This document shows, piece after piece, positions 1 to 64,000 of a DNA stretch of 64,000 nucleotides (position 1 is its first letter; every line of letters starts with the position of its first letter). A program made the translations under genes and the position numbers. The notes below the pieces were generated by a model, which did no database searches, was not told the DNA's origin, and was given only the letters and a program-made list of their open reading frames with translations. Origin of the DNA: Barnesiella sp. WM24 (GTDB taxonomy: Bacteria > Bacteroidota > Bacteroidia > Bacteroidales > Muribaculaceae). The stretch covers positions 124,001 to 188,000 of the forward strand of contig NZ_SPPC01000006.1 in assembly GCF_004570975.1 (NCBI RefSeq), written 5' to 3'.

Positions 1-2172
1 TGTGATTTTACCGTCGGCAGCATCACTGGTAAAAGTCATCAGGGCATACTCCCCGCGGTCAAGCGATGAGGTAGAGCTGCGGTCATCCTCAAAGAGCACA
101 TACCGGCTCTTTACCTCTCCGCGCGGGAAATAAAGTATGGTATAGGCGGCAGGATTATAGTCGCCGGTATTTTCCATCGCGTAGTCAGCCTGAGGGATAA
201 ACGCGCCGTTGCGTATGAGAAGAGGGATTGTTTCAAGAGGAGCGTTGTAGCTGAACTCTGCGGGACCCTGATAATCGACTTCAGGATTGTTCCAGTCTAT
301 CCACTTTCCTTCGGGTATATAAACGTTGCGGTTAACTGCGCCTTGCTGCAATACAGGGGCTACAAGCACTTCGCTTCCCCACATGAACTCATCGGTTATG
401 GTATCGGCGGGAGTGCCTGTAATGCCGTCGAAATTGACAGGTCGCACAAGGGGATAACCCTTGGTGGCATTTTCATAAGCGAGAGTATAGTTGTAAGGCA
501 GCCAGCGATAGCGCATCTTTATAAGATCACGGAGCAACTGCGAGTATTCGGGGTATTTGTAGGGCTCGGCATATTTCTGGGCATGAGTGCGGAGGATGGG
601 CGAGAACACTCCAAGCTGCAGCCAGCGCACATAAAGCTCAGGGTCGGTGGGGTTTTGCTCGTCAATGGCAAATCCACCCACATCATGAGACATGTATCCG
701 AGTCCGCTCAATCCGGAGTTAAGCATGATTTTCACCTGAGGCTGCAATCCGCCCCAGGAGCGCGAAACGTCGGTCGACCAGGGAAACACACTGTAACGCT
801 GCAGTCCGGCTGTGCCGCCACGCATCAGAGTCATAAGACGTGTGTCAGGGTATTCATCCTTGAACAGGTCATAGATGATTGAGCTCCACACATTGCCATA
901 TTGGTTGTGATATTCGCGCGCTGTCTCGCCGTTATGGTGGACGATGGTCTCGGGATGCACCTCAGGTTCGCCAAGGTCGCCCCACCATCCGCCTACTCCT
1001 TCATTGGTAAGTGAGCGGTAGCGTTCGCGCAGCCAGCGGCGTGTGTCGGGGTTTGCGACGTCAAACATTCCCGCCTCGCCTACCCATGTGGTGACATCGT
1101 TTATGTCGCCCGCGACATTCTTTGTCAACATGCCCTTTTCGGCAAGCATATTGTAATTGTCGATAGCGCCTATCTTGTTGATATAGGGTTGCGATATGAT
1201 AACAGTGTTCACTCCTTTGTCTTTCAGTCCGGCAAGCATCTTTTTATGGTCGCCCCACTGCTCGCGGTTCCATTCAAGACGTCCCATGTCGGTCTCCTTG
1301 CCATACCAATATAGATCCAGCACAATTCCGTCGACCGGATAACCTTCACGTTTCAGGGTGTCTATTACGCCACAGGTCTCTTCTTGGGTCTTATAGCCAT
1401 ATTTAGAGGTTATATATCCGAGCGACCAGAATGGAGGAAGCTCCTGGCGTCCCGTAAGGAGCGTGTATTGCGAGGTTACATCGGCGATGCCCTCTTTTCC
1501 ATATATAAAATAGTAGGAGACCGGTTTACGGCTCTCAGTCTCGTATTTTATGGTGTCGCCCATGATGAGTCTTGCCGCCGCATAGTCGTCAAACAGGATT
1601 CCATAGCCTGTATTGCTCACGAAAAGCGGCACACATATGTTCATCTGGTTTATGCGCGGGTCTCCCTCCGTGTAGCCATAATTCTGCCTGTTATACATCA
1701 CGAGGGTGTCGCCGTTCAGTTTCAGGCTGTGACCGCGTTCACCGGCACCATAATATATACCGCCTTCGACGGGAATAAGCGACAGGGTTTTCATGCCCTG
1801 CGAGGAGTTTCTTGTGCCGTCGTCATAGAGCATCCGGTTGTCACCGTTGAAAAAGGTTACACCTGCCGAGTTTCGGTCGACAGTGACCGACAGCCCTGAA
1901 GGAAGAGTCATGGTGGTGTTTTGCCCGGTGGTTGATACGGTTCCGTTGAAAGGCTGTTTTTCCATGACAGCCGACACCGACTCTCTCACGCTTTCTCCCG
2001 GCATGAAATTGGATACTTTAATAATGTAGTCGTTTAACGCATTTACCACGACTGTCTTGCCGTCGCTTGACGTTGAGGTGATGATTCCCGTTTCGGCAGC
2101 TGAAGATGACAAAGCGGATAGCGCTGTCACTGCCGTCAGCATAATTGCTGTTAGCTTTGAATGTTTGTCCAT
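1..2172 (-). CDS. GH31 family alpha-glucosidase (C-terminus cut by window edge)
   Basis: This is a glycoside hydrolase family 31 enzyme that should remove glucosyl (or xylosyl) units from alpha-glucans. Translating from the ATG at 2172 gives a signal peptide (hydrophobic stretch ending in SSSAA), so it is exported. The GH31 nucleophile motif GWWGDLGEPE is present with the Asp at about residue 399. The acid/base motif SHDVGGF is present with the Asp at about residue 497. About 724 codons lie in the window and no stop is reached. A -7 element TACATTTG on this strand (2202-2209) precedes the start. It diverges from a GH13 gene, which suggests a small alpha-glucan locus. The family is certain; exact specificity (glucosidase, xylosidase or 4-alpha-glucosyltransferase) cannot be told from sequence. 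Confidence 0.93.
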   Translation of the reverse strand, partial: MDKHSKLTAIMLTAVTALSALSSSAAETGIITSTSSDGKTVVVNALNDYIIKVSNFMPGESVRESVSAVMEKQPFNGTVSTTGQNTTMTLPSGLSVTVDRNSAGVTFFNGDNRMLYDDGTRNSSQGMKTLSLIPVEGGIYYGAGERGHSLKLNGDTLVMYNRQNYGYTEGDPRINQMNICVPLFVSNTGYGILFDDYAAARLIMGDTIKYETESRKPVSYYFIYGKEGIADVTSQYTLLTGRQELPPFWSLGYITSKYGYKTQEETCGVIDTLKREGYPVDGIVLDLYWYGKETDMGRLEWNREQWGDHKKMLAGLKDKGVNTVIISQPYINKIGAIDNYNMLAEKGMLTKNVAGDINDVTTWVGEAGMFDVANPDTRRWLRERYRSLTNEGVGGWWGDLGEPEVHPETIVHHNGETAREYHNQYGNVWSSIIYDLFKDEYPDTRLMTLMRGGTAGLQRYSVFPWSTDVSRSWGGLQPQVKIMLNSGLSGLGYMSHDVGGFAIDEQNPTDPELYVRWLQLGVFSPILRTHAQKYAEPYKYPEYSQLLRDLIKMRYRWLPYNYTLAYENATKGYPLVRPVNFDGITGTPADTITDEFMWGSEVLVAPVLQQGAVNRNVYIPEGKWIDWNNPEVDYQGPAEFSYNAPLETIPLLIRNGAFIPQADYAMENTGDYNPAAYTILYFPRGEVKSRYVLFEDDRSSTSSLDRGEYALMTFTSDAADGKIT

Positions 2173-2252
2173 GTTTTTATTGGCATTTGATAGAGACATT
2201 GCAAATGTAGTCATTTTTTTGTTATAATAGACGGGGGAAGTGAAAAATAGAG

Positions 2253-2260
2253 TATATTTG
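2253..2260 (+). promoter_or_regulatory. -7 element for the GH13 gene
   Basis: TATATTTG fits the Bacteroidetes -7 consensus TAnnTTTG and lies 47 nt upstream of the ATG at 2308. I see no well-spaced -33 TTTG. Confidence 0.5.
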
Positions 2261-2307
2261 CACAGTCACGCTCTTAAACCGGGCAATACACTTTAAAACA
2301 TTATTTT

Positions 2308-3744
2308 ATGAGAAAGTTGTTAATTATGGCGTTTGCGGTATCGGTTGCCGCACTACTGGCTGTTTCATGCAGCAAAGGAAGAAAATCGGCTCATTCCTTA
2401 TCGGATGACCGTGACAGTACATTCACTAATCTGAGTCATCCCGACTGGAGCCGTAATGCTGTCATATATGAAGTAAATCTACGACAGTATACCGACAGTG
2501 GTACAGTAAAGGAATTTGACCGCAATCTTCAGCGTTTAAAGGAGCTTGGGGTCGATATATTATGGTTCATGCCTGTACATCCTATATCGCAGGAAGGAAA
2601 GAAAGGCGAACTCGGAAGTTACTATGCCGTCAAGGACTATAAGGCATTTAATCCTGAATTTGGCACTCTTGACGAGTTTAAGGCGCTGGTAAAGAAAGCC
2701 CACGGGCTTGGCATGAAAGTGATAATCGACTGGGTTCCCAACCACACGGGACGTGACAACAGCTGGGTGAGCCAACATCCCGACTGGTATGCAAAAGATT
2801 CGCTCGGCAATATGTATGGTCCCTATGACTGGACCGATGTCTATAAGCTTGATTACAGCAACCGCGACATGCGTGAGGCAATGACCGATGCGCTTAAATT
2901 CTGGCTGAAGGAGGTTGATATAGACGGTTTCCGCTGTGATGTGGCGGGAGAAGTGCCTACTGATTTCTGGGATGAGGTGCGTCCGCGTCTTGATTCTATA
3001 AAGGAGGTGTTCATGCTTGCCGAGGCGAGCAAACCGGAATTGCATGTCAACGGATTTGACATGGGCTACAACTGGCCTATGAAAGACCTTTTCAGCGAGA
3101 TTGCAGCCACTTCCGGTCAATATACATTCAAGGATGCAGATGGAAACATGAAGAGTTTCCCTGTGAAACATGCCGTGGCAATAGATTCACTTCTCGCATC
3201 GCAGGAGAAGGATTATCCCCGCGACAGCTACCTGATGAACATGATTACCAATCATGACCTTAACTCATGGGAGGGTACAGAGCAGGAACGTCTTGGCAAT
3301 CTTGCCGACGCATTTGCCGTGTTGAGCTATACGCTTCCCGGAATGCCGCTTATTTATACAGGTCAGGAGACAGGCTTGAACCGTGCGTTTGAGTTTTTCA
3401 AGAAAGATGTGCCTCCCGTATGGGAACCGCGTAACCGCTACTTTGAGTTTTACAGGAAACTGAATCATCTTAAACACACACAGCCCGCGCTTCAGGCAGG
3501 GGTTGCCGGCGGTGACATGGTGCGTTATCCTACGGAGAGCGATGACCTGTACATATTCTCGCGTTCAGTTGACAATACGACCGTATACGTGTTTGTTAAT
3601 CTTGGCAGTTCACCTGCCGATGTCATATATAAATCCGGAGCGCCGGCAGGCAATTCGACGACTGTCAATTTCTTTACCGGAGCTTCCGAGGAATTTCCTT
3701 CAAAGCTGCTCCCGGGAGAATATAAGGTATATGTAAACCGATAA
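2308..3744 (+). CDS. GH13 alpha-amylase family lipoprotein
   Basis: This is a glycoside hydrolase family 13 enzyme acting on alpha-1,4-glucans. The N-terminus is a lipoprotein signal with Cys21 as the likely lipidation site, so the enzyme is membrane anchored. All four GH13 regions are visible: DWVPNHTG (region I), GFRCDVA with nucleophile Asp211, LAEAS with acid/base Glu239, and TNHD with Asp317. At 478 aa it is a compact catalytic core with a short C-terminal beta domain. It diverges from the GH31 gene, which suggests shared alpha-glucan use. No SusC/D pair is visible in the window, so placing it in a polysaccharide utilisation locus would be a guess. Confidence 0.93.
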   Translation: MRKLLIMAFAVSVAALLAVSCSKGRKSAHSLSDDRDSTFTNLSHPDWSRNAVIYEVNLRQYTDSGTVKEFDRNLQRLKELGVDILWFMPVHPISQEGKKGELGSYYAVKDYKAFNPEFGTLDEFKALVKKAHGLGMKVIIDWVPNHTGRDNSWVSQHPDWYAKDSLGNMYGPYDWTDVYKLDYSNRDMREAMTDALKFWLKEVDIDGFRCDVAGEVPTDFWDEVRPRLDSIKEVFMLAEASKPELHVNGFDMGYNWPMKDLFSEIAATSGQYTFKDADGNMKSFPVKHAVAIDSLLASQEKDYPRDSYLMNMITNHDLNSWEGTEQERLGNLADAFAVLSYTLPGMPLIYTGQETGLNRAFEFFKKDVPPVWEPRNRYFEFYRKLNHLKHTQPALQAGVAGGDMVRYPTESDDLYIFSRSVDNTTVYVFVNLGSSPADVIYKSGAPAGNSTTVNFFTGASEEFPSKLLPGEYKVYVNR

Positions 3745-3747
3745 TGT

Positions 3748-4359
3748 CTAAAACAGGGTGAGCTGCTGGTCAAGAAGCCTGAAGCTCATCCTGTGATAGG
3801 GCGATGCTCCATGCAGGGCGATAGCCTCGCGATGGGCTTTTGTAGGATACCCCTTGTTTATGTTCCAGCCATACATGGGGTATTCTTCATGTATCTTTCT
3901 CATAAATTCGTCGCGGTGGGTCTTTGCGAGTATAGAGGCTGCGGCTATATTGCCAAATCTGCCGTCGCCTTTGACAAATGTCTGAAAAGGTATGTCCTTA
4001 TAAGGCGAGAAGCGGTTGCCGTCGACCACTATAGCCCCGGGAGTCACTCCGAGCGCGTCGATAGCCCTGTGCATAGCCTCTATAGAGGCACGCAGTATAT
4101 TTATCTTGTCAATCTCCTCATTGTCTACTATGCCCACAGCCCAGGCGACAGCCTCGGCTTCTATTATAGGGCGCAGCTTCTCGCGTTTAGCCTCGGTGAG
4201 CTGCTTGGAGTCGTTTAACAGCGGATGGTGGAAATCATCGGGAAGTATCACGGCGGCGGCGTGAACCGGGCCGGCAAGACATCCTCTTCCCGCCTCGTCA
4301 CATCCTGCCTCAAAGCGACCGGCAACATAACATACCGGCAGGGAAAACTCTCTTTTCAT
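3748..4359 (-). CDS. rnhB: Ribonuclease HII
   Basis: RNase HII cuts the RNA strand of RNA/DNA hybrids and starts removal of misincorporated ribonucleotides. The N-terminal GCDEAGRG motif supplies the first Asp-Glu catalytic pair, VDGN supplies another acid, and the 203-aa length is normal for the family. The start ATG overlaps the stop of the upstream receiver-protein gene (ATGA), so the two are probably translationally coupled. The gene ends 4 nt from the convergent GH13 gene. Confidence 0.95.
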
Positions 4360-4790
4360 CGGTTGCTGTTTAGTGTTAGCTTTCTTCTTCTCATCAAAGA
4401 ATTGACACGCGCCACAAGCTCCTTCATGGCAAAGGGTTTCAGTATATAGTCATCGGCACCAAGGTCAAGCCCGTCGATGACGTCTTCCTCGTTGTTTCGC
4501 GACGAGCAGAATATAAGGGGTATGTTGATTGTCTCAAGATTTTGTTTCAGATAGCGTGCAAGCTCAAAACCTTCCTTATCCTCCATCATGACATCTATTA
4601 TATAGAGGTCAAAGTCGATGAGATTGCTGTCCATAGCCTCTCCGGTGGAGTGAAACACATTTACCTTATATCCCGACTGTTCAAGATTGTATTGCATCAA
4701 CTCGCTGACGAGCGGATCTTCGTCGGCAATACATATGCGGTTAAATTCGGGCGATTTTTTAGAATTGGCGGGCATATAGATAAAATTCAT
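4356..4790 (-). CDS. Stand-alone receiver-domain response regulator
   Basis: This 144-aa protein is a CheY-like receiver and almost nothing else. The acidic pair is in IADEDP, the phosphoacceptor Asp is in YIIDVMMED, and the conserved Lys is in ILKPF. The sequence stops shortly after the receiver ([11 protein letters not shown]), so the winged-helix output domain usual for such receivers is absent. It must act through protein contacts or has lost its output. No histidine kinase lies nearby. It is cotranscribed with rnhB through a 4-nt overlap. A promoter (TTG at 4873-4875, 20 bp, TACATTTG at 4845-4852 on this strand) precedes it. Confidence 0.88.
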
Positions 4791-4844
4791 GAATGAAATG
4801 CCGGTCAGAGACTGTTTTGTCTCCGGGATTCATTTCTATGGCTA

Positions 4845-4875
4845 CAAATGTAGGAAGGTAAGGGCTACAAAACAA
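4845..4875 (-). promoter_or_regulatory. Bacteroidetes promoter of the receiver-rnhB operon
   Basis: On the minus strand TTG (4873-4875) is followed after 20 bp by TACATTTG (4845-4852), the canonical spacing. It lies about 55 nt upstream of the start at 4790. Confidence 0.6.
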
Positions 4876-5010
4876 CTTTAGTAACTGTTTTGTAGCAAAA
4901 ATATGGCAGTAACAATCATTAAATCAGAAAATTGTAACAAGCGACACCCGTTTGAAACAGATTTGTAAAAATAACGTCGGTTTTACACTTGCCTGATTTT
5001 TGACTGTCTG

Positions 5011-6831
5011 TTATGCCACTCTTTTACGGAAATGATCTTTTACAGTGTCGACCACATTGATTATATAGTCGCCCATCTTCTCAAGGTCACTTATTATGTC
5101 CATGTAATATATACCTGCCTGATACTCATAAGTGCGGTTGTTGATATTTTCAACATTGCTTGAGCGCAGCTGATTGCGCAGATTGTTGATTTCACGCTCC
5201 TTGTTATAAGAACGTATAATGTCAACCTGACGCACTTTCTCGACATCTCCAAGCAAGGTAAGCATGTCGGTCATCGCTTCCTTTACATAGTTGAACATGG
5301 TGTCGATATTGCGGAAAATGAAGTCGTCAAACTGAACTCCGCTTTCCTGCTTGCGGATAAGTATTTTCGCGCATCCGAAGCAGCAGTCGGCTATGCTCTC
5401 TATCTCGCTTACTATATTTAACATGGCTGCGATGTGAAGCTTACCTTCATTAGAGAGGCGACCTTCGGCACAGCGGTTGAGGTAGTTGGCGATTTCGATT
5501 TCCATGCGGTCAGATATCTCTTCATATTTTTCAAGCCGCGAGAAAAGTCGTGAGAACTCCTCCGTGTTTTCTTTGGTGTGGACAAGAGTCTCCGCCATGC
5601 CTATCATGCGCTCCACGCGCTGGGCGTAGACCACCATCTCCTTCTCGGCCTGCGCTATGTTAAGCTCTGACGCGCTCAGTAGACCGCCGGAGATAAATTT
5701 GAGCTGGAATTCCTCGTCTTCCTTGTGTTTTGCGGGCACAAGTTTCTCTACAATCTTTACATATAGTCCGGTAAGCCATATCATTATGGAAAGATTGACA
5801 AGGTTGAACACTGTATGGAACATTGACAATCCGAATGACACGCTGAACTGCATGGCTCCTATCTGGGCGAGCACGGGGTGACCGTTTGGCAGACTTCCGT
5901 CAAAGAGAGAGTTATATACATCGGGCTGTGTAGCCTCGAGATTATTGACAAATGAGAAAAGAGCCTCAGGATCGCCTTGTCCTATCTGCTCGGTAATCCA
6001 CACATTGAGATTTACAAAGGGGAAGAATACAAAGAGAGTCCAGACAACACCGAAGAAATTAAACAGCAGGTGACCCATCGCTGTGCGTTTTGCCGCTACA
6101 TTTCCGCTCATTGACGCGAGCAGCGGCGTTATGGTGGTTCCTATGTTGCTGCCAAGCACAACCGCACATCCGAGGTCAAATGTAATCCATCCCTTTGTAC
6201 ACATTATGAGTACAATGGCAAAGGTTGCTGCCGATGACTGGATGATTGCGGTGACAATAACTCCGACAAGGAGGAAGAGCAAAACTGATAGATAGCCCAT
6301 CGAGGCATATCGCTCCAGAAATGCAAACATCTCGGGATTGCTTTGCAGGTCAGGCACATATTCGCTGATCATGTTAAGTCCCATGAAGAGGAATGCGAAA
6401 CCGATAAGAAATTCACCTATCGATTTTGTGCGGCTTTTCTTGAAAAAGAGAAGCGGCACGGCACATGCTATTATAGGCAGGATGAATACCGAAGTGTCAA
6501 CCTTGAATCCGAACAGGGCTATAATCCATGCCGTGAATGTGGTTCCGACATTGGCTCCGAATATTACAGCCATAGACTGTGCGAGGGTCATAAGTCCGGC
6601 GTTGACGAAACTTACAACCATCACTGTAGAGGCTGATGAACTTTGGATGAGAGCAGTGATTGCAAATCCGGTCAATGTCCCTGTAAACCGGTTGCGGGTC
6701 ATAGCTGAAAGAATGTTGCGCAAGCGGTCGCCGGCGGCTTTTTGTAGGCCCTCGCTCATAACCTTCATTCCGTAAAGGAATAAGCAGACAGAGCCAAGGA
6801 GAGCTAAAAAGTCTAAGAACGTATAATTCAT
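5011..6831 (-). CDS. Na+/phosphate cotransporter (NptA/YjbB type) with PhoU-like domain
   Basis: This inner-membrane protein couples Na+ to phosphate movement. The N-terminal two thirds hold two Na_Pi_cotrans repeats, each with the signature Q-S-S-(S/A)-A (QSSSAST at 63-69 and QSSAAT near 200), within multiple hydrophobic helices. The C-terminal part, from about residue 390, is charged and helical, as in PhoU-like domains fused to this family. The 606-aa length is usual for Bacteroidetes members. It appears monocistronic, with about 220 nt of noncoding sequence on each side. Confidence 0.92.
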   Translation of the reverse strand: MNYTFLDFLALLGSVCLFLYGMKVMSEGLQKAAGDRLRNILSAMTRNRFTGTLTGFAITALIQSSSASTVMVVSFVNAGLMTLAQSMAVIFGANVGTTFTAWIIALFGFKVDTSVFILPIIACAVPLLFFKKSRTKSIGEFLIGFAFLFMGLNMISEYVPDLQSNPEMFAFLERYASMGYLSVLLFLLVGVIVTAIIQSSAATFAIVLIMCTKGWITFDLGCAVVLGSNIGTTITPLLASMSGNVAAKRTAMGHLLFNFFGVVWTLFVFFPFVNLNVWITEQIGQGDPEALFSFVNNLEATQPDVYNSLFDGSLPNGHPVLAQIGAMQFSVSFGLSMFHTVFNLVNLSIMIWLTGLYVKIVEKLVPAKHKEDEEFQLKFISGGLLSASELNIAQAEKEMVVYAQRVERMIGMAETLVHTKENTEEFSRLFSRLEKYEEISDRMEIEIANYLNRCAEGRLSNEGKLHIAAMLNIVSEIESIADCCFGCAKILIRKQESGVQFDDFIFRNIDTMFNYVKEAMTDMLTLLGDVEKVRQVDIIRSYNKEREINNLRNQLRSSNVENINNRTYEYQAGIYYMDIISDLEKMGDYIINVVDTVKDHFRKRVA

Positions 6832-7049
6832 TATACCTGGAGTAATAAAAAAATTTCCTACGCAAAGATATAATAAATCTTTTTAATATGACACAAATGT
6901 TAAATTTTTATGTCATGTGTCGTGCCGTATATTTTGCGTCGGTCGATGTTTTAAACATGTGGTTAAACGATAAAGTTTTTTTGATTAGGTGCGTTTTGTG
7001 TTGAACTATCAGTGATGATGTCGCGTTTAGCATTAAAAATTAAATCGTT

Positions 7050-8117
7050 ATGACAATGAAATTTAAGGTAATTTTCTTCTTTATCGCCTTCATGGCGTAT
7101 TTTGGAGTAAACAAGTCGGAAGCCTGTTCGCGTATACTTTATGTCGGTGACACGACGGAAACCACGACGTCAGGCAATCTTTTGCGTATAGTAGGGCGGT
7201 CGCTTGATTGGAAAACGCCTATACCCACCAACCTCTATGTCTATCCGCGCGGCATGAAGAAAAAGGGTACTGACAAGCCGGGTGCGGTGACATGGACCTC
7301 ACGTTATGGCGCTGTCTATGCCGTAGGTTATGACGGCGGCATAACAGAGGGAATGAATGAGAAGGGGCTTGTAGTGAACGGACTGTTCTGCAAGGGCACT
7401 GTCTATACCAACGGGGAGGATGCCGGACGTCCCGGCATGTCGCTTGCCATGTTTATAGCGTGGCTGCTTGACATGAACGAGACTACACCCGAGGTTGTGG
7501 CTGTGTTGAAAGAGCATAATTTCAGTATCTCGGGTGCTACTTTTGACGGTGGAACAGCGTCGACTCTTCACTGGGGCATCACCGACGCCGAGGGCAGAAG
7601 CGCGATTCTTGAATTTGACAACGGTGTAGTCAAGGTTTATGAAGGAGAGGATATGCCGGCTATGACCAATGACCCGCAGTTTCCTGCCATGACGGCAATC
7701 AACGATTACTGGCAGAAGGTGGGTGGTGTAAACATGCTCCCCGGCACTGTCAAGAGTCCCGACCGCTTTGTAAGAGGATATTTTTATCAAGGTCATGTGA
7801 AGCGCACAAATGACGCCGACCTTGGACTGTCGATTATACGCAGTATATTGATGAATGTATCGGTGCCTTATGAATATACGGTAGAGACGGAGCCTAATGT
7901 GTCATCGACACAGTGGCGCTCTTTCAGCAACATTCGTGACAGGCTGTATTATTTCGATATAGTGACTAATCCCGGAGTGTTTTATATCGACTTGAAGAAA
8001 TGTGACCTTCGTCCCGGTGCATCAGTGATGAAGCTTGACACATCCAAATCGCAGGATTACATCGGTGATGTGACCTCGAAGCTTGTAAAACACGCTCCTT
8101 TCACCCCGATGTATTAG
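7050..8117 (+). CDS. Choloylglycine hydrolase family (bile salt hydrolase / penicillin V acylase-like)
   Basis: This is an Ntn-type linear-amide C-N hydrolase. After a signal peptide, cleavage before Cys26 (SEA|CSRILY) exposes the catalytic N-terminal Cys expected of the family. GRSLDW gives the conserved Arg50 and Asp53, and VVNGLF the substrate-pocket Asn region. Export followed by Cys unmasking matches periplasmic bile salt hydrolases of gut Bacteroides. The choice between conjugated bile salts, penicillin V and acyl-homoserine lactones cannot be made from sequence alone. It stands alone and ends in a clear terminator. Confidence 0.9.
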   Translation: MTMKFKVIFFFIAFMAYFGVNKSEACSRILYVGDTTETTTSGNLLRIVGRSLDWKTPIPTNLYVYPRGMKKKGTDKPGAVTWTSRYGAVYAVGYDGGITEGMNEKGLVVNGLFCKGTVYTNGEDAGRPGMSLAMFIAWLLDMNETTPEVVAVLKEHNFSISGATFDGGTASTLHWGITDAEGRSAILEFDNGVVKVYEGEDMPAMTNDPQFPAMTAINDYWQKVGGVNMLPGTVKSPDRFVRGYFYQGHVKRTNDADLGLSIIRSILMNVSVPYEYTVETEPNVSSTQWRSFSNIRDRLYYFDIVTNPGVFYIDLKKCDLRPGASVMKLDTSKSQDYIGDVTSKLVKHAPFTPMY

Positions 8118-8124
8118 TCTTTTA

Positions 8125-8171
8125 GGCGTGGTTTGTGGCATTTGAGTCATAAACCGCGCCTGTCATTTTTT
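8125..8171 (+). terminator. Intrinsic terminator after the choloylglycine hydrolase gene
   Basis: The 10-nt arms GGCGTGGTTT (8125-8134) and AAACCGCGCC (8151-8160) pair with one G-U and are followed by a T run at 8166-8171. Confidence 0.8.
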
Positions 8172-8217
8172 ATATAAAGATAAAAATAGTAATTTTGTGA
8201 ATAGTTAAAATTGTAAA

Positions 8218-9399
8218 ATGAGATTGAGGGGATTACTATGTGCCGTTATGGTGTTTTTGGCAATTTGCGCTAATGTGGCGCATGGTGCTGAAACTGAAAA
8301 CTACACTTCTATTCCTGCGATTTCGCCTGATTCATGTGAAACCGTGTCAGCCGTCGCGGCGGTCGATACCTTGCCTCCGCTTGAAGGTAAAAACTGGGTC
8401 TACCGGCTTTTCAATTCCGGATTCCGTATTAACGACCCCCGTATAAGGTATCCTAAGTTTGCTCAGTTCTGTGTTGATGTCTATAACTGGGGCGACCGCA
8501 CATTTAATTCATATGACCCCGACTATGTAGTAGGTACCGGTAAAAACTGGAAGATAATAGGAAAGTCTTACAACTGGGCTCAGAGCTATATGCTGACATT
8601 TTCTAAAAATACATCCATAAGGATGATTTCAGATGTCTACAGCGATGTCGGTGCCCACTTGTGTTTCATGGCTGTCAGTGTCGGTTATGACTTCAATGCC
8701 AATGAATTCATAGGCGAGCCGGTGTCCAACCGTACCAACTTCGAGTTTAATTTTACATGTGCGCTTTTTGCCGCCAACTATCAGCGCTCGTCGACCAAGG
8801 GCGGCGCCCACGTCACAAAGTTCGGAAAGTTCAAGCCGTCATATAACAAGGAACTTAATTTCAGTTTTGACGGAGTGAACCAGGAGTCTACGGTAGTTGA
8901 CGTGTATTATTTTTTCAATCACCGCAAGTATTCGCAGGCGGCGGCTTACTGTTATTCCAAATATCAACTCAAGAGTGCCGGTTCTGTAATCGCCGGCTTC
9001 AATTATACCCATCAGCAGATAGGTCTTGATTTCTCGATGCTTCCCGCCGACATGCTTGCTTATCTGCCGGGTGACTATGACCATTATAATTTCCGGTATA
9101 CCGACTACGATTTAATGGTCGGTTATGCCTATAACTGCGTGATGAAACCACGCAAATGGCTGTTCAATATCACCGTTTTGCCTTCAATAGGCTACAAACA
9201 TTCTTACGAGGATTCTACCGAGGGCAGGAAAGATATGTTTTCGACCAATATCAAGGCCATGACATCGTTTGTGTTTAATCACAGAAGCCTCTTTGCGTCT
9301 ATGTCAGTGCGGTTTGACGGGCGTGCGTATTATGGTGACGGCTACACATTTTTCAATTCCAACGAGTCAGTCACTTTTCAGATAGGAGTGCGATTCTGA
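8218..9399 (+). CDS. DUF4421-type exported protein
   Basis: This 393-aa protein has a signal peptide and then a beta-rich body with alternating aromatic strands. It ends in an aromatic/hydrophobic strand (VTFQIGVRF), as in outer-membrane barrels. The early motif YVVGTGKNWKIIG resembles the DUF4421 family of Bacteroidetes. An outer-membrane location is inferred; no function is known for the family. A -7 element TAATTTTG (8190-8197) sits just upstream, so it is probably transcribed separately from the hydrolase before it. Confidence 0.72.
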   Translation: MRLRGLLCAVMVFLAICANVAHGAETENYTSIPAISPDSCETVSAVAAVDTLPPLEGKNWVYRLFNSGFRINDPRIRYPKFAQFCVDVYNWGDRTFNSYDPDYVVGTGKNWKIIGKSYNWAQSYMLTFSKNTSIRMISDVYSDVGAHLCFMAVSVGYDFNANEFIGEPVSNRTNFEFNFTCALFAANYQRSSTKGGAHVTKFGKFKPSYNKELNFSFDGVNQESTVVDVYYFFNHRKYSQAAAYCYSKYQLKSAGSVIAGFNYTHQQIGLDFSMLPADMLAYLPGDYDHYNFRYTDYDLMVGYAYNCVMKPRKWLFNITVLPSIGYKHSYEDSTEGRKDMFSTNIKAMTSFVFNHRSLFASMSVRFDGRAYYGDGYTFFNSNESVTFQIGVRF

Positions 9400-9471
9400 C
9401 AAATATTTTGTATAGGTCAATAAAAACGGTTATAAGAATTGTTATAGAAGTGTAATTCATAACAATTTCTT

Positions 9472-10470
9472 ATGGCTCACGACATAATATTTCTGATATT
9501 AGGTATCATACTGATAATTGCCGGCGGTAATTATCTTACTGACGGGGCGTCGGCTGTGGCTCGCCATTTCAAGGTGTCCAATCTTGTAATAGGACTGACG
9601 GTCGTCGCTTTCGGTTCTTCGACTCCTGACTTTGTAGTGTGTCTAACCTCGACTTTGAGCGGCAAGTCGCAGCTTGCCCTTGGCGATGTCGTGGGAGCCA
9701 ATATATTTGACATTCTTCTCGTAGTGGGTATAGTGGCGCTGGTCAATCCTATACATATCAGCAAGGATATGCTCTGGAAGGACCTTCCGATGCTTGCGCT
9801 TGCCTCTTTGGCACTGTTTTTCTGCGGTGACGACCGGTTGTTTGACGGTACGGCTGATTATATAAGCCGAACTGACGGGCTTATGCTTCTTGCTTTTTTC
9901 GCGATATTCATGGCTTACACATTTGAAATGGCGCGTGAACCACAGCCGCTTGTACCTGCAAATGCCACGGAAAATACATCAAATAAAGATGCCGGCGGAG
10001 GCAAGGGTATGAAAATGTGGCTTGCCGCAGTCTGTATAGCCGGCGGACTTGCCGCTCTTGTCGTGGGCGGTAACTGGATAGTCGACGGAGCGTCGGGAAT
10101 AGCCTTGAAGGCGGGTCTGTCGGAAGGGATGGTAGGTCTTACAATCGTGGCGATAGGCAGTTCTGTGCCTGACCTTGCCACTTCAGTTGTTGCTGCCGTG
10201 AAGAAGCAGCCGGGGATAGCCCTGGGAAATGTGGTCGGGGCGTGTATATTTAATGTGTTTTTTATAATAGGTCTTTGTGCCACAATCAGGCCGCTTGACA
10301 CAGGTACAATATCACTGGTCGATTTCAGCACGCTTGTAGGCGGGTCGCTGTTGCTGTGGCTGTTTGGTCAGATAATAGGAAAGCGGGTGATAACCCGTGG
10401 CGAGGGTGTTGTCCTCGCCCTGGGTTATGTCGCTTATATAACTTATCTTATTGTCAAGGCTGTAGGCTAA
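9472..10470 (+). CDS. CaCA family Ca2+/Na+ antiporter
   Basis: This is an inner-membrane cation/calcium exchanger with about ten hydrophobic helices. It has the two inverted alpha repeats: one around FGSSTPDFVV with DVVGANIFDI, the other around IGSSVPDLAT with NVVGACIFNV. Family members usually have Glu in the G-(T/S)-S-x-P-E motif. Here both repeats have Asp, which may alter ion preference or affinity. The 332-aa length is typical of YrbG-type exchangers. Its stop overlaps the end of the convergent Mrp/ApbC gene by 4 nt. Confidence 0.9.
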   Translation: MAHDIIFLILGIILIIAGGNYLTDGASAVARHFKVSNLVIGLTVVAFGSSTPDFVVCLTSTLSGKSQLALGDVVGANIFDILLVVGIVALVNPIHISKDMLWKDLPMLALASLALFFCGDDRLFDGTADYISRTDGLMLLAFFAIFMAYTFEMAREPQPLVPANATENTSNKDAGGGKGMKMWLAAVCIAGGLAALVVGGNWIVDGASGIALKAGLSEGMVGLTIVAIGSSVPDLATSVVAAVKKQPGIALGNVVGACIFNVFFIIGLCATIRPLDTGTISLVDFSTLVGGSLLLWLFGQIIGKRVITRGEGVVLALGYVAYITYLIVKAVG

Positions 10471-11579
10471 GAGTGGGTCTCTACCGCAGCCGACGGTGGC
10501 AACGCCGCGTTACGCTCGTCGACCGCCGCCACTACAGCGTTTCCAAGTTCCATGAATGCCTCGCCGGTAATGCTGTCTTTCAGAGCTATCGGGGCGCCGC
10601 AGTCGCCTCCTTCACAGATGGTGCCTACGATAGGTATCTGCGCGAGCACTTTCACGTCAAGTTCTTCGGCGAGCTTTACGGCGCCGTCGCGTCCGAAGAT
10701 GTAGTAGCGTTCGTCGGGATGGGCGGCGGGGGTGAACCATGCCATGTTTTCAACTATGCCGAGTACCGGGACATTTACCTTTTCATCGGTGAACATCGCG
10801 ATTCCCTTGCGGGCATCGGCAAGAGCCACTTCCTGGGGTGTGCTGACAATCACCACGCCGGTTATGCCGAGAGTCTGGACAAGCGTAAGGTGGATGTCGC
10901 TCGTGCCCGGGGGCATGTCGATGAGGAAATAGTCAAGCTCGCCCCATGATGCCTGGGTGATAAGCTGGTTGAGGGCGCGTGATGCCATTGCGCCTCGCCA
11001 TAGCACAGGGGAGTTCTTGTCGACGAGAAATCCTATCGAGAGCAGCTTGACGCCATATTTCTCTATGGGCACAATCATGTCTTGACCATCTACATTTTCC
11101 ATATAGATAGGCTCGTCTTCCACACCAAACATCTTAGGAACCGACGGACCGAAAATGTCAGCGTCAAGCAATCCTACTTTGTAGCCGAGACGCGCAAGAG
11201 CGACAGCAAGGTTGCTCGCCACGGTGGATTTACCTACACCGCCTTTGCCCGATGACACACCGATGATGTTCTTTACTTTCGGGAGAGGGCGTTCATCGGC
11301 CTTGGGAGCGGGATTTTCCTTGCGGAATTTCACGCTTATGCGGTCTTTGACGTCAATTTCCGGAGAGATGAATGTGGTGAGTGCAGTCTCAGCGGCTTTC
11401 ACAAGTGATTTTACGAAGGGGTCGGTAGGCTTGTCAAATATAAGCGAGAAGCTCACTTTGTTGCCGTCGATGCGTATGTCATCCTCGACCATGCCGAGTT
11501 CCACGATATTTTTTCCGTTACCGGGATAGCGCACGTTGGTGAGCGCGTCAAGAATCAGATTGGGATATAATGTCTCCAT
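10467..11579 (-). CDS. apbC: Mrp/ApbC (NBP35-like) P-loop iron-sulfur carrier
   Basis: This ATPase is thought to deliver Fe-S clusters in the cytoplasm. An N-terminal MIP18/DUF59-like domain (about 1-90) is followed by the deviant Walker A GKGGVGKST (about 111-119) of the MinD/Mrp family and DMPPGTSD. The CxxC that binds the shared cluster in many Mrp proteins (ENMSYF-C-x-x-C) is replaced by ENMAWFTPAAHPDE, so cluster binding may differ here. It is the last gene of a minus-strand operon after trmB, 26 nt downstream. Confidence 0.9.
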   Translation of the reverse strand: METLYPNLILDALTNVRYPGNGKNIVELGMVEDDIRIDGNKVSFSLIFDKPTDPFVKSLVKAAETALTTFISPEIDVKDRISVKFRKENPAPKADERPLPKVKNIIGVSSGKGGVGKSTVASNLAVALARLGYKVGLLDADIFGPSVPKMFGVEDEPIYMENVDGQDMIVPIEKYGVKLLSIGFLVDKNSPVLWRGAMASRALNQLITQASWGELDYFLIDMPPGTSDIHLTLVQTLGITGVVIVSTPQEVALADARKGIAMFTDEKVNVPVLGIVENMAWFTPAAHPDERYYIFGRDGAVKLAEELDVKVLAQIPIVGTICEGGDCGAPIALKDSITGEAFMELGNAVVAAVDERNAALPPSAAVETHS

Positions 11580-11605
11580 ATAGGTGATTTTTTAGATTTT
11601 TAGAG

Positions 11606-12364
11606 TTAACATTTGTCGGGACACTGGAGTTCGCCGCGCGAGAAACTGCGATAAGTGTCAGGCTCTATCTCCACGTCAGGTTCCGACAGGGTTGTGGCGT
11701 GGTCAAGATGCCAGGAAATGTATTTTATGGTCAGTCCGCGGTCAAGCCATTGCTGCTCGTAGAATGTTCGTATGTTCAAGATGTCGCTTACACCCTGCGG
11801 GTCATGATACAGGTCGGAGGTGTCGGTAACCTTTTTGAACCCGTTATGCTCCACCATATATTGGGTATAGGTGTAAAGGAAGGGGCTGTCGCTTTTCAGA
11901 TGTATGATGCCGTTGTCGCGTATTACCTGTCGGTAAAGGTCCATGAATCGTGTTCCGGTAAGGCGCTTGGTTACTTTTTTCATCTGCGGGTCGGGAAATG
12001 TTATCCATATCTCGTCAACCTCGTCGGGTGAGAAGAAGTGGGGAAGCAGCTCGATGCTTGTGCGCAGGAACGCAGCGTTTTTAATGCCGCGGTCGCGCAC
12101 CTGGCGTGCGCCTGTCCACATTCGCGCACCTTTTATATCGATGCCGATGAAGTTTTTGTCGGGAAATCGCTCGGCGAGCCCCACTGTGTATTCGCCTTTA
12201 CCACAGCCGAGTTCAAGCACTATAGGATTATCGTTGCCGAAATAGTCGCGTCCCCAGCTTCCTTTCATCGGGAAGCCTTTTTCCCGAAGTATGCCGAATG
12301 GATATTGGAATACACATTCCATTGACTCCATTTCGCTGAATTTTCTTAATTTATTTTTTCCCAT
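11606..12364 (-). CDS. trmB: tRNA (guanine-N7-)-methyltransferase
   Basis: TrmB makes m7G46 in tRNA using S-adenosylmethionine. The SAM-binding motif [10 protein letters not shown] (about 50-59), the [11 protein letters not shown] strand and the [10 protein letters not shown] motif are all characteristic. The 252-aa length fits the family. It starts 6 nt after the end of the LRR protein gene in a tight operon. Confidence 0.95.
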
Positions 12365-12370
12365 ATCAGG

Positions 12371-13333
12371 TCACTTTATATTTAATATTTTTTCGACGCG
12401 GCGGCTGCCGTCGTCATATACAGTCACAATTATGTCTATTTCTGAAACCCGGTAGACGGTCACGCTCTTTATCTGTGCAGTCACAGGGAGCGCAGCAGAA
12501 GCTTCCGTGGCGAGAGTGATGTTGAAATCGCGCCATTGAGGCGATGACATGAAGCGTTCGCTAAAATCAGGACTGACAATCAGCCGTATATCTTGTTGAG
12601 GCAATCCGTGCCACACATTCTCTCCAAGCCGCGGCACATCGTCAACCCCTGTAGCGTCAATCCGCGACAGTCTTGTCATGCCTTCCATCGCCCCGGAGCC
12701 GATATAACTTAACGGTGACGGTAGCTTTATGCCTGTTACCCCTGCCGTGCAGGCAAGCGAGAAATCGCCGATAGAATGTAACGATTCCGGCAGGTCAATC
12801 TCGGTAAGCGTAGCGCATCCGAAAAGCGCGGCGTCACCGATGCTGTCAACTGATGCAGGGAGATATATCTTGCCGAGCCTGTCGCAAGAGGCAAAACACC
12901 TGTCACCTATGTGGCGCAGTTTCTTGCAGTGGCTCAGGTCAATATCTTCAATGGCGGTGGCGGCAAACGCATCGGCTTCGATGCTCTCCAGCGATGAAGG
13001 CAACTCCACTTCACGCAATGACTTGCACCCTCTGAACAATCCTTTCGGAATTACTGTGACACCTTCAGGTATCGCGGCTCTGATAAGATGGTGGCAGTCG
13101 GCAAATGCGTATTGACCTATTTTGGTGAGCCCTTGCGGGATGTCGGCTGTCTTGACTCCTGTCCCCGCATATGCTCCTTCTCCTATTGCCGTGGTGCCGT
13201 CGGGTAGACCGAGGGCGGTAACCGACAGGTCTCCTGTAAAAGCGTAGTCGGCTACGGTCGCAGCCGACAGTGGTGACAGCATAAGCATAAACACCGCTGC
13301 CAGGAAAAACGGGCAATGGACGCGTTTTTTCAT
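12371..13333 (-). CDS. BspA-type leucine-rich repeat secreted protein
   Basis: The protein has a signal peptide and then LRR_5/BspA repeats of about 23 residues (I-P-x-G-V-T-x-I-x-x-x-x-F-x-x-C pattern) through roughly residue 230. A non-repeat C-terminal region follows. Such proteins are surface or periplasmic binding proteins in Bacteroidales. The start ATG overlaps the stop of the small membrane protein gene by 4 nt, and trmB follows after 6 nt. The secreted protein therefore sits within an operon otherwise of housekeeping genes. The ligand is unknown. Confidence 0.82.
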   Translation of the reverse strand: MKKRVHCPFFLAAVFMLMLSPLSAATVADYAFTGDLSVTALGLPDGTTAIGEGAYAGTGVKTADIPQGLTKIGQYAFADCHHLIRAAIPEGVTVIPKGLFRGCKSLREVELPSSLESIEADAFAATAIEDIDLSHCKKLRHIGDRCFASCDRLGKIYLPASVDSIGDAALFGCATLTEIDLPESLHSIGDFSLACTAGVTGIKLPSPLSYIGSGAMEGMTRLSRIDATGVDDVPRLGENVWHGLPQQDIRLIVSPDFSERFMSSPQWRDFNITLATEASAALPVTAQIKSVTVYRVSEIDIIVTVYDDGSRRVEKILNIK

Positions 13334-13608
13334 ATAAGCAGGGAAAATGTTACGCCAAGATATGCGAGCAGCAACAGAGCCAGCAGGATTATGCTGAGCT
13401 CGCGGCGCCCGACATAGCAGCGATAGGCGTAATATGCACTTAGAATGGCGTATATCGGAAATAGATATATAAGCATCTTCCAGTTGCCGCTGTCTTCCTC
13501 AACAGGCAGTGAGGCAATCACCATAGGCCATGAGAACAGAGGGAGCAGCATGATTAAAATTACCACTGTCATCCACCAGGGCGGGCGGTTATAGCTGTTA
13601 TTATCCAT
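13330..13608 (-). CDS. Small three-helix membrane protein
   Basis: This 92-aa protein has three hydrophobic segments (about 12-32, 44-62 and 72-92) separated by short polar loops. I do not recognise the family. It lies 5 nt after the epimerase gene and overlaps the LRR gene by 4 nt, so it belongs to the operon. Its tight coupling supports it being real. Confidence 0.75.
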   Translation of the reverse strand: MDNNSYNRPPWWMTVVILIMLLPLFSWPMVIASLPVEEDSGNWKMLIYLFPIYAILSAYYAYRCYVGRRELSIILLALLLLAYLGVTFSLLI

Positions 13609-13613
13609 AGGGT

Positions 13614-14627
13614 TCAGTTTTTCCGGTTTTTATTGCGGCGATATTCCTCTACAGTTAGCTCGATACCCTTCTCAAGCGACACTTTAGGATTGAACCCGAA
13701 GTCGCGGCGCGAATCGGAGATGTCGGCACTCCAGTTACGCTGCTTCATGATTTTATACTTGTCGGAGTTCAGTGTCGACGGCTTCATTTTCAGTATGCCA
13801 TATTTTTCCGCCACAACGCTCGCCACCTTTGCCATCCAGAGCGGGAGCCTCAGGGGTATCACAAATTTCTTACCGAGCTTGTCGGCTACTATCCTGCGAA
13901 ATTCCGACTGTGTATAGGCGCGGTCCTCGCTGATTATGTATTTGCGGTGCAGCGGCGCTTTTTCAAGAGCCTCAAACATAGCTTCCACAAGGTCGTCGAC
14001 ATAGATGAATGTGAGCAGCTGTTTGCGGAATCCCACCCCGAAATCCCAATGACTGTCGATACACTTTATCATCATCAGATAGTCTTTCTCGTGTGGTCCG
14101 TAGACTCCTGTCGGGCGGAATATAATCCACGGAAAATCCGGCTTCATCTCCAGGAGGGTCTCGCTCTTGATTTTTGACATGCCGTATTTTGTGTTCGGGT
14201 CAGGGATGGTCTTTGACGTGTAAGGCTGATAAGTCTTTTCATCGACCGGACCGAGAGCGCTCAGGCTGCTTATATACAGGAATCGCTGCGGGGTCATGCC
14301 GGTTGCTTCCAGTTCCTCTACGAATGAACGCAGATAGCCGAAGTTTATGCGGTTGAAGTCAGAGTAGTTGGTCACCTTTGTGGCGCCGAGATTATATATA
14401 ATCCAGTCCCATTTCTCACCTTCGGGCAGAGCTGATTTCAGCACACTCCCTATTGATTCCGCGGAATCGTAGTCAAAAGTCACGAAATGCAGCCTTTCAT
14501 CAGTGAGATAGTGACGTGAGGTGGACTCTCTTACCCCTACCCAGGTCTCATAGCCGCGACGCAGGCTTTCGGCAGCTATAAAACCGCCTATGAATCCTCC
14601 AGCGCCGATTATCAATACACGTTTCAT
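13614..14627 (-). CDS. NAD(P)-dependent epimerase/dehydratase (extended SDR)
   Basis: This is an extended short-chain dehydrogenase. The N-terminal nucleotide-binding motif GAGGFIG follows the first strand, and YGMSK supplies the catalytic Tyr-x-x-x-Lys. The substrate is probably a nucleotide sugar or related compound, but nothing fixes it. I start at the ATG at 14627 (MKRVLIIG) rather than the TTG three codons earlier. It heads a five-gene minus-strand operon (epimerase, small membrane protein, LRR protein, trmB, apbC) with gaps of 26 nt or less. Confidence 0.87.
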   Translation of the reverse strand: MKRVLIIGAGGFIGGFIAAESLRRGYETWVGVRESTSRHYLTDERLHFVTFDYDSAESIGSVLKSALPEGEKWDWIIYNLGATKVTNYSDFNRINFGYLRSFVEELEATGMTPQRFLYISSLSALGPVDEKTYQPYTSKTIPDPNTKYGMSKIKSETLLEMKPDFPWIIFRPTGVYGPHEKDYLMMIKCIDSHWDFGVGFRKQLLTFIYVDDLVEAMFEALEKAPLHRKYIISEDRAYTQSEFRRIVADKLGKKFVIPLRLPLWMAKVASVVAEKYGILKMKPSTLNSDKYKIMKQRNWSADISDSRRDFGFNPKVSLEKGIELTVEEYRRNKNRKN

Positions 14628-14732
14628 GTCGAGCAATGTTTATGGCTCAAATTTACACATAAATCGCGAGATTTCAAAAGGTCAAGGCCGCTACAGCTTA
14701 TCGGTCGTTGATACCGTGCCTGGAGCAATCGT

Positions 14733-15245
14733 CTAATCGCCGATGTCTCTCCAGCGATTCAAGCGGTTTCTTATTTCGGTTTTTGGTAGTCGGGAGTTGA
14801 TGACAAATAATTCTTCAAGTCTGTCTGCCGCCGTTAAAGCTGATATGATACCATGCCTCACAAGCTCATCAAATACGAATAAGATTCCATGCACTTCAAT
14901 CGACTGTTGTTCGGCATATCGTCTCAGCCGTCGGTCGCCTGTTAGCATCGGGACTTTATATTTCCTCGCGAAAAAGCATACAGAGCAATCGGGTATGGAG
15001 AGATTGCCGGAAACAGCGGAATGTTCCGCTACAATTTCCATTACCTCGTCGGCGGTGAATCCATCAACTATGATATTCTTTCCATCAACAAGCTCATCAA
15101 AAATCTTGCGCTGGTCAGAGTCTTCAATTTCCGCCACTACAAAATCCACGGTATGAATCTCATATGGCAACTGACACAAGTCTTTCAATAAACCTACCGA
15201 ATGAAGGTCGATGAAGATATTTGTATCGTTTACTAATATCTTCAT
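14733..15245 (-). CDS. PIN-domain nuclease (toxin-like)
   Basis: This 170-aa PIN-domain protein has the expected metal-binding acids: Asp7 (VNDTN), Glu39 (VAEIE), Asp86 (IPDCS) and Asp104 (TGDRRL). PIN proteins are metal-dependent ribonucleases, often toxins. The gene starts 3 nt after the stop of an XRE-ImmA gene. This arrangement matches the XRE/COG2856 plus PIN pairs proposed as toxin-antitoxin modules from genome surveys. The nuclease target and any toxicity are inferred. Confidence 0.85.
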   Translation of the reverse strand: MKILVNDTNIFIDLHSVGLLKDLCQLPYEIHTVDFVVAEIEDSDQRKIFDELVDGKNIIVDGFTADEVMEIVAEHSAVSGNLSIPDCSVCFFARKYKVPMLTGDRRLRRYAEQQSIEVHGILFVFDELVRHGIISALTAADRLEELFVINSRLPKTEIRNRLNRWRDIGD

Positions 15246-15248
15246 TCT

Positions 15249-16307
15249 TTATACGAGCTTGAGTTGGTTCCTTACACTGTCAATAGAAGTATTGAGCAGT
15301 GTTGCCGCTTTTGAAAACGAGATGATTTCGTCAGCTACCGCACGATATACCATTCTGACAAATCTGCCGGAGGTCTCGGAAATAAAAAGCGATTTATCAA
15401 CAATCTCATTGAAATCAGGGAAAAGTTTTTTCTTTTTAAGATAGACTTGGTATCTTCTTCCGCTTATGACTCCTATCTCTTTAAGAGACAGCATGATATT
15501 GTCTATTGAAACGCCATATTGCTTCTGGATGTCTCTTAATTCAGCCAACGATATGTCATGACGTATATTGCCCAACCGTCCTTTCAGCACTGATGAAGGC
15601 ACAAGCATTTCCGAGGCAAACACATTGCAAAGGTTCTCAATTATTTTTGAATCGGATTCACCGGGATATTCCATTATGAGATGTCCGAGTTCGTGTAGCA
15701 AAGTAAAACGCTTCTCTTCAGAAGCCAGATTTCGATTTACCACAATTACCGGAATCGTGTCGTTGGCGTAGCCGCTAAGGCCTCCGAATGATTGGTCTTC
15801 TGAAATCTCAATAATTTTTATACCATTATCTTCAAGCACCTCTGTCACATTTGAGATGCCATCAAGTCCGAGACCGAGTTTGGCACGTACTTCTGTGGCA
15901 TATTCCCTTGCCATTTCAATAGAGTTGACCTTTCTTTTACCGAGCATGAATTCAGTCTGGCTTTCACATAGCTCCTCTATTTCAAGGTATCTCTCCAGCT
16001 CCTCTCTGACTTTTTCGCGTATAGACGCGATTATACGCTCTGATGTGCCGGCTTTTTTATTGAACATTATTTTGTCAACCGCAACAGTAAAAGGTCGGAA
16101 GAAATAGTCAGGCTTGACATCCAGTGCCGTACTGAAAGCTATCAGCATGCGGCTGTCAGGCATAGTGTGCCCCTTTTCGTACTTGTTTATTGCCTGACGG
16201 GTCACTATGGGATGAACTCTTTTTCCAAGTTCATCCATCGTGAGTCCCTTTATAAGGCGCGCCCGGTTGAGCCTTCGTCCGAATATGTTGTCAGTGTCTT
16301 TGGTCAT
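15249..16307 (-). CDS. XRE-family regulator fused to ImmA/IrrE metallopeptidase
   Basis: Residues about 10-70 form an XRE helix-turn-helix (GLTMDELG, TRQAINKYEKG). The C-terminal half is an ImmA/IrrE (COG2856) zinc peptidase domain with the HELGH motif at about 205-209. Such proteins can repress their own promoter and cleave a partner or regulator. I use the ATG at 16307; the open frame extends 8 codons to a TTG at 16331, but the -7 element TAAATTTG (16329-16336, this strand) covers that codon. It is the first gene of a two-gene operon with the PIN nuclease and is probably its antitoxin. Confidence 0.88.
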   Translation of the reverse strand: MTKDTDNIFGRRLNRARLIKGLTMDELGKRVHPIVTRQAINKYEKGHTMPDSRMLIAFSTALDVKPDYFFRPFTVAVDKIMFNKKAGTSERIIASIREKVREELERYLEIEELCESQTEFMLGKRKVNSIEMAREYATEVRAKLGLGLDGISNVTEVLEDNGIKIIEISEDQSFGGLSGYANDTIPVIVVNRNLASEEKRFTLLHELGHLIMEYPGESDSKIIENLCNVFASEMLVPSSVLKGRLGNIRHDISLAELRDIQKQYGVSIDNIMLSLKEIGVISGRRYQVYLKKKKLFPDFNEIVDKSLFISETSGRFVRMVYRAVADEIISFSKAATLLNTSIDSVRNQLKLV

Positions 16308-16328
16308 ATTAGAGAAATTTTTGGTTGA

Positions 16329-16336
16329 CAAATTTA
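16329..16336 (-). promoter_or_regulatory. -7 element of the XRE-ImmA/PIN operon
   Basis: TAAATTTG on the minus strand lies 21 nt before the ATG at 16307 and rules out the earlier TTG start. TTTA further upstream is a weak -33 candidate. Confidence 0.5.
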
Positions 16337-16390
16337 TGAAATATTTCTCATTTGTAAACCATGCTATGCCATAAAAAGTTTATATATACA

Positions 16391-16420
16391 AAAAGAGCCG
16401 GGACAGTGCCCGGCTCTTTT
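16391..16420. terminator. Bidirectional intrinsic terminator
   Basis: A 12-bp perfect inverted repeat (AAAAGAGCCGGG at 16391-16402, CCCGGCTCTTTT at 16409-16420) has A and T runs in its arms. It lies downstream of the BI-1 gene and upstream of the XRE-ImmA promoter, and mainly ends BI-1 transcription. Confidence 0.85.
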
Positions 16421-16441
16421 GAGGTGTATCGTGTAGATAAA

Positions 16442-17143
16442 TCAGTCTCTTGAGCTGCCGAAGAAACGGAGCAGATAGAGGAAGAGGTTGATGAAATCGA
16501 GATACAGGGAGAGAGCGCCTATGGTGGCAAGACGTGACACGGAGAAACCTCCGTTGTATTCTGCCATGCGCTTGATCTGCTGGGTGTCCCAGGCGGTAAG
16601 TCCGATGAAAATCAGGACACCGGCTATTGACACAATCCATTCAAGGGTAGAGTTGGCCCAGAATATGTTGACCACGCTGGCGATTATAAGCCCTATCAGC
16701 GCCATAAACAGGAAGTTGCCTATTTTTGTAAGGTCACGGCTCGTGAAGTAGCCGTAGACACTCATGGCTCCGAACACTCCCGACGTTATTATGAACGTCT
16801 TGAAGATAGACACCGGGGTGTATGCGTAAAATATGAGTGAGAAAGTTACACCGTTAAGTATGGCAAACGCATAAAACAGCAGTGTGGCAACCGGAGAGCT
16901 GATTTTGTTGACTGCTCCGCTGATGCCAAATACCATCAGAAGTTCTGCAATGAGAAGTCCCCAGTATACCCAACGGTGAGTGGCGAGGAAATATACGAGA
17001 TTGGGGATGCATGAGCATATCCAGGCCGCGCCTGCTGTAACGAGCAGCGCGAGAAACATCTTTACATAAACGCGCTTCATGACCTGCGATACGCGGCTGT
17101 CAAGCGACTGTGAGTTGAATGAATCTAAATTGTAATTATTCAT
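16442..17143 (-). CDS. Bax inhibitor-1/YccA family membrane protein
   Basis: This 233-aa protein has seven predicted hydrophobic helices, with the family features FG(I/A)...YG and GL-T-A-W-D-T-Q near the C-terminus. BI-1/YccA proteins form pH-sensitive Ca2+ leak channels or modulate FtsH-type proteolysis in bacteria. The physiological role here is unknown. It is monocistronic, with a strong terminator after it. Confidence 0.9.
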   Translation of the reverse strand: MNNYNLDSFNSQSLDSRVSQVMKRVYVKMFLALLVTAGAAWICSCIPNLVYFLATHRWVYWGLLIAELLMVFGISGAVNKISSPVATLLFYAFAILNGVTFSLIFYAYTPVSIFKTFIITSGVFGAMSVYGYFTSRDLTKIGNFLFMALIGLIIASVVNIFWANSTLEWIVSIAGVLIFIGLTAWDTQQIKRMAEYNGGFSVSRLATIGALSLYLDFINLFLYLLRFFGSSRD

Positions 17144-17215
17144 AATTATTAATTGGTGTTTAGAGAGATAACGTATCAGCCGCGCCTTGTGTGACGCTGC
17201 CGATGTTAAATTATG

Positions 17216-19000
17216 TTACATGCGCTCCGGCACCTCGATTCCGAGAAGTGACATGCCGCTCTTTACCACGGCAGCCACCTCGGTGCTGAGGGCGAGACGC
17301 AATGAGCGTACAGCCGCGTCTTCCTCGTTGAGGATGGAGTAGTCGTGGTAGAACTGATTGTATTCTTTCACGAGGTCATAGACGTAGTTGGCTATGAGTG
17401 CCGGTGAATAGCTGCGTCCTGCTTCGGCTACCACCGCTGGATAGTCGGCAAGATGCTGTATGAGCGAAATCTCCTTTTCATTAGGTTTGACTGTTTCATA
17501 TCCCTCAGCCTTGTAGCCGGCATCGGCGGCCTTGCGAAGCACTGAACGTATACGGGCATAGGTGTATTGAATGAATGGTCCGGTGTTTCCGTTGAAGTCG
17601 ATTGACTCTTTGGGGTTGAACGTCATGTTTTTGCGCGGGTCAACCTTCAGGAGGAAGTATTTCAGTGCGCCCATTCCTACTATTCGCGCTATTTCTTCCG
17701 ACTCTTCGGGAGTGAAATCGCCTTTTCCGCGTTCAGCCGATACTTCGCGTGCGCCCTGTATCATCTCGTCCATAAGGTCGTCGGCATCTACTACTGTGCC
17801 TTCGCGGCTCTTCATCTTTCCTTCGGGAAGCTCCACCATTCCGTAGGAGAAATGCACAAGATCCTTACCCCACTTGAATCCGAGCCTGTCGAGAAGCAGT
17901 GAAAGCACCTGGAAGTGGTAGTTTTGCTCGTTGCCTACGACATAAATCATCTTGTCAATCGGGAAATCCTGGTAGCGGAGCTTGGCGGTGCCGATATCCT
18001 GGGTCATGTAGACCGACGTGCCGTCGCTGCGGAGCAACAGCTTGTGGTCAAGTCCCGCATCGGTAAGGTCAGCCCATACTGAGCCGTCCTCCTTGCGATA
18101 CATTATGCCCTTTTCTATGCCTTCAAGCACCTTGTCTTTACCTTCAAGATAAGTGTTGCTCTCGTAATATATCTTGTCGAAGTCCACACCGAGACGCTTG
18201 TAGGTCTCGTCAAATCCGGCATATACCCAGTCGTTCATCATTTCCCACAGAGCGCGCACCTCCGGGTCTTTCTGCTCCCAGCGGCGAAGCATCTCTCGCG
18301 CCTCAAGCATGAGCGGTGACTGCTTTTCAGCTTCTTCCTCGCTTAGCCCTTTTGCGACAAGCTCTTTCAGTTCAGCCTTGTAGTGCTTGTCAAATAACAC
18401 ATAGAAGTCGCCGATGAGGTGGTCGCCCTTCTTTCCGGTCGATTCCGGGGTGGCTCCTTCGCCCCATTTTTTCCATGCAAGCATCGACTTGCAGATGTGT
18501 ATGCCTCGGTCGTTGACTATGTTGGTCTTTACGACGCGGTTGCCACAGGCGGCAAGGATGCGTGACAGGCTGTAGCCGAGCAGGTTGTTGCGCACGTGTC
18601 CGAGGTGAAGCGGCTTGTTGGTGTTTGGCGAAGAGTATTCGACCATTACAAGCGGGCTGTCGTCGGTGGCTTTCACAAATCCGTAGTCGGGGGTGTCGGC
18701 GATGTGACGGAGCATCGAGGTGAAGTAACCCGGCTCGATCACGATGTTGAGAAATCCCTTGATTACATTGAAGCGGTCGACAGCCGGCTCGTTGTCCACA
18801 AGCCAGTCGCCTATCTCGGTTCCCACCGCCTCGGGTGACTTCCGGGCTGCTTTCACCCAAGGAAACACTACGACAGTGAGGTTGCCCTCAAATTCCTTCT
18901 TGGTAGTCTGCGGCACAATTGACGCAGGGTCGGTCTCGACTCCGTAGAGTTCCTTGACCGCGCGTGCCACTGCCTGAGCTATAATGCTATCTATCGACAT
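17216..19000 (-). CDS. argS: Arginine--tRNA ligase
   Basis: ArgRS charges tRNA-Arg. The class I HIGH-type motif appears as HLGH in NTNKPLHLGHVRNN, the KMSKS-like loop as GKMKSREGT, and the C-terminus carries the DALR anticodon-binding domain. I start at the ATG at 19000 (MSIDSIIAQA), giving 594 aa. An upstream in-frame Met at 19066 would place the -7 promoter element inside the gene. The gene diverges from nadB, with both -7 elements in the 126-nt gap. Confidence 0.95.
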   Translation of the reverse strand: MSIDSIIAQAVARAVKELYGVETDPASIVPQTTKKEFEGNLTVVVFPWVKAARKSPEAVGTEIGDWLVDNEPAVDRFNVIKGFLNIVIEPGYFTSMLRHIADTPDYGFVKATDDSPLVMVEYSSPNTNKPLHLGHVRNNLLGYSLSRILAACGNRVVKTNIVNDRGIHICKSMLAWKKWGEGATPESTGKKGDHLIGDFYVLFDKHYKAELKELVAKGLSEEEAEKQSPLMLEAREMLRRWEQKDPEVRALWEMMNDWVYAGFDETYKRLGVDFDKIYYESNTYLEGKDKVLEGIEKGIMYRKEDGSVWADLTDAGLDHKLLLRSDGTSVYMTQDIGTAKLRYQDFPIDKMIYVVGNEQNYHFQVLSLLLDRLGFKWGKDLVHFSYGMVELPEGKMKSREGTVVDADDLMDEMIQGAREVSAERGKGDFTPEESEEIARIVGMGALKYFLLKVDPRKNMTFNPKESIDFNGNTGPFIQYTYARIRSVLRKAADAGYKAEGYETVKPNEKEISLIQHLADYPAVVAEAGRSYSPALIANYVYDLVKEYNQFYHDYSILNEEDAAVRSLRLALSTEVAAVVKSGMSLLGIEVPERM

Positions 19001-19043
19001 TATCTTTTGGTTTAAATTAATTTTTGCGGGTAACTTATGGCTG

Positions 19044-19102
19044 CAAAGATAATGTATTTTTTGCATTTTATTTTCAACCGACGCATAAAGTTGCTACCTT
19101 TG
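19044..19102. promoter_or_regulatory. Divergent promoter region argS / nadB
   Basis: TATCTTTG on the minus strand (19044-19051) serves argS. TACCTTTG on the plus strand (19095-19102) serves nadB, 25 nt before its ATG. For argS a TTG lies 23 bp upstream of the -7 element. These elements decide the starts of both genes. Confidence 0.6.
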
Positions 19103-19126
19103 CGGCATATATATTATTCACGCGTT

Positions 19127-20707
19127 ATGACTTACGAATATGACTATTTGGTGATAGGGTCGGGCATTGCGGGCATGAGTTTTGCCCTGAAAGTAGCCGG
19201 GACCGGTAAAGTGGCGTTGATTTGCAAGACAAATCTTGAAGAAGCCAACACCTATTTTGCCCAGGGCGGAGTGGCGTCGGTCACTAATCTTGAGGTAGAT
19301 AATTTCGACAAGCATATCGAAGATACCATGATTGCCGGCGACTGGCTGAGCGACCGTGCCGCTGTCGAAAAAGTGGTAAAAGGAGCGCCGCAACAGATTA
19401 AGGAGCTCATCGGGTGGGGCGTCAACTTTGACAAGAATGAGAATGGCGACTTTGACCTGCACCGTGAAGGCGGACACTCCGAATTCAGAATACTCCACCA
19501 TAAGGACAATACCGGGGCGGAGATTCAGGAAAGTCTTGTAAAGGCGGTAAGAAACAATCCGAACATCGACATATTTGACAATCACTTTGCCATCGAGATA
19601 ATAACCCAGCACCATCTGGGCAAAATAGTGACACGCCGCACTCCCGACATCACATGTTACGGTGCCTATGTGCTTAACCCTTCCAACGGCAAGGTTGACA
19701 CTTTCCTGGCGCGTGTGACGCTTATCGCCACCGGCGGAGTGGGGGCGGTCTACACCACCACCACCAATCCTCTTGTCGCTACAGGCGACGGAATCGCTAT
19801 GGTCTACAGGGCAAAAGGCACGGTGAAAGACATGGAGTTTATCCAGTTTCACCCTACGGCGTTATATCACCCCGGCGACCGCCCGTCGTTTCTTATCACG
19901 GAGGCTATGCGCGGTTACGGCGCGGTGCTCCGCAACAAGCGCGGCGAAGAGTTCATGCATAAATATGACCCGCGACTGTCGCTCGCTCCGCGTGACATAG
20001 TGGCGCGTGCCATCGACTCGGAGATGAAGCAGTATGGCGACGAGCATGTGTATCTCGACGTCACCCATAAGGATCCGGAAGAGACTAAAAAGCATTTCCC
20101 CAACATATATCAGAAGTGTCTGTCGCTCGGTATAGACATAACGAAGGATTATATACCTGTCGCGCCCGCCGCCCATTATCTCTGCGGCGGAATAAAGGTC
20201 GACACCAATGGCGAGTCGTCGATAAAGCGCCTGTATGCGGTAGGCGAGTGTTCTTGCACGGGACTGCACGGCGGCAACCGTCTTGCGTCCAATTCGCTTA
20301 TCGAGGCTGTGGTCTACGCCGATGCCGCCGCCCGCCACGCGATGGAGGTGAAGGATCATTACAGTTACCGTCACGATGTGCCGCAGTGGAATGATGAAGG
20401 CACCCGCCATCCTGAAGAAATGGTGCTGATTACCCAGAGCATAAAGGAGGTGGGGCAGATTATGTCAACCTACGTGGGCATTGTGCGCAGCGACCTGCGT
20501 CTTAAAAGGGCATGGAACAGGCTTGACATCCTTTATGAGGAGACCGAAAAACTGTTCAAATGTTCAAAGGCGAGCCGTGAGATATGTGAGCTGCGCAACA
20601 TTATAAATGTAGGGTATCTTATCATGCGTCAGGCTATGGAGCGCAAGGAGTCGCGCGGTCTTCACTACACGGTCGATTATCCTCACACTGAACGCCGTGG
20701 GGAATAA
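19127..20707 (+). CDS. nadB: L-aspartate oxidase
   Basis: NadB oxidises aspartate to iminoaspartate, the first step of bacterial NAD biosynthesis. The FAD-binding motif GSGIAGMSFA is at the N-terminus, followed by TYFAQGGVAS, FHPTALY and RDIVARAID, all typical of the family. The C-terminal helical domain is complete. The ATG at 19127 is chosen because it follows the -7 element at 19095-19102. The open frame extends upstream to 19037, which would lie inside the promoter. nadA and nadC are not in the window. Confidence 0.94.
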   Translation: MTYEYDYLVIGSGIAGMSFALKVAGTGKVALICKTNLEEANTYFAQGGVASVTNLEVDNFDKHIEDTMIAGDWLSDRAAVEKVVKGAPQQIKELIGWGVNFDKNENGDFDLHREGGHSEFRILHHKDNTGAEIQESLVKAVRNNPNIDIFDNHFAIEIITQHHLGKIVTRRTPDITCYGAYVLNPSNGKVDTFLARVTLIATGGVGAVYTTTTNPLVATGDGIAMVYRAKGTVKDMEFIQFHPTALYHPGDRPSFLITEAMRGYGAVLRNKRGEEFMHKYDPRLSLAPRDIVARAIDSEMKQYGDEHVYLDVTHKDPEETKKHFPNIYQKCLSLGIDITKDYIPVAPAAHYLCGGIKVDTNGESSIKRLYAVGECSCTGLHGGNRLASNSLIEAVVYADAAARHAMEVKDHYSYRHDVPQWNDEGTRHPEEMVLITQSIKEVGQIMSTYVGIVRSDLRLKRAWNRLDILYEETEKLFKCSKASREICELRNIINVGYLIMRQAMERKESRGLHYTVDYPHTERRGE

Positions 20708-20737
20708 TCCCGCTCGTGTCATGCAATCTTTGCCGTC

Positions 20738-21391
20738 ATGTCGCGTTATAGAGTTATGAGGATTCTGTTCTGTATAATCATGACCATATTATGCGCTTTC
20801 GGCTCATATGCCGCCGCGGCTGTTGATGCCGACGGCGTGCCTGTGCCCCGCAGTGTGGTCAGGAAGCCTGTCAACGGACGTTATCATTTTGTGACAGAGC
20901 AGGGCGACACGGCTTTGATGGTCGTGCTTAACGAGGTCACGGTGTTTCCTCCGATGAAGTTCAAGAATAAAAAGCAGGAGGAGTTTTACTGGCGCACCGT
21001 GCGTGATGTAAAGCGCACTTTGCCTTATGCAAAGCTGATAGCCGAGACTCTCCTTGAGACCTATGAATACATGGAGACGCTTCCTACCCAAAAAGAGAGG
21101 GAGGCCCACCTGACTCAGATGGAGAAAGAAATTTTTGCCCAGTATAAGCCACATCTGAAGAAGTTTACAAAGTCACAGGGAAAGATGCTCGTCAAGCTTA
21201 TCAACCGGGAGACCAATCAAAGCAGCTATTCGATTCTGAAAGCGTTTCTCGGCACTTTCCGTGCCGGATTCTGGCAGACATTCGGAAAATTCTTCGGGGT
21301 TAGCCTGAAGACGAGCTATAATCCTGATAAAAATGAAGATGACGCGATTGTAGAGAGAGTGTGTATACTTGTTGAGCAGGGTCAGCTGTAA
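20738..21391 (+). CDS. DUF4294 family exported protein
   Basis: The protein begins with a hydrophobic signal (ILFCIIMTILCAFGSYAAAA). It then has the motif EFYWRTVRDVKRTLPYAKLI and a helical charged body that I associate with Bacteroidetes DUF4294. No function is known. A second Met 18 nt downstream (20756) is an equally possible start. It follows nadB by 30 nt and may be cotranscribed with it. Confidence 0.72.
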   Translation: MSRYRVMRILFCIIMTILCAFGSYAAAAVDADGVPVPRSVVRKPVNGRYHFVTEQGDTALMVVLNEVTVFPPMKFKNKKQEEFYWRTVRDVKRTLPYAKLIAETLLETYEYMETLPTQKEREAHLTQMEKEIFAQYKPHLKKFTKSQGKMLVKLINRETNQSSYSILKAFLGTFRAGFWQTFGKFFGVSLKTSYNPDKNEDDAIVERVCILVEQGQL

Positions 21392-21490
21392 ATCGATTGA
21401 TTTACAGCCTATTGATGCTTGCATGGCGGCTCCTTGTAATGGCGCCGGAAATTTAATGGGAAAATATTTTTCAAAAAAAGAGTCAAAAAA

Positions 21491-21522
21491 TTTGCAAGAA
21501 TGAAATTTAGCATATAACTTTG
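21491..21522 (+). promoter_or_regulatory. Promoter of tRNA-Asp
   Basis: TTTG (21491-21494), a 20-bp spacer and TAACTTTG (21515-21522) form a textbook Bacteroidetes promoter 46 nt before the tRNA. Confidence 0.8.
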
Positions 21523-21568
21523 CACTCGCAAAACGGCAGAGGCGGTTTTGATAAAATAGAAAAAATTT

Positions 21569-21642
21569 GGTGCGTTAGTTCAGTTGGTTAGAATACATGC
21601 CTGTCACGCATGGGGTCACGGGTTCGAGTCCCGTACGCACCG
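21569..21642 (+). tRNA. tRNA-Asp (GTC)
   Basis: The 7-bp acceptor stem pairs GGTGCGT with ACGCACC. The anticodon loop is CTGTCAC, giving anticodon GTC, closed by CATGC/GCATG. The T-loop GGTTCGAGTC is standard and the discriminator is G at 21642. No CCA is encoded. Confidence 0.97.
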
Positions 21643-21655
21643 CTGAGGAGAGAGG

Positions 21656-21705
21656 AGAAGGAGAATTTGTAACACTTTCGGGTTTACATTTTCTCCTTCT
21701 TTTTT
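21656..21705 (+). terminator. Terminator of tRNA-Asp
   Basis: AGAAGGAGAA (21656-21665) and TTCTCCTTCT (21691-21700) form a 10-bp stem followed by T residues to 21705. Confidence 0.75.
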
Positions 21706-21795
21706 GTCTTGTGTACAAGATTTCGTAACTTTGTGGTAAATAGGCTTATGCCTGTATGCGCCCGGGAGGCGCGATAAATATCTTGAACGACAGAA

Positions 21796-22629
21796 ATGAG
21801 TGAAAATATAAAACGTACTGTACTTGACTATAATGACATAGTAGGGATGTTGCCACAGCTTGAAGGTCATGAGAAACTGGTGAACAATGTGATTCACTGG
21901 ATTGCGCTTGACAAGGTTAATGCCGTGCATGACAAGTATTGCGACAATCCCGGACCTGAATTTACGCGTAACCTGCTGAAAGATTTTGACATCACCCTGC
22001 GCGTCGACGGCAAGGAGGTGCTGGAGCATCTTCCCGAAGGGGCGTTCATCACTGTGAGCAATCATCCTTTCGGTGCGCTCGACGGCATATCGTTGATTTC
22101 GCTTATAGGCTCCATTCGTCCTGAGTTCAAGGTCATGGTCAACATGGTCTTGAACCATATCTCGGCGATGCGCCCCAACTTTATCGCTGTTGACGCCCTT
22201 GCATCTGACGACCCGGCAAAGAAAGCCGTGTCCATGAAGGGTATAAAGGAGGCTATAATGCAGGTGCGCCGAGGTAATCCTATCGGATTTTTCCCGGCTG
22301 GAGCTGTAAGCAAGATAAACGGTAAGCTACGTATCGAGGACCGCGAGTGGCAGCCCTCTATCATACGCCTTATACAGCAGCTCAACGTGCCCGTCATACC
22401 GATTTATTTTCACGGACATAACAGTCTTTGGTTCAATATACTCGGACTCATTGACTGGCGTCTGCGCACATTGCGCCTCCCTGCCGAGGTGTGGCGCAAG
22501 TGTCACAGCGAGATTCATGTCTCGGTAGGTGATGTAATATCGCCAGACGAGCTGAAGCAATATCCCGACGTGGCTGGGCTGGGCGATTTTCTGAAGAATA
22601 AAACCTATCAATTGCGTAATCGCCGATGA
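21796..22629 (+). CDS. PlsC-like lysophospholipid acyltransferase
   Basis: This is a glycerolipid acyltransferase of the LPLAT superfamily. The catalytic HxxxxD is present as NHPFGALD (His90, Asp95), followed by a substrate region around FFPAGAVSK. Some 277-aa Bacteroidetes members may O-acylate glycine or ornithine lipids, so the acceptor is not fixed. It overlaps the sigma-54 regulator gene by 4 nt and heads an envelope-oriented operon. Confidence 0.85.
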   Translation: MSENIKRTVLDYNDIVGMLPQLEGHEKLVNNVIHWIALDKVNAVHDKYCDNPGPEFTRNLLKDFDITLRVDGKEVLEHLPEGAFITVSNHPFGALDGISLISLIGSIRPEFKVMVNMVLNHISAMRPNFIAVDALASDDPAKKAVSMKGIKEAIMQVRRGNPIGFFPAGAVSKINGKLRIEDREWQPSIIRLIQQLNVPVIPIYFHGHNSLWFNILGLIDWRLRTLRLPAEVWRKCHSEIHVSVGDVISPDELKQYPDVAGLGDFLKNKTYQLRNRR

Positions 22630-23852
22630 ATGTGATGGATCTCTCTACTGAAGTGCGCGAGGCAAAATCGCGCTTCGGAATCGTTGGCAACGCCCCGGCA
22701 CTTGTAGCCGCCGTCCAGCGCGCCCTGCGTGTGGCTCCGATTGACCTGTCGGTGCTTATTACGGGCGAGAGCGGTGCGGGAAAAGAGTTTTTTCCGCAGA
22801 TAATACATGCCTACGGTTCGCGAAAACATTCAAAGTATATCGCCGTCAATTGCGGTGCGATACCCGAGGGCACTATCGACTCCGAACTTTTCGGTCACGA
22901 GAAAGGTGCTTTCACCGGAGCCATCGCTACCCGAAAGGGATATTTCGAGGAGGCCGACGGCGGCACTATCTTCCTTGATGAGGTGGCGGAGCTTCCGCTC
23001 ACAACCCAGGCGAGGCTGCTGCGAGTGCTGGAGAGCGGAGAATTTATAAAGGTGGGCTCGTCAACCGTCCAGAAGACCAACATACGTGTCGTGGCTGCCA
23101 CAAATGTCGACATGATGAAGGCTATACAGGCAGGCAAATTCCGGGAAGACCTATATTACCGCCTGTCGACGGTGCATATAACCGTGCCGCCGCTGCGTGA
23201 CAGAGGCGATGACATATGGCTGCTTGCCCGCAAGTTTGCATCTGATTTTTCAGAGCGTTACCATACACCTGCCGTGGCTTTTGATGAAAATGTGGCGATG
23301 ATGCTGAGCCATTATCCGTGGCCGGGCAATGTGCGTCAGCTTAAAAATGTGGTCGAGCAGATAGCCCTGTTTGAAGCCGGCAATTCAATCACTCCTGAAA
23401 AACTGCGGTCCTATCTTCCCGAGGTGACGACTTCGTTCACCCCCGCCGTGTCGGTCGACGGAAGCCATTCCTATGCATCGGAGAGGGAACTGCTGTTCAA
23501 TATGCTTTTCCGCATGCGCAATGAGATTGACACCCTCCGCGCTACAATCGAGACAATGGAGAGCGGAGTTCCGCGCGACATAAGACCCCTTGACGAGCCG
23601 GAGCCCGTCGAGGAGCCTCCCCACTCGCTTGTGCGTTATTCACCGATGCCACGTCTATACCCCGACAGCCACGCCGCTCATGACATAATTACCGAGAGCC
23701 CCGACTCGGGCATGACTCTTGAGGACACCGAGCGCGAGACCATACGCCGGGCACTGGAGCGTAACGAAGGCCGTCGCAAGGCTACCGCCGTGGAGCTTAA
23801 TATCTCGGAGCGCACGTTATATCGTAAAATCAAAGAGTTCGGACTTGAATAG
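22626..23852 (+). CDS. Sigma-54-dependent AAA+ activator with Fis-type HTH
   Basis: This is an enhancer-binding protein for sigma-54 RNA polymerase. Walker A is GESGAGKE (47-54), the sigma-54 contact loop is GAFTGA (94-99), Walker B is GGTIFLDEV, and the C-terminus has a Fis/HTH_8 helix-turn-helix ending in SERTLYRKIKEFGLE. There is no N-terminal receiver or sensor domain. Its activity is therefore probably set by abundance or a separate partner. It sits between an acyltransferase and lptE, an order I recall as common in Bacteroidales, which suggests envelope control. Confidence 0.92.
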   Translation: MNVMDLSTEVREAKSRFGIVGNAPALVAAVQRALRVAPIDLSVLITGESGAGKEFFPQIIHAYGSRKHSKYIAVNCGAIPEGTIDSELFGHEKGAFTGAIATRKGYFEEADGGTIFLDEVAELPLTTQARLLRVLESGEFIKVGSSTVQKTNIRVVAATNVDMMKAIQAGKFREDLYYRLSTVHITVPPLRDRGDDIWLLARKFASDFSERYHTPAVAFDENVAMMLSHYPWPGNVRQLKNVVEQIALFEAGNSITPEKLRSYLPEVTTSFTPAVSVDGSHSYASERELLFNMLFRMRNEIDTLRATIETMESGVPRDIRPLDEPEPVEEPPHSLVRYSPMPRLYPDSHAAHDIITESPDSGMTLEDTERETIRRALERNEGRRKATAVELNISERTLYRKIKEFGLE

Positions 23853-23862
23853 CCCCATTTAA

Positions 23863-24399
23863 ATGAAACGTATAGCCAATTATCTTCGCCATTGCCCCGG
23901 ACTATGGGTGCTTGCAATCACAGTGGCAATGATTGTGCAGAGTTGTACAATCAGTTATAAATTCAATGGAACGGCGATAGACTATAATGTCTATAAGACA
24001 ATCCGCGTGTCGCAGTTCCCGATACGTGCGGCGCTTGTCTACCCGCCGTTGCAGCAGACATTTGAAAACGCCCTGCTCGACTACATCACGCGAAACACCC
24101 GTCTACAGACCACCGACGGCTCCAGCGACCTTGAGATGGAAGGCGAGATCACCGGCTACACCCTCTCGCCTCAGGCTGTCACCGAAAACGCGCTTGCCTC
24201 AAAGACGCGTCTTACCATCACTGTCAGGGTGAAATATACTGACAACAAAAATGACAAGAATGATATAGACCAGTCATTTTCAGCCTATCAGGACTTTGAC
24301 AGCTCCGAAATGCTTACCGATGTCCAGGACCAGCTCTGCGAGGAAATCACCGAGCAGCTTGTCGACCTTATTTTTAACGCTACTCTCGGTAACTGGTAA
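23863..24399 (+). CDS. lptE: LptE-like LPS-assembly lipoprotein
   Basis: LptE plugs and assists LptD in inserting lipopolysaccharide into the outer membrane. The 178-aa protein has a lipoprotein-like signal ending in VQSC. It then has the Bacteroidetes LptE pattern YKFNGTAIDY, FPIRAALVYPPL and NALLDYI. The assignment rests on this pattern and the conserved neighbourhood (sigma-54 activator before, secG after). Confidence 0.82.
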   Translation: MKRIANYLRHCPGLWVLAITVAMIVQSCTISYKFNGTAIDYNVYKTIRVSQFPIRAALVYPPLQQTFENALLDYITRNTRLQTTDGSSDLEMEGEITGYTLSPQAVTENALASKTRLTITVRVKYTDNKNDKNDIDQSFSAYQDFDSSEMLTDVQDQLCEEITEQLVDLIFNATLGNW

Positions 24400-24405
24400 T
24401 ATTAT

Positions 24406-25179
24406 ATGGAAGGGCTTGCCGACACTCTGAAAAAACTTATCGCCGACACGGCGATGGTGCCCGACGACCGGTGGGTCGACGAGATGTACAGCCGCTACCC
24501 CTACTTCACGTTGCCCGCGATGCTGAGGCTTGAGCGTGACGCCGGACTTTCCGACGATCGCAGGCGCGAGCTTACACGCCGTGTCGCGCTCAACAGTGCC
24601 GACGCCGAGGCTTTATATCGTCTTATGGAGCCGATGGCTGCTGACTTTGATGACATATATCCACAGCGTGACGCTGTCGCAACTCCTACCACCGATGCCG
24701 CGATAGACACGTTTATCGACACATACGGCTCCTCGGGCTCCAACGAGGAGGAGATACTCGAGCGATTGATATTCAATCCTGTAGCCGATTATGCCCAGAT
24801 TCTCGCCGACGAGGAAGAAAGAAGCTTCCCTGACAGCGAAGAGGCTGTCGGCGACTCGCAGGACAGCCTGATAAACGCTTTCATCCTGAAAAGCCGTGAC
24901 AACAACGGGCATTTCCCTGCGGTAGAGGGTGAAAAGGATGAAGTGACAGAGGAAGCTCCCGCCGTGCCGGAGCCTATAAAGCCTCCTGTCGTTCAGGATG
25001 ACTCGCTTTTAAGTGAAAGTCTGGCAAAAATTTATATAAAACAGCACCGATATGACAAGGCTTTTGAAATAATAAGCGGTTTAAGTTTGAAATATCCGGA
25101 AAAAAGTATTTACTTTGCAGACCAATTGCGTTTCTTACAGAAACTTATCATAAATCAGAAATATATAAAACAAAAATAA
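24406..25179 (+). CDS. Uncharacterised TPR-like protein of the lptE-secG operon
   Basis: This 257-aa protein has no signal peptide. Its first half is acidic. The C-terminal 50 residues (SLAKIYIKQHRYDKAFEII, YPEKSIYFADQL) look like a TPR-type helical hairpin. I do not recognise a named family. It lies 6 nt after lptE and 12 nt before secG, so it is part of the operon. Confidence 0.75.
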   Translation: MEGLADTLKKLIADTAMVPDDRWVDEMYSRYPYFTLPAMLRLERDAGLSDDRRRELTRRVALNSADAEALYRLMEPMAADFDDIYPQRDAVATPTTDAAIDTFIDTYGSSGSNEEEILERLIFNPVADYAQILADEEERSFPDSEEAVGDSQDSLINAFILKSRDNNGHFPAVEGEKDEVTEEAPAVPEPIKPPVVQDDSLLSESLAKIYIKQHRYDKAFEIISGLSLKYPEKSIYFADQLRFLQKLIINQKYIKQK

Positions 25180-25191
25180 TACAAAAAAACA

Positions 25192-25551
25192 ATGTACATA
25201 GTAATTATTATCCTTACGGTCATTGCTTCACTTCTTATGATAGGCATCGTGCTTATCCAGAAATCCAAAGGAGGCGGACTATCTTCTCAGTTTGGCGGTG
25301 CAAACCAGGTGATGGGTGTACGCCGCACCAATGATTTTATTGAAAAAGTTACCTGGTGGCTTGCTGCTGCAATCGGTGTGCTTGCCGTGCTTGGTGTGTT
25401 CTTCATGCCCCGCAACATTATCCAGAGCTCATCACGTGTGGCTCCCCAGGCTACAGAGCAGACTCAGCCCGCCGACTTCAATACCGACGTCGAGACTCCG
25501 GCTGCCGCTCCTGTTCTTCCCGCTCCCGCTCCGGAGGCTGCTGCAGAATAA
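25192..25551 (+). CDS. secG: SecG subunit of the Sec translocon
   Basis: SecG supports SecYEG-dependent export. The protein shows two hydrophobic helices flanking the conserved loop IVLIQKSKGGGLSSQFGG, then RRTNDFIEKVTW. An Ala/Pro-rich tail of about 40 residues is typical in Bacteroidetes. It is the last gene of the operon and is followed by a terminator. Confidence 0.93.
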   Translation: MYIVIIILTVIASLLMIGIVLIQKSKGGGLSSQFGGANQVMGVRRTNDFIEKVTWWLAAAIGVLAVLGVFFMPRNIIQSSSRVAPQATEQTQPADFNTDVETPAAAPVLPAPAPEAAAE

Positions 25552-25585
25552 TCCTTTTTGATATTCCGACTATAACAGATTATAA

Positions 25586-25623
25586 CCGTGAATAAGGTGT
25601 TTTTCCTTTTTCACGGTTTTTTT
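25586..25623 (+). terminator. Terminator of the acyltransferase-secG operon
   Basis: CCGTGAA (25586-25592) pairs with TTCACGG (25610-25616), followed by a T run. Confidence 0.8.
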
Positions 25624-25669
25624 CTCGGTCTAATTTATGGCGGTTTTTGTAAATAATGTGACACAATGA

Positions 25670-25699
25670 TTGTCAAATCAAAATAAATGCTTACATTTG
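25670..25699 (+). promoter_or_regulatory. Promoter of the Lrp-family gene
   Basis: TTG (25670-25672), 19 bp, then TACATTTG (25692-25699). A second TAAATTTG (25714-25721) nearer the gene could be an alternative -7 or part of an autoregulatory site. Confidence 0.6.
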
Positions 25700-25738
25700 C
25701 TATGTAAAATTGGTAAATTTGAATACATTTTATAGAAT

Positions 25739-26200
25739 ATGGAAAAAATAGACAACCTTGATCGCAAAATACTCGAAATCGTAATGCGAAATGCACGTAT
25801 TCCGTCAAAGGATGTCGCTATGGAGTGTGGTGTCTCACGCGCCGCCATCCACCAGCGTCTGCAACGGATGATTGACCTCAAGGTGATTACCGGGTCGGGC
25901 TATCATGTCAATCCCAAGATATTAGGCTATCGCACATGTACCTATATCGGGGTCAATCTTGAGCGCGGCGCGATGTACCGTGACGTGGTGCCTGAGCTGG
26001 AAAAGATTCCCGAAGTGGTGGAGTGTCACTTCACGACCGGTCCATATACAATGTTGATAAAATTGTATGCGCGTGACAACGAGCACCTTATGGAGCTGCT
26101 TAACGACAAGATTCAGATGATTCACGGCGTTAACGGCACTGAGACTCTCATCTCGCTTGACAGCAGCATAGACCGCGAGATTCCGATTAATTACGAATAA
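25739..26200 (+). CDS. Lrp/AsnC family transcriptional regulator
   Basis: This 153-aa regulator has an N-terminal winged HTH (LDRKILEIVMRNARI, CGVSRAAIHQRLQRM) and a C-terminal RAM ligand-binding domain. Such proteins respond to amino acids or other small effectors. The target genes are unknown. It is monocistronic, with a good promoter and a terminator at 26223-26258. Confidence 0.93.
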   Translation: MEKIDNLDRKILEIVMRNARIPSKDVAMECGVSRAAIHQRLQRMIDLKVITGSGYHVNPKILGYRTCTYIGVNLERGAMYRDVVPELEKIPEVVECHFTTGPYTMLIKLYARDNEHLMELLNDKIQMIHGVNGTETLISLDSSIDREIPINYE

Positions 26201-26222
26201 CTCCCGGCAATAAGATACTATG

Positions 26223-26258
26223 AGTGCCGCAGCCTGAGTCAAAGGTGGCGGCACTTTC
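26223..26258 (+). terminator. Terminator of the Lrp-family gene
   Basis: AGTGCCGC (26223-26230) pairs with GCGGCACT (26248-26255), followed by a short T run. Confidence 0.7.
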
Positions 26259-26345
26259 TGTGTCTATATCGGTCTATGTGACGAAAATGTTTTGATATTG
26301 GGAAAATTTAGCTATTTTTGTGTGATAAGTAATTGATAATTTGCG

Positions 26346-26798
26346 ATGCGACTTGTTATACAACGTGTGACCCGTGCATCAGTCAGCATTGCCGGCTCTG
26401 TTCATTCTTCGATTGATGCCGGGATGATGGTGCTTGTAGGAGTGGAGACCGGTGATACTCCCGCCGATGTCGAGTGGCTTGCCGGAAAAGTGGCGGCGCT
26501 GCGTATATTTAACGACGAGGCGGGTGTCATGAACCGCTCGATTATTGATGCCGGCGGCGACCTGCTTGCCGTCAGTCAGTTCACTCTCACGGCGTCGACC
26601 CGCAAGGGCAACCGCCCGAGCTACATACGCGCGGCTCGCCCGGAAGAGGCTGTTCCGCTCTACGAGCTGTTTTGCTCCATGATGGAGGAGCGTCTCGGCA
26701 AGGAGGTGAAGCGGGGAGTCTTCGGCGCTGACATGCAGGTCGAGCTTATTAACGACGGGCCGGTGACGATAATCATCGACTCCCGTCTTAAAGAGTAG
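26346..26798 (+). CDS. dtd: D-aminoacyl-tRNA deacylase
   Basis: DTD hydrolyses D-aminoacyl-tRNAs and mischarged Gly-tRNA-Ala. The N-terminal RLVIQRVTRASV, the central SQFTL motif and the C-terminal NDGPVTIIIDS (with the Gly-Pro) are diagnostic. The 150-aa length is standard. It is the first gene of an operon with a MazG-like gene and deoC. Confidence 0.96.
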   Translation: MRLVIQRVTRASVSIAGSVHSSIDAGMMVLVGVETGDTPADVEWLAGKVAALRIFNDEAGVMNRSIIDAGGDLLAVSQFTLTASTRKGNRPSYIRAARPEEAVPLYELFCSMMEERLGKEVKRGVFGADMQVELINDGPVTIIIDSRLKE

Positions 26799-27146
26799 AT
26801 GATTATGAATAATGACGATATTACACTGCGTGAGGCGCAGGCTGTTGTCGACAGGTGGATTACCACGGTCGGTGTGCGTTACTTCTCCCCGCTCACCAAT
26901 ATGGCTGTGCTTGCCGAGGAGGTAGGCGAGGTGGCGAGAGTGATGGCGCGGCGTTATGGCGACCAGTCGTTCAAGCCGGGCGAGGAGGACACTCTTGCCG
27001 ATGAACTCGCCGATGTGATGTGGGTCGTGCTTGCCATAGCCAATCAGAGCGGCGTCGACCTTACGGAGGCGTTGGCGCGTAATATCGAGAAGAAGACATT
27101 GCGTGACCGTGACCGTCATAAAAACAATCATAAATTAAGCGACTAA
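26799..27146 (+). CDS. MazG-like nucleotide pyrophosphohydrolase
   Basis: This 115-aa all-alpha NTP-PPase has the metal-binding pattern AEEVGEVARV followed by LADELADVMWV (E-x-x-E and E-x-x-D). It should hydrolyse non-canonical or excess nucleotides to monophosphates. It directly abuts dtd; the exact start is uncertain (ATG at 26799 or the ATG at 26805). Confidence 0.88.
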   Translation: MIMNNDDITLREAQAVVDRWITTVGVRYFSPLTNMAVLAEEVGEVARVMARRYGDQSFKPGEEDTLADELADVMWVVLAIANQSGVDLTEALARNIEKKTLRDRDRHKNNHKLSD

Positions 27147-27179
27147 CCATAAATTCAATAATTAAAACCGATTTTTACA

Positions 27180-28064
27180 ATGAGCGACAAATATCATGAC
27201 ACCGTAGCCGCCTCTAAGGTCATCACTGACGACGAGGCTGTGAAAAAAGCCGTTGACGAGATTCTTGAGAAGCATCTTGATGAAAACATGAATGTCGAGG
27301 TCTATAAGTCAATATTCAACTGCATTGACCTCACTACGCTTTCTACTACCGACTCGCCTCAGTCGGTGGCTGACTTCACCGAGCGTGTCAACGCCTTTGA
27401 CAATGAATATCCCGCGCTGAAAAATGTTGCGGCGATATGTGTTTATCCTAATTTTGCCCAGGTAGTAAGGACTGTGCTTGATGTCACTGACGTGAAAGTG
27501 GCGTGTGTGTCGGGTGCTTTCCCCTCCTCTCAGTCATTTCTGGAGGTGAAGGTTGCGGAGACCGCGCTCGCAGTGGCGTCGGGTGCCGACGAGATTGACA
27601 TTGTGCTTAATGTAGGCAATTATCTTGACGGTGACTGGGAAGAGGTGTGTGACGAAATCAGCGAGCAGAAACATGCCTGCCGCGACGCTCACCTGAAGGT
27701 GATTCTTGAGACCGGAGCGTTGAAGAGCGCTGAGAATATACGCAACGCCTCGGTGCTTGCCATGTATTCGGGTGCCGATTTCATCAAGACTTCGACCGGA
27801 AAGGTATATGACGGCGCTTCGCTTGAGGCTGCTTACGTGATGGCTCAGGCAATAAAGGAATATCACGAGACCACCGGCAACAAGGTTGGCTTCAAGGCTG
27901 CGGGTGGAGTGTCGACCACAGTTGACGCCGTGAAGTATTACACGGTGATAAAGGAGGTGCTTGGAGAAGAGTGGCTCGACAACGGTCTGTTCCGTATAGG
28001 CGCGAGCCGTCTTGCCAATAATCTGCTCGGCGACATTCTTGGAGAACCGGTGAAATATTTCTGA
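27180..28064 (+). CDS. deoC: Deoxyribose-phosphate aldolase
   Basis: DeoC splits 2-deoxyribose-5-phosphate into glyceraldehyde-3-phosphate and acetaldehyde. The Schiff-base Lys is in ADFIKTSTGK, with supporting motifs DEIDIVLNVG, KVILETGAL and KAAGGVS. The 294-aa length fits the longer Bacteroidetes form. It overlaps the next gene by 1 nt. Confidence 0.95.
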   Translation: MSDKYHDTVAASKVITDDEAVKKAVDEILEKHLDENMNVEVYKSIFNCIDLTTLSTTDSPQSVADFTERVNAFDNEYPALKNVAAICVYPNFAQVVRTVLDVTDVKVACVSGAFPSSQSFLEVKVAETALAVASGADEIDIVLNVGNYLDGDWEEVCDEISEQKHACRDAHLKVILETGALKSAENIRNASVLAMYSGADFIKTSTGKVYDGASLEAAYVMAQAIKEYHETTGNKVGFKAAGGVSTTVDAVKYYTVIKEVLGEEWLDNGLFRIGASRLANNLLGDILGEPVKYF

Positions 28065-28513
28065 TGATGACATATTACGCGATAATCAACAATGTAAAGG
28101 TAGGTCCGCACACTCCCGGGGAACTTCTCAACCTCGGGATGGTGCGCGACACCCTTGTGTGGCGCGAAGGGATGGCGGAGTGGATGCCGGCGTGGCGTCT
28201 GCCTGAGCTCGACGGGTGTTTCTATAAGGTGGCTCCCGGAGCGGGCTACGGTCAGCCTTCGGAGTTGCCGCCATGTCCGCCCTCTTATCTTGCATGGTCA
28301 CTTGTGGCTACATTGCTCTGTTGCCAGATACCCGGGCTTGTGGCTATAGTCTATTCGGTGTGTGTCGAAAACCGTTATTCCCGCGGCGACTTTGAAGGCG
28401 CCAAGCGTGCGTCGCAGACAGCGCTGATATGGATATGGGTCAGTGTCGCTCTCGCGCTTATATCCATTCCGTGTGTTATCGCGCTCCAGTTGTTGCCCGC
28501 ATTCCTTGCTTGA
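28064..28513 (+). CDS. GYF_2 (DUF4339) plus CD225/dispanin-type membrane protein
   Basis: The N-terminal 50 residues form a GYF_2 domain (YYAIINNVKVGPHTPGEL, VWREGMAEWMPA), which binds peptides. The C-terminal half has two hydrophobic helices with the Cys-rich start LLCCQIPGLVAIVY, as in CD225/dispanin proteins. The protein is small and membrane bound, function unknown. It is coupled to deoC and to the DUF2752 gene by 1-nt overlaps. Confidence 0.82.
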   Translation: MMTYYAIINNVKVGPHTPGELLNLGMVRDTLVWREGMAEWMPAWRLPELDGCFYKVAPGAGYGQPSELPPCPPSYLAWSLVATLLCCQIPGLVAIVYSVCVENRYSRGDFEGAKRASQTALIWIWVSVALALISIPCVIALQLLPAFLA

Positions 28514-28893
28514 TGGCGGTGAAGATTGACCGTAGGCTTTTAATTGTGGCAGGGGTCGCGCTCCTGCTTGCCGCGATATGTGTCTACTTCTACTTTGACC
28601 CGTCGGGCAACCGGTTTTTCCCGCGCTGCCCGTTTCTTGCCGCCACCGGCTATCTGTGTCCCGGCTGCGGCTCTCAGCGTGCCATACACGCTCTTCTTCA
28701 TGGCGACATCGCTTCGGCGTGGCATTACAACTGCATGCTGCTGCTGTTTGCCCCGCTTATAGTGCTGCTGCTCTATTCGGAGTGTGTCCGCACATCCTGT
28801 CCGCGCTACTACTCGCGTATAAATTCCGCACCCGTCATATGGGGGTGCTTCATCGTGCTGACTCTGTGGTGGATTCTTAGAAATATATTCTGA
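28513..28893 (+). CDS. DUF2752 membrane protein
   Basis: This 126-aa membrane protein has the DUF2752 signature CPFLAATGYLCPGCGSQRAIHALLHGD (split: the Cys-rich part is YLCPGCGSQRA, then HALLHGD) between hydrophobic helices. Function is unknown. The start ATG at 28513 overlaps the preceding TGA by 1 nt; the open frame extends upstream to 28429 but would lie within the preceding gene. Confidence 0.85.
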   Translation: MAVKIDRRLLIVAGVALLLAAICVYFYFDPSGNRFFPRCPFLAATGYLCPGCGSQRAIHALLHGDIASAWHYNCMLLLFAPLIVLLLYSECVRTSCPRYYSRINSAPVIWGCFIVLTLWWILRNIF

Positions 28894-28903
28894 CGCGGCG
28901 TCG

Positions 28904-29755
28904 TTAATATTCGCTGAAGAACTGGGGCTTGATGCAGATGCCTACCCTCAGCTGCGACTTGAAGGTCTTGTAGTCGAGCAGTCCTTCACCGTAGCCGTTG
29001 TAATACTGCATGAAGAGATACTGGTTTTCATTATTGAACAGCTTGTAGCTCAGTTCAAGCACAGTGTTGAAATTAAATGGATTCCATCCCTTGCGTTTGG
29101 TGAGTATGATTGAGCCGCCGAAGCGTTTGGAAGGAGTCATGTAGGTGATGCCAAACTGGTAAAGTCCGTAATAGTCAAGCAGGTCACGGTTGTTTTCACC
29201 GTCCACGATAGGAATCCATATTTTTCCATGTACCATCATGGTGGGGTCGATGAGTATGTTGCCGGCAAATGAAATCCTGTTCCATGAGCGGCTGTCTTCC
29301 TCCGCCTTGCCGTTGCTCTCATGCTCAAGGATGAGCGACACTTTACCGATGAAGCGGTCTTTTACAAAGAGGGGCTTGGTAAGTCCTATTCCGGGATTGA
29401 AATTCAGGTCGGTCATGGGAAACGACTTGCGCAGCACGTCCCAGAAGCACTTCTGGGTATAGAATAGATACAGGTAGCTGCCAAAGGGAAGGGTGCGCTT
29501 CGTGAGCCGCTGGCTTATGGATATCTGAAATTTTACGTTGGTGTTGTATTTTGTCGGCTTCATGCCGATTGCCGGACCAAAAATAAAGTAATTGTCCTTA
29601 TAAAGGCCGAAATAGGGCGCGTCGTCAAATGCTTTTTTCACGCTGTCGACATCCAGAACCTGGTCGCGCTCCGGACTGACAATCTGAGCCCGCGCCTGTG
29701 TCAGCGACGATATAAACACGGCGAGCAATACAATTATATACCGGCAGTTAAGCAT
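28904..29755 (-). CDS. pldA: Outer-membrane phospholipase A
   Basis: OMPLA hydrolyses phospholipids that reach the outer leaflet. After a signal peptide (AVFISSLTQARAQ), the barrel carries the catalytic motif EHESNG, with His145 and Ser147 matching the family's His-x-Ser. The sequence shows alternating amphipathic strands. The 283-aa length fits. It is monocistronic and convergent with the DUF2752 gene. Confidence 0.88.
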   Translation of the reverse strand: MLNCRYIIVLLAVFISSLTQARAQIVSPERDQVLDVDSVKKAFDDAPYFGLYKDNYFIFGPAIGMKPTKYNTNVKFQISISQRLTKRTLPFGSYLYLFYTQKCFWDVLRKSFPMTDLNFNPGIGLTKPLFVKDRFIGKVSLILEHESNGKAEEDSRSWNRISFAGNILIDPTMMVHGKIWIPIVDGENNRDLLDYYGLYQFGITYMTPSKRFGGSIILTKRKGWNPFNFNTVLELSYKLFNNENQYLFMQYYNGYGEGLLDYKTFKSQLRVGICIKPQFFSEY

Positions 29756-29826
29756 CGTTTTTTTCTTGTTATGTGATGAATGTCCAAAGTTAGCTTATTT
29801 GGCAGTCACTTTATAGAGCCAAAAGG

Positions 29827-30333
29827 CTATTTTTGTAGTCTGTTTTTCCAGGCTCTGATATTTGACTTGCTAATTTCCACCAGCTTGTCGGGATTCAGAC
29901 ATGAAACAATGTATCTCCTGCCATTGTTCATGGTAATAATTACTGTGCGGTACATCGACCCAATATAGCCGGTGAAAGTGCCGGTGAGCTTGTTGTAAAA
30001 CAATCCGGTATAGCCCAGAAATCCGCCGCTGCCGATGATGCGTATGTTGGGGGCGCTCTGCAGGTCGCAAAGCGCTATATCTTTAATGTCGCTGTAGGGA
30101 AACCGTTTTTTGCCGATAAGCTTAAACATGACAATCCCCGTGGAGGTGATGCGAAGCTTCACCGGCGCCATGAATGAGGTGGCGAGCAGCAACACCCCGA
30201 CGGCGCCAGCTATGATCCAGCGGGTGACACCGGAGAGAAACATAAACGACAGGACTATGACGGCGGCGAGCAACGCGGCGATAAACACCGTGCGCCACCA
30301 TACTTTATCGTCCCAGTTTACCTTGAAATCCAT
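29827..30333 (-). CDS. PH-like (STM3941-type) membrane protein
   Basis: This 168-aa protein has two N-terminal hydrophobic helices (about 15-33 and 36-52). A beta-rich region with a C-terminal helix follows, resembling bacterial PH-like domains of the STM3941 type. No enzymatic motif is seen. It lies between pldA and the DUF4369 lipoprotein gene, which points away from it. Confidence 0.65.
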   Translation of the reverse strand: MDFKVNWDDKVWWRTVFIAALLAAVIVLSFMFLSGVTRWIIAGAVGVLLLATSFMAPVKLRITSTGIVMFKLIGKKRFPYSDIKDIALCDLQSAPNIRIIGSGGFLGYTGLFYNKLTGTFTGYIGSMYRTVIITMNNGRRYIVSCLNPDKLVEISKSNIRAWKNRLQK

Positions 30334-30402
30334 AATGTCACGAATATAGCCACTTTATTCCGTTCCACCAAATAGCACAGGGCTATTAATTGAAAAAATT
30401 GC

Positions 30403-30410
30403 TAACTTTG
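30403..30410 (+). promoter_or_regulatory. -7 element of the DUF4369 lipoprotein gene
   Basis: TAACTTTG lies 16 nt before the ATG, giving a very short leader. There is no clear -33 element. Confidence 0.5.
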
Positions 30411-30426
30411 TGGAAATTACTTTAGG

Positions 30427-31437
30427 ATGAAATCAAGATTGATCATAGCGATGATTGTCGCTGCGGTATTTGCTGCGTGTGGCGACGACACTCAGTTTCG
30501 TGTCACAGGCGAGGTGCAGGGTCTCGGAACCCGCACAATCAATATGTTGTATGTCGCCGACGGGACTGTGCATCAGGAAGGGCAGCCGGCTATCGACGGA
30601 AAATTTGACCTTCACGGGGTGTCGGGTGAATATACCGTCGCTGAGCTGTTTACGGCACAGCATGTGCTTATCGCGCGCCTTATAGTCAAAAACGGTCAGA
30701 CAATAGACTGCAAGCTCGACCTTGACAATCCTTACGTAATCGAAATGAAAGGCAACAAGCCGGTGGAGCAGTGGAGCCGCTGGATAAGGGAAAATGCCGG
30801 AGTGATAGAGGTGGGTAATCCTCGTCAGGTCAACACTCTGGTCGCCGACTATGTGGTAGGTCACCGTGATGACATATTGTCATCGGCACTGATGCTCACG
30901 ACTTATTACGCGCCCGACAATGAGTCGCAGGCCGATTCGCTTTTTGCCCTTATATCGCCCAAGGCGCGCCCCGACAAGCTCGTGGACGACTACCGCCTGC
31001 TGCTCTCCTACAACAATTCAGCCCATCTGAACGCCAAGATACGCCCGTTTTCCATCTATTCCTACGGCGACTCTACTGAGCATTACGCTCCGGGCAAGTC
31101 AAGCTACACGCTTTTCTACTTTGCCTGTCAGGAACATCGCCGCGACACAATCGTAAAGGCTATCGAAGGGATATATGACGATTATCCGCGACGACGCCTG
31201 AAAGTGCTTGACGTGTCATTTGCCCCCGACACTCTCGCGTGGAAGCGCGAGCGTCCCGACTCATTGAAGTGGACTCGCGTCTGGACTCCTGCCGGAGTGG
31301 CGTCGGCGTCATTTGACCATCTCAACATACCGCGTCTGCCTTACTACATCGTGTCTGACTCCACCGGCGCCCAGATTTACCGCGGCTCCTCAGTGAAGGC
31401 TGCGCTTGACAGCCTGCATCGCCGCCTTGACAAATAA
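30427..31437 (+). CDS. DUF4369 domain lipoprotein
   Basis: The 336-aa protein has a lipoprotein signal ending in FAACGDD. Residues about 25-115 resemble DUF4369 (FRVTGEVQGLGTRTINML, GKFDLHG). That domain often precedes a thioredoxin fold in Bacteroidetes. Here the C-terminal part (LKVLDVSFAPDT, LPYYIVSDSTGAQIYRGSS) has a thioredoxin-like layout but no CxxC. It is therefore probably not a redox enzyme. The role is unknown. Confidence 0.75.
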   Translation: MKSRLIIAMIVAAVFAACGDDTQFRVTGEVQGLGTRTINMLYVADGTVHQEGQPAIDGKFDLHGVSGEYTVAELFTAQHVLIARLIVKNGQTIDCKLDLDNPYVIEMKGNKPVEQWSRWIRENAGVIEVGNPRQVNTLVADYVVGHRDDILSSALMLTTYYAPDNESQADSLFALISPKARPDKLVDDYRLLLSYNNSAHLNAKIRPFSIYSYGDSTEHYAPGKSSYTLFYFACQEHRRDTIVKAIEGIYDDYPRRRLKVLDVSFAPDTLAWKRERPDSLKWTRVWTPAGVASASFDHLNIPRLPYYIVSDSTGAQIYRGSSVKAALDSLHRRLDK

Positions 31438-31511
31438 GCGGCAGGAAGGCTCGTCTCGGCCTCCCTGCCTTAGCGGTGTATTTCTCCGGAGAGTGATACC
31501 TGCAAGTAATT

Positions 31512-32972
31512 TCAGATTCTTATTTTCTTTACCTTGTCACATGCATTTACAATATAATAGCCGGAAGATACAGAGATTCTTATGACTTCATTTCCTATTG
31601 AGCCAGTGGCAATTGTTGTCCCGTCAAGTGAATATATGGTAAATCTTCCTTCTTTGCCGCTTATCACTATCTCGCCTCCTTCGACCGAGACTGTCACGCT
31701 GTCTTTGTCATAGACTTCAGCTATTGCGGCAGGACTGTATTCGGTCTCGATAAAGTTGAAGAATATGTCCCATCCCGGCGAATTTCTGTATAGTTCAAGC
31801 GATCCTTTTGGCACATAGACCGGAATACTGTTGATTACTCCGTCGTTGACATTATAATTGGGTGTCCCAAACGGACCGAGTCCGTTTGTGGCAATTTCAC
31901 AGACCGGGGGTACCGCTCCGATACAGCGTATTGATTTGAGTCCCGACCAGTTGTCGCAACTTAGCATTCCGAGGGATAAAAGAGTGGAAGGAAATGTAAC
32001 CTCCCTGATTCCGGTCGCTCCATAAAAGGCTCGGTCGCCGATTTCAGTCAGTCCTTCAGGTAGTTTTAGGCTGCCACCGAGCGGACAGAGTGAAAACGCC
32101 ATATTGCCGATGGTCTTTAATGACGACGGCATGTTTACGTCAATAAGACTCAAGCCTTCTTCTGCAAAATCATCGGGAATTGATGTAAGCCCGTCAGGAA
32201 GAGATAGTGTGCGCAGATTGCGGTTTAGAGCAAAGTGGGCGGTTCCGTCAAGGGTCAGGCATGATGACGGAAGCACTGCTTCTTCAAGATGTGATCCGTA
32301 AAAGGCACTGTCACCAATCTTTTCCAGTCCTTCCGGAAAGTTAATCTTCGTGATGTGGCTGCCGAAAAATGTAGCTTCGCCTATAGACCTTATTGTCGAG
32401 GGTAATGTCACTTCTGACAACGAACGGCAATTCATGAAGCAGCGCCGAGGTATCTCGGTGAGTCCTTCTGGCAATACGAGCGGCGAGGTTCTCAGATTTT
32501 TACAGTCGCTGAAACTGATTTCACCAAGTTTCTTCAGCGTTGAGGGCAGGTTTATTTCACAAAGATTGGTTGCATACATGAATGCACCTTTGCCTATTTC
32601 TGTAATGCCTTCGCCAAGCATTATGTTGCGCAGCGCTATCACATGGATTACACCGTTGCTGAAGTCGGTCTGTTCATTTGAGTTGAAAAATGCATAATCA
32701 GGTACAATACCGTCGACAACCTTTGCCTTTTCAAGATTCAGAGCCGATAGCCTGCCGTTGAACGACGCGCTCCACATCGCTTTGAAGTCAGCGGCATTGA
32801 TTGTTCCCGTCACTACAAGCGAGTCAATATCATTGGCACGCTCGCCCATAAGTTCTGCCAGTTTGCCCGGTTCGGTTACATTTATCTCGATAAAATCCTT
32901 GTCAGAACCTTTTGCTGCATTTGTTGCAATAAAAGAAATCATTGAGGCAACTATTAGTAAATATTTTTTCAT
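31512..32972 (-). CDS. BspA-type leucine-rich repeat protein with T9SS-like C-terminal tail
   Basis: After a signal peptide, this 486-aa protein carries LRR_5/BspA repeats of about 23 residues from about 100 to 360. The repeats follow L-P-x-(T/S)-L-x-x-I-G-x-x-A-F and similar. The last 75 residues end in VSSGYYIVNACDKVKKIRI, the pattern of a type IX secretion sorting domain. This suggests surface delivery, if the host has T9SS. It lies in an AT-richer stretch with a caspase-like peptidase and a small secreted protein. Confidence 0.85.
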   Translation of the reverse strand: MKKYLLIVASMISFIATNAAKGSDKDFIEINVTEPGKLAELMGERANDIDSLVVTGTINAADFKAMWSASFNGRLSALNLEKAKVVDGIVPDYAFFNSNEQTDFSNGVIHVIALRNIMLGEGITEIGKGAFMYATNLCEINLPSTLKKLGEISFSDCKNLRTSPLVLPEGLTEIPRRCFMNCRSLSEVTLPSTIRSIGEATFFGSHITKINFPEGLEKIGDSAFYGSHLEEAVLPSSCLTLDGTAHFALNRNLRTLSLPDGLTSIPDDFAEEGLSLIDVNMPSSLKTIGNMAFSLCPLGGSLKLPEGLTEIGDRAFYGATGIREVTFPSTLLSLGMLSCDNWSGLKSIRCIGAVPPVCEIATNGLGPFGTPNYNVNDGVINSIPVYVPKGSLELYRNSPGWDIFFNFIETEYSPAAIAEVYDKDSVTVSVEGGEIVISGKEGRFTIYSLDGTTIATGSIGNEVIRISVSSGYYIVNACDKVKKIRI

Positions 32973-33121
32973 AACTTATTACTTTAAGTATTCTACAATT
33001 CAACTGAGAAATTGCTGCAATAAATTATCGCAAATATGGTGCGATAAACTAATATTTAATATTTATGTTGGATAAAATCATTAGTGTATTAGTGCAGACA
33101 ATAAATTCAGTCAGTAAATTA

Positions 33122-35767
33122 TCATTGATTGAATTTTATGGTGTCTATGATTTCTCCGTTCACTGAATAATTTATCACGTATAAGCCTGATGGCAAATTA
33201 TATGTGTCAATCTTTACAGAAAGGATGCCCTTTTGTAATTCCACTTTGTTCTTTATTAATCCATCAAATAAGGAAGTGATGGTTAAAGCACTATTTTCAA
33301 GACTTTCATTATTTAATTTAATCTCTATGGTATTGTTTGATAGCTTGTTAATTGACTTTATTCCAAATTCTGAAGCAATTGAGACACTTCCAATTCCCAT
33401 TTCTTCTTCTTGATTAAGTGCGGTAACAGAAATCAGTCCCGAGCTTGCAGTCGGCATTATAATTAAATTTTGTTCTCTTCCAAGGTCATTACCTTGTTCA
33501 TCCGTCCAAAGATAAGTAGAATAAGTATCATCTGTTACAGATAATCTGATTGAACCACCTGATACCGGATTGTAGTCAATGGGAATTGGATTTGAGATAG
33601 TAAGTGGAGGTTCAATGATAAATGTTTCGCCGCCTACTATATTACCTTCGTCATCTCGTTGTATAAGATCAAATGTATAATTGCCACGATATGTGGATGA
33701 CATTTTGAATTTAAATCTTAATGAGACTTTATCAAACTCACCTTTTGCTAATGCAACATTGTCTATCTTGTTTTTGGGGTTGACTATTTTTAGTTTATGC
33801 ATACCATTTGTCTGTGTATTATCATACATGATGCCAGTAGAAGTTTTACCTCCACTCACCCAGGCATTATAAATTTTAGGAGTCATTTCCATCTCAATTT
33901 CTGCGTGATTAAACATTTTGATGTCCGTCGTTCTTCGTGGAACTAATTCCAAAGAATATTTTTTTGATTCATTTGAAATATTACGTATGAACACGCTTTG
34001 AGAGTTCAGAATGGTAGATGTTGTTACGATTGTAACATTTTTTTGAGCCTGATCATTACTTTCTTTTACATAGAAATAAGGTTTACCATCCACATATCCA
34101 TCATCATAAGGAATATCCATAATCTTGCCTAAAAGGCAGAAATGCAGGTTTTCGTTAGGGTGGTTTTCGAGCATTGCAGGAAGAGCCCATTTTATTTTGA
34201 CAATAGTTGAATCTCCTGCTTCAATAGGGGGGATGTTTATCGGTTCGAGCGCGCCACCTGTCACTTCTGTTTCATTATATAATTCACGACCTTTCCATGT
34301 GGCTGGTCTTATTGCAGTAGATGCTTCTGCCCAATACATGTGTATCCAATTTTTATTGCTCGATTTTTCTTTTCCGCGATTATAGATTTTAACATAAATA
34401 TATGCCATCTGATGTGTAGGCGTATATTCCGGATTTTGATGTTCTATAATGCCGTCATCATGATTTCTACACCATATTGAAGGACTTATCCAGAATTTTT
34501 CAGTAGTCATGTTTGGTGTTTTACCTGTGTCATCCCAATTATCTTTGATGTATAAGTCATAGGATGGTACAAATCTATTAAAAGCAAGATCTTCGCCAAC
34601 AGATACTGGTTTTGATGCATACTGTGGAGTTTCGTCCTGACTGTCATTTCTTACAGCATAATCAAATGCTTCTTCCATTGTGATAAACTTGTTGCCATCA
34701 ATGTCTGCGATGATGGGGCGGTTAGTGTGAGTTGCGCCATTTATCGCACAGGTCCAGTGGTATACAAATTCATCATATGGTATGTCGCGGCATCCATAAG
34801 ATGATTCATTGCCTTTTGATGCTGTAGAAACCACACATCCTATTTTCTCAAGGTCATCAATAAAACCGCCTGAGTAACATTGTCCTAATACAACATTGAC
34901 ATTAACATATCTATCTGTGAACGGGCGTAGCATCTGAGCAAGTTCTGTGTCCTGTAATTTTTCGAAATTCCATAAACAGATATATGAACTCATATTATTA
35001 TCATTTGTGCCACCATGGTCAATAACATAGATAAACAGATGATCATTTTTATCTATTTTATTAGACAATGTATTAAGTACCGTCTTTATATTGTTTTTAG
35101 TGGCAGCATATTGAATTTCATTATTCCCATCAAAATCAAGGTCGAGTGATTGTGATGTAAATTTGTAGGTTGATAGTGAAAGCATATCTTCCTCAGGATT
35201 GTCTCCATCTGACATTAATGGATATATATTGCTCTTTGGTATACCATATTTTTTTGTCAAAGTCTGATATATAAATGAACAGTCATTCCAGTAGCGGTCA
35301 TAGTTGAGGTTTCTTGACACTCCTCCACTTATTATTAAAGCATAAGTTCTTTGTGCCATGGGATTAGTAGCAGGAGTGTTTTCTATATGAGATAGTCGTG
35401 GTATAGAATTTGCATTATCTCCATATTTGTTCCGATTTGCAGCTGGAATTAGCTTTGCTCCTTCTGGTGGCATTCTGTATCGCTTCTTTAATAATGGTCG
35501 TTGCTCTTGTTGTGATAGTTTGCTTGGCACATATACGATATAGCAATCATGTTCCCATCCTTTTAGTGGTTCCGCGTCAACAAATACTTTGACGTAATCG
35601 ACATTTGAGTAGTCTTCATCAATGAAGTAATAGTCGGCGTCAATATCAGTAAATTCTTTTTGAGCCATCTGAATGGCCCTTGTTCTTAAAAACGCTGCTG
35701 TTAATTGTGCAGAAGCATACTCTGACATGGCAAAGTATACAAGAATTAATAGTAAAAATTTTTTCAT
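33122..35767 (-). CDS. Secreted clan CD (C13/caspase-like) cysteine peptidase with T9SS tail
   Basis: This 881-aa exported protein has a caspase-haemoglobinase fold core at about 140-360. The catalytic His is in FIYVIDHGG (His251) and the catalytic Cys in VVLGQCYSGG (Cys297). This His-Gly spacing and the hydrophobic strand before each are typical of legumain (C13)/clan CD peptidases. Beta-sandwich regions follow. The last 80 residues end in LPSGLYVINYSVNGEIIDTIKF, a type IX secretion sorting-like domain. The substrate is unknown; a protein-maturing role or proteolysis outside the cell is inferred. The gene is AT-rich compared with its neighbours. Confidence 0.83.
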   Translation of the reverse strand: MKKFLLLILVYFAMSEYASAQLTAAFLRTRAIQMAQKEFTDIDADYYFIDEDYSNVDYVKVFVDAEPLKGWEHDCYIVYVPSKLSQQEQRPLLKKRYRMPPEGAKLIPAANRNKYGDNANSIPRLSHIENTPATNPMAQRTYALIISGGVSRNLNYDRYWNDCSFIYQTLTKKYGIPKSNIYPLMSDGDNPEEDMLSLSTYKFTSQSLDLDFDGNNEIQYAATKNNIKTVLNTLSNKIDKNDHLFIYVIDHGGTNDNNMSSYICLWNFEKLQDTELAQMLRPFTDRYVNVNVVLGQCYSGGFIDDLEKIGCVVSTASKGNESSYGCRDIPYDEFVYHWTCAINGATHTNRPIIADIDGNKFITMEEAFDYAVRNDSQDETPQYASKPVSVGEDLAFNRFVPSYDLYIKDNWDDTGKTPNMTTEKFWISPSIWCRNHDDGIIEHQNPEYTPTHQMAYIYVKIYNRGKEKSSNKNWIHMYWAEASTAIRPATWKGRELYNETEVTGGALEPINIPPIEAGDSTIVKIKWALPAMLENHPNENLHFCLLGKIMDIPYDDGYVDGKPYFYVKESNDQAQKNVTIVTTSTILNSQSVFIRNISNESKKYSLELVPRRTTDIKMFNHAEIEMEMTPKIYNAWVSGGKTSTGIMYDNTQTNGMHKLKIVNPKNKIDNVALAKGEFDKVSLRFKFKMSSTYRGNYTFDLIQRDDEGNIVGGETFIIEPPLTISNPIPIDYNPVSGGSIRLSVTDDTYSTYLWTDEQGNDLGREQNLIIMPTASSGLISVTALNQEEEMGIGSVSIASEFGIKSINKLSNNTIEIKLNNESLENSALTITSLFDGLIKNKVELQKGILSVKIDTYNLPSGLYVINYSVNGEIIDTIKFNQ

Positions 35768-35799
35768 ATAGTTTGGTCTTTAATTATTAAAGTTATATT

Positions 35800-36192
35800 T
35801 TATATAATTTCGCATTCTCCGTAAAATATGTCACCATTATCGCTTGTACAAGTGATAATATAGTTGCCCGAAGGAAGAAATTGATACATGACAGGATTGT
35901 CCTGAGAAACCTCTCCCGTATATATATAATGCGTTGTTATCTCTGTTATAGTTACAGATAGTACTTCAATATCATAGTTAAAAGTAAAGAGGCATTCTCT
36001 TGAATTATTGAAATAAATGAATTCCAAGTACTGATTACTTGGCATACGAGGATAGAATTTACCTAGGTTATGTTTTACTATTTTTGTCCTTTGCGGTTCC
36101 GGCGTTTTGTTTTGAGCGAAAATATGCACATTTGTAAACAAAATCAGACAGAAGAATGTGATGATTAATTTGATCTTTTTCATAAATTCCAA
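35800..36192 (-). CDS. Small secreted DUF3244-like protein
   Basis: This 130-aa protein has a signal peptide (FFCLILFTNVHIFAQ). Its C-terminal beta domain (LSVTITEITTHYIYTGEV, LPSGNYIITCTSDNG) resembles DUF3244/T9SS-tail-like sandwich domains. I am not sure of the family. It sits 32 nt upstream of the peptidase gene on the same strand and may be cotranscribed with it. Confidence 0.6.
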   Translation of the reverse strand: MEFMKKIKLIITFFCLILFTNVHIFAQNKTPEPQRTKIVKHNLGKFYPRMPSNQYLEFIYFNNSRECLFTFNYDIEVLSVTITEITTHYIYTGEVSQDNPVMYQFLPSGNYIITCTSDNGDIFYGECEII

Positions 36193-36408
36193 TTTGTCAC
36201 AAATTTATGATTAAAGACTAAAAAACAACGAAAAATCTGCTAAGATTCATTTGTTTTTTGATGCAAATGGTCGTGTCGTAATTTATTGATTATTAGCGCT
36301 TTATTTAGGGTTGGTGTAAATTCTATTTGTTGTTTGTGCGTTGGTAATGTGTTGGCTATCAGCGTGTTGTGGTCTTATATTTGTAACGAGGTATATAGTT
36401 AAATGTGC

Positions 36409-38043
36409 TTATTTCGATAATTTGCTGATAAATAGGTCTTTATGTTTGGAGTCGGATTTCTTTATTTTTGTTTTAAGGCGTGCTTTCCTATTATACACAG
36501 CTTCAAGCTTTTCTTGATTCAGAAATATAGCAATGGCGGTAGTGGAAAATCCAAGAGCAGAGTATATGAATAGTCTATAATCTGCATCTTTTAAATCAGG
36601 AAAGTCTGTTCTTAAAAGAGCTACAATATTGTGGCAATTTTTGTTCAAAGAATTTTCTAAATCTGATATTCGCTCTTCTGTCATTAAATCATCTATTAGC
36701 CGTTCTACTTCATCTGAAATTTTTTTACGGAGATTCTTTGTTGCTTTACCCTCATAATACGATGCGAATAAAGAATCAAACATTTCAAAGCGCGATGTTA
36801 AAAGTTTAGAAATTTCATCTTGTGCGTTGATGTATTGTGCCTGTTTTAAATCAAGAAGTTCTCTTAGATTGTGTGCGATATCCACATTTTTTTCAATTAC
36901 TTGATTTTTGTGCTTTATAATTCGGATAATCATTAAAATTACAAATATGACTGCTGCAGCTGCCGATATTGCTATTATAAGATTAAACATTCTGATATTT
37001 TTGATTTTTAGATTGTTAATCATAGCTTCATATTCATAGTAGCTTGATAGTTCCATGCCAAATCCCTGATTCAGAGAATTTACCAAGGCACTGTCATTTT
37101 GTAGCATCAGCATGTCTGAAAGAGATAACGCGTTTTTATAGTCAAGTTTGACTTTATAAAGCTCAGATTGAAAGGTGACTAAGTTAGGATATTGAATGTC
37201 AATAGAGTCAATTTTAAGCTTCATGGCTTTTTCTATTTCTCCTTTTTTGAGATATGCTATACCAAGCGAACCTAATAAGTCGGGATTATCATCAATCATC
37301 ATAAGCTCGTTGTAGCTGTTTATTGATTCGTCAAGCATATCGAGGAAGTAGTAACAGTCTGCACAGATTTTTTTTGCGGACTTATATATGATAGGGTCAT
37401 TGTATTTCTTGGCTGAGTCTGTTGCAGCTATTGCCAAAAGCAATGCATCATTATATTGATCACAGTTGTAGTGGGCGCGAGCAAGCTCTAACAAAGCATG
37501 CATTGAAAAAGGAGAATGTTTGTCTGATTTATTAAAAAAATCATAGGTTAGTTTTGCGTAGTGAAGGGCGTCATTGCTATAAAAAAACTTGTCATAAATC
37601 AGATATATCTGGGCTGCGTTTCTGCCACACCAGAAGTTGTCATTGAGTTGCCGGGCGCATTGCAGGCTCTTGCTATGAGCGAGCAAGCTCCGGGTAAAAG
37701 CTTCCTTATTATACAATATGCGCGCATGATAGTAGTAGCTTAGCATAAGCCGGTGCAGGTCGTCGCTTTTTTCATAAAAATCTACGGCAATTGATATGAG
37801 GGAATCGTCGGTGACATCGATATAATTTTTGTCAAGAGCCTGAGAATAGAGCAGGGCGTAACGGGCATTGCTCTCGCAGTCGGTAGGAGATTCGATTGAG
37901 TCAAGCAGAGCGAGGGCTACCTCTGGATGTTCTTCCATCATGCTTTCGGCGCTGTCAAGCTCAGCCGTGGTGTTACCATGGCTGCAAGAGACGGCAAGAA
38001 GCGATATAGAAATAATTAATATGATAAAATGACCGGCATTCAT
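36409..38043 (-). CDS. TPR lipoprotein-membrane-HTH regulator
   Basis: This is a Bacteroidetes-type one-protein regulator. It has a lipoprotein-like signal (SISLLAVSCSHG), TPR repeats through about residue 330, a transmembrane helix around 350-372 (LIIAISAAAAVIFVILMII) and a coiled-coil. A cytoplasmic C-terminus follows whose FPDLKDADYRLFIYSALGFSTTAIAIFL stretch (given here only as its landmarks FPDLKD and GFSTTAIA) resembles a LuxR-like HTH. It could sense an outside signal and bind DNA. Neighbouring secreted genes are candidate targets. A -7 element TAATTTTG (38063-38070, this strand) precedes it. Confidence 0.72.
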   Translation of the reverse strand: MNAGHFIILIISISLLAVSCSHGNTTAELDSAESMMEEHPEVALALLDSIESPTDCESNARYALLYSQALDKNYIDVTDDSLISIAVDFYEKSDDLHRLMLSYYYHARILYNKEAFTRSLLAHSKSLQCARQLNDNFWCGRNAAQIYLIYDKFFYSNDALHYAKLTYDFFNKSDKHSPFSMHALLELARAHYNCDQYNDALLLAIAATDSAKKYNDPIIYKSAKKICADCYYFLDMLDESINSYNELMMIDDNPDLLGSLGIAYLKKGEIEKAMKLKIDSIDIQYPNLVTFQSELYKVKLDYKNALSLSDMLMLQNDSALVNSLNQGFGMELSSYYEYEAMINNLKIKNIRMFNLIIAISAAAAVIFVILMIIRIIKHKNQVIEKNVDIAHNLRELLDLKQAQYINAQDEISKLLTSRFEMFDSLFASYYEGKATKNLRKKISDEVERLIDDLMTEERISDLENSLNKNCHNIVALLRTDFPDLKDADYRLFIYSALGFSTTAIAIFLNQEKLEAVYNRKARLKTKIKKSDSKHKDLFISKLSK

Positions 38044-38201
38044 TTTTTTCTTTGAATATGTACAAAATTATATAATAAATGTGACATAAGATAATTTGTC
38101 CGAAAAAAAACTTATAGGAACGTAAGCAAAGGTGTTGGTGGTACAGCGACGGGCTCTAATCTTTTTACAGCGGCAAAGTGTTGTTAAGATAAAAAAGATT
38201 T

Positions 38202-39122
38202 ATGCTGCACACATTGTCAGTAAAAACGAGACATTTCTTTCATGTCGTCTCCAATGTCCGCCCTATCGTGTGGATAGGGCTTTATGTGGCCCTAACGCCG
38301 GTGTTTGCACTTATCTATATGTGGCTTCCCGACAGCCAGTTTCGCATTCCCGACGGAGCGGGCACGGATTTCGGCTCATGGCTCTATTACAGCATAGTCA
38401 CGATAACGACGCTCGGATTTGGCGACTACACTCCCGCCCACGGATGGGCACAGGCGGTGACTGCCGTCGAGGTGATGTGCGGGTTGATATCGCTTGGCTT
38501 TTTTCTGAATGCCGTGGGGTCGATGAAGTCGGAGATTGACGTGGAGTCGGAGATCGAGAGGCAGCGTGCGGTCCATTACGCGTCAGAGCGTGAGAAGCTG
38601 CTGAAGATAATGCCCTCGGTGCTTCACAATCTCAACATGTTTCTCGCCTATTGCTATGCGGTCACCACCCCTGTCACGAAGCGAAAGGACACGGAGGCCC
38701 GCTACGACCCCGACTTCGCATTTCGCGACATGACCGACCTTTTCAAGCCCTCCGGACTGCCATTTGACCGCAGCCGCCGTCCCGCCGTGGAGAGACTGCT
38801 GAAATCGGCGTCACACACGAGCCTTGTGCTTGACTCGCTTCAGGCAAGGGTGGACCTGACGCTCTGGCAGGACATCGTGGACGACTGCTTTGCATTTGTG
38901 GCAAACTGTCAGATGTTTTCATCGACCGACACCCTTTCAGAGAAGCCGCAGGTCGAGGCGGAGCTTTCCCGCGCTATAGCCGCGACCCCGGGGGAGCCCG
39001 AGTTCAAGGCCGACGATGAGCTGTATCCGGTGGCAGAGCTGTATTATTTCATAAAAGACAGCGCGTCGCTCGCCATGAAGCTGGAGACGGCGCTCACCGC
39101 CGTGGCTACGTCGCCTCGATAG
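38202..39122 (+). CDS. Two-TM potassium channel family protein
   Basis: The N-terminal 110 residues hold two membrane helices around a pore loop with the K+ selectivity filter TLGFGD (70-75), a variant of TVGYG. The remaining 190 residues are soluble and helical, with no recognisable RCK or cyclic-nucleotide domain. The gating signal is therefore unknown. The gene stands alone. Confidence 0.82.
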   Translation: MLHTLSVKTRHFFHVVSNVRPIVWIGLYVALTPVFALIYMWLPDSQFRIPDGAGTDFGSWLYYSIVTITTLGFGDYTPAHGWAQAVTAVEVMCGLISLGFFLNAVGSMKSEIDVESEIERQRAVHYASEREKLLKIMPSVLHNLNMFLAYCYAVTTPVTKRKDTEARYDPDFAFRDMTDLFKPSGLPFDRSRRPAVERLLKSASHTSLVLDSLQARVDLTLWQDIVDDCFAFVANCQMFSSTDTLSEKPQVEAELSRAIAATPGEPEFKADDELYPVAELYYFIKDSASLAMKLETALTAVATSPR

Positions 39123-39161
39123 CTGCCTGCTCTAAAGCAGTGGCAGGCTGATGAAAAGATG

Positions 39162-39192
39162 TTGCCTATATCAGAAATTTTATATATCTTTG
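39162..39192 (+). promoter_or_regulatory. Promoter of the cobalamin adenosyltransferase gene
   Basis: TTG (39162-39164), 20 bp and TATCTTTG (39185-39192) form a canonical promoter. It excludes the in-frame upstream start at 39159. Confidence 0.75.
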
Positions 39193-39218
39193 CCGCCCAC
39201 ATTCATAACTTTACCACT

Positions 39219-39782
39219 ATGACAAAAAGCAAAGTGTACACTTGTACCGGTGACACGGGCGCCACTTCACTTGTTGGCGGCATGCGTGTAAAGAAAACCG
39301 ACATACGCATCGAGGCTTACGGTTCAGTCGATGAGTTGAATGCCAATATCGGTGTACTTGTTGCAATCCCCAACCTGCAGCCGGAGTATGTCGACCTGTT
39401 GCGTCGCGTACAGAACAAACTATTCAATATCGGCGCCTATCTCGCCACCCCCAATCCCGACAATGCCATCACGCAGTGTCCCGGACTTAACCATGACGTG
39501 ATCGAGCGCATCGAGCGTTGCATCGACGAGATGGACGTGCAGCTGCCGCCTCTCACCAATTTCGTGTTGCCCGGCGGAACCCACCGCTCTGCTGTGGCAC
39601 ACGTGTGCCGCACAATGTGCCGCCGCTGCGAACGCCGCATCGTGGCACTCGCCGACACCACCTACGTCGACCCTAATGTGCTCAAGTTTGTCAACCGCCT
39701 CAGTGACTTCCTCTTCGTGTTTGCACGATTTAACAATGTCGCTAATCAATTTGATGAAATATTTTGGGATAAAAATTGTTAG
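39219..39782 (+). CDS. PduO-type cob(I)yrinate a,c-diamide adenosyltransferase
   Basis: This enzyme transfers the 5'-deoxyadenosyl group of ATP to cob(I)alamin. The N-terminal ATP-binding motif YTCTGDTGATSLVGG, EAYGSVDELNA and the C-terminal NRLSDFLFVFAR are diagnostic of the PduO (MMAB) type. The start ATG at 39219 (187 aa) follows the promoter. The enzyme recycles or completes B12 cofactor; no other cobalamin gene is in the window. Confidence 0.94.
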   Translation: MTKSKVYTCTGDTGATSLVGGMRVKKTDIRIEAYGSVDELNANIGVLVAIPNLQPEYVDLLRRVQNKLFNIGAYLATPNPDNAITQCPGLNHDVIERIERCIDEMDVQLPPLTNFVLPGGTHRSAVAHVCRTMCRRCERRIVALADTTYVDPNVLKFVNRLSDFLFVFARFNNVANQFDEIFWDKNC

Positions 39783-39830
39783 TTAATACAACGACATAAG
39801 ACAAAACGTAAAATTAAATCTATCCTGAAT

Positions 39831-40052
39831 ATGTATTGGACACTTGAACTCGCATCAAAACTCGAAGACGCTCCCTGGCCCGCAACCAAAGAGGAGCTTA
39901 TCGACTACGCCATGCGCTCCGGCGCCCCCCTCGAGGTAATCGAAAACCTCCAGGAAATGGAAGACGAAGGCGAAACCTACGAATGTATAGAAGACATCTG
40001 GCCCGACTACCCCTCCAAAGAAGACTTCTTCTTCAACGAGGAGGAATACTAA
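39831..40052 (+). CDS. DUF2795 protein, target gene of the integrated element
   Basis: This 73-aa acidic protein (LELASKLEDAPWPATKEELI, DFFFNEEEY) matches the DUF2795 family, which is conserved in Bacteroidetes; function unknown. Its last 8 codons and stop (from 40029) are repeated at 57203-57227 at the far end of the element. The integrated element therefore enters at or near this 3' end and leaves the gene intact. The stop is followed by a terminator at 40087-40127. Confidence 0.88.
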   Translation: MYWTLELASKLEDAPWPATKEELIDYAMRSGAPLEVIENLQEMEDEGETYECIEDIWPDYPSKEDFFFNEEEY

Positions 40053-40086
40053 GCCCACACAAAAGGATTAACCCAAAGAATACCAA

Positions 40087-40127
40087 AGAGTTGAGCTTCG
40101 CACCAAGCGACAGCCCAACTCTTTTTT
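40087..40127 (+). terminator. Terminator of the DUF2795 gene (left copy)
   Basis: AGAGTTG (40087-40093) pairs with CAACTCT (40116-40122), with an inner GCTT/AAGC stem and a T run to 40127. An equivalent hairpin is at 57261-57302. Confidence 0.85.
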
Positions 40128-40143
40128 CTTGCATTTTACCCCC

Positions 40144-40171
40144 TTTTACAGCATAATAAACTAACGTAAAA
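40144..40171. repeat. TTTTAC-N16-GTAAAA inverted site, left
   Basis: Six-bp inverted arms are 16 bp apart. Two more copies of the same size lie at 57122-57149 and 57318-57345. The size and symmetry resemble a tyrosine-recombinase core site (two binding arms around a spacer). Confidence 0.6.
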
Positions 40172-40267
40172 TTAGCGCACCGACAAAAAAGGAATATAAA
40201 CAATCGGGATAAACTGTCGTATAACTGTTGTAAATTCGCTTAAAATAAAAGAAACGGAACATACAAC

Positions 40268-41602
40268 ATGGGTAAAGCAGCAAGACCATTCCCGACCGGA
40301 CATTTCCGGTTGTACAAGACCAGACAAACCAAGAATGACCGCCCTCTGGTGATCCAGATTGAATATGCTGTCAAATCAGTGGCAGTCAGACGCTCTACCG
40401 GAATCTCTGTCAAAGAAAAGGACTGGAATCCTAACGAGAACAAGGGACGTGGCGGTGTCAGGGCAAGCTACGGACCTGACTATCGCAATATCAACAGTAG
40501 GCTTACAAAAAGCGTCAGTGAGCTTGACTCCAAAATAGCGGCTTGGTGTGAGAAGCACCCCGACCGTTTGACAGTGGAGATCATGAGGGCTCTTCTTGAC
40601 GACCACCCGACAACACGTGAAGACAAAGGTATTGATTTTGTGAGTTATGTGTCAGACCTCCTTAAAAACGAGCTGGACCGAAATAAAATCGGTCAGAGTG
40701 TATATCGCAATGGCTTGAGTGCCATGAAAATATTCCGGGAGTTCCTTAAATCGGAAAAACGCGGTACGTATGCACCTGACAGCATTTATATCTCTGAGAT
40801 TTCCACGGAGCTCATAGAGTCACACATAAAGTGGAGACGCGAGATCAAGGACAACAGTGACGATACTATAAACCATGCCCTGACCCCTATACTCAAAGGC
40901 TGTCAACAGGCAATGGTAATGGGATACATTCCGGTGGCTCTCAATGCCGCCATACAGAAGATGAGAATCATAAAGACCGTATCACTCCAGAAGAATGATG
41001 AGTCAAGCGTGAAGCATCTTTCCAAAAAGGAACTGGAGTGTCTTATAAAGTTTTACATTGAAGATAAGGAAGCGAGACGGAAGGAATATATCGAGATGTT
41101 CCTGTTTGCCCTATATGCCTGTGGTTTGCGTGTCATTGACATCATCACCCTGCAATGGTCTGACATAGACTTCGACAAACGGACTCTTAACAAGATACAG
41201 GTCAAGACGAAAAACAGGAATGTTATACCCCTAAGCGACCAGGCTATGGGAATACTTGAACAGTGGAAAGGTCGATACAATCGTTTTGTTTTCGGATTGC
41301 TTGACGATGACTTTAACCTTGATGACACAGATGCTCTGTACCGTGTGAGGAACACAAAGACACGTGGTATCAATCAAGCTCTCAATGTGATTGGTGAAAA
41401 ACTGGGACTGTCATTCAGTCTCACATTTCATGTCGGACGCCACACCTTTGCTGTCCTGAGCCTTAATAACGGTATGGACATGACGATGGTGAGCCAGCTT
41501 CTCGGTCATTCCTCTACTGAAATAACCGAGAAAGTCTACGCTCACTTTATGCCGGCAAGACTGCGTGAAGAGCTGAGCAAGATTAAGTTGCCATCCCTTT
41601 AG
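40268..41602 (+). CDS. Tyrosine-type site-specific integrase
   Basis: This 444-aa recombinase carries an N-terminal arm-type binding region and a SAM-like core-binding domain (about 125-235). The catalytic domain has Arg288 (CGLRVID), His388 and Arg391 (FHVGRH), His414 (LLGHSS) and Tyr424 (KVYAHF). It should integrate and excise the element at the DUF2795 gene. The gene ends in TAG, 20 nt into the convergent tail of the interrupted primase-like gene. Confidence 0.95.
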   Translation: MGKAARPFPTGHFRLYKTRQTKNDRPLVIQIEYAVKSVAVRRSTGISVKEKDWNPNENKGRGGVRASYGPDYRNINSRLTKSVSELDSKIAAWCEKHPDRLTVEIMRALLDDHPTTREDKGIDFVSYVSDLLKNELDRNKIGQSVYRNGLSAMKIFREFLKSEKRGTYAPDSIYISEISTELIESHIKWRREIKDNSDDTINHALTPILKGCQQAMVMGYIPVALNAAIQKMRIIKTVSLQKNDESSVKHLSKKELECLIKFYIEDKEARRKEYIEMFLFALYACGLRVIDIITLQWSDIDFDKRTLNKIQVKTKNRNVIPLSDQAMGILEQWKGRYNRFVFGLLDDDFNLDDTDALYRVRNTKTRGINQALNVIGEKLGLSFSLTFHVGRHTFAVLSLNNGMDMTMVSQLLGHSSTEITEKVYAHFMPARLREELSKIKLPSL

Positions 41603-43094
41603 TCGGGATGCCGTTGTCCTTGCAGTGCTTGTATAAGGACGACTGTGACACCTTGATGCCCTATGCCCGTGCTGTCTGTAGGTTAAGTCTTACCGAGACA
41701 GCCGGGTTATACCACTCCGATATGTTGCAATGTCCCGGATTGACAGGTATATTGTTGAACTTGCAATAGCGTCGGAGTGTAGACAGACTGACGGTAAGCC
41801 CTCTGTCGCGCGCTTCCTTCAGGTTTGAGGTAACAGATTTCCCAGGTTTATACCACGCCTGTATGGATTCGTAATTCTGATACATAAGAGCCTTCCGGGA
41901 ATATGATCGTCTTGACACACCGTGTTCACGACAGTATCCGGGAGAAGTAGTGACCTTCCCTGCGTCAAGCGACTTGAACTCCATCGCATCGAACTCGGTA
42001 TAATTCATGACATCATAAGCCTTGCGGGCTATAAGTTCATCAGACAACACACCGTCGGAATTGTCATAGTAGAAATACACCCTGTGAACCAGATTGAAAA
42101 ATAGATCCATGAATGTTACTCCGGGATTTATCTTGCGTATGATGCATCCGTCGGTAAACAATCGGTTACGACGTTTCTCCCCGTCACGGAAACGGTTGAC
42201 CGTACATTCCCCTCGCCTGTTACGATAACGTACAAACAGTGAAAGATGATTTTCGGGTATGACACAATAGCCGGCTTCGTTATATGACAGCTTTGACCAC
42301 CTTAAAAGCTTGTGTTCCTTCCCATAAATCTATAGGAATTCCTGTCTGCTCTCTGCAAGGACCTTCAAAGGGACACTGATGCTTTCAAGCTGTTTTTTCC
42401 AATCCGGGTCATTAGATTTATATTGTTTTTGATTTGATTTTGATGAATTAATATTATTAGGTTGATAGATTGCTGAAGAGTGTCTGGGTTTATAAACGTT
42501 TGGCACTACAGGAAGAAGTGAATGTTGATATGTGACAATCTGTTCCTGTTCAGTTGCATCGACAGGAAGGTCGGTGATTGACGAGTATATCCGGTTGGAG
42601 CGGAATACCTTTGCTTCATATGTAGTTCCGTTCATGAGCTGTGTGATGACTTTACCGCAATGGTCTTTAGTCTTGTCAAGATTGGTCATCCTGCATATTT
42701 TCTCATACAGTTCACCGAAAGCACGGATATTAATACGCTCTTTGAAGACATATACCAGACGATAGCTGTAATTTCCGCCAGTACCATTTGAAAATGTCTC
42801 GTAAGCAAAGGTCGGTTTCAACTGGCATTGACGGTAGAATGTTTCAAGGTCTGTATCGGTGTCATCAACATCAATGCTGATGGTCTGCGTATAGAGAAAT
42901 TTATTTTTCCTACGCAGGTTCCTATAGTAAATATGGCAATAGCTGTAACCCATTCTGACCATCGAAATGAAGCTACTAAGACTCATTTTGGTCTTATTCC
43001 ATCGCATTTGCCGATAGTCGGTAGGAGTCGGTTTGGACTTGTAACATTTTTCAGTGACGGATACGTCAATCTTGAAATTGGGATTTGTGATCAT
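41583..43094 (-). pseudogene. Primase/VirE-like replication protein with two in-frame TAG codons
   Basis: One frame runs 1512 nt from the ATG at 43094 to TAA at 41583, broken only by TAG at 42330-42332 and TAG at 41661-41663. The first part (254 aa) has SIDVDDTDTD, resembling the VirE_N/archaeal-primase-like proteins of Bacteroides elements. The middle (RKINPGVTFMDLFF, YDNSDGVLS) looks like the C-terminal part of such proteins. The tail has 40-residue repeats, WYKPGKSVTSNL then RGLTVSLSTLRRYC, and WYNPAVSVRLNL then GIKVSQSSLYKHC. The second TAG falls inside the last repeat, so the frame past it is genuine coding sequence. Either two nonsense mutations or TAG read-through explains it. Confidence 0.8.
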
Positions 43095-43110
43095 ATCTAT
43101 AATGACTGAT

Positions 43111-43128
43111 GGTTTTGTAAGTTATATA
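43111..43128 (-). promoter_or_regulatory. 18-bp upstream repeat shared with the HTH gene
   Basis: The 18-bp sequence beginning GGTTTTGTAAG and ending TTATATA is identical at 43111-43128 and 56994-57011. It lies 17 and 19 nt before the starts of the primase-like and HTH genes. It is a probable shared promoter or operator. Confidence 0.6.
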
Positions 43129-43195
43129 TGAAAGAGTCCTCGAAGTCTAAATTACATATCCGGCTACCGGTGTTAGAACAGGAAACCGCGTCAAT

Positions 43196-43239
43196 ATAAA
43201 AACGTGTCAGAATAATCTTGTAAAGGTTATCCTGACACG
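43196..43239. terminator. Terminator-like hairpin after the DprA operon
   Basis: CGTGTCAG (43203-43210) and CTGACACG (43232-43239) form a stem extended by ATAA/TTAT. On the minus strand it is followed by a T run (43202-43196), ending the operon that starts at 47647. The plus side also has a T run. Confidence 0.75.
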
Positions 43240-43315
43240 CTCTTTTTCGCAGCGGTTCAATCTTTTAGGTTATTCTGATACAGTTAAAGGCATAACAGTC
43301 AAAACATATATGACA

Positions 43316-43352
43316 AATCTCTCAGCCCGGATGTGTCTCAGGCTGAGAGATT
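43316..43352. repeat. Perfect 12-bp inverted repeat between the DprA-like gene and terminator
   Basis: AATCTCTCAGCC (43316-43327) and GGCTGAGAGATT (43341-43352) flank a 13-nt loop. It can act as an extra transcription-end or mRNA-stabilising hairpin. With the hairpin above, it fills most of the 318-nt gap 43095-43412. Confidence 0.7.
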
Positions 43353-43412
43353 GAAAGATGCGATGGTTTCAGGTGTGGTTTATTGAATCTCAAACCTGAC
43401 ATGGCTGGGATG

Positions 43413-44204
43413 TCATATAGGTTTTGCAAGATTCTGTTCAATAAGGTCATAGTTTCCGGCATTTGCCTCGGTGTGGCGCGGGAAGGTGGCCGCGAGGCTC
43501 TCCCGGCCATACTTGCGGGCAAAGCGCATGGTGTGGAGCGAGCCGCTTTGAGCCGGACACTGGGCCAGTATCACAGCCTCTGAGAGTGCAGCCTGGAGGC
43601 GGTTGCGGGCCACCAGACGCGTGGGATTGGCCTTGACGCCTATTGGTTGTTCCGACAGCATCAGACCGCCGTTGCGCAATATTGAATCCTCCAAAACCTT
43701 GTTCTCACGCGGATGTGTGATGTCGAGTCCGTTTCCCACGATAGCTATCGTGCTACCCTTGACATCAAGACAGCCACGGTGGGCGGTAGCATCGCATCCG
43801 AGAGCGAGACCGCTCACCACGACATACCCTTTCCGGGCATAGTCCGCACCGAGCTGATAAGCTTTCGTGTTCCCCTCCTTGTCGGCTGAGCGTGCTCCTA
43901 TTACAGCCACAGCTTTTTCGGCTTCCAGCAGCTTCAGGTTGCCTTTGCAATGTATCACTGCCGGACAGTCGGCACCGATGGCAAGCAGGCGCGCCGGAAA
44001 CCGTGAATCCTGACAGGATATGCTGACGATACCCAGTTTTTCCTGTCGGTCAAGTATTGAATTGGCCTTGTCAAGATACCCGTCAAACTCCGGATTCTCT
44101 TCATATAGACGGTCAAACTCTGCAAGGTCGGTCTTTATTATTTGTGAGGTGGGCATGCCCGACATCTGCAATGCCATCACCTCGTCGATATTCAGTTTTT
44201 CCAT
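43413..44204 (-). CDS. DprA/Smf-like Rossmann-fold protein
   Basis: This 263-aa protein matches the DprA/Smf core: AVIGARSADKEGN, YVVVSGLALGCDATAHRG, TIAIVGNGLD with HPREN, LSEQPIGVKANP and ARNRLQAALSEAVILAQ. DprA binds single-stranded DNA and loads RecA in transformation. Here it is short, has no C-terminal winged helix, and lies last in an element operon with an alpha/beta hydrolase and two FFG-domain genes. That context suggests a conflict or regulatory role, not competence (inference). It starts 6 nt after the upstream gene. Confidence 0.85.
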   Translation of the reverse strand: MEKLNIDEVMALQMSGMPTSQIIKTDLAEFDRLYEENPEFDGYLDKANSILDRQEKLGIVSISCQDSRFPARLLAIGADCPAVIHCKGNLKLLEAEKAVAVIGARSADKEGNTKAYQLGADYARKGYVVVSGLALGCDATAHRGCLDVKGSTIAIVGNGLDITHPRENKVLEDSILRNGGLMLSEQPIGVKANPTRLVARNRLQAALSEAVILAQCPAQSGSLHTMRFARKYGRESLAATFPRHTEANAGNYDLIEQNLAKPI

Positions 44205-44210
44205 ATGATT

Positions 44211-44873
44211 TTACTTTATAAAACTTTTTAATACACCCGCGATCTCTTCTGGGACAGACCTGCAAGGCTTCATCATAGAGAGGGCATCGGCATGGTCATG
44301 ACAACACTCTCCGGGTCCGTCCAACACATAATAGCAGTCATCTCTGGCATCGGCAAGGTAGCCCATACCGTCCTTAGACCTTTCGTAGCGTTCCCAAAAC
44401 CGATCGACGGTCGGTCCGTCGTCAGCGACAACCGCAAGGCGCACGCTATCACGCCCTACCACCTCCACGATGTCTCCTTTCCTGAACAGTATGCGCGTCC
44501 GGTGCCGTCCGAAGAAACAAGAACTGATAGTGTCACCTCCTGTGGTCGTGCTTCTGAAATCAATAAGTACACCATTCGGGCCATAAGTCCATGAGGCACC
44601 GGTCTCCTCTCCGATGTCACGTCCGACAGGAAGCTGGGTGATGACAAACCGATATGTCGCCTCCCGGTTGACAAAACTCTCACGCATGAGCCTCTCAGCA
44701 TCCTCAAGCGTCAGAAAGAGGTATTCATTCGTGTAGATGTCAAATTCGGGATAAACCACTCCATTGCTCAGGAAGGTGTGCTCCAGACGGTATATCCACA
44801 CCCCTTCAAGCGAGGGACTGCGGTCGGCAAGATCAAGAAACTGACTGTAAGTAAGGTTATCCGGAAGTGTCAT
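44211..44873 (-). CDS. Unrecognised 'FFG/RKGDIV' domain protein
   Basis: I do not recognise this 220-aa cytoplasmic protein. It has the pattern ASWTYGPNGVLIDF, CFFGRHRTRILFRKGDIVEV and DDCYYVLDG. The same order, YVESWMYDFRGSL, NFFGHLPDSLPYRKGDIVIV and ENDRYLVQTG, occurs in the next gene upstream within the hydrolase fusion. Both therefore carry one shared, apparently undescribed domain of about 150 residues. It lies 10 nt after the fusion gene and 6 nt before the DprA-like gene. Confidence 0.75.
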   Translation of the reverse strand: MTLPDNLTYSQFLDLADRSPSLEGVWIYRLEHTFLSNGVVYPEFDIYTNEYLFLTLEDAERLMRESFVNREATYRFVITQLPVGRDIGEETGASWTYGPNGVLIDFRSTTTGGDTISSCFFGRHRTRILFRKGDIVEVVGRDSVRLAVVADDGPTVDRFWERYERSKDGMGYLADARDDCYYVLDGPGECCHDHADALSMMKPCRSVPEEIAGVLKSFIK

Positions 44874-44883
44874 ACATCTATAA

Positions 44884-46785
44884 TTATACCGAGTTTTCCT
44901 GAGTGTACATGTTGATTATATCAATGATCTGAAGATTTGTATCACTGACATTGAAAGTGTTGTTATACTCCAGAAATGCGTTCCATTCTTCTTTGTCACA
45001 CTCGTCAGGGGCGTAACCGTTATCACGCCACCATGTCAGGTAAGCTCCAAGCATCACCTTTTTGTCTCCTGTATGATGGTAGGCTATCGGTAACGGAGTG
45101 GAACGCTGGGCCGGATCGGCAAGAATCTCGTCGATATGTTCAAACAGATGTCTCTTGGCGATGTGGAAACGTATACCGAAACATGCCTGTGTCCGTCGCC
45201 CCATGCCATACACCCGATTACGATGTTCATTTTCCAGAGTCCTCGCTATGCGTTCATGAAGATGCTCGTCTTTATTTTTAAGTTCGCAATATTGAGAGTG
45301 CCATTGCATCATCAGATCAACCATAGCATAGCCTACCGGAAACTTCACCGGGAAAATTTCCATCGGATGACGATAGGACAGAGTGTTCATGCTTTCATTA
45401 TAAAAGCCTGTCTGAACCAGATAGCGGTCATTCTCATAACCCGGATAATTCTCTTCGTCAAGCCAGTCACTCACAGGTAGTCCGTCACGCTCGCGACGCT
45501 TTACCACCCTACGGTAATATTCGTAACCTTTTTTGACCGTGTGTGGCTCTTCGGCGATCACACCCATCATGGCGTATGTACGGTTACTATTCGGAGACGG
45601 TTCAAACACAATTACAATGTCACCCTTCCTATAAGGGAGACTGTCAGGTAAATGACCGAAGAAATTTCCATATATCCCCGGCTGTCTGTTATGGACAGGT
45701 GAACAGGTTGACTTCTGAATCAGGGAGCCGCGGAAGTCATACATCCACGATTCCACATACCGATGAGTCTGCGACATTATACCGAAGGGATAATGTCTTA
45801 TCTCGAAATCAAGAATACCTTTACTTCCGACCAGACCGTTCATTGCCTCCGCAGCCTCATGAAATGTAGCATAATCCGCGCTGTCAGGGTTGAATACCTT
45901 TACATTGCGGTCACTCGGCATCATGCGTACTGCAACATCACCGTTGCGTCTTACCAGACGGAATGACATCGGGTCACAGGCTGCCTCTTCCGCGGTTTGC
46001 CGGTTGACATACACACGCTTCAAATCCATTTGGTCAGGTTCATACGAACGCACTGTCAGACGGTAGAATCCGGGAACTTCGGGTTGCGGACGGGTGCGTA
46101 CCATCTCTTCAAAATCACTGAATGACATCGGTGAGCCACCCATTCTCCGACGGCGGTCGATGACGAGTTCAAGAAGGTCGTAGAGGTGTGTCATGCTGGC
46201 ATCCTTGCACTGGTGTCCGAAATCGTCCACCACCTTGAAATAGCTGTCCCACACCAGACCTGTCAGGGCTTTTACATGAGAGTCGCCAAGCAGGTCATCG
46301 GTTGTCGAACACAGGGCGGAGACACGCGGAGAGTTGTCACGCACTGACTGCACGGCGTCATAACGCTCATATTTGTCGAGAGTAGCCTGTGTCAGAGTAT
46401 AGGTCTGAACGCCGTCGAGACGCTTGCAGAAGTATGTGTGCTCCTCACCGACCCATTGGGCCAACTGTGACTTCGGGAAAAGACAGGGGTTGACGATGAC
46501 CACATCGGCATCGCCCGACTCACATTCAAGAGCCATAAATCCGCCCAGCGAAGTGCCTATGATTATTTCCGGGTGTTCCTCGCGTATGGCGCGGTTGATT
46601 ACCTCCAGAGAGCTGTCGGGGTCAGCGTCCAGCTCAGGGGCAATCACCCGGTAGCGACCCTTGAACTGACGTTGCAACTGTCGCTGCTTGGCTCCGTTGG
46701 CTCCCGACATAAACCCGTGGAGATACATCATCACGGGGAGTGTATCGCTTATGTTTTCTACAATATCATTCATCTTCATAGTCAT
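44884..46785 (-). CDS. YqiA/UPF0227-like alpha/beta hydrolase fused to the FFG/RKGDIV domain
   Basis: The first 210 residues are an alpha/beta hydrolase of the YqiA/YcfP (UPF0227) esterase type: PVMMYLHGFMSGANG, the nucleophile elbow GTSLGGF (Ser near residue 79) and a C-terminal DDFGHQ His. The next 230 residues carry the FFG/RKGDIV domain shared with the downstream gene. The last 190 residues are unassigned and helical (YCELKNKDEHLHERIARTLE and onward). The ATG at 46785 is preferred to the TTG at 46800; it overlaps the upstream stop by 20 nt. The substrate is unknown. Confidence 0.78.
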   Translation of the reverse strand: MTMKMNDIVENISDTLPVMMYLHGFMSGANGAKQRQLQRQFKGRYRVIAPELDADPDSSLEVINRAIREEHPEIIIGTSLGGFMALECESGDADVVIVNPCLFPKSQLAQWVGEEHTYFCKRLDGVQTYTLTQATLDKYERYDAVQSVRDNSPRVSALCSTTDDLLGDSHVKALTGLVWDSYFKVVDDFGHQCKDASMTHLYDLLELVIDRRRRMGGSPMSFSDFEEMVRTRPQPEVPGFYRLTVRSYEPDQMDLKRVYVNRQTAEEAACDPMSFRLVRRNGDVAVRMMPSDRNVKVFNPDSADYATFHEAAEAMNGLVGSKGILDFEIRHYPFGIMSQTHRYVESWMYDFRGSLIQKSTCSPVHNRQPGIYGNFFGHLPDSLPYRKGDIVIVFEPSPNSNRTYAMMGVIAEEPHTVKKGYEYYRRVVKRRERDGLPVSDWLDEENYPGYENDRYLVQTGFYNESMNTLSYRHPMEIFPVKFPVGYAMVDLMMQWHSQYCELKNKDEHLHERIARTLENEHRNRVYGMGRRTQACFGIRFHIAKRHLFEHIDEILADPAQRSTPLPIAYHHTGDKKVMLGAYLTWWRDNGYAPDECDKEEWNAFLEYNNTFNVSDTNLQIIDIINMYTQENSV

Positions 46786-47647
46786 TTTGTTTGTTGTCAA
46801 GTCCGAGCCTGATTATTACCTCCTCAATCGAACAGGCTCCTTCGGCATCCATTTGTGAGTATTTCATGATACTCTCATTGAGAGATTCGTTCCAGTTATA
46901 CTCTCCATGCGTAAGATCCCCCCAAAGTACTCTACCCCATTGCAACTCAGGCAACTCCCGACCTATTACCCACCTCCCGTCAGGAGTCAGGATGTCGGCT
47001 TTCCGAGTTCCGTAGTTGTGGACGTAGAGTAAAAGGTTGCCCTTGGGATCACGAGCCAGATCGGGGTGTCGCGACCACCATTCAATAAGGCCTCCCAACC
47101 TTGGCAGACTGCGCGTCGAAGAGCAGAACATATAGTCACCGATTGCAGCCATATACAATGAGCGGTGGGCAAGTATCTCCCCGGAGTGTTCCAACAGTCA
47201 GTAGGCATGTTTACGAAACGAAGGATAATAGCACGACGTTGAAGCCAGCAGCAGGAGGCGTACATTCTCCGTTTGCGTCTCGCAGACATCCATTCCGCAA
47301 CACACATCAAGCACCTGTGGCAGACGAGAGAAACGAGTAGACAAAGAGTCAAGTTGCCCGGCTGTCACTCCGCTGTCCGGTCGACAGACTAGACGGAATA
47401 CCACACGCCTGTAGCCCCACAGCTTATAATTCACTACCAGCTCTCTTAACTGTCTGACAACATCGTCAATGGAATCTCCGGAGTAGATTCTGGAAAGGAA
47501 ACCCAAAGGCTCTTCCGCCAATAGCTTTACATCCTGCTCATAGTCCAGGGCAATCAGTCGGTGTCCTGACGGAATCTCTCCGCATAACGCCTGCTTTACC
47601 TCTTCCGGGGTGCTCATTCCTTCAGCTATAAAACTCGTTGTTTTCAT
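46766..47647 (-). pseudogene. FtsZ-C-domain-like protein interrupted by an in-frame TGA
   Basis: Two open stretches in the same frame, 149 aa from the ATG at 47647 and 142 aa to 46766, are separated only by TGA at 47198-47200. The second has no ATG until 16 codons in. Together they form a protein of about 293 residues. RRVVFRLVCRPDSGVTAGQL and DVCCGMDVCETQTENVRLLLL follow the order of the FtsZ/tubulin C-terminal sandwich (VLVNIT..D, VIG.S.D....VRVTVIA). I rate that likeness as suggestive only. The gene is first in the operon with the hydrolase, FFG and DprA-like genes and is preceded by a shared operator-promoter-leader. Confidence 0.6.
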
Positions 47648-47820
47648 TTTGTGTCGTCAGTATTATATTGTTTTGAGAGATTGTTGAGTATATTATAATA
47701 TAATATGAGACTGAGCGAATCAGTCACACACATGCAAAGATAGCCAATAAGCGGATACAGTGGTAGTTAAATCGTTTCTTGACACTGCAAGACCGATGTT
47801 TTTAACTCAATTTCTTGACA
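47648..47820 (-). promoter_or_regulatory. Cassette 1: leader, promoter and operator repeats
   Basis: Read on the minus strand: two direct repeats (47802-47820 and 47767-47784; core TGTCAAGAAA, 35 bp apart), then -7 TATCTTTG (47735-47742), then an AT-rich leader. The leader's GTGTCGTCAGTATTATATTG segment (47651-47670) abuts the start. A near-identical copy is at 49328-49498. Confidence 0.75.
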
Positions 47821-47831
47821 ATTATCAAGAA

Positions 47832-48770
47832 TCAGTCATCATCTTCCTCTTTTAAGAGATATGATTTGTCAATCGGTGTCTTGTTGAGCAGAAAGGCGTC
47901 AGAATTAAGTTTCCAAACTGAAATCTCACCCTCACTCTTTGACAGTTGTATCAACATGTCTTTATAATGGCTGGCAAATCTAAGCACATTTGAAAGATCT
48001 CTCGGCTCTATATGGTGCATGAACCTTAACAGTTTATCGTCAGGAAATCCGACAGAGCCGCCATCGTAAATTACTACTGCAAAATATCTTAACGGGTCGT
48101 GGTATTCGTCAGGTATGAAAAGTGCCAGCGGATGGTCGGTCTCTCGACATGTATTGACATATATGTCGAATGGCAGATGTGTCACAGTCTTGTCAAGCCG
48201 TTCCATATTCCATGCAAAACGAATATCCTTGGCAGGGAAATAAGTAAACCCTTCTATATTGAACTCATCGCTATCGATGGTATAATTCAGCATTAAATCA
48301 TCCTCGACACGTCCGTGAAACCCTATTTTATAGATTTCATCGCCAAGCAATTTATCGATTATGCCTACGAGTATGGCATCGGAAATCTCGCGGTCAACTT
48401 CAGCCACCATGCCATCCTCGTTACCATCGCTATAATAATGCGGAAATCTATTATAATATAACGGGTCTATATTATAGGTCGATTGACTATAGCTGACCAT
48501 ACTGTATTCAAGCATAAGCTTATCGTCGTCAAGACGCAGTTCTTTGGCTGCATAGAAGGCACCCTTGAAATGCCCCCAGAGATCACCGAGCTCAAAGAAT
48601 TCGTTTCGCTCTGCTTCCCGAAGGTATAGAGTGCTTTTTCCCTTCTCCTTCATACGGGATATGATTGCCGGGACACATTCAGTCCATACAAACTCCCTGC
48701 GTTCCTCTTCAATAGTCGATATTTGTCCGGCCATATCCGCAAGCCGGGTCTTCATTTCCTTGTTCGTCAT
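47832..48770 (-). CDS. Unrecognised 312-aa acidic protein
   Basis: I do not recognise this protein. It has no signal peptide or membrane segment, an N-terminal helical region (LADMAGQISTIEEERREFVW) and an acidic tail (LLKEEDDD). It is cotranscribed with the DUF285 gene, 20 nt downstream, from the cassette 2 promoter. Its stop lies 11 nt from the cassette 1 operator. Confidence 0.7.
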   Translation of the reverse strand: MTNKEMKTRLADMAGQISTIEEERREFVWTECVPAIISRMKEKGKSTLYLREAERNEFFELGDLWGHFKGAFYAAKELRLDDDKLMLEYSMVSYSQSTYNIDPLYYNRFPHYYSDGNEDGMVAEVDREISDAILVGIIDKLLGDEIYKIGFHGRVEDDLMLNYTIDSDEFNIEGFTYFPAKDIRFAWNMERLDKTVTHLPFDIYVNTCRETDHPLALFIPDEYHDPLRYFAVVIYDGGSVGFPDDKLLRFMHHIEPRDLSNVLRFASHYKDMLIQLSKSEGEISVWKLNSDAFLLNKTPIDKSYLLKEEDDD

Positions 48771-48790
48771 AGTCTTATAGTTTAGTGGTA

Positions 48791-49327
48791 TTAGAGTATT
48801 ATCTCCACTCCTTCCGGTAACTCGGCCTTGATTTTCTCTACGGTCTCGTCCGAACAGTTTTTCATGATTACGGTCTTGAGGCTACGGCAACCGTAGAACA
48901 TTTTGCCCACGTCAGCATTGGACGCGTCAAACGAACTGATATTCAGTGTAACCAGCTCGCTGCAATCCGCAAACATTCCAAACATCGATTCCACCTTTGA
49001 TGTGTCGAAATTGCTCAAATCAAGCGAAGTCAGCCCGTTACAACGCAGAAACATCTCACTCATATCCTCGACATTCGAGGTATCAAACGCGCTTAAATCA
49101 AGAGCCGTCAGCGCATGACAGTCAATGAACATTCCGCGCATGCTTTCCGCCTTTGAGGTGTCTAACCTGCTTAAATCAATCGAGGTCAGTTTCTCACAGA
49201 ATCCAAACATATAGCTCATTCTAATCACCTCTGAAGTATCGAGAGAGCTAATGTCAAGCGTCTCCATATCGCAAAGATTCGCATGTGAACACATATAGCC
49301 CATGTCGGTTTTATCGGGAATTTCCAT
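48791..49327 (-). CDS. Cytoplasmic DUF285 (BspA/mycoplasma-type LRR) repeat protein
   Basis: This 178-aa protein has five repeats of the type L-x-x-L-D-L-S-x-F-D-T-S-x-V-x-x-M-x-x-M-F-x-x-C, ending in ELPEGVEIIL. DUF285 repeats are usually on secreted proteins, but no signal peptide is present here (MEIPDKTDMGYMC). It ends in the same motif (SLKTVIM.NCS) as the longer DUF285 protein at 49590, so the two are paralogues. Target unknown. Confidence 0.85.
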   Translation of the reverse strand: MEIPDKTDMGYMCSHANLCDMETLDISSLDTSEVIRMSYMFGFCEKLTSIDLSRLDTSKAESMRGMFIDCHALTALDLSAFDTSNVEDMSEMFLRCNGLTSLDLSNFDTSKVESMFGMFADCSELVTLNISSFDASNADVGKMFYGCRSLKTVIMKNCSDETVEKIKAELPEGVEIIL

Positions 49328-49498
49328 TTTGTGTCGTCAGTATTATATTGTTTTGAGAGATTGTTGAGTATTATAATATGATAGCAGACTGAGTGAATCA
49401 GTTACACATATGCAAAGATAGCCAATAAGCGGATACAGTGATAGTTAAATCATTTCTTGACACTATATGACTGCTGTTTTTAACTCAATTTCTTGACA
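49328..49498 (-). promoter_or_regulatory. Cassette 2: leader, promoter and operator repeats
   Basis: Direct repeats at 49480-49498 and 49445-49462 are 35 bp apart. The -7 TATCTTTG is at 49413-49420 and the leader GTGTCGTCAGTATTATATTG at 49331-49350. This copy nearly matches cassette 1 over about 170 bp. Confidence 0.75.
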
Positions 49499-49527
49499 AA
49501 TCAACCTACGACTTTCAGGAGCAGAGT

Positions 49528-49580
49528 AAAAAATAAAGAGAGCGGTAGTTTAGTCTTCCTGACTGAATGCTACCGCTCTC
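49528..49580 (-). terminator. Terminator of the 49590-52404 operon
   Basis: GAGAGCGGTAG (49538-49548) and CTACCGCTCTC (49570-49580) form an 11-bp stem. On the minus strand it is followed by a T-rich run (49537-49528). Confidence 0.88.
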
Positions 49581-49589
49581 CTAACTGCG

Positions 49590-50687
49590 TCATTGAATGA
49601 TTTCCACACCTTCCGGTAACTTAGACTTGATTTTCTTGATAGTCGCTGCTGAACAGTTTCTCATAATCACGGTCTTGAGACTATCGCAGCCGACGAACAT
49701 GGCCTCCATATCCGTTACTTTCGATGTATCAAACGAGCTGAGGTCAAGTGTAGTCAGCTCTGTACAGTCGCTAAACATTTCTCTCATGTTCGTTACATTC
49801 GACGTGTCAAACGAACTGAGATTAAGTGTACTCAGAGCCGAACACCCCTCAAACATTCCAGACATATTAACTACTTTTGATGTATCAAAAGAGCTGAGGT
49901 CAAGTGTGGTCAGATCCGAACAATAACCAAACATAAGCGACATATTAACTACTTTTGATGTATCAAAAGAGCTGAGGTCAAGTGTGGTTTCTCCTCTCAA
50001 AAGAAACATCGATTGCATACTCGTCATTTCAGATGTCTCCTCGGGAATATCATCATCATCCACTTCTTCTATCTCCCAATCAGACATATCACCCCATGGG
50101 AATAGCGTATGAGAACTTGATCCACCACGAGGTATTTCCTCAATCTCATATATGAGGATGAATGTATCGTCATTTTTCTCTTTCAGAGCAGAGCGCAGGG
50201 CTTCAACGTCTTCCTCAGAGGAAATTTTTGTCCCTGTCAGTTCTTCAATACGCTTATAGACATCTTCGATGGTTCTGAAACTACCCGCTTCATCATCCTC
50301 GTCTTCTGAATAGCGCATATCAAGATAATACTTGTCGGGAAACCAGCCTTTTTCCGGGTTCTCTCTCTTCTGAGCAAGTTCATATGCCCATAATTCACCT
50401 TTAAAGTAGGGGCAAAGTGTCTCGAAGTTGTCACATACTTCATCCCATTCTTCAATGTAGGTTCTCCCGGCTCCTTCAAACACGAAAGATATACAATCTT
50501 CCTCACGTTTAAGCTCCGACCATTGACCTCTTCCATCTTCAGCCTCCTCGCGGTTAATCTCGGTCATTAGGTCACATAGCCATGGTCCACCTTCGGCATT
50601 CTCAACCTTCTGCATGATTCCGAACAAGCGGTCAAGCTCTTCCGGTTCGCCGGCTATGCGATATTCACAATAACTCCAGTCTGCCAT
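49590..50687 (-). CDS. Api92/DUF1281-like domain fused to DUF285 repeats
   Basis: Residues 1-130 (MADWSYCEYRIAGEPEELDR, FETLCPYFKGELWAYE) resemble the ferredoxin-fold Api92/DUF1281 domain found in phage and plasmid proteins. An acidic linker follows, then five DUF285 repeats from about 235, ending in LPEGVEIIQ. No signal peptide, so it is cytoplasmic. Two repeats are identical over 50 bp at DNA level (49861-49910 and 49939-49988, 78 bp apart), a recent duplication. It is the last gene of the operon starting at 52404. Confidence 0.78.
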   Translation of the reverse strand: MADWSYCEYRIAGEPEELDRLFGIMQKVENAEGGPWLCDLMTEINREEAEDGRGQWSELKREEDCISFVFEGAGRTYIEEWDEVCDNFETLCPYFKGELWAYELAQKRENPEKGWFPDKYYLDMRYSEDEDDEAGSFRTIEDVYKRIEELTGTKISSEEDVEALRSALKEKNDDTFILIYEIEEIPRGGSSSHTLFPWGDMSDWEIEEVDDDDIPEETSEMTSMQSMFLLRGETTLDLSSFDTSKVVNMSLMFGYCSDLTTLDLSSFDTSKVVNMSGMFEGCSALSTLNLSSFDTSNVTNMREMFSDCTELTTLDLSSFDTSKVTDMEAMFVGCDSLKTVIMRNCSAATIKKIKSKLPEGVEIIQ

Positions 50688-50753
50688 TATTTTTGATTTT
50701 AATTGTTATAAAATGTTTATTACAAAGGATAAACCTCTTTTCTTGATTTCTCG

Positions 50754-51020
50754 TCACGTCAGCAGCTTTGTGATGGCGAGCTTCACGGTGGCGATGAAGT
50801 CGGGGAAACGGTCGTCGGAGAAGATTTTCCACGGACGGAAGGCACAGAGCCACAATGCTGCGACCACACACAGCGCAATCTTAATCCACAGCGTATGCAT
50901 CACCGTCGCTGCCATCGCAATAGCCAACAGGGGTATCAGCCATTGCGATAGCAAAAACGATATGGTCACCAACAGGTTAAGTAGCAGACGTAGTTTTACC
51001 ATATACGCATTATCAGTCAT
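50754..51020 (-). CDS. Small two-helix membrane protein
   Basis: From the ATG at 51020 the product is 88 aa with hydrophobic segments LLLNLLVTISFLL.. and LLAIAMAATVMHTL, plus IALCVVAALWLCAF. The C-terminal amphipathic part (FSDDRFPDFIATVKLA) is soluble. The start overlaps the previous stop by 8 nt. Family unknown. Confidence 0.65.
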   Translation of the reverse strand: MTDNAYMVKLRLLLNLLVTISFLLSQWLIPLLAIAMAATVMHTLWIKIALCVVAALWLCAFRPWKIFSDDRFPDFIATVKLAITKLLT

Positions 51021-51477
51021 CGATGGGCAATGATAGCTCACAAATCATCGGAAAAAAATCGTCATCGTCATCAAGTTCGATGTCATAATCTAGCTTCCGA
51101 GAGCTATTAATCGTCTCAGCCATATACTTGTCGTTGGCTATCATGCGTCTGTAGGCGGTGTCATATACCACATACTTTACAGATGTCAGTCCGTCGATGG
51201 CCTTGATTCCATCATACACCTGAGGGATATAGTTGTTGGTACGCAGTTCGATGGTAAAACATCCCAAGCTATGATACTGGCGCACCCACTCAATACTATC
51301 TTCCGACAATGAATCTTTTATCCACTCTTTGGTCACCAAAGCACAAGCCGAGGCGATAGCCTCCTCTGAGCCTTTAAGCCCAATGATGGTTATGACCGGA
51401 TTGTCAACCTTGATAAAGGGACATCCGTCCATATCCACATTGTGATGATAAAACTTTGAATAGTTTTGGTCTGTCAT
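51013..51477 (-). CDS. Unrecognised 154-aa protein
   Basis: I do not recognise this soluble protein. It has a mixed alpha/beta pattern with ITIIGLKGSEEAIASACAL near the N-terminus and an acidic run (ELDDDDDFF) near the end. It lies between the 304-aa gene (12 nt upstream) and the small membrane protein (overlapping by 8 nt), so it is in the operon. Confidence 0.65.
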   Translation of the reverse strand: MTDQNYSKFYHHNVDMDGCPFIKVDNPVITIIGLKGSEEAIASACALVTKEWIKDSLSEDSIEWVRQYHSLGCFTIELRTNNYIPQVYDGIKAIDGLTSVKYVVYDTAYRRMIANDKYMAETINSSRKLDYDIELDDDDDFFPMICELSLPIDD

Positions 51478-51489
51478 GATTACCGACGG

Positions 51490-52404
51490 TTACTTTGCAG
51501 CGGGCAGTCCGTGATATTCATGGAGAGCCTCATATACATTTTGAGTGACACAGTTTAGTCGATAAATCGCATGCAGCTTGAACTGGTCCACACGGGAGAG
51601 GTCGACAGCCATTGCCTTTACGCAATTCGGTAGGATAATTGACGTCTTCCATACATCTTCGGGAAGTGCTTCAAGCGTATCAGACAGCTTGTTCCAGTCA
51701 ATGTCTCCGTCAGTAAAGAGCGAGTGGAACATAGGCTCCACCAATGAAGCTATTTCCTCTGACTTACCCTTATGACCATTGGCGCGAACTGCAGACTCAA
51801 GCATATGCTTTATCCCAGAGATAAGGCTATGGCTCGCAGCTTCCCACTTTGAAGGTTGATTCTGGGTCATACTGAAAGATCCCTCCTGTGGGTACAAAGA
51901 GATGAATTCATCCGGGGCTTGCTTCAGGAAGTCAAGATAGAACCGGTCTATCTTGCGTCGGCCTGTAGCCGGGTTGATTTCCTCACTTGCGTTGAGCCAT
52001 TCCTCTCGGTCAAAGTCATAGAAGTTGATGTCGCAGTCAACATCATTACCCCATTCACGAATCAGTGAATCCTCGATGTAGATAAACCACGGAGCTTTTG
52101 ATGCAATGGGAAGAGAAAGCACTTCTTTGAGTTCTTCTCCACGCCCGCGTCCGATAGGTATTATAAAGAAATGCTCTGTGTCGCATTTCATGATCTCAGG
52201 CAGTTGGGCATATGATGGAGCGACCCATGAATAGGGTCGAAGTTCGTCCTTGCCTCCGGGGATACGCTTATTTTCACCTACGAGTTGGTTTAACCTTGGA
52301 TAGTACATCTCTGAAGCGATTATGTGAGGCCTGGAATAGTCTCCGGCTTCAACATATTGCTTGATTGCCTTTATTGAGTCGGCAAAGTTCTTGGAATGAA
52401 GCAT
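51490..52404 (-). CDS. Unrecognised 304-aa protein
   Basis: I do not recognise this soluble protein. The N-terminal half has IKAIKQYVEAGD, PYSWVAPSYAQLPE and IPIGRGRGEELKE. The C-terminal half is helical, with a Trp/Leu-rich repeat-like region (DWNKLSDTLEALPEDVW). It has its own -7 element TACATTTG (52422-52429, minus strand), leaving a leader of about 10 nt, and begins the four-gene operon down to 49590. Confidence 0.68.
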   Translation of the reverse strand: MLHSKNFADSIKAIKQYVEAGDYSRPHIIASEMYYPRLNQLVGENKRIPGGKDELRPYSWVAPSYAQLPEIMKCDTEHFFIIPIGRGRGEELKEVLSLPIASKAPWFIYIEDSLIREWGNDVDCDINFYDFDREEWLNASEEINPATGRRKIDRFYLDFLKQAPDEFISLYPQEGSFSMTQNQPSKWEAASHSLISGIKHMLESAVRANGHKGKSEEIASLVEPMFHSLFTDGDIDWNKLSDTLEALPEDVWKTSIILPNCVKAMAVDLSRVDQFKLHAIYRLNCVTQNVYEALHEYHGLPAAK

Positions 52405-52421
52405 GGTAGTTGTTATTTTTG

Positions 52422-52429
52422 CAAATGTA
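52422..52429 (-). promoter_or_regulatory. -7 element of the 304-aa gene
   Basis: TACATTTG on the minus strand lies 17 nt before the ATG at 52404; the leader would be about 10 nt with no room for a ribosome-binding site. Confidence 0.5.
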
Positions 52430-52498
52430 AATGTTTTCCGTTTGCAATAACCTGATTTAACGTCATTTGGCGTTGTTATTGCTAACAGGGTAAAGTTC

Positions 52499-53635
52499 TC
52501 AGTGTTTTTTAAGGTTGTCGGTTGATGACATTGCGGTCAGACGGGTGGCAGCGGCGATATAGTCGAGTTCTACCCGGACAAGTGAAAGCAGCGGGGCTAT
52601 GAAGTCCCAGTCCACATTGTCGCAATACCATCCGCTGACGAGTGTAAGCGTTCCGGGACGGAAGGAATCGAGCTCTATTTTATGCTCATTCCTTCTTTTG
52701 TCTTTGACAGTTACAGTCTGTCCATTCACAGATGCTTTGATATTGTCGGTAATCTGACGCATGACAGTAAGCACCGGTTCGAGACGTATGAGAAGATCCT
52801 CCATGCGTTCGGTATGGTCGAGATGGATTTGCTTCAATGACTTTGCTTTCATAGGCTGCAAGCCGTTCTCACCTTCTGACAACAAAGGTATAGTACGTGA
52901 ATGCTCCTTGTCGACAATCCACACACTGCCCGTAGACCGCATAATCCGAAGACCTTCGAGTTCAGAAAGCCTATAGTCGCCCTTGGTTGTATGGAATACT
53001 ACTCGTCCGACTATGCTCTTTACCCAACTGTCATACCATCTCTTGAGATACAAAGGACTCCCGTCAGATGCAAGAATACCCTTGCGGACAAACATATCGA
53101 GATGGTAACGGTCTGCTGTTGAGAAAAGACTCCCAAGAATACGTATGGGGAAGAAAACATTCTTACCCGCGCTCATGCGGTCTTGTGTCTTGATACGAAG
53201 AGAGAATATGCCCGCCAGTGTATCATGGTCAAAAAACTCGAAGTCGGAATCAAGAGCGCTGTCGTCGAGCAGCTCTGTCTCACTATGATCTATGGCAGCA
53301 ACAGTGTCATCCTGAAGTGCGACAACATATTCAATGAATTTTTTCAGGTGGCTCACATTATCTTGAAGCCGCTTTTTCTCCGTCGGGTCTGTAGTGTTTC
53401 TACTCTTCTCTCCTATGGTGCCGACCAATGCTGTGAGGAAGTTCTCCGCACACCCTTTTGCCACAGCGTCGACAAGCCCGTCAAACAGGTCTTTATTGAC
53501 TATCGGAAGGAAGAATTCCCTGTTGACACGCCTTATGCCTGAGCAATAGCTGTCGGCGCTGCGTTTGGAATGTCCCTTGTTTAACCACCACTGACGGAAA
53601 CCTTCAAGGAACTTATCGGTATTAGTCTCGGTCAT
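52499..53635 (-). CDS. Recombinase-like protein with only a SAM-type DNA-binding domain
   Basis: Residues about 8-105 (FLEGFRQWWLNKGHSKRSADSY, then HLKKFIEYVV) resemble the SAM-like core-binding domain of tyrosine recombinases. The remaining 270 residues show no Arg/HxxR/Tyr catalytic motif. Instead there are GKNVFFPIRILGSLFSTADR and SIVGRVVFHTTKGDYRL. It may be a DNA-binding regulator or target selector. It is transcribed from the cassette 3 promoter through a leader of about 260 nt. Confidence 0.7.
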   Translation of the reverse strand: MTETNTDKFLEGFRQWWLNKGHSKRSADSYCSGIRRVNREFFLPIVNKDLFDGLVDAVAKGCAENFLTALVGTIGEKSRNTTDPTEKKRLQDNVSHLKKFIEYVVALQDDTVAAIDHSETELLDDSALDSDFEFFDHDTLAGIFSLRIKTQDRMSAGKNVFFPIRILGSLFSTADRYHLDMFVRKGILASDGSPLYLKRWYDSWVKSIVGRVVFHTTKGDYRLSELEGLRIMRSTGSVWIVDKEHSRTIPLLSEGENGLQPMKAKSLKQIHLDHTERMEDLLIRLEPVLTVMRQITDNIKASVNGQTVTVKDKRRNEHKIELDSFRPGTLTLVSGWYCDNVDWDFIAPLLSLVRVELDYIAAATRLTAMSSTDNLKKH

Positions 53636-53903
53636 TTGCCTGAGTTTAGCCTTTCCCGCTCCCCTGAGGAAAGAGATAAAATGACGAAAGCGTGGAAGCT
53701 GCTATCTTATCCCAAATGTGTCCAGGCGGTGGAAGAAGCCTTCAATGCTTGGGTATAAGTGCAAACTCCCACGCCGTATGAGTGTACGACGCGAGAGTGT
53801 CCACTTTTCCTCGCATTGGTCTCCAAGCTTCCACACTTCAGACACATGAGAATCAGTAAGACACTTTCGTGTTTTGACTATGAACCGCCTTAACGGTACA
53901 CTG
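53636..53903 (-). other. Long untranslated leader of the 378-aa gene
   Basis: Transcription from the -7 element at 53904-53911 should give about 260 nt before the ATG at 53635. GTGGAAGCT and AGCTTCCAC, and ATGTGTC and GACACAT, occur near its ends in an order that would cross (pseudoknot-like). I see no open frame of note. A structured or regulatory leader is possible but unproven. Confidence 0.4.
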
Positions 53904-54008
53904 CAAAGTTAAACATTATTTTGCGATTGACCAAGCTGTTTTGAGAATCAGAGTGTTAAATCCGTTCTTGACTCCAAAAATTAGTGATTTTAACATTATC
54001 TCTTGACA
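53904..54008 (-). promoter_or_regulatory. Cassette 3: promoter and operator repeats
   Basis: The -7 TAACTTTG (53904-53911) has upstream direct repeats at 53956-53973 and 53990-54008. They share the CTTGAC core of cassettes 1 and 2 and are 34 bp apart. Confidence 0.65.
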
Positions 54009-54046
54009 TAACCTCTCCGAAGACAAGCACTGTTACTTTACAAAAA

Positions 54047-54093
54047 GTGTCATCAGTATTATATTGTTTTTGAGTGAAAGAGGATATAATTAA
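54047..54093 (-). repeat. Orphan leader copy
   Basis: GTGTCATCAGTATTATATTG starts at 54047 and differs by one base from the leader segment just upstream of the starts at 47647 and 49327. No gene follows it on the minus strand; the cassette 3 operator comes next. It looks like the remains of a cassette whose gene was deleted. The plus-strand remainder (54094-54190) is AT-rich and holds no clear feature. Confidence 0.6.
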
Positions 54094-54190
54094 TATAATA
54101 AGGAGAAAAAAATTACAGTAACAGCCATCTTCGTATAAACTTTTTCATCAAGTTGATCTACCATTGATAGAAACTTCATAATTCAACAAA

Positions 54191-54358
54191 ATGAAAAAGT
54201 ATATCTCTCAACCCCTGCAAACAGTCCTCTTCTCGAATATCTGCAATACAATCAAAGCCATCTTGGCCAGGTATCATCCCAGAGGGATGCTATATGAATA
54301 TATCTACATCCACATCCTGTTAACATCAATTAACAATAAAATTTCACCCCAAATCTAG
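54191..54358 (+). CDS. Possible 55-aa small protein
   Basis: An ATG-TAG frame (MKKYISQPLQTVL...) of 55 residues, with a Lys-rich start and hydrophobic C-terminal half, precedes the plus-strand cargo genes. No family is recognised and no strong promoter is seen, so it may be chance. Confidence 0.3.
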   Translation: MKKYISQPLQTVLFSNICNTIKAILARYHPRGMLYEYIYIHILLTSINNKISPQI

Positions 54359-54435
54359 ACTTTCTACTCAATCCCTAATATAACTGGCAGAGAAGGCAAC
54401 GAAGCCGACTCTTTAAACCGCAAAAACAACCAGAT

Positions 54436-54843
54436 ATGGCAAATAAAACAAACTCAAAAAAAATGCATCATATGCATCGACAGTTAAAGTTTACCGTCCT
54501 CCAACAAATCTTTGCAAAGGGCAAAGGTCTGCATAGCTTCCTGAAAGACGAGGAGCTTAACAATCAAAAGAATGTGTTTTTCTTCCCTACAGAAGAGAAT
54601 GCACAGGGTACTAATGGCGAAGAAAGAATCGCCGCGTATATGCTGACCATCGAAGGGCGCATGAGAATCATAAAGGAGAAAGATGGCAAGTTCTTCTTTG
54701 TCCCCAGCTATAACGAGGGCTTGCTTGACGAAGCGGTCGAGATTCTACGAGAGGAGGTTGAATACAATGGTCGTTCATGCTTCTATCAGACTCTGAAGGA
54801 AATCGAGAGTGTCGTATCAGTCAACATCCAACCATTATTCTGA
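54436..54843 (+). CDS. Unrecognised 135-aa protein
   Basis: I do not recognise this soluble charged protein (LKFTVLQQIFAKGKGLHSFL, ERIAAYMLTIEGRMRIIKEK). It is first of three plus-strand cargo genes divergent from the rest of the cargo, and it ends 8 nt before the next ATG. Confidence 0.65.
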   Translation: MANKTNSKKMHHMHRQLKFTVLQQIFAKGKGLHSFLKDEELNNQKNVFFFPTEENAQGTNGEERIAAYMLTIEGRMRIIKEKDGKFFFVPSYNEGLLDEAVEILREEVEYNGRSCFYQTLKEIESVVSVNIQPLF

Positions 54844-54851
54844 CAGTCATT

Positions 54852-55169
54852 ATGCGTAAAATCACTACTGAATATATCTTTGATCGTCATCCTAATCTTG
54901 GGTGGCTGATGTATAACCTCTGGTTGATTAATTCCGAATATGTCTATTATGAGGCAAGATACCAGTATCGCGACTCATGGGCAACAGGTGGTTACCCTCA
55001 TATCATCGTTGCATGTCCCAACGGTATATTGTACAGGGTGTACATCGATAAGGAATTGAATCCGTTCTACGAGCAGGTTTCTCCTGAGATGCACATATTC
55101 CGAACCGGCTACGGTGATCATTATGAATATATCCTAAGCCAATATGGACTGCCGGAGGCACTGTTCTAA
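54852..55169 (+). CDS. Unrecognised 105-aa protein
   Basis: Starting at the ATG at 54852, this aromatic-rich protein (YIFDRHPNLGWLMYNLWLIN, YEYILSQYGLPEALF) has no known family in my view. The open frame extends 25 codons upstream but overlaps the preceding gene, so the shorter start is preferred. Confidence 0.65.
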   Translation: MRKITTEYIFDRHPNLGWLMYNLWLINSEYVYYEARYQYRDSWATGGYPHIIVACPNGILYRVYIDKELNPFYEQVSPEMHIFRTGYGDHYEYILSQYGLPEALF

Positions 55170-55252
55170 AGCCATTCGTCTCTCCCTCTCACAACCAGAG
55201 AGGGAGATTCAATCCACTGAAACAAAAATTTCAAAACTCTAATATCAAAAAT

Positions 55253-55915
55253 ATGACCAATCAATTAAACAATTCCACAAATTTTTCCTATAACCAAACG
55301 GAAGAGCTCAGCAATAAAGCTGATTCAAAATCAACGTCCATTATGAACACAACAACAAAAACAGAAAATATCATGACTCAAGAAAAAACAAGCATTCTTA
55401 ATGCAATGAGCGAAATGCAGGATGCCACAGGCAATCAATGGGCCTACATCTTAGAGGACTCCGGCAAGCTCTATTACGAATCCGTCTCTTATACCATTGA
55501 GTATAACGAAGACTATGAGGAGGAAGACTGCGATGATGAAGATCCTGACGAAGACTACGAGGAATCATCTCCCATGACAGTATGTTGCTTCAACTCTACA
55601 CCCAAAGAAATGGCCACCTATCTCCCCACGGATGTAGATGTCATTGATGAGAAGCAGATGGCAGCTTATATGTGGGCCAACCATGAGGTTCTGTGCAAAA
55701 CATACGAATATGAGTGCTGGACAATGGAGGATGAATGCGGAATACTTGATGCCATAGCAATGCAACTATATTACATCCGACAACTTTCTCCAAAGTACTA
55801 CAAGGACAACATGGGATTCTCCGAACCATATAAAAGCCTACGCGATTACACTTATGCAAGAAAACGAGCACATGAAATCTATCAAAATTTACAAGAAGAG
55901 GCCCGTACATATTGA
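55253..55915 (+). CDS. Unrecognised acidic 220-aa protein
   Basis: The protein has a Ser/Asn/Thr-rich N-terminus, a very acidic stretch at about 80-105 (DYEEEDCDDEDPDEDYEE) and a helical C-terminus. Several Met codons (55253, 55343, 55373) are possible starts. An acidic DNA-mimic role is conceivable but speculative. It lies 83 nt after the previous gene. Confidence 0.6.
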   Translation: MTNQLNNSTNFSYNQTEELSNKADSKSTSIMNTTTKTENIMTQEKTSILNAMSEMQDATGNQWAYILEDSGKLYYESVSYTIEYNEDYEEEDCDDEDPDEDYEESSPMTVCCFNSTPKEMATYLPTDVDVIDEKQMAAYMWANHEVLCKTYEYECWTMEDECGILDAIAMQLYYIRQLSPKYYKDNMGFSEPYKSLRDYTYARKRAHEIYQNLQEEARTY

Positions 55916-55940
55916 CCGACTACATACATTGATACATTCC

Positions 55941-56573
55941 CTATAGTAGTAGCAAGGACCGGCACTTCCGAAGAGTGTTGACAGAGGTGCCGGTCAGCTT
56001 ACTTACATTTCGCAGACTGATACCCTTTCGCAAAAGTCGTAGCTCTTCGGTATATTCCACTTGCATTATGTCGGCGGTTTTGTGGTAGCCGGGTTTTCGG
56101 CCCACACGACCGCCGGCATTTATGTAATTGACATACCCGCTCTCCATGCGTTCCCTGATTGTACGTCGCTCCATTCTCGCCACTTCGGCAAGTATCGTGA
56201 CCATAAACTGACTCATAGCGTTTATTTTGCCCTCAGAAGTCAGAGTCTCGATATTATAGTTGTCAATATAAAGCGACACTCCGGATTCATTCAATCGCTC
56301 GATTACTTCAAGCACCTGTACGGTATCGCGTCCCAGACGGCTTAACTCAGTTACCATTACTTTTTCTATATGGTTGACCGAGATATAATCAAGCATAGCA
56401 ACCAGTTCGCCCCTGTTTTTGTTTGAGGTAGCTCCGCTGATCTGTTCACAGAACACTTTCTCGACATTCCAGCCCCGTCGCCCGGCAATCTCATTGAGGT
56501 CGTTGACCTGACGCTGGTTGTCCTGTATGCGTGTTGACACACGTGTGAATATTACTACTTTACACATTGACAC
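55941..56573 (-). CDS. Serine recombinase (resolvase/invertase family)
   Basis: This 210-aa recombinase has the catalytic Ser13 in VIFTRVSTRIQDNQ, the RLGRDT motif and MERRTIRERM. A C-terminal HTH region (GISLRNVSKLTGTSVNTLRK) binds DNA. It may resolve element multimers or invert a segment. It ends in TAG, as only the integrase gene also does among the element's intact genes. Confidence 0.93.
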   Translation of the reverse strand: MSMCKVVIFTRVSTRIQDNQRQVNDLNEIAGRRGWNVEKVFCEQISGATSNKNRGELVAMLDYISVNHIEKVMVTELSRLGRDTVQVLEVIERLNESGVSLYIDNYNIETLTSEGKINAMSQFMVTILAEVARMERRTIRERMESGYVNYINAGGRVGRKPGYHKTADIMQVEYTEELRLLRKGISLRNVSKLTGTSVNTLRKCRSLLLL

Positions 56574-56666
56574 ATCGTTTTAATCCTGTTCGTATCAAGC
56601 GAATTTACAAGATTAAAACGATGTGTCAGTTTTTCGTTAAGCTAAAAAATACCGGATTCTGCCGGC

Positions 56667-56975
56667 TTAGGCAAAAGCCTCATAACGGCTCCGGTTAAGA
56701 AATGTTATCACATCCGAGCCTAAGTACCAATACTTGTCACTTTCACGGATATATGACAACAGTCCGTTATCACGGTATTTTTTCACAAGACGTTCATCGA
56801 CACCAAGCAGCAACCGTATCTCCTTATTATTATAAAGAGCCTTGGGATTAAGCTGGATTTTAGTAGTTTCCAGTCCGCTCCTGAGGTCATTGAGCTCAGC
56901 TCTCAGGCTCTTTATTTCTTTTATAAGGGTGGTAATCAAGTTGTCGTTGATCGGTTCGGGGTTATTCGTTGACAT
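56667..56975 (-). CDS. Excisionase-like HTH_17 protein
   Basis: This 102-aa protein has an N-terminal coiled-coil (LIKEIKSLRAELNDLRSGLE) and a winged HTH_17-type domain (YNNKEIRLLLGVDERLVKKY, DKYWYLGSDVITFL). Such proteins control excision or replication of Bacteroides elements. Its upstream region shares an 18-bp repeat with the primase-like gene. Confidence 0.85.
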   Translation of the reverse strand: MSTNNPEPINDNLITTLIKEIKSLRAELNDLRSGLETTKIQLNPKALYNNKEIRLLLGVDERLVKKYRDNGLLSYIRESDKYWYLGSDVITFLNRSRYEAFA

Positions 56976-56993
56976 CTACACACATTGAGATGG

Positions 56994-57011
56994 GGTTTTG
57001 TAAGTTATATA
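56994..57011 (-). promoter_or_regulatory. 18-bp upstream repeat shared with the primase-like gene
   Basis: Identical to 43111-43128 and lies 19 nt before the HTH gene start. Confidence 0.6.
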
Positions 57012-57121
57012 CTGAAATCCCGCTATTGTCTACATAAATTTCACCGGTCAACCACCATAACAGACAATAAACCCACTCAAACCTCTCACTTGAAAACTAT
57101 CGCCGTCGGCATTTCACCGCA

Positions 57122-57149
57122 TTTTACCGCATAATACGCTGTCGTAAAA
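57122..57149. repeat. TTTTAC-N16-GTAAAA inverted site, inner right
   Basis: Same arms and spacing as the sites at 40144 and 57318. It lies 53 bp before the second copy of the target-gene end, so it belongs to the element's own right end. About 22 of 28 bases match the left site. Confidence 0.6.
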
Positions 57150-57260
57150 CTATCAACAAATCAGCAATCACCTGATAATCAATTATTAAAACAGTCAGTT
57201 CTTTCTTCAACGAGGAGGAATACTAAGCCTGCACAAAAGGATTAACACATAGAATACCAA

Positions 57261-57302
57261 AGAGTTGAGCTTCGCACCACGCGACAGCCCAACTCTTTTT
57301 TC
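57261..57302 (+). terminator. Terminator in the right repeat copy
   Basis: AGAGTTG (57261-57267) and CAACTCT (57290-57296) with a T run to 57302, matching the left copy. Confidence 0.8.
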
Positions 57303-57317
57303 TTGCATTTTACCACC

Positions 57318-57345
57318 TTTTACAGCCGAATACACCGGCGTAAAA
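57318..57345. repeat. TTTTAC-N16-GTAAAA inverted site, outer right
   Basis: It has the same arms and spacing as 40144 and 57122 and lies in the chromosomal side of the right repeat. Confidence 0.55.
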
Positions 57346-57479
57346 TTAGCGCATTTACAAGAATATAGACAATCGGGATAAAGGATGGGTCAATAAGGAT
57401 TTAACAATTTTCGGTTTGTTGTATTATACAAATGTTTTACTTTTGTATAACAAATAATATCAAGCGTTATAATGTCGTT

Positions 57480-57665
57480 ATGGATAAAGATAAATCGTCA
57501 AACATAAAACGTATAAGCCTGTTTGCTGCGGGAGGTCTTATTGTGGCGGCGGCTCTGTTGTATTGGGTCTGCGATATTAGCGGAGTATTTGCATCGTGCC
57601 TTGCCGCTGCCGGTCTGTGTTTTTTGGGCGCAGGATTAACAGCTAATACCGAGAAAAAAGGTTAA
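57480..57665 (+). CDS. Small membrane protein
   Basis: From the ATG at 57480 the product is 61 aa with two hydrophobic segments (LFAAGGLIVAAALLYWV and FASCLAAAGLCFLGAGL) around a short polar loop, and a charged tail. Family unknown. An earlier Met at 57432 is possible. No operon partner is seen. Confidence 0.6.
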   Translation: MDKDKSSNIKRISLFAAGGLIVAAALLYWVCDISGVFASCLAAAGLCFLGAGLTANTEKKG

Positions 57666-57814
57666 CTTATATCATTCGAGTCAACGCCCGGGCGGCGGCT
57701 CTGATGGATAGAGGCTCGGCAAAGCGGCATGCCGCGAGGCTAATCAAGGCGTACATTGAAAAAAAGATGTTGCGTGTCGTCAGGTGGATGATACGCTATT
57801 TTTTATGCACATGA

Positions 57815-57848
57815 TTTGACTATTTAAGAGGGATAATGTGTAATTTTG
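57815..57848 (+). promoter_or_regulatory. Promoter of the AspT/YidE-like transporter
   Basis: TTTG (57815-57818), 22 bp and TAATTTTG (57841-57848). The start codon GTG is only 5 nt after the -7 element, so the transcript may be leaderless. Confidence 0.6.
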
Positions 57849-57852
57849 CAGC

Positions 57853-59514
57853 GTGAATTGGTTTGAGAGTTTATTTTTTGAGCAGTCGGCACTACAGGCA
57901 GTGTGCGTAATCTCGGTCATCATCGCTATCGGACTGGGACTGGGTAAGTTGCGCATATGTGGTATCTCGCTTGGCGTTACATTTGTGTTTTTTACCGGAA
58001 TCATGGCGGGTCATTTCGGATTTGCCATCGACCCGGCTATATTGAAGTATGCCGAGGATTTCGGTCTGATGCTGTTTGTCTATGAACTCGGCTTGAAGGT
58101 GGGCCCCGGATTTTTCAGTTCGTTCCGCACCGGCGGGATCAAACTGAATATGCTCGGGCTCGGGCTTGTGTTTGCCGGAACAGCCACGGCTATAGCGTTG
58201 AGCTATATACTTGCCATACCGATGGCCGACATGGTTGGCATACTCAGTGGCGCCACGACAAACACGCCTTCGCTCGGAGCCGCCCAGCAGACACTTAATC
58301 AGCTCGGGCTTTCTGCCGAGGGGGCGGCGCTCAGTTGTGCGGTGACCTATCCTCTCGGTGTCGTCGGCGTGATTCTTGCGTTTGTCTTCATTAAGAAATT
58401 TGTGGCCCGGAAGACTGATTATGAGCCGCGCCATAAAGGGGAGTCCGACAATACATTTGTCGCTGAGTTTCATGTGACCAATCCTGCCGTCGGTGGAAAG
58501 ACGCTAAGTGAAATCAGCAAGCTTGTCGCCACTAAATTTGTCGTGTCGCGTATATGGCATGGCGACGACGTCTCTATCCCGGGTCCCGATGACGTGCTTT
58601 GTCTCGGTGACCGCGTGCTCGCCATTTCGACTGAAGATGAGGTAGGGCGTCTTACAATCCTGTTTGGCGAAAAGAGCGACCGCGACTGGAACAAACCTGA
58701 TATAAACTGGGACACTCTTGACAAGAACCTTGTGTCGCGCACGATAGCCATAAGCAAGCCGCAGATTAACGGGCGCAGGCTTGGTTCGCTCAAGCTGCGC
58801 AAGCATTATGCGGTCAATATATCGCGTGTGTCGCGTTCCGGAGTGCGTCTGCTGGCTCGCCCCGACCTTGTCTTGCAGCTTGGCGACAGGCTGACAATCG
58901 TCGGCACCCCCGACGCTATCAACAAGGTGGGTGCCTTGGTGGGCAATTCCGTGACTGACCTGAAGGACCCCAATCTTGCGGCGATATTCATCGGCATGGT
59001 GCTGTCGCTCATCGTCGGGTCTATACCCATTACCATTCCCGGCATCTCTGTGCCGGTAAAGCTCGGACTTGCAGGAGGCCCGATAGTGGTAGGCATACTC
59101 ATAGGTCGTTTCGGCCCGCATTTCCACATGATTACCTACACGACACGCAGCGCCAATCTGATGTTGCGCGGAATCGGCCTTTCGCTCTTCCTGGCATGTC
59201 TCGGGCTTGATGCCGGAGGCAAGTTTATCGACACGATAATGCGAGCCGACGGGCTGATATGGATTGTTGCCGGCTTTATCATCACTCTGCTGCCCTCGCT
59301 GGTCATGACGGTCGTTTCGATGAGATGGTGGCATCTTGACTTCGGCACTGCGGCGGGACTGGTCAGCGGCGCGATGGCAAACCCCATGTCAATGACCTAT
59401 GCCAATGAAACCACCCCGGGCGACAATGCCCCTGTGGCTTATGCCACCACCTATCCGCTATCGATGTTTGCCCGCGTGGTCATTGTCCAGCTGCTTGTCA
59501 TCTGCTTTGCCTGA
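57853..59514 (+). CDS. AspT/YidE-type putative transporter with TrkA-C domains
   Basis: This 553-aa membrane protein has two hydrophobic bundles (residues about 15-185 and 375-553) with a soluble middle. The middle has two TrkA-C (RCK-C) modules (about 205-370; VAKFVVSRIWHG-like, then LARPDLVLQLGDRLTIVG). The pattern matches the aspartate:alanine exchanger family. The substrate is not given by sequence. The start is GTG at 57853, because the next Met is about 50 residues in and the family begins with a similar MNW(L/F) segment. Confidence 0.85.
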   Translation: MNWFESLFFEQSALQAVCVISVIIAIGLGLGKLRICGISLGVTFVFFTGIMAGHFGFAIDPAILKYAEDFGLMLFVYELGLKVGPGFFSSFRTGGIKLNMLGLGLVFAGTATAIALSYILAIPMADMVGILSGATTNTPSLGAAQQTLNQLGLSAEGAALSCAVTYPLGVVGVILAFVFIKKFVARKTDYEPRHKGESDNTFVAEFHVTNPAVGGKTLSEISKLVATKFVVSRIWHGDDVSIPGPDDVLCLGDRVLAISTEDEVGRLTILFGEKSDRDWNKPDINWDTLDKNLVSRTIAISKPQINGRRLGSLKLRKHYAVNISRVSRSGVRLLARPDLVLQLGDRLTIVGTPDAINKVGALVGNSVTDLKDPNLAAIFIGMVLSLIVGSIPITIPGISVPVKLGLAGGPIVVGILIGRFGPHFHMITYTTRSANLMLRGIGLSLFLACLGLDAGGKFIDTIMRADGLIWIVAGFIITLLPSLVMTVVSMRWWHLDFGTAAGLVSGAMANPMSMTYANETTPGDNAPVAYATTYPLSMFARVVIVQLLVICFA

Positions 59515-59566
59515 CCGGACTATTGTTTATCTCTTTTAAATTTGTCGATTGTATTATTCCGGCAAA

Positions 59567-59598
59567 TTTGTAGAATACTTAACGAATGAATATCTTTG
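59567..59598 (+). promoter_or_regulatory. Promoter of the restriction-modification operon
   Basis: TTTG (59567-59570), 20 bp and TATCTTTG (59591-59598) form a canonical promoter 25 nt before the ATG at 59623. Confidence 0.78.
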
Positions 59599-59622
59599 TA
59601 TCTGATAAACAAGAGTCGCGGA

Positions 59623-60540
59623 ATGGAAATTGACAGAAACATAAGATGCAGAAAACAAGATTTATTGTCGTACTTTAGAGGACGGTCTCAAGAAATTGTC
59701 GCGGAGTTAGAACTGGAATATTCAATTAACGACTATAAGAAGAAGACATCAGCCTTAAACCGGGCTATGATAGATAGTCGCGATAATCTGCTTGCAATTC
59801 TTGAAGAGAAAGCGAAATCTGAAAAGTGGGGCAATGAGGAGTTATTGGAATGTGCCCTCATGATATACTACACTAACGATGTGGTAATGCTCGAAGTGCG
59901 CAATTCTGTATGGGAATATGAATACATGTCTTTTTCCAGAAGAATAGGAGAATTGTGGGAGCCTTTCTGTAAGTTGTGTTTTAGATATCCGTTGACTGGT
60001 ATTTCATCATTTCTTCCTCCCTTGTTCTCGGAAGTGAAACGACAGCTTACGGATGAAATATCACTATATATCAGCAGGCTCGCAATTAAGGAGGAGGAGA
60101 AATCTCAATTGGCTAAATATTACGATAAGGTTTGGTGTCTTGTGACATCGGGAGAGATTAAGCTTGAATGTGACCTGCATTTTCTAAAAGATGGCATAAG
60201 GTATATAGTTGACTTTAAAAGCGGATTTGGCTCTAATGAAAAAGGCAATACAAATAGACTGCTTCTTGTCGGAAGCATATATGACAGCATAGAGACAGAG
60301 AAGTATAGATGCCTTATTTTTGTACGTTCTTCTGAGAATAATCATTATCTTGCCACATTGCAGTCCTCAGGAGTGTGGGATACCTATACCGGAGATGACA
60401 CTTATGGTAAGATTAAAGAATTTACCGGTTATGATATTCGCCGATGGATTGTCAACAATGTTGACTGGATGGGTGATTTCTCCGATTTGATGAAGGCGAC
60501 AATTAAGAGCCATGACTTGGAAAAATATTTGATATGGTAA
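59623..60540 (+). CDS. PD-(D/E)XK restriction endonuclease
   Basis: From the ATG at 59623 the product is 305 aa. The nuclease core has an acidic residue in IKLECDLHF (Asp184) and DFKSG in the next strand (Asp197, Lys199), a PD-(D/E)XK pattern. The ending overlaps the methyltransferase start by 7 nt, so the two form one transcription unit. It is predicted to cut unmethylated DNA at the methylase's site; the site itself cannot be read from sequence. Confidence 0.72.
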   Translation: MEIDRNIRCRKQDLLSYFRGRSQEIVAELELEYSINDYKKKTSALNRAMIDSRDNLLAILEEKAKSEKWGNEELLECALMIYYTNDVVMLEVRNSVWEYEYMSFSRRIGELWEPFCKLCFRYPLTGISSFLPPLFSEVKRQLTDEISLYISRLAIKEEEKSQLAKYYDKVWCLVTSGEIKLECDLHFLKDGIRYIVDFKSGFGSNEKGNTNRLLLVGSIYDSIETEKYRCLIFVRSSENNHYLATLQSSGVWDTYTGDDTYGKIKEFTGYDIRRWIVNNVDWMGDFSDLMKATIKSHDLEKYLIW

Positions 60541-62093
60541 CAAGCGAGTTTTTGAAATATCAGGCATATTATACTAAATCCGACTATATAGTCGATTATA
60601 TGGTAAGTATGCTTAATTTGCAACCTTGTGAAAGCATATTGGAGCCATGTGGAGGTGATGGTGTTTTTGTTGACAAAATCAGGCAGATGGGCAATGGAGT
60701 CTCCATTGATGTGCTTGAGTTGAATCCATTGAGTGTTGACCTGCTGAAAGAAAAATACAAGCATTGCAATAATATTTTTGTAAAGCACACTGACACGCTG
60801 TTGGATGAAGCCGTTATCAATTGCTGCAAAACCTATGATAAAATCATAGGCAATCCACCATATGGTGCCAGAAATGACAAGGACAAAAAAAATCTGCTGA
60901 ACATACTGTATCCTAACCTTTATACGAAGGAGAGTTATACACTTTTTCTGTATTTATGTACAAGGAGCCTTAAAGAGGGAGGTAGATTATGTTTCATCCT
61001 TCCTGACACCTTCCTTTCTCTACACCGGCATGAGAGTCTAAGGAAGTTTATTTTGACAAATGCTAAAATTTTGGAATTGTCCATGTTTCCTTCTTCATTT
61101 TTTCCGGGTATAAAGTTTGGATATGCCAATCTGTGTATCATTACTCTTGAAAAATGCAGTAATATTACTGAAAACCTGAAAAATAATATAGTTGTACGCT
61201 CCGACTTCAGGGATGTTAGCGAACTTGTGAAACAGAAAGGACCCGGTGCCACCACAATAAATCAAGGAGAGGTGCTAAACAACGTGTCTTCTGCATTTAT
61301 GTTTAAATCTTCATCCTTGATTGAACTTATAAATAGCAGGTCTATTCTTAAAATAGGAGATATTGCTGATTGTGTCACAGGTTTTTATTCAGGTGAGGAT
61401 AAAAAATATCTACATCCTGTAAATCATGAAATTAAAAATGCGAAGAAATACACCTGCGCGTCTCCGTTAAGTGTCAGGCGGCATCCTCTCAGTGACATTG
61501 AGAAAAGAGACGGCATCTCTGCTAAAGATAACCTCATTCCTATCGTAAAAGGAGGGAACATCGAATATATCAAGCCAACCCTATGGTTTATGGACTGGTC
61601 GGAAAAATCTGTAGGCGAATACCGGTTAAGTAAAAAATGCCGGTTCCAGAATTCTGATTATTATTTTAAAGAAGGGATTGCGATTCCTATGATACGATCT
61701 TCTAAAATGACGGCTGCGTTAATGGAATGTCGTTTGTTTGACCAATCTATAGTCGGTGTTTTCCCTAAAGATATAAAGTTGCTTAAATATTTGTTGGCGT
61801 TTTTCAATACAGAAGTCTGCACCGAGATTATCAACGCGATAAATCCGTCGACAAATAACTCTGCCAATTATATCAAGAAGATTCCGTTTATAATTCCGGA
61901 CGATGAGGTGAAGCAGCGTGTCGATAATATTGTAGACGAAATAATCGGGAGCTTGAAAAGTGGCAATGGTAAGATTGATGCGCTGAAAGCGGAGTTGGAT
62001 GGTATATTCAATGGCATTTATCGAGCCGAAACGATTAGGTCAAAGTCTAAAAAGAAGGCGCCGGTAAGGCAACTCGCTTTGCCCGGATTGTAA
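60534..62093 (+). CDS. N6-adenine DNA methyltransferase (M.TaqI-like)
   Basis: The SAM-binding motif is ILEPCGGDGVF (about 35-45) and the catalytic motif NPPY (107-110). A C-terminal target-recognition region with YIKPTLWFMDWSEKSVGEYR-like segments ends in RQLALPGL. The gamma-class layout fits M.TaqI. At 519 aa it is a stand-alone Type II modification enzyme, not a fused Type IIG enzyme. It shares its promoter with the overlapping nuclease gene. Confidence 0.92.
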   Translation: MVTSEFLKYQAYYTKSDYIVDYMVSMLNLQPCESILEPCGGDGVFVDKIRQMGNGVSIDVLELNPLSVDLLKEKYKHCNNIFVKHTDTLLDEAVINCCKTYDKIIGNPPYGARNDKDKKNLLNILYPNLYTKESYTLFLYLCTRSLKEGGRLCFILPDTFLSLHRHESLRKFILTNAKILELSMFPSSFFPGIKFGYANLCIITLEKCSNITENLKNNIVVRSDFRDVSELVKQKGPGATTINQGEVLNNVSSAFMFKSSSLIELINSRSILKIGDIADCVTGFYSGEDKKYLHPVNHEIKNAKKYTCASPLSVRRHPLSDIEKRDGISAKDNLIPIVKGGNIEYIKPTLWFMDWSEKSVGEYRLSKKCRFQNSDYYFKEGIAIPMIRSSKMTAALMECRLFDQSIVGVFPKDIKLLKYLLAFFNTEVCTEIINAINPSTNNSANYIKKIPFIIPDDEVKQRVDNIVDEIIGSLKSGNGKIDALKAELDGIFNGIYRAETIRSKSKKKAPVRQLALPGL

Positions 62094-62195
62094 GAGTCTT
62101 GTGAGGTGACGGCTGCGGATTTTGATTCCGGGGATGACGGTATGGGCGGTTATTGACTGTTTTGTGTTAAAAATGGGTGGATTATTTATGAAATG

Positions 62196-62227
62196 TTTGG
62201 TTAATTAAACGGATTGTAATACATTTG
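62196..62227 (+). promoter_or_regulatory. Promoter of the 160-aa gene
   Basis: TTTG (62196-62199), 20 bp and TACATTTG (62220-62227), 33 nt before the ATG at 62260. Confidence 0.72.
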
Positions 62228-62259
62228 CATATAATCAACCTACTATCTTACCGCTAAAA

Positions 62260-62742
62260 ATGATAAGCAGATTTCCTCGTTTGCGGCATGAAGACATCAC
62301 ACTATCCTGGAACAACTTCAACGGTGTGTTCTGGGTGACTATGAAGACAGTTCTTGAGAAAAATGATTTCGGTGACATTGAGGACGGCGTCATGAATTTG
62401 ACCGTTTCCGGGAAGGTCTTGAAGAGGATGCTCGAAAATGCCCACCTTCATTTTCCGATGATTGCCATGCCCGCGTTTGTCATATTTCCCAACGGCTTTG
62501 ACGCGATATTGATATTGCGTAAACGTCAGGTCGGTGAATATAAGAGTCAGGACATCGTGGATATAATTAATGATTTTGCCCTGCGTCTAAGGCTGCTGAG
62601 CCGTAGCAGCAAGCGTTCGCTGTTTCCGGTGGATATAAACGTGTGGGCCGACAGGCTCCGCAAGATAGAGCGCAACGAGGTCAGTGTCGTATATGACATC
62701 TTTGCGTCGCGTCTATCGACATGGGTCGATGTCCATCAGTGA
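62260..62742 (+). CDS. Unrecognised 160-aa protein
   Basis: I do not recognise this soluble protein (RHEDITLSWNNFNGVFWVTM, HFPMIAMPAFVIFPNGFDAI). It has its own promoter and overlaps the convergent radical SAM gene by 7 nt. Confidence 0.65.
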   Translation: MISRFPRLRHEDITLSWNNFNGVFWVTMKTVLEKNDFGDIEDGVMNLTVSGKVLKRMLENAHLHFPMIAMPAFVIFPNGFDAILILRKRQVGEYKSQDIVDIINDFALRLRLLSRSSKRSLFPVDINVWADRLRKIERNEVSVVYDIFASRLSTWVDVHQ

Positions 62743-63803
62743 TCGTCCCTGACGATACAGTGCATCAGTTTGCCATTGCTGTCACGCAGATGCATCCCGT
62801 TGCCTTCGCAGTAACGCCAGTAAGAACAATTGTCGCAGGCGCCACATTTCATCCACTGCCTGTTGCGATAGGGTTGAAAGCGGTTTTGCCACACATCCCA
62901 GAAGTCATCCTCATAGATATTGCCTTGCGAGTAATCGGCGCGGATACTCGGGCATGCGCCTATGCTCCCGTCGATTAGCACCGACCCCACGTTTATCCCG
63001 GCGATACATTCAAAGAAATGGTCTCTTACCTCTCCTTCGTAGCCGGCGAGGAATCCCTCACAGCAAAATGACGCATGTATAAGCCCTTCCTTTCTGGTGT
63101 CGGAAATAAATTTCATGAGTGATGATGTCTCGCTTGCCGATAGTTGAAATTGCGGATATGCCGCCGCTCTTCCCGCAGGGAATATTGTGAATAGCCTCCA
63201 GCGCTTTACCGCGGCGTCGATCAGGAGTTTTTTCAACTCTCCAAGCAGCGGCAATGAATGATGGTTCACGCAGGTCACCACATCAAAGTTCAGGTCAGCC
63301 GCCCCGGCAGTCATTTTTATCGCCGTGCAGGCATTGTCAAATGATGACGGGTGGTTTCTCATCCAATTGTGAGCATTCTCTGTCCCGTCAAGGCTTATAG
63401 TGATGTTATGTATTCCCGCTTTCCTCAGGCTTTCAAGGCGGTTTTCGTCAAGCTTCATCCCATTGGTGACTATTCCCCAGGGAAACTCCATGTCATAGAG
63501 CCTTCTGCCGACATATTCAATGTCGTCGCGCATGAGAGGTTCGCCTCCTGTTATTACGATGTTGACGTGATGAGGATTTACGTGTGGCAATAGTGATTCG
63601 GCGACCTTCAGAAAATCGTCGGCAGGCATGTCGGGTATTGACGATGAGCTCTTGCAGTCACTGCCGCAATGGCGGCATGACAGATTGCATCGTTGCGTAC
63701 ATTCCCAGAATAGCTGCCTGAGTGCATGCGCTTTCCTGCGTTGTCGCTTTATCCTGAGATTAAGTTCAAGGGCGAGTCTCTGTTTTAATCCGAGATGTTT
63801 CAT
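62736..63803 (-). CDS. Radical SAM/SPASM enzyme
   Basis: This 355-aa enzyme has the radical SAM Cys triad C39-x3-C43-x2-C46 in QRCNLSCRHCGSD, followed by GGEPLM. A C-terminal SPASM-type Cys cluster (CGACDNCSYWRYCEGNG) adds auxiliary Fe-S sites. Such enzymes often modify peptides or carry out maturation. It resembles Bacteroidales radical SAM families associated with small-peptide systems, but no precursor is visible here. It follows the truncated gene by 2 nt and may share its operon. Confidence 0.88.
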   Translation of the reverse strand: MKHLGLKQRLALELNLRIKRQRRKAHALRQLFWECTQRCNLSCRHCGSDCKSSSSIPDMPADDFLKVAESLLPHVNPHHVNIVITGGEPLMRDDIEYVGRRLYDMEFPWGIVTNGMKLDENRLESLRKAGIHNITISLDGTENAHNWMRNHPSSFDNACTAIKMTAGAADLNFDVVTCVNHHSLPLLGELKKLLIDAAVKRWRLFTIFPAGRAAAYPQFQLSASETSSLMKFISDTRKEGLIHASFCCEGFLAGYEGEVRDHFFECIAGINVGSVLIDGSIGACPSIRADYSQGNIYEDDFWDVWQNRFQPYRNRQWMKCGACDNCSYWRYCEGNGMHLRDSNGKLMHCIVRDDH

Positions 63804-63805
63804 CG

Positions 63806-64000
63806 TCAGTCAGTTTTTTTCTTCAGTTGAAAATTGGCTGTGGCTGTCGCTATGCCGCGATTCCACGAGTCGTTATTATCCTCCTTTACATAGTCGAGGT
63901 TGACGATGACCGAGTCATTTTCAAGCGTTTTGTTTTCCGTGAGGCATACAATTTTCACTCTGTCATCCGGAAAAATATATACCCTGTCGGTTGAGTAGTC
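63806..64000 (-). CDS. C-terminus of an unknown protein (start outside window)
   Basis: The frame open at the right edge ends in TGA at 63806-63808 and encodes 64 residues (beta-rich, DRVKIVCLTENKTLE, ending NFQLKKKTD). Family unknown. It is 2 nt upstream of the radical SAM gene and could be its functional partner. Confidence 0.6.
   Translation of the reverse strand, partial: DYSTDRVYIFPDDRVKIVCLTENKTLENDSVIVNLDYVKEDNNDSWNRGIATATANFQLKKKTD

Follow-up and report, generated by a model that had tools for sequence, protein, structure and literature searches.

An FtsZ-C-like, hydrolase, FFG and DprA operon carried by an integrative element of gut Bacteroidales: a candidate conflict module

Architecture of the operon

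The window, a 64,000-nucleotide stretch of DNA from Barnesiella sp. WM24, holds one operon on its minus strand (47647-43413). It encodes an FtsZ C-domain-like protein, a WW domain, a fusion of a hydrolase with an FFG and a WW domain, a stand-alone FFG protein and a short DprA-like protein. The first ORF (149 aa, 47198..47647) ends at an in-frame TGA, and the WW-domain ORF (142 aa, 46766..47194) continues in the same frame. The fusion (44884..46773) likely starts at the ATG at 46773, as judged by comparison with the genome G020; its frame is open from a TTG at 46800. The 220-aa FFG protein (44211..44873) follows after 10 nt and the 263-aa DprA-like protein (43413..44204) after a further 6 nt, all on the same strand. 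Two strong hairpins (43197..43352, minus strand), the second with a U-rich tail, close the operon; their folding energy is -72.9 kcal/mol versus a shuffle mean of -42.2 (z -7.2; none of 200 shuffles as good). These hairpins are absent from the output of a simple terminator scan, and Rfam gave no match at 36-64 kb of the window.

A sequence-only reading had described a tight same-strand operon with a strong terminator, a YqiA-type hydrolase fused to FFG, a stand-alone FFG copy and a short DprA-like last gene, all of which are borne out. Its designation as a four-gene system proved too narrow, because one element holds three operons with the same operator; it had also overlooked the WW domain, the shared leader and the element ends.

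Domains of the encoded proteins

The DprA-like protein contains the DNA_processg_A Rossmann-like domain (PF02481, 7.3e-54; 182.6 bits versus a cut-off of 29.6) and remains under the cut-off of the NCBIfam dprA equivalog TIGR00732 (166.8 versus 191.15 bits). Its closest solved structure is the DprA 3uqz (1.7e-26), in the alignment with which R105 and R166 match the functional residues R115 and K175 of pneumococcal DprA; both positions keep a basic residue. The PADLOC ShosA profile matches at 4.1e-60, which is not diagnostic because the 365-aa DprA homologue of the same genome scores as well (2.9e-62); assignment as ShosA was therefore rejected. Relatives were found in 257 plasmid records, all of them below 60% identity, and in three viral loci (36-42% identity).

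The hydrolase part of the fusion belongs to PF05728 (UPF0227) at 1.5e-12 (48.3 bits versus a cut-off of 21). It shares this family and an aligned Ser-Asp-His with E. coli YqiA and the UPF0227 esterases, but lies far under the cut-off of the YqiA equivalog NF008291 (38.3 versus 252 bits) and is fused to FFG and WW. By alignment, the triad of the close clade (with the Ser in GTSLGG) is intact in the window protein, whereas the c11 proteins, which are degenerate relatives, and the relative in locus L100 lack catalytic residues (in L100, Ser and His are lost). Homologues covering residues 1-232 are found in three phage records and one plasmid-set record at 25.6-28.9% identity; among viral contigs, neither the fusion nor the c24 protein described below was found.

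The FFG domain spans about residues 225-463 or 225-501 of the fusion, depending on the profile. Neither in housekeeping families nor in any others of Pfam, NCBIfam or PADLOC did it find a match at E values up to 1, so that the possibility raised beforehand, a known housekeeping family, did not materialize; the stand-alone protein is likewise without a family there. Assignment to a known fold was rejected, as no solved structure matched significantly (best 0.083) and SH3-like similarities, seen in 3 of 17 relatives, were all sub-threshold. The plasmid records contain no FFG domain, and the phylum sample none outside Bacteroidales: the two matching genomes among 395 are its own and one of the same order.

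For the 149-aa protein, Pfam is silent, also with respect to a Tubulin/FtsZ GTPase domain. A two-sequence profile (window and G020) compared with 14 FtsZ sequences aligns in the register of the FtsZ C-terminal domain and resembles its pattern, with an hhalign score of 33.3 (probability 34%), while 60 column shuffles reach at most 21.4. The proposed FtsZ-C likeness thus stands above the shuffled control, but it is weak in absolute terms for the window's own protein, which lacks the GTPase domain of FtsZ, and the gene is split by the TGA (47200-47198). In G020, the first gene and the WW ORF form a single 309-aa ORF. The genome G900 has the TGA and both ORFs (91.5% aa identity for the 142-aa ORF); the split is therefore common to two copies, and a recent assembly error is an unlikely source. 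A frameshift was rejected, since both ORFs lie in one frame. The split gene could be decaying.

Shared operators and neighbouring gene groups

A leader with paired direct repeats (47640..47830, minus strand; operator 47766-47820) and a TATCTTTG box precedes the DprA operon. A second copy, 90% identical, lies at 49321..49504 (minus strand; operator 49444-49498), and a third operator (53955..54008, minus strand) is found about 320 bp before c24; a separate leader-like stretch (54047-54100) lies on its far side, an arrangement that differs from the other two leaders. The paired direct repeats thus precede three operons of the element: the FtsZ-C/hydrolase/FFG/DprA genes, the LRR genes and the c24-304-154 group. 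Of 377 family genomes, 7 carry the pattern and none the reversed control; the operator is also present in G020 and G059. The operators are putative control sites.

All genes of the two further groups are on the minus strand. The LRR operon comprises a 178-aa DUF285/BspA-type LRR protein (48791..49327; PF03382, 1.5e-27) and orf312 (47832..48770), its second gene, which has relatives in L046, L054 and L180 and no Pfam match. A further LRR protein of 365 aa, with an N-terminal region without assignment and a DUF285 domain, is encoded at 49590..50687 (PF03382, 1.4e-34). In the other group, the 378-aa c24 protein (52499..53635) has relatives in six further loci and in L180, L181 and L184, the 304-aa protein (51490..52404) is 97% identical in L180 and 58% in L184, and the 154-aa protein (51013..51477) has relatives in L057, L180 and L181. 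Pfam and PHROGs are silent on c24, which is, by position alone, a candidate regulator. By eye only, the c24 N-terminus looks recombinase-like, an impression that neither Pfam nor PHROGs supports.

The integrative element

The operon is cargo of an integrative element of ~17.2 kb (about 40.03-57.38 kb), as indicated by an integrase, flanking repeats and a second, near-identical copy in another genus (G900). The tyrosine integrase (40268..41602, plus strand; PF00589, 4.6e-26) is 98.9% identical in G900 and 70.7% in L101; viral contigs contain only remote relatives (15 loci, 23-39%). At the other end, a serine resolvase (55941..56573, minus strand; PF00239, 1.8e-29) and an excisionase-like protein (56667..56975, minus strand; phrog_7735, 6.5e-5; HTH_17, 0.0014, under the cut-off) are encoded. 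The direct repeats of ~180 bp (left and right copies agree at 90% over 161 nt and at 95% over 22 nt) lie at 40029..40213 and 57203..57382; the left copy starts in the last codons of a DUF2795 gene and is matched by blastn in other loci. As in integrative elements of gut Bacteroidales, there are a tyrosine integrase, an excisionase-like protein, a resolvase and direct repeats at the 3' end of a gene; here, in contrast, the repeats sit at a DUF2795 gene and transfer genes are not recognized, with no relaxase or transfer gene named by Pfam and PHROGs among the element genes scanned. Among the literature matches listed for such elements, DUF2795 is not mentioned.

Recurrence and divergence

The gene cluster is genuine and is found again in several gut bacteria. 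G020 and G900 have the whole set, while G188, G059, L100 and L124 combine hydrolase, FFG and DprA; the suspicion that these genes might never co-occur elsewhere is thereby dispelled. In a survey of 198 family genomes, 11 have FFG, 11 the DprA clade (E <= 1e-70) and 5 both; without the window's own genome, the counts are 10, 10 and 4 of 197 (P = 6e-4, genome kinship being ignored). The parts of the module are loosely coupled: the DprA clade is missing from 6 of the 11 FFG genomes, and no FFG lies nearby in 38 of the 49 DprA-anchored loci, some of which are short contigs or from other phyla. In the remaining 11 loci, at most 6 kb separate FFG from the DprA-clade gene. A YqiA-like hydrolase or c11 is found in 15 of the 49 loci, and in 10 a UPF0227-like or c11 gene lies at most 50 bp from DprA, whether or not RtcB-PrfH is present; in L073, a hydrolase overlaps DprA and a NADAR gene follows 1.5 kb further. 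Further company of the clade consists of WYL (13 loci), RtcB with PrfH (8), two AAA groups (8 and 5; one AAA relative matches IetA at 1.3e-28) and ADP-ribosylglycohydrolase genes (DraG, 5). Other loci encode stand-alone FtsZ-C proteins close to DprA or FFG.

In line with mobility, DprA is 93% and the FFG protein 91% identical to their G020 counterparts although FtsZ is 59% identical. Divergence from G020 is mosaic: the hydrolase reaches 83%, the fused FFG 47%, WW 38% and the first gene about 40%. In 13 of 14 comparisons, dN/dS is 0.06-0.39 (0.09 for the fusion versus G900); the 149-aa ORF has 0.63, a value resting on just six changes. DprA (0.18 versus G900, 0.06 versus G020) is under purifying selection and is the best conserved operon member.

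Relation to known systems

We know of no named system with this gene set, and none of the titles and abstract openings listed for the literature names it. ShosTA, syrTA/psyrTA and rqlHI pair a DprA-like antidote with a toxic partner. With these and with the DprA-PRTase of P2-like phages, the operon has in common its shortness, a DprA-like protein alongside a candidate effector and the location on a mobile element; it differs in the additional FFG, WW and FtsZ-C-like parts, and Pfam, NCBIfam and PADLOC reveal no phosphoribosyltransferase or RecQ-like partner among its proteins. Passages of PMC9122126 on DprA-PRTase defence and DprA-like antitoxins provide the precedent. A link to PrfH-RtcB RNA-repair operons is that relatives from this DprA clade lie near RtcB and PrfH, in many cases together with a YqiA-like or c11 gene.

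Possible function

On the basis of this operon anatomy, roles can be proposed from sequence. The operon is tentatively regarded, at somewhat less than even confidence, as a conflict cargo module of the ~17-kb element, most likely directed against phages or other elements. A trigger would lift control at the operators, bringing on the three gene groups together. The short DprA may bind single-stranded or foreign nucleic acid and gate its partners as sensor or antidote, as has been proposed for DprA-like proteins that have a toxic partner. Slowing or arrest of the cell would fall to the serine hydrolase, whose triad is intact by alignment, and to the free FtsZ-C-like domain, a possible cap or poison of FtsZ polymers; the FFG, WW and LRR parts may be fast-diversifying adaptors or recognition modules. 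The defence or element-control role proposed earlier gains from the association with the element (second copy, repeats, integrase) and from DprA relatives near conflict and repair genes; DprA as sensor and the hydrolase as effector are putative roles. The conflict reading is favoured by the recurrence of FFG and hydrolase genes close to the DprA clade, the mobility of the element, the mosaic divergence, the company of related DprAs, the shared operator, the low dN/dS values and the DprA-PRTase precedent. Against it weigh the loose coupling of the parts, the relatives without catalytic residues, the lack of a phosphoribosyltransferase match among the operon proteins, the possible decay of the split first gene and the weak FtsZ likeness.

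The same cargo might instead serve the element itself: DprA would guard single-stranded element DNA while it is excised or transferred, host division would be held back by the FtsZ-C-like protein until transfer or reintegration is complete, and defence would play no part. Residence in one integrative element with integrase, resolvase, excisionase-like protein and a shared operator fits this, but FFG, hydrolase and DprA also lie together in L046, L050, L057 and L100, where this integrase was not found in the limited stretches covered; the company of WYL, RtcB and PrfH and the lack of relaxase or transfer genes among those scanned also argue against self-control, which is a serious but unlikely alternative. 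Quite doubtful is a damage response, in which the module, like its RtcB-PrfH relatives, would repair or recycle nucleic acid or ribosomes that have come under attack and its hydrolase would cleave off an ester-linked adduct. LRR, FFG and FtsZ-C-like parts are not known to have a repair role, and the RtcB and PrfH profiles are silent in window positions 36000-57000, against which stand RtcB with PrfH within 6 kb in 8 of the 49 DprA loci, the hydrolase genes adjoining DprA in 10, and the treatment of PrfH-RtcB as a counter-conflict repair unit in passages of PMC6514570.

A cluster of three FFG proteins in L055, and WG-repeat and LRR genes that neighbour FFG at several loci, are reminiscent of polymorphic inter-bacterial toxin/immunity-type arrays, in which FFG, WW, WG and LRR would be immunity or adaptor arrays and DprA a passenger; this is improbable given a DprA that is the best conserved member and under purifying selection, and the lack of a toxin delivery domain among the genes scanned. 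Decay to accessory genes of no present function, suggested by the in-frame stop in both copies and by an IS66-family transposase gene that separates both pieces of the G900 homologue of orf312, is less probable again, as the low dN/dS values and the operators in G020 and G059 speak against it.

The conflict module can be cast in a more specific form, itself rather unlikely in all its details, although less so than the damage response: a new kind of immune or host-arrest module borne by the element, in which one regulator on the paired direct repeats would switch on the three groups simultaneously, the free FtsZ-C-like subunit would stop division, and a DprA-gated serine hydrolase, addressed by fast-evolving FFG, WW and LRR parts, would act on invader or host. 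With the operator, the element ends and the gene set now concretely defined, the orphan families FFG, WW, c24 and stand-alone FtsZ-C domains join a DprA clade in a single mobile module that recurs in gut Bacteroidales and has a shared operator. DprA-like proteins are thereby linked to a hydrolase and a putative cell-division mimic instead of a phosphoribosyltransferase.

Organization of the operon and its domains

The operon occupies positions 47647-43413 on the minus strand and comprises five reading frames. The sequence-only reading had described it as a four-gene operon; the same-strand gene set is present, in five frames, the first gene being split by a TGA at 47200-47198. A 149-aa ORF ends at this TGA and a 142-aa ORF continues in the same frame past it; then come the hydrolase-FFG-WW fusion, a FFG protein of 220 aa and DprA (263 aa), with two hairpins 3' of the DprA gene. 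The homologue of the split pair in G020, another genome of the family, is a single ORF of 309 aa. G900, a genome of another genus, has an identical TGA position and both ORFs (149 and 142 aa; 97% and 91.5% identical to those of the window), so the split is common to both copies.

In a scan of the operon proteins, Pfam names DprA and the hydrolase (UPF0227/YqiA type), whose catalytic triad is intact by alignment in the window. The FFG domain has no family match, housekeeping or other, in Pfam, NCBIfam or PADLOC. Seventeen FFG domains cluster in iterative profile searches, which also reveal a second domain, called WW here, in the fusion, the 142-aa ORF and further loci. Stand-alone FtsZ-C proteins occur close to DprA or FFG in several loci; their profile matches FtsZ with 99% probability, and the window genome's own FtsZ retrieves one of them at 1.9e-5. 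Pfam FtsZ_C scores two at 0.004-0.008, below the cut-off, and does not match three others scanned. The likeness to FtsZ is weaker for the first protein of the window's operon, which scores 33.3 where 60 column-shuffled controls reach at most 21.4, at a probability of 34%.

Related proteins elsewhere show further variation. A 338-aa FtsZ-like protein in L109 (4923-7590) and L111 (9279-10295) has lost the GGGTGTG signature by alignment; in L109 its gene comes after a FtsK-like ATPase, with DprA, FFG and DraG nearby. Catalytic Ser and His are lost by alignment in a hydrolase-like protein close to DprA in L100 (7975-9303) and in the c11 proteins, degenerate hydrolase relatives, close to DprA in L116, L139 and L142. 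In L092 (4426-6000), BspA-type LRR repeats are fused to a UPF0227 hydrolase.

A mobile element carries the operon

Direct repeats at 40029-40213 and 57203-57382 (161 nt at 90%, 22 nt at 95%) enclose a tyrosine integrase, a resolvase and an excisionase-like protein. The left repeat overlaps the 3' end of a DUF2795 gene, starting in its last codons; a DUF2795 gene is also present no more than 10 kb from DprA in five further loci. Beyond the right repeat, an Eco57I-type methylase gene is preceded by a 314-aa gene that has no match in Pfam (59596-62093), a restriction-modification-like arrangement. The same element is found in G900, the outer limits of the DNA matches being 39831 and 57272-57382, with high protein identities (integrase and the 378-aa protein c24, both 98.9%; 304-aa protein, 97%; fusion, 96.9%; FFG, 94.5%; DprA, 93.5%). 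It differs in part: a 220-aa protein at 55253 is only 56% identical, the LRR region is unlike, and in G900 an IS66-family transposase gene separates two parts of the homologue of orf312, the second LRR-operon gene. A divergent relative, L101 (integrase 71%, DUF2795 gene, repeat match 79%), carries FFG, DprA and FtsZ-C.

The window and G020 share 93% identity in DprA and 59% in FtsZ, a disparity that points to horizontal transfer. Hydrolase (83%), FFG (91%) and DprA (93%) are well conserved in this pair; the first gene, the fused FFG and the WW parts diverge far more (38-47% identity), which we read as probable recombination or fast adaptation of variable modules.

A shared operator

Two direct repeats spaced 36 nt apart lie in the leader of the operon, followed by TATCTTTG, which we take to be a Bacteroidales -7 box. 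A copy of the leader (90%) precedes the LRR operon, and a third operator lies ~320 bp before c24 (52499..53635, minus strand). At c24 the other conserved leader stretch sits on the operator's far side; only the operator is therefore shared in order. A search with the leader gave no additional match in the window's genome and no match at all in 13 other members of the genus.

We scanned a matrix derived from four leaders over 2.69 Mb of strand, with 15 loci repeating known sites excluded. Beyond the input leaders and shifted versions of them, its hits were two paired sites in L057 (equal to L125, same contig), neither of which had contributed to the matrix. The strict operator pattern occurs at 12 sites in 7 of 377 family genomes; the reversed control pattern is absent from the resulting table. 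Element or module genes are at the locus in six of the seven; G174 has none there.

Recurrence across genomes

FFG and the DprA clade (E <= 1e-70) each occur in 11 of 198 family genomes, together in five, and the close hydrolase clade (identity >= 51%) in ten. FFG co-occurs with DprA and with hydrolase genes elsewhere: with the own genome excluded, FFG and DprA, present in ten genomes each, share 4 of 197 (P = 6e-4, kinship ignored), and hydrolase shares three with FFG and three with DprA (P = 0.007 for each, kinship ignored). Of 295 genomes in an order sample, the window's counted, 7 have FFG.

Among 49 DprA-anchored loci (47 from the genome collection, the window and L077), the genes within 6 kb of DprA include a hydrolase or degenerate c11 protein (15 loci), WYL (13), FFG (11), RtcB with PrfH (8) and DraG (5). 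A gene order that includes AAA, DprA, RtcB and PrfH recurs in L115-L118, L138, L139 and L142 (the last cut at DprA). A gene for a YqiA-like or degenerate c11 protein is present in most of them, and five of the seven have a WYL regulator. These loci may be an extended form of PrfH-RtcB repair operons that is as yet undescribed. In L073 (1914-5460), a UPF0227-like hydrolase overlaps DprA, followed by ART-like (sub-threshold) and NADAR genes, and L075 (5637-8597) has two closely spaced DprA-like genes near a putative MoxR-like gene and an AAA gene.

Possible function

The gene set, its mobility, the shared operator sequence and the intact triad of the window's hydrolase stand as firm observations. 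A conflict or defence role is tentative, at somewhat below an even chance. In such a role, the hydrolase and the FtsZ-C-like protein could be the acting parts; a C-domain of this type, when free, could act as a poison of FtsZ. FFG, WW and LRR may serve in addressing or coupling. DprA might be the sensor or restraint, as proposed for DprA-PRTase defence (PMC9122126).

Against the conflict reading count the 38 of 49 DprA loci without FFG nearby and the 6 of 11 FFG genomes without the DprA clade. The module may instead serve self-control of the element or damage repair, or may be a toxin/immunity-type array. Decay is a further rival, against which most dN/dS values speak. Between the window and G900, dN/dS is 0.08-0.39 in 10 of 11 genes compared and 0.63, based on six changes, in the 149-aa ORF; in the comparison with G020 the values are 0.06 (DprA), 0.27 (FFG) and 0.22 (fusion).

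The module is real, recurring and mobile, with a shared operator, and some of its parts are nameless in the family libraries searched here. It is at least a variant, so far new, of DprA-associated conflict systems, the role itself being putative.
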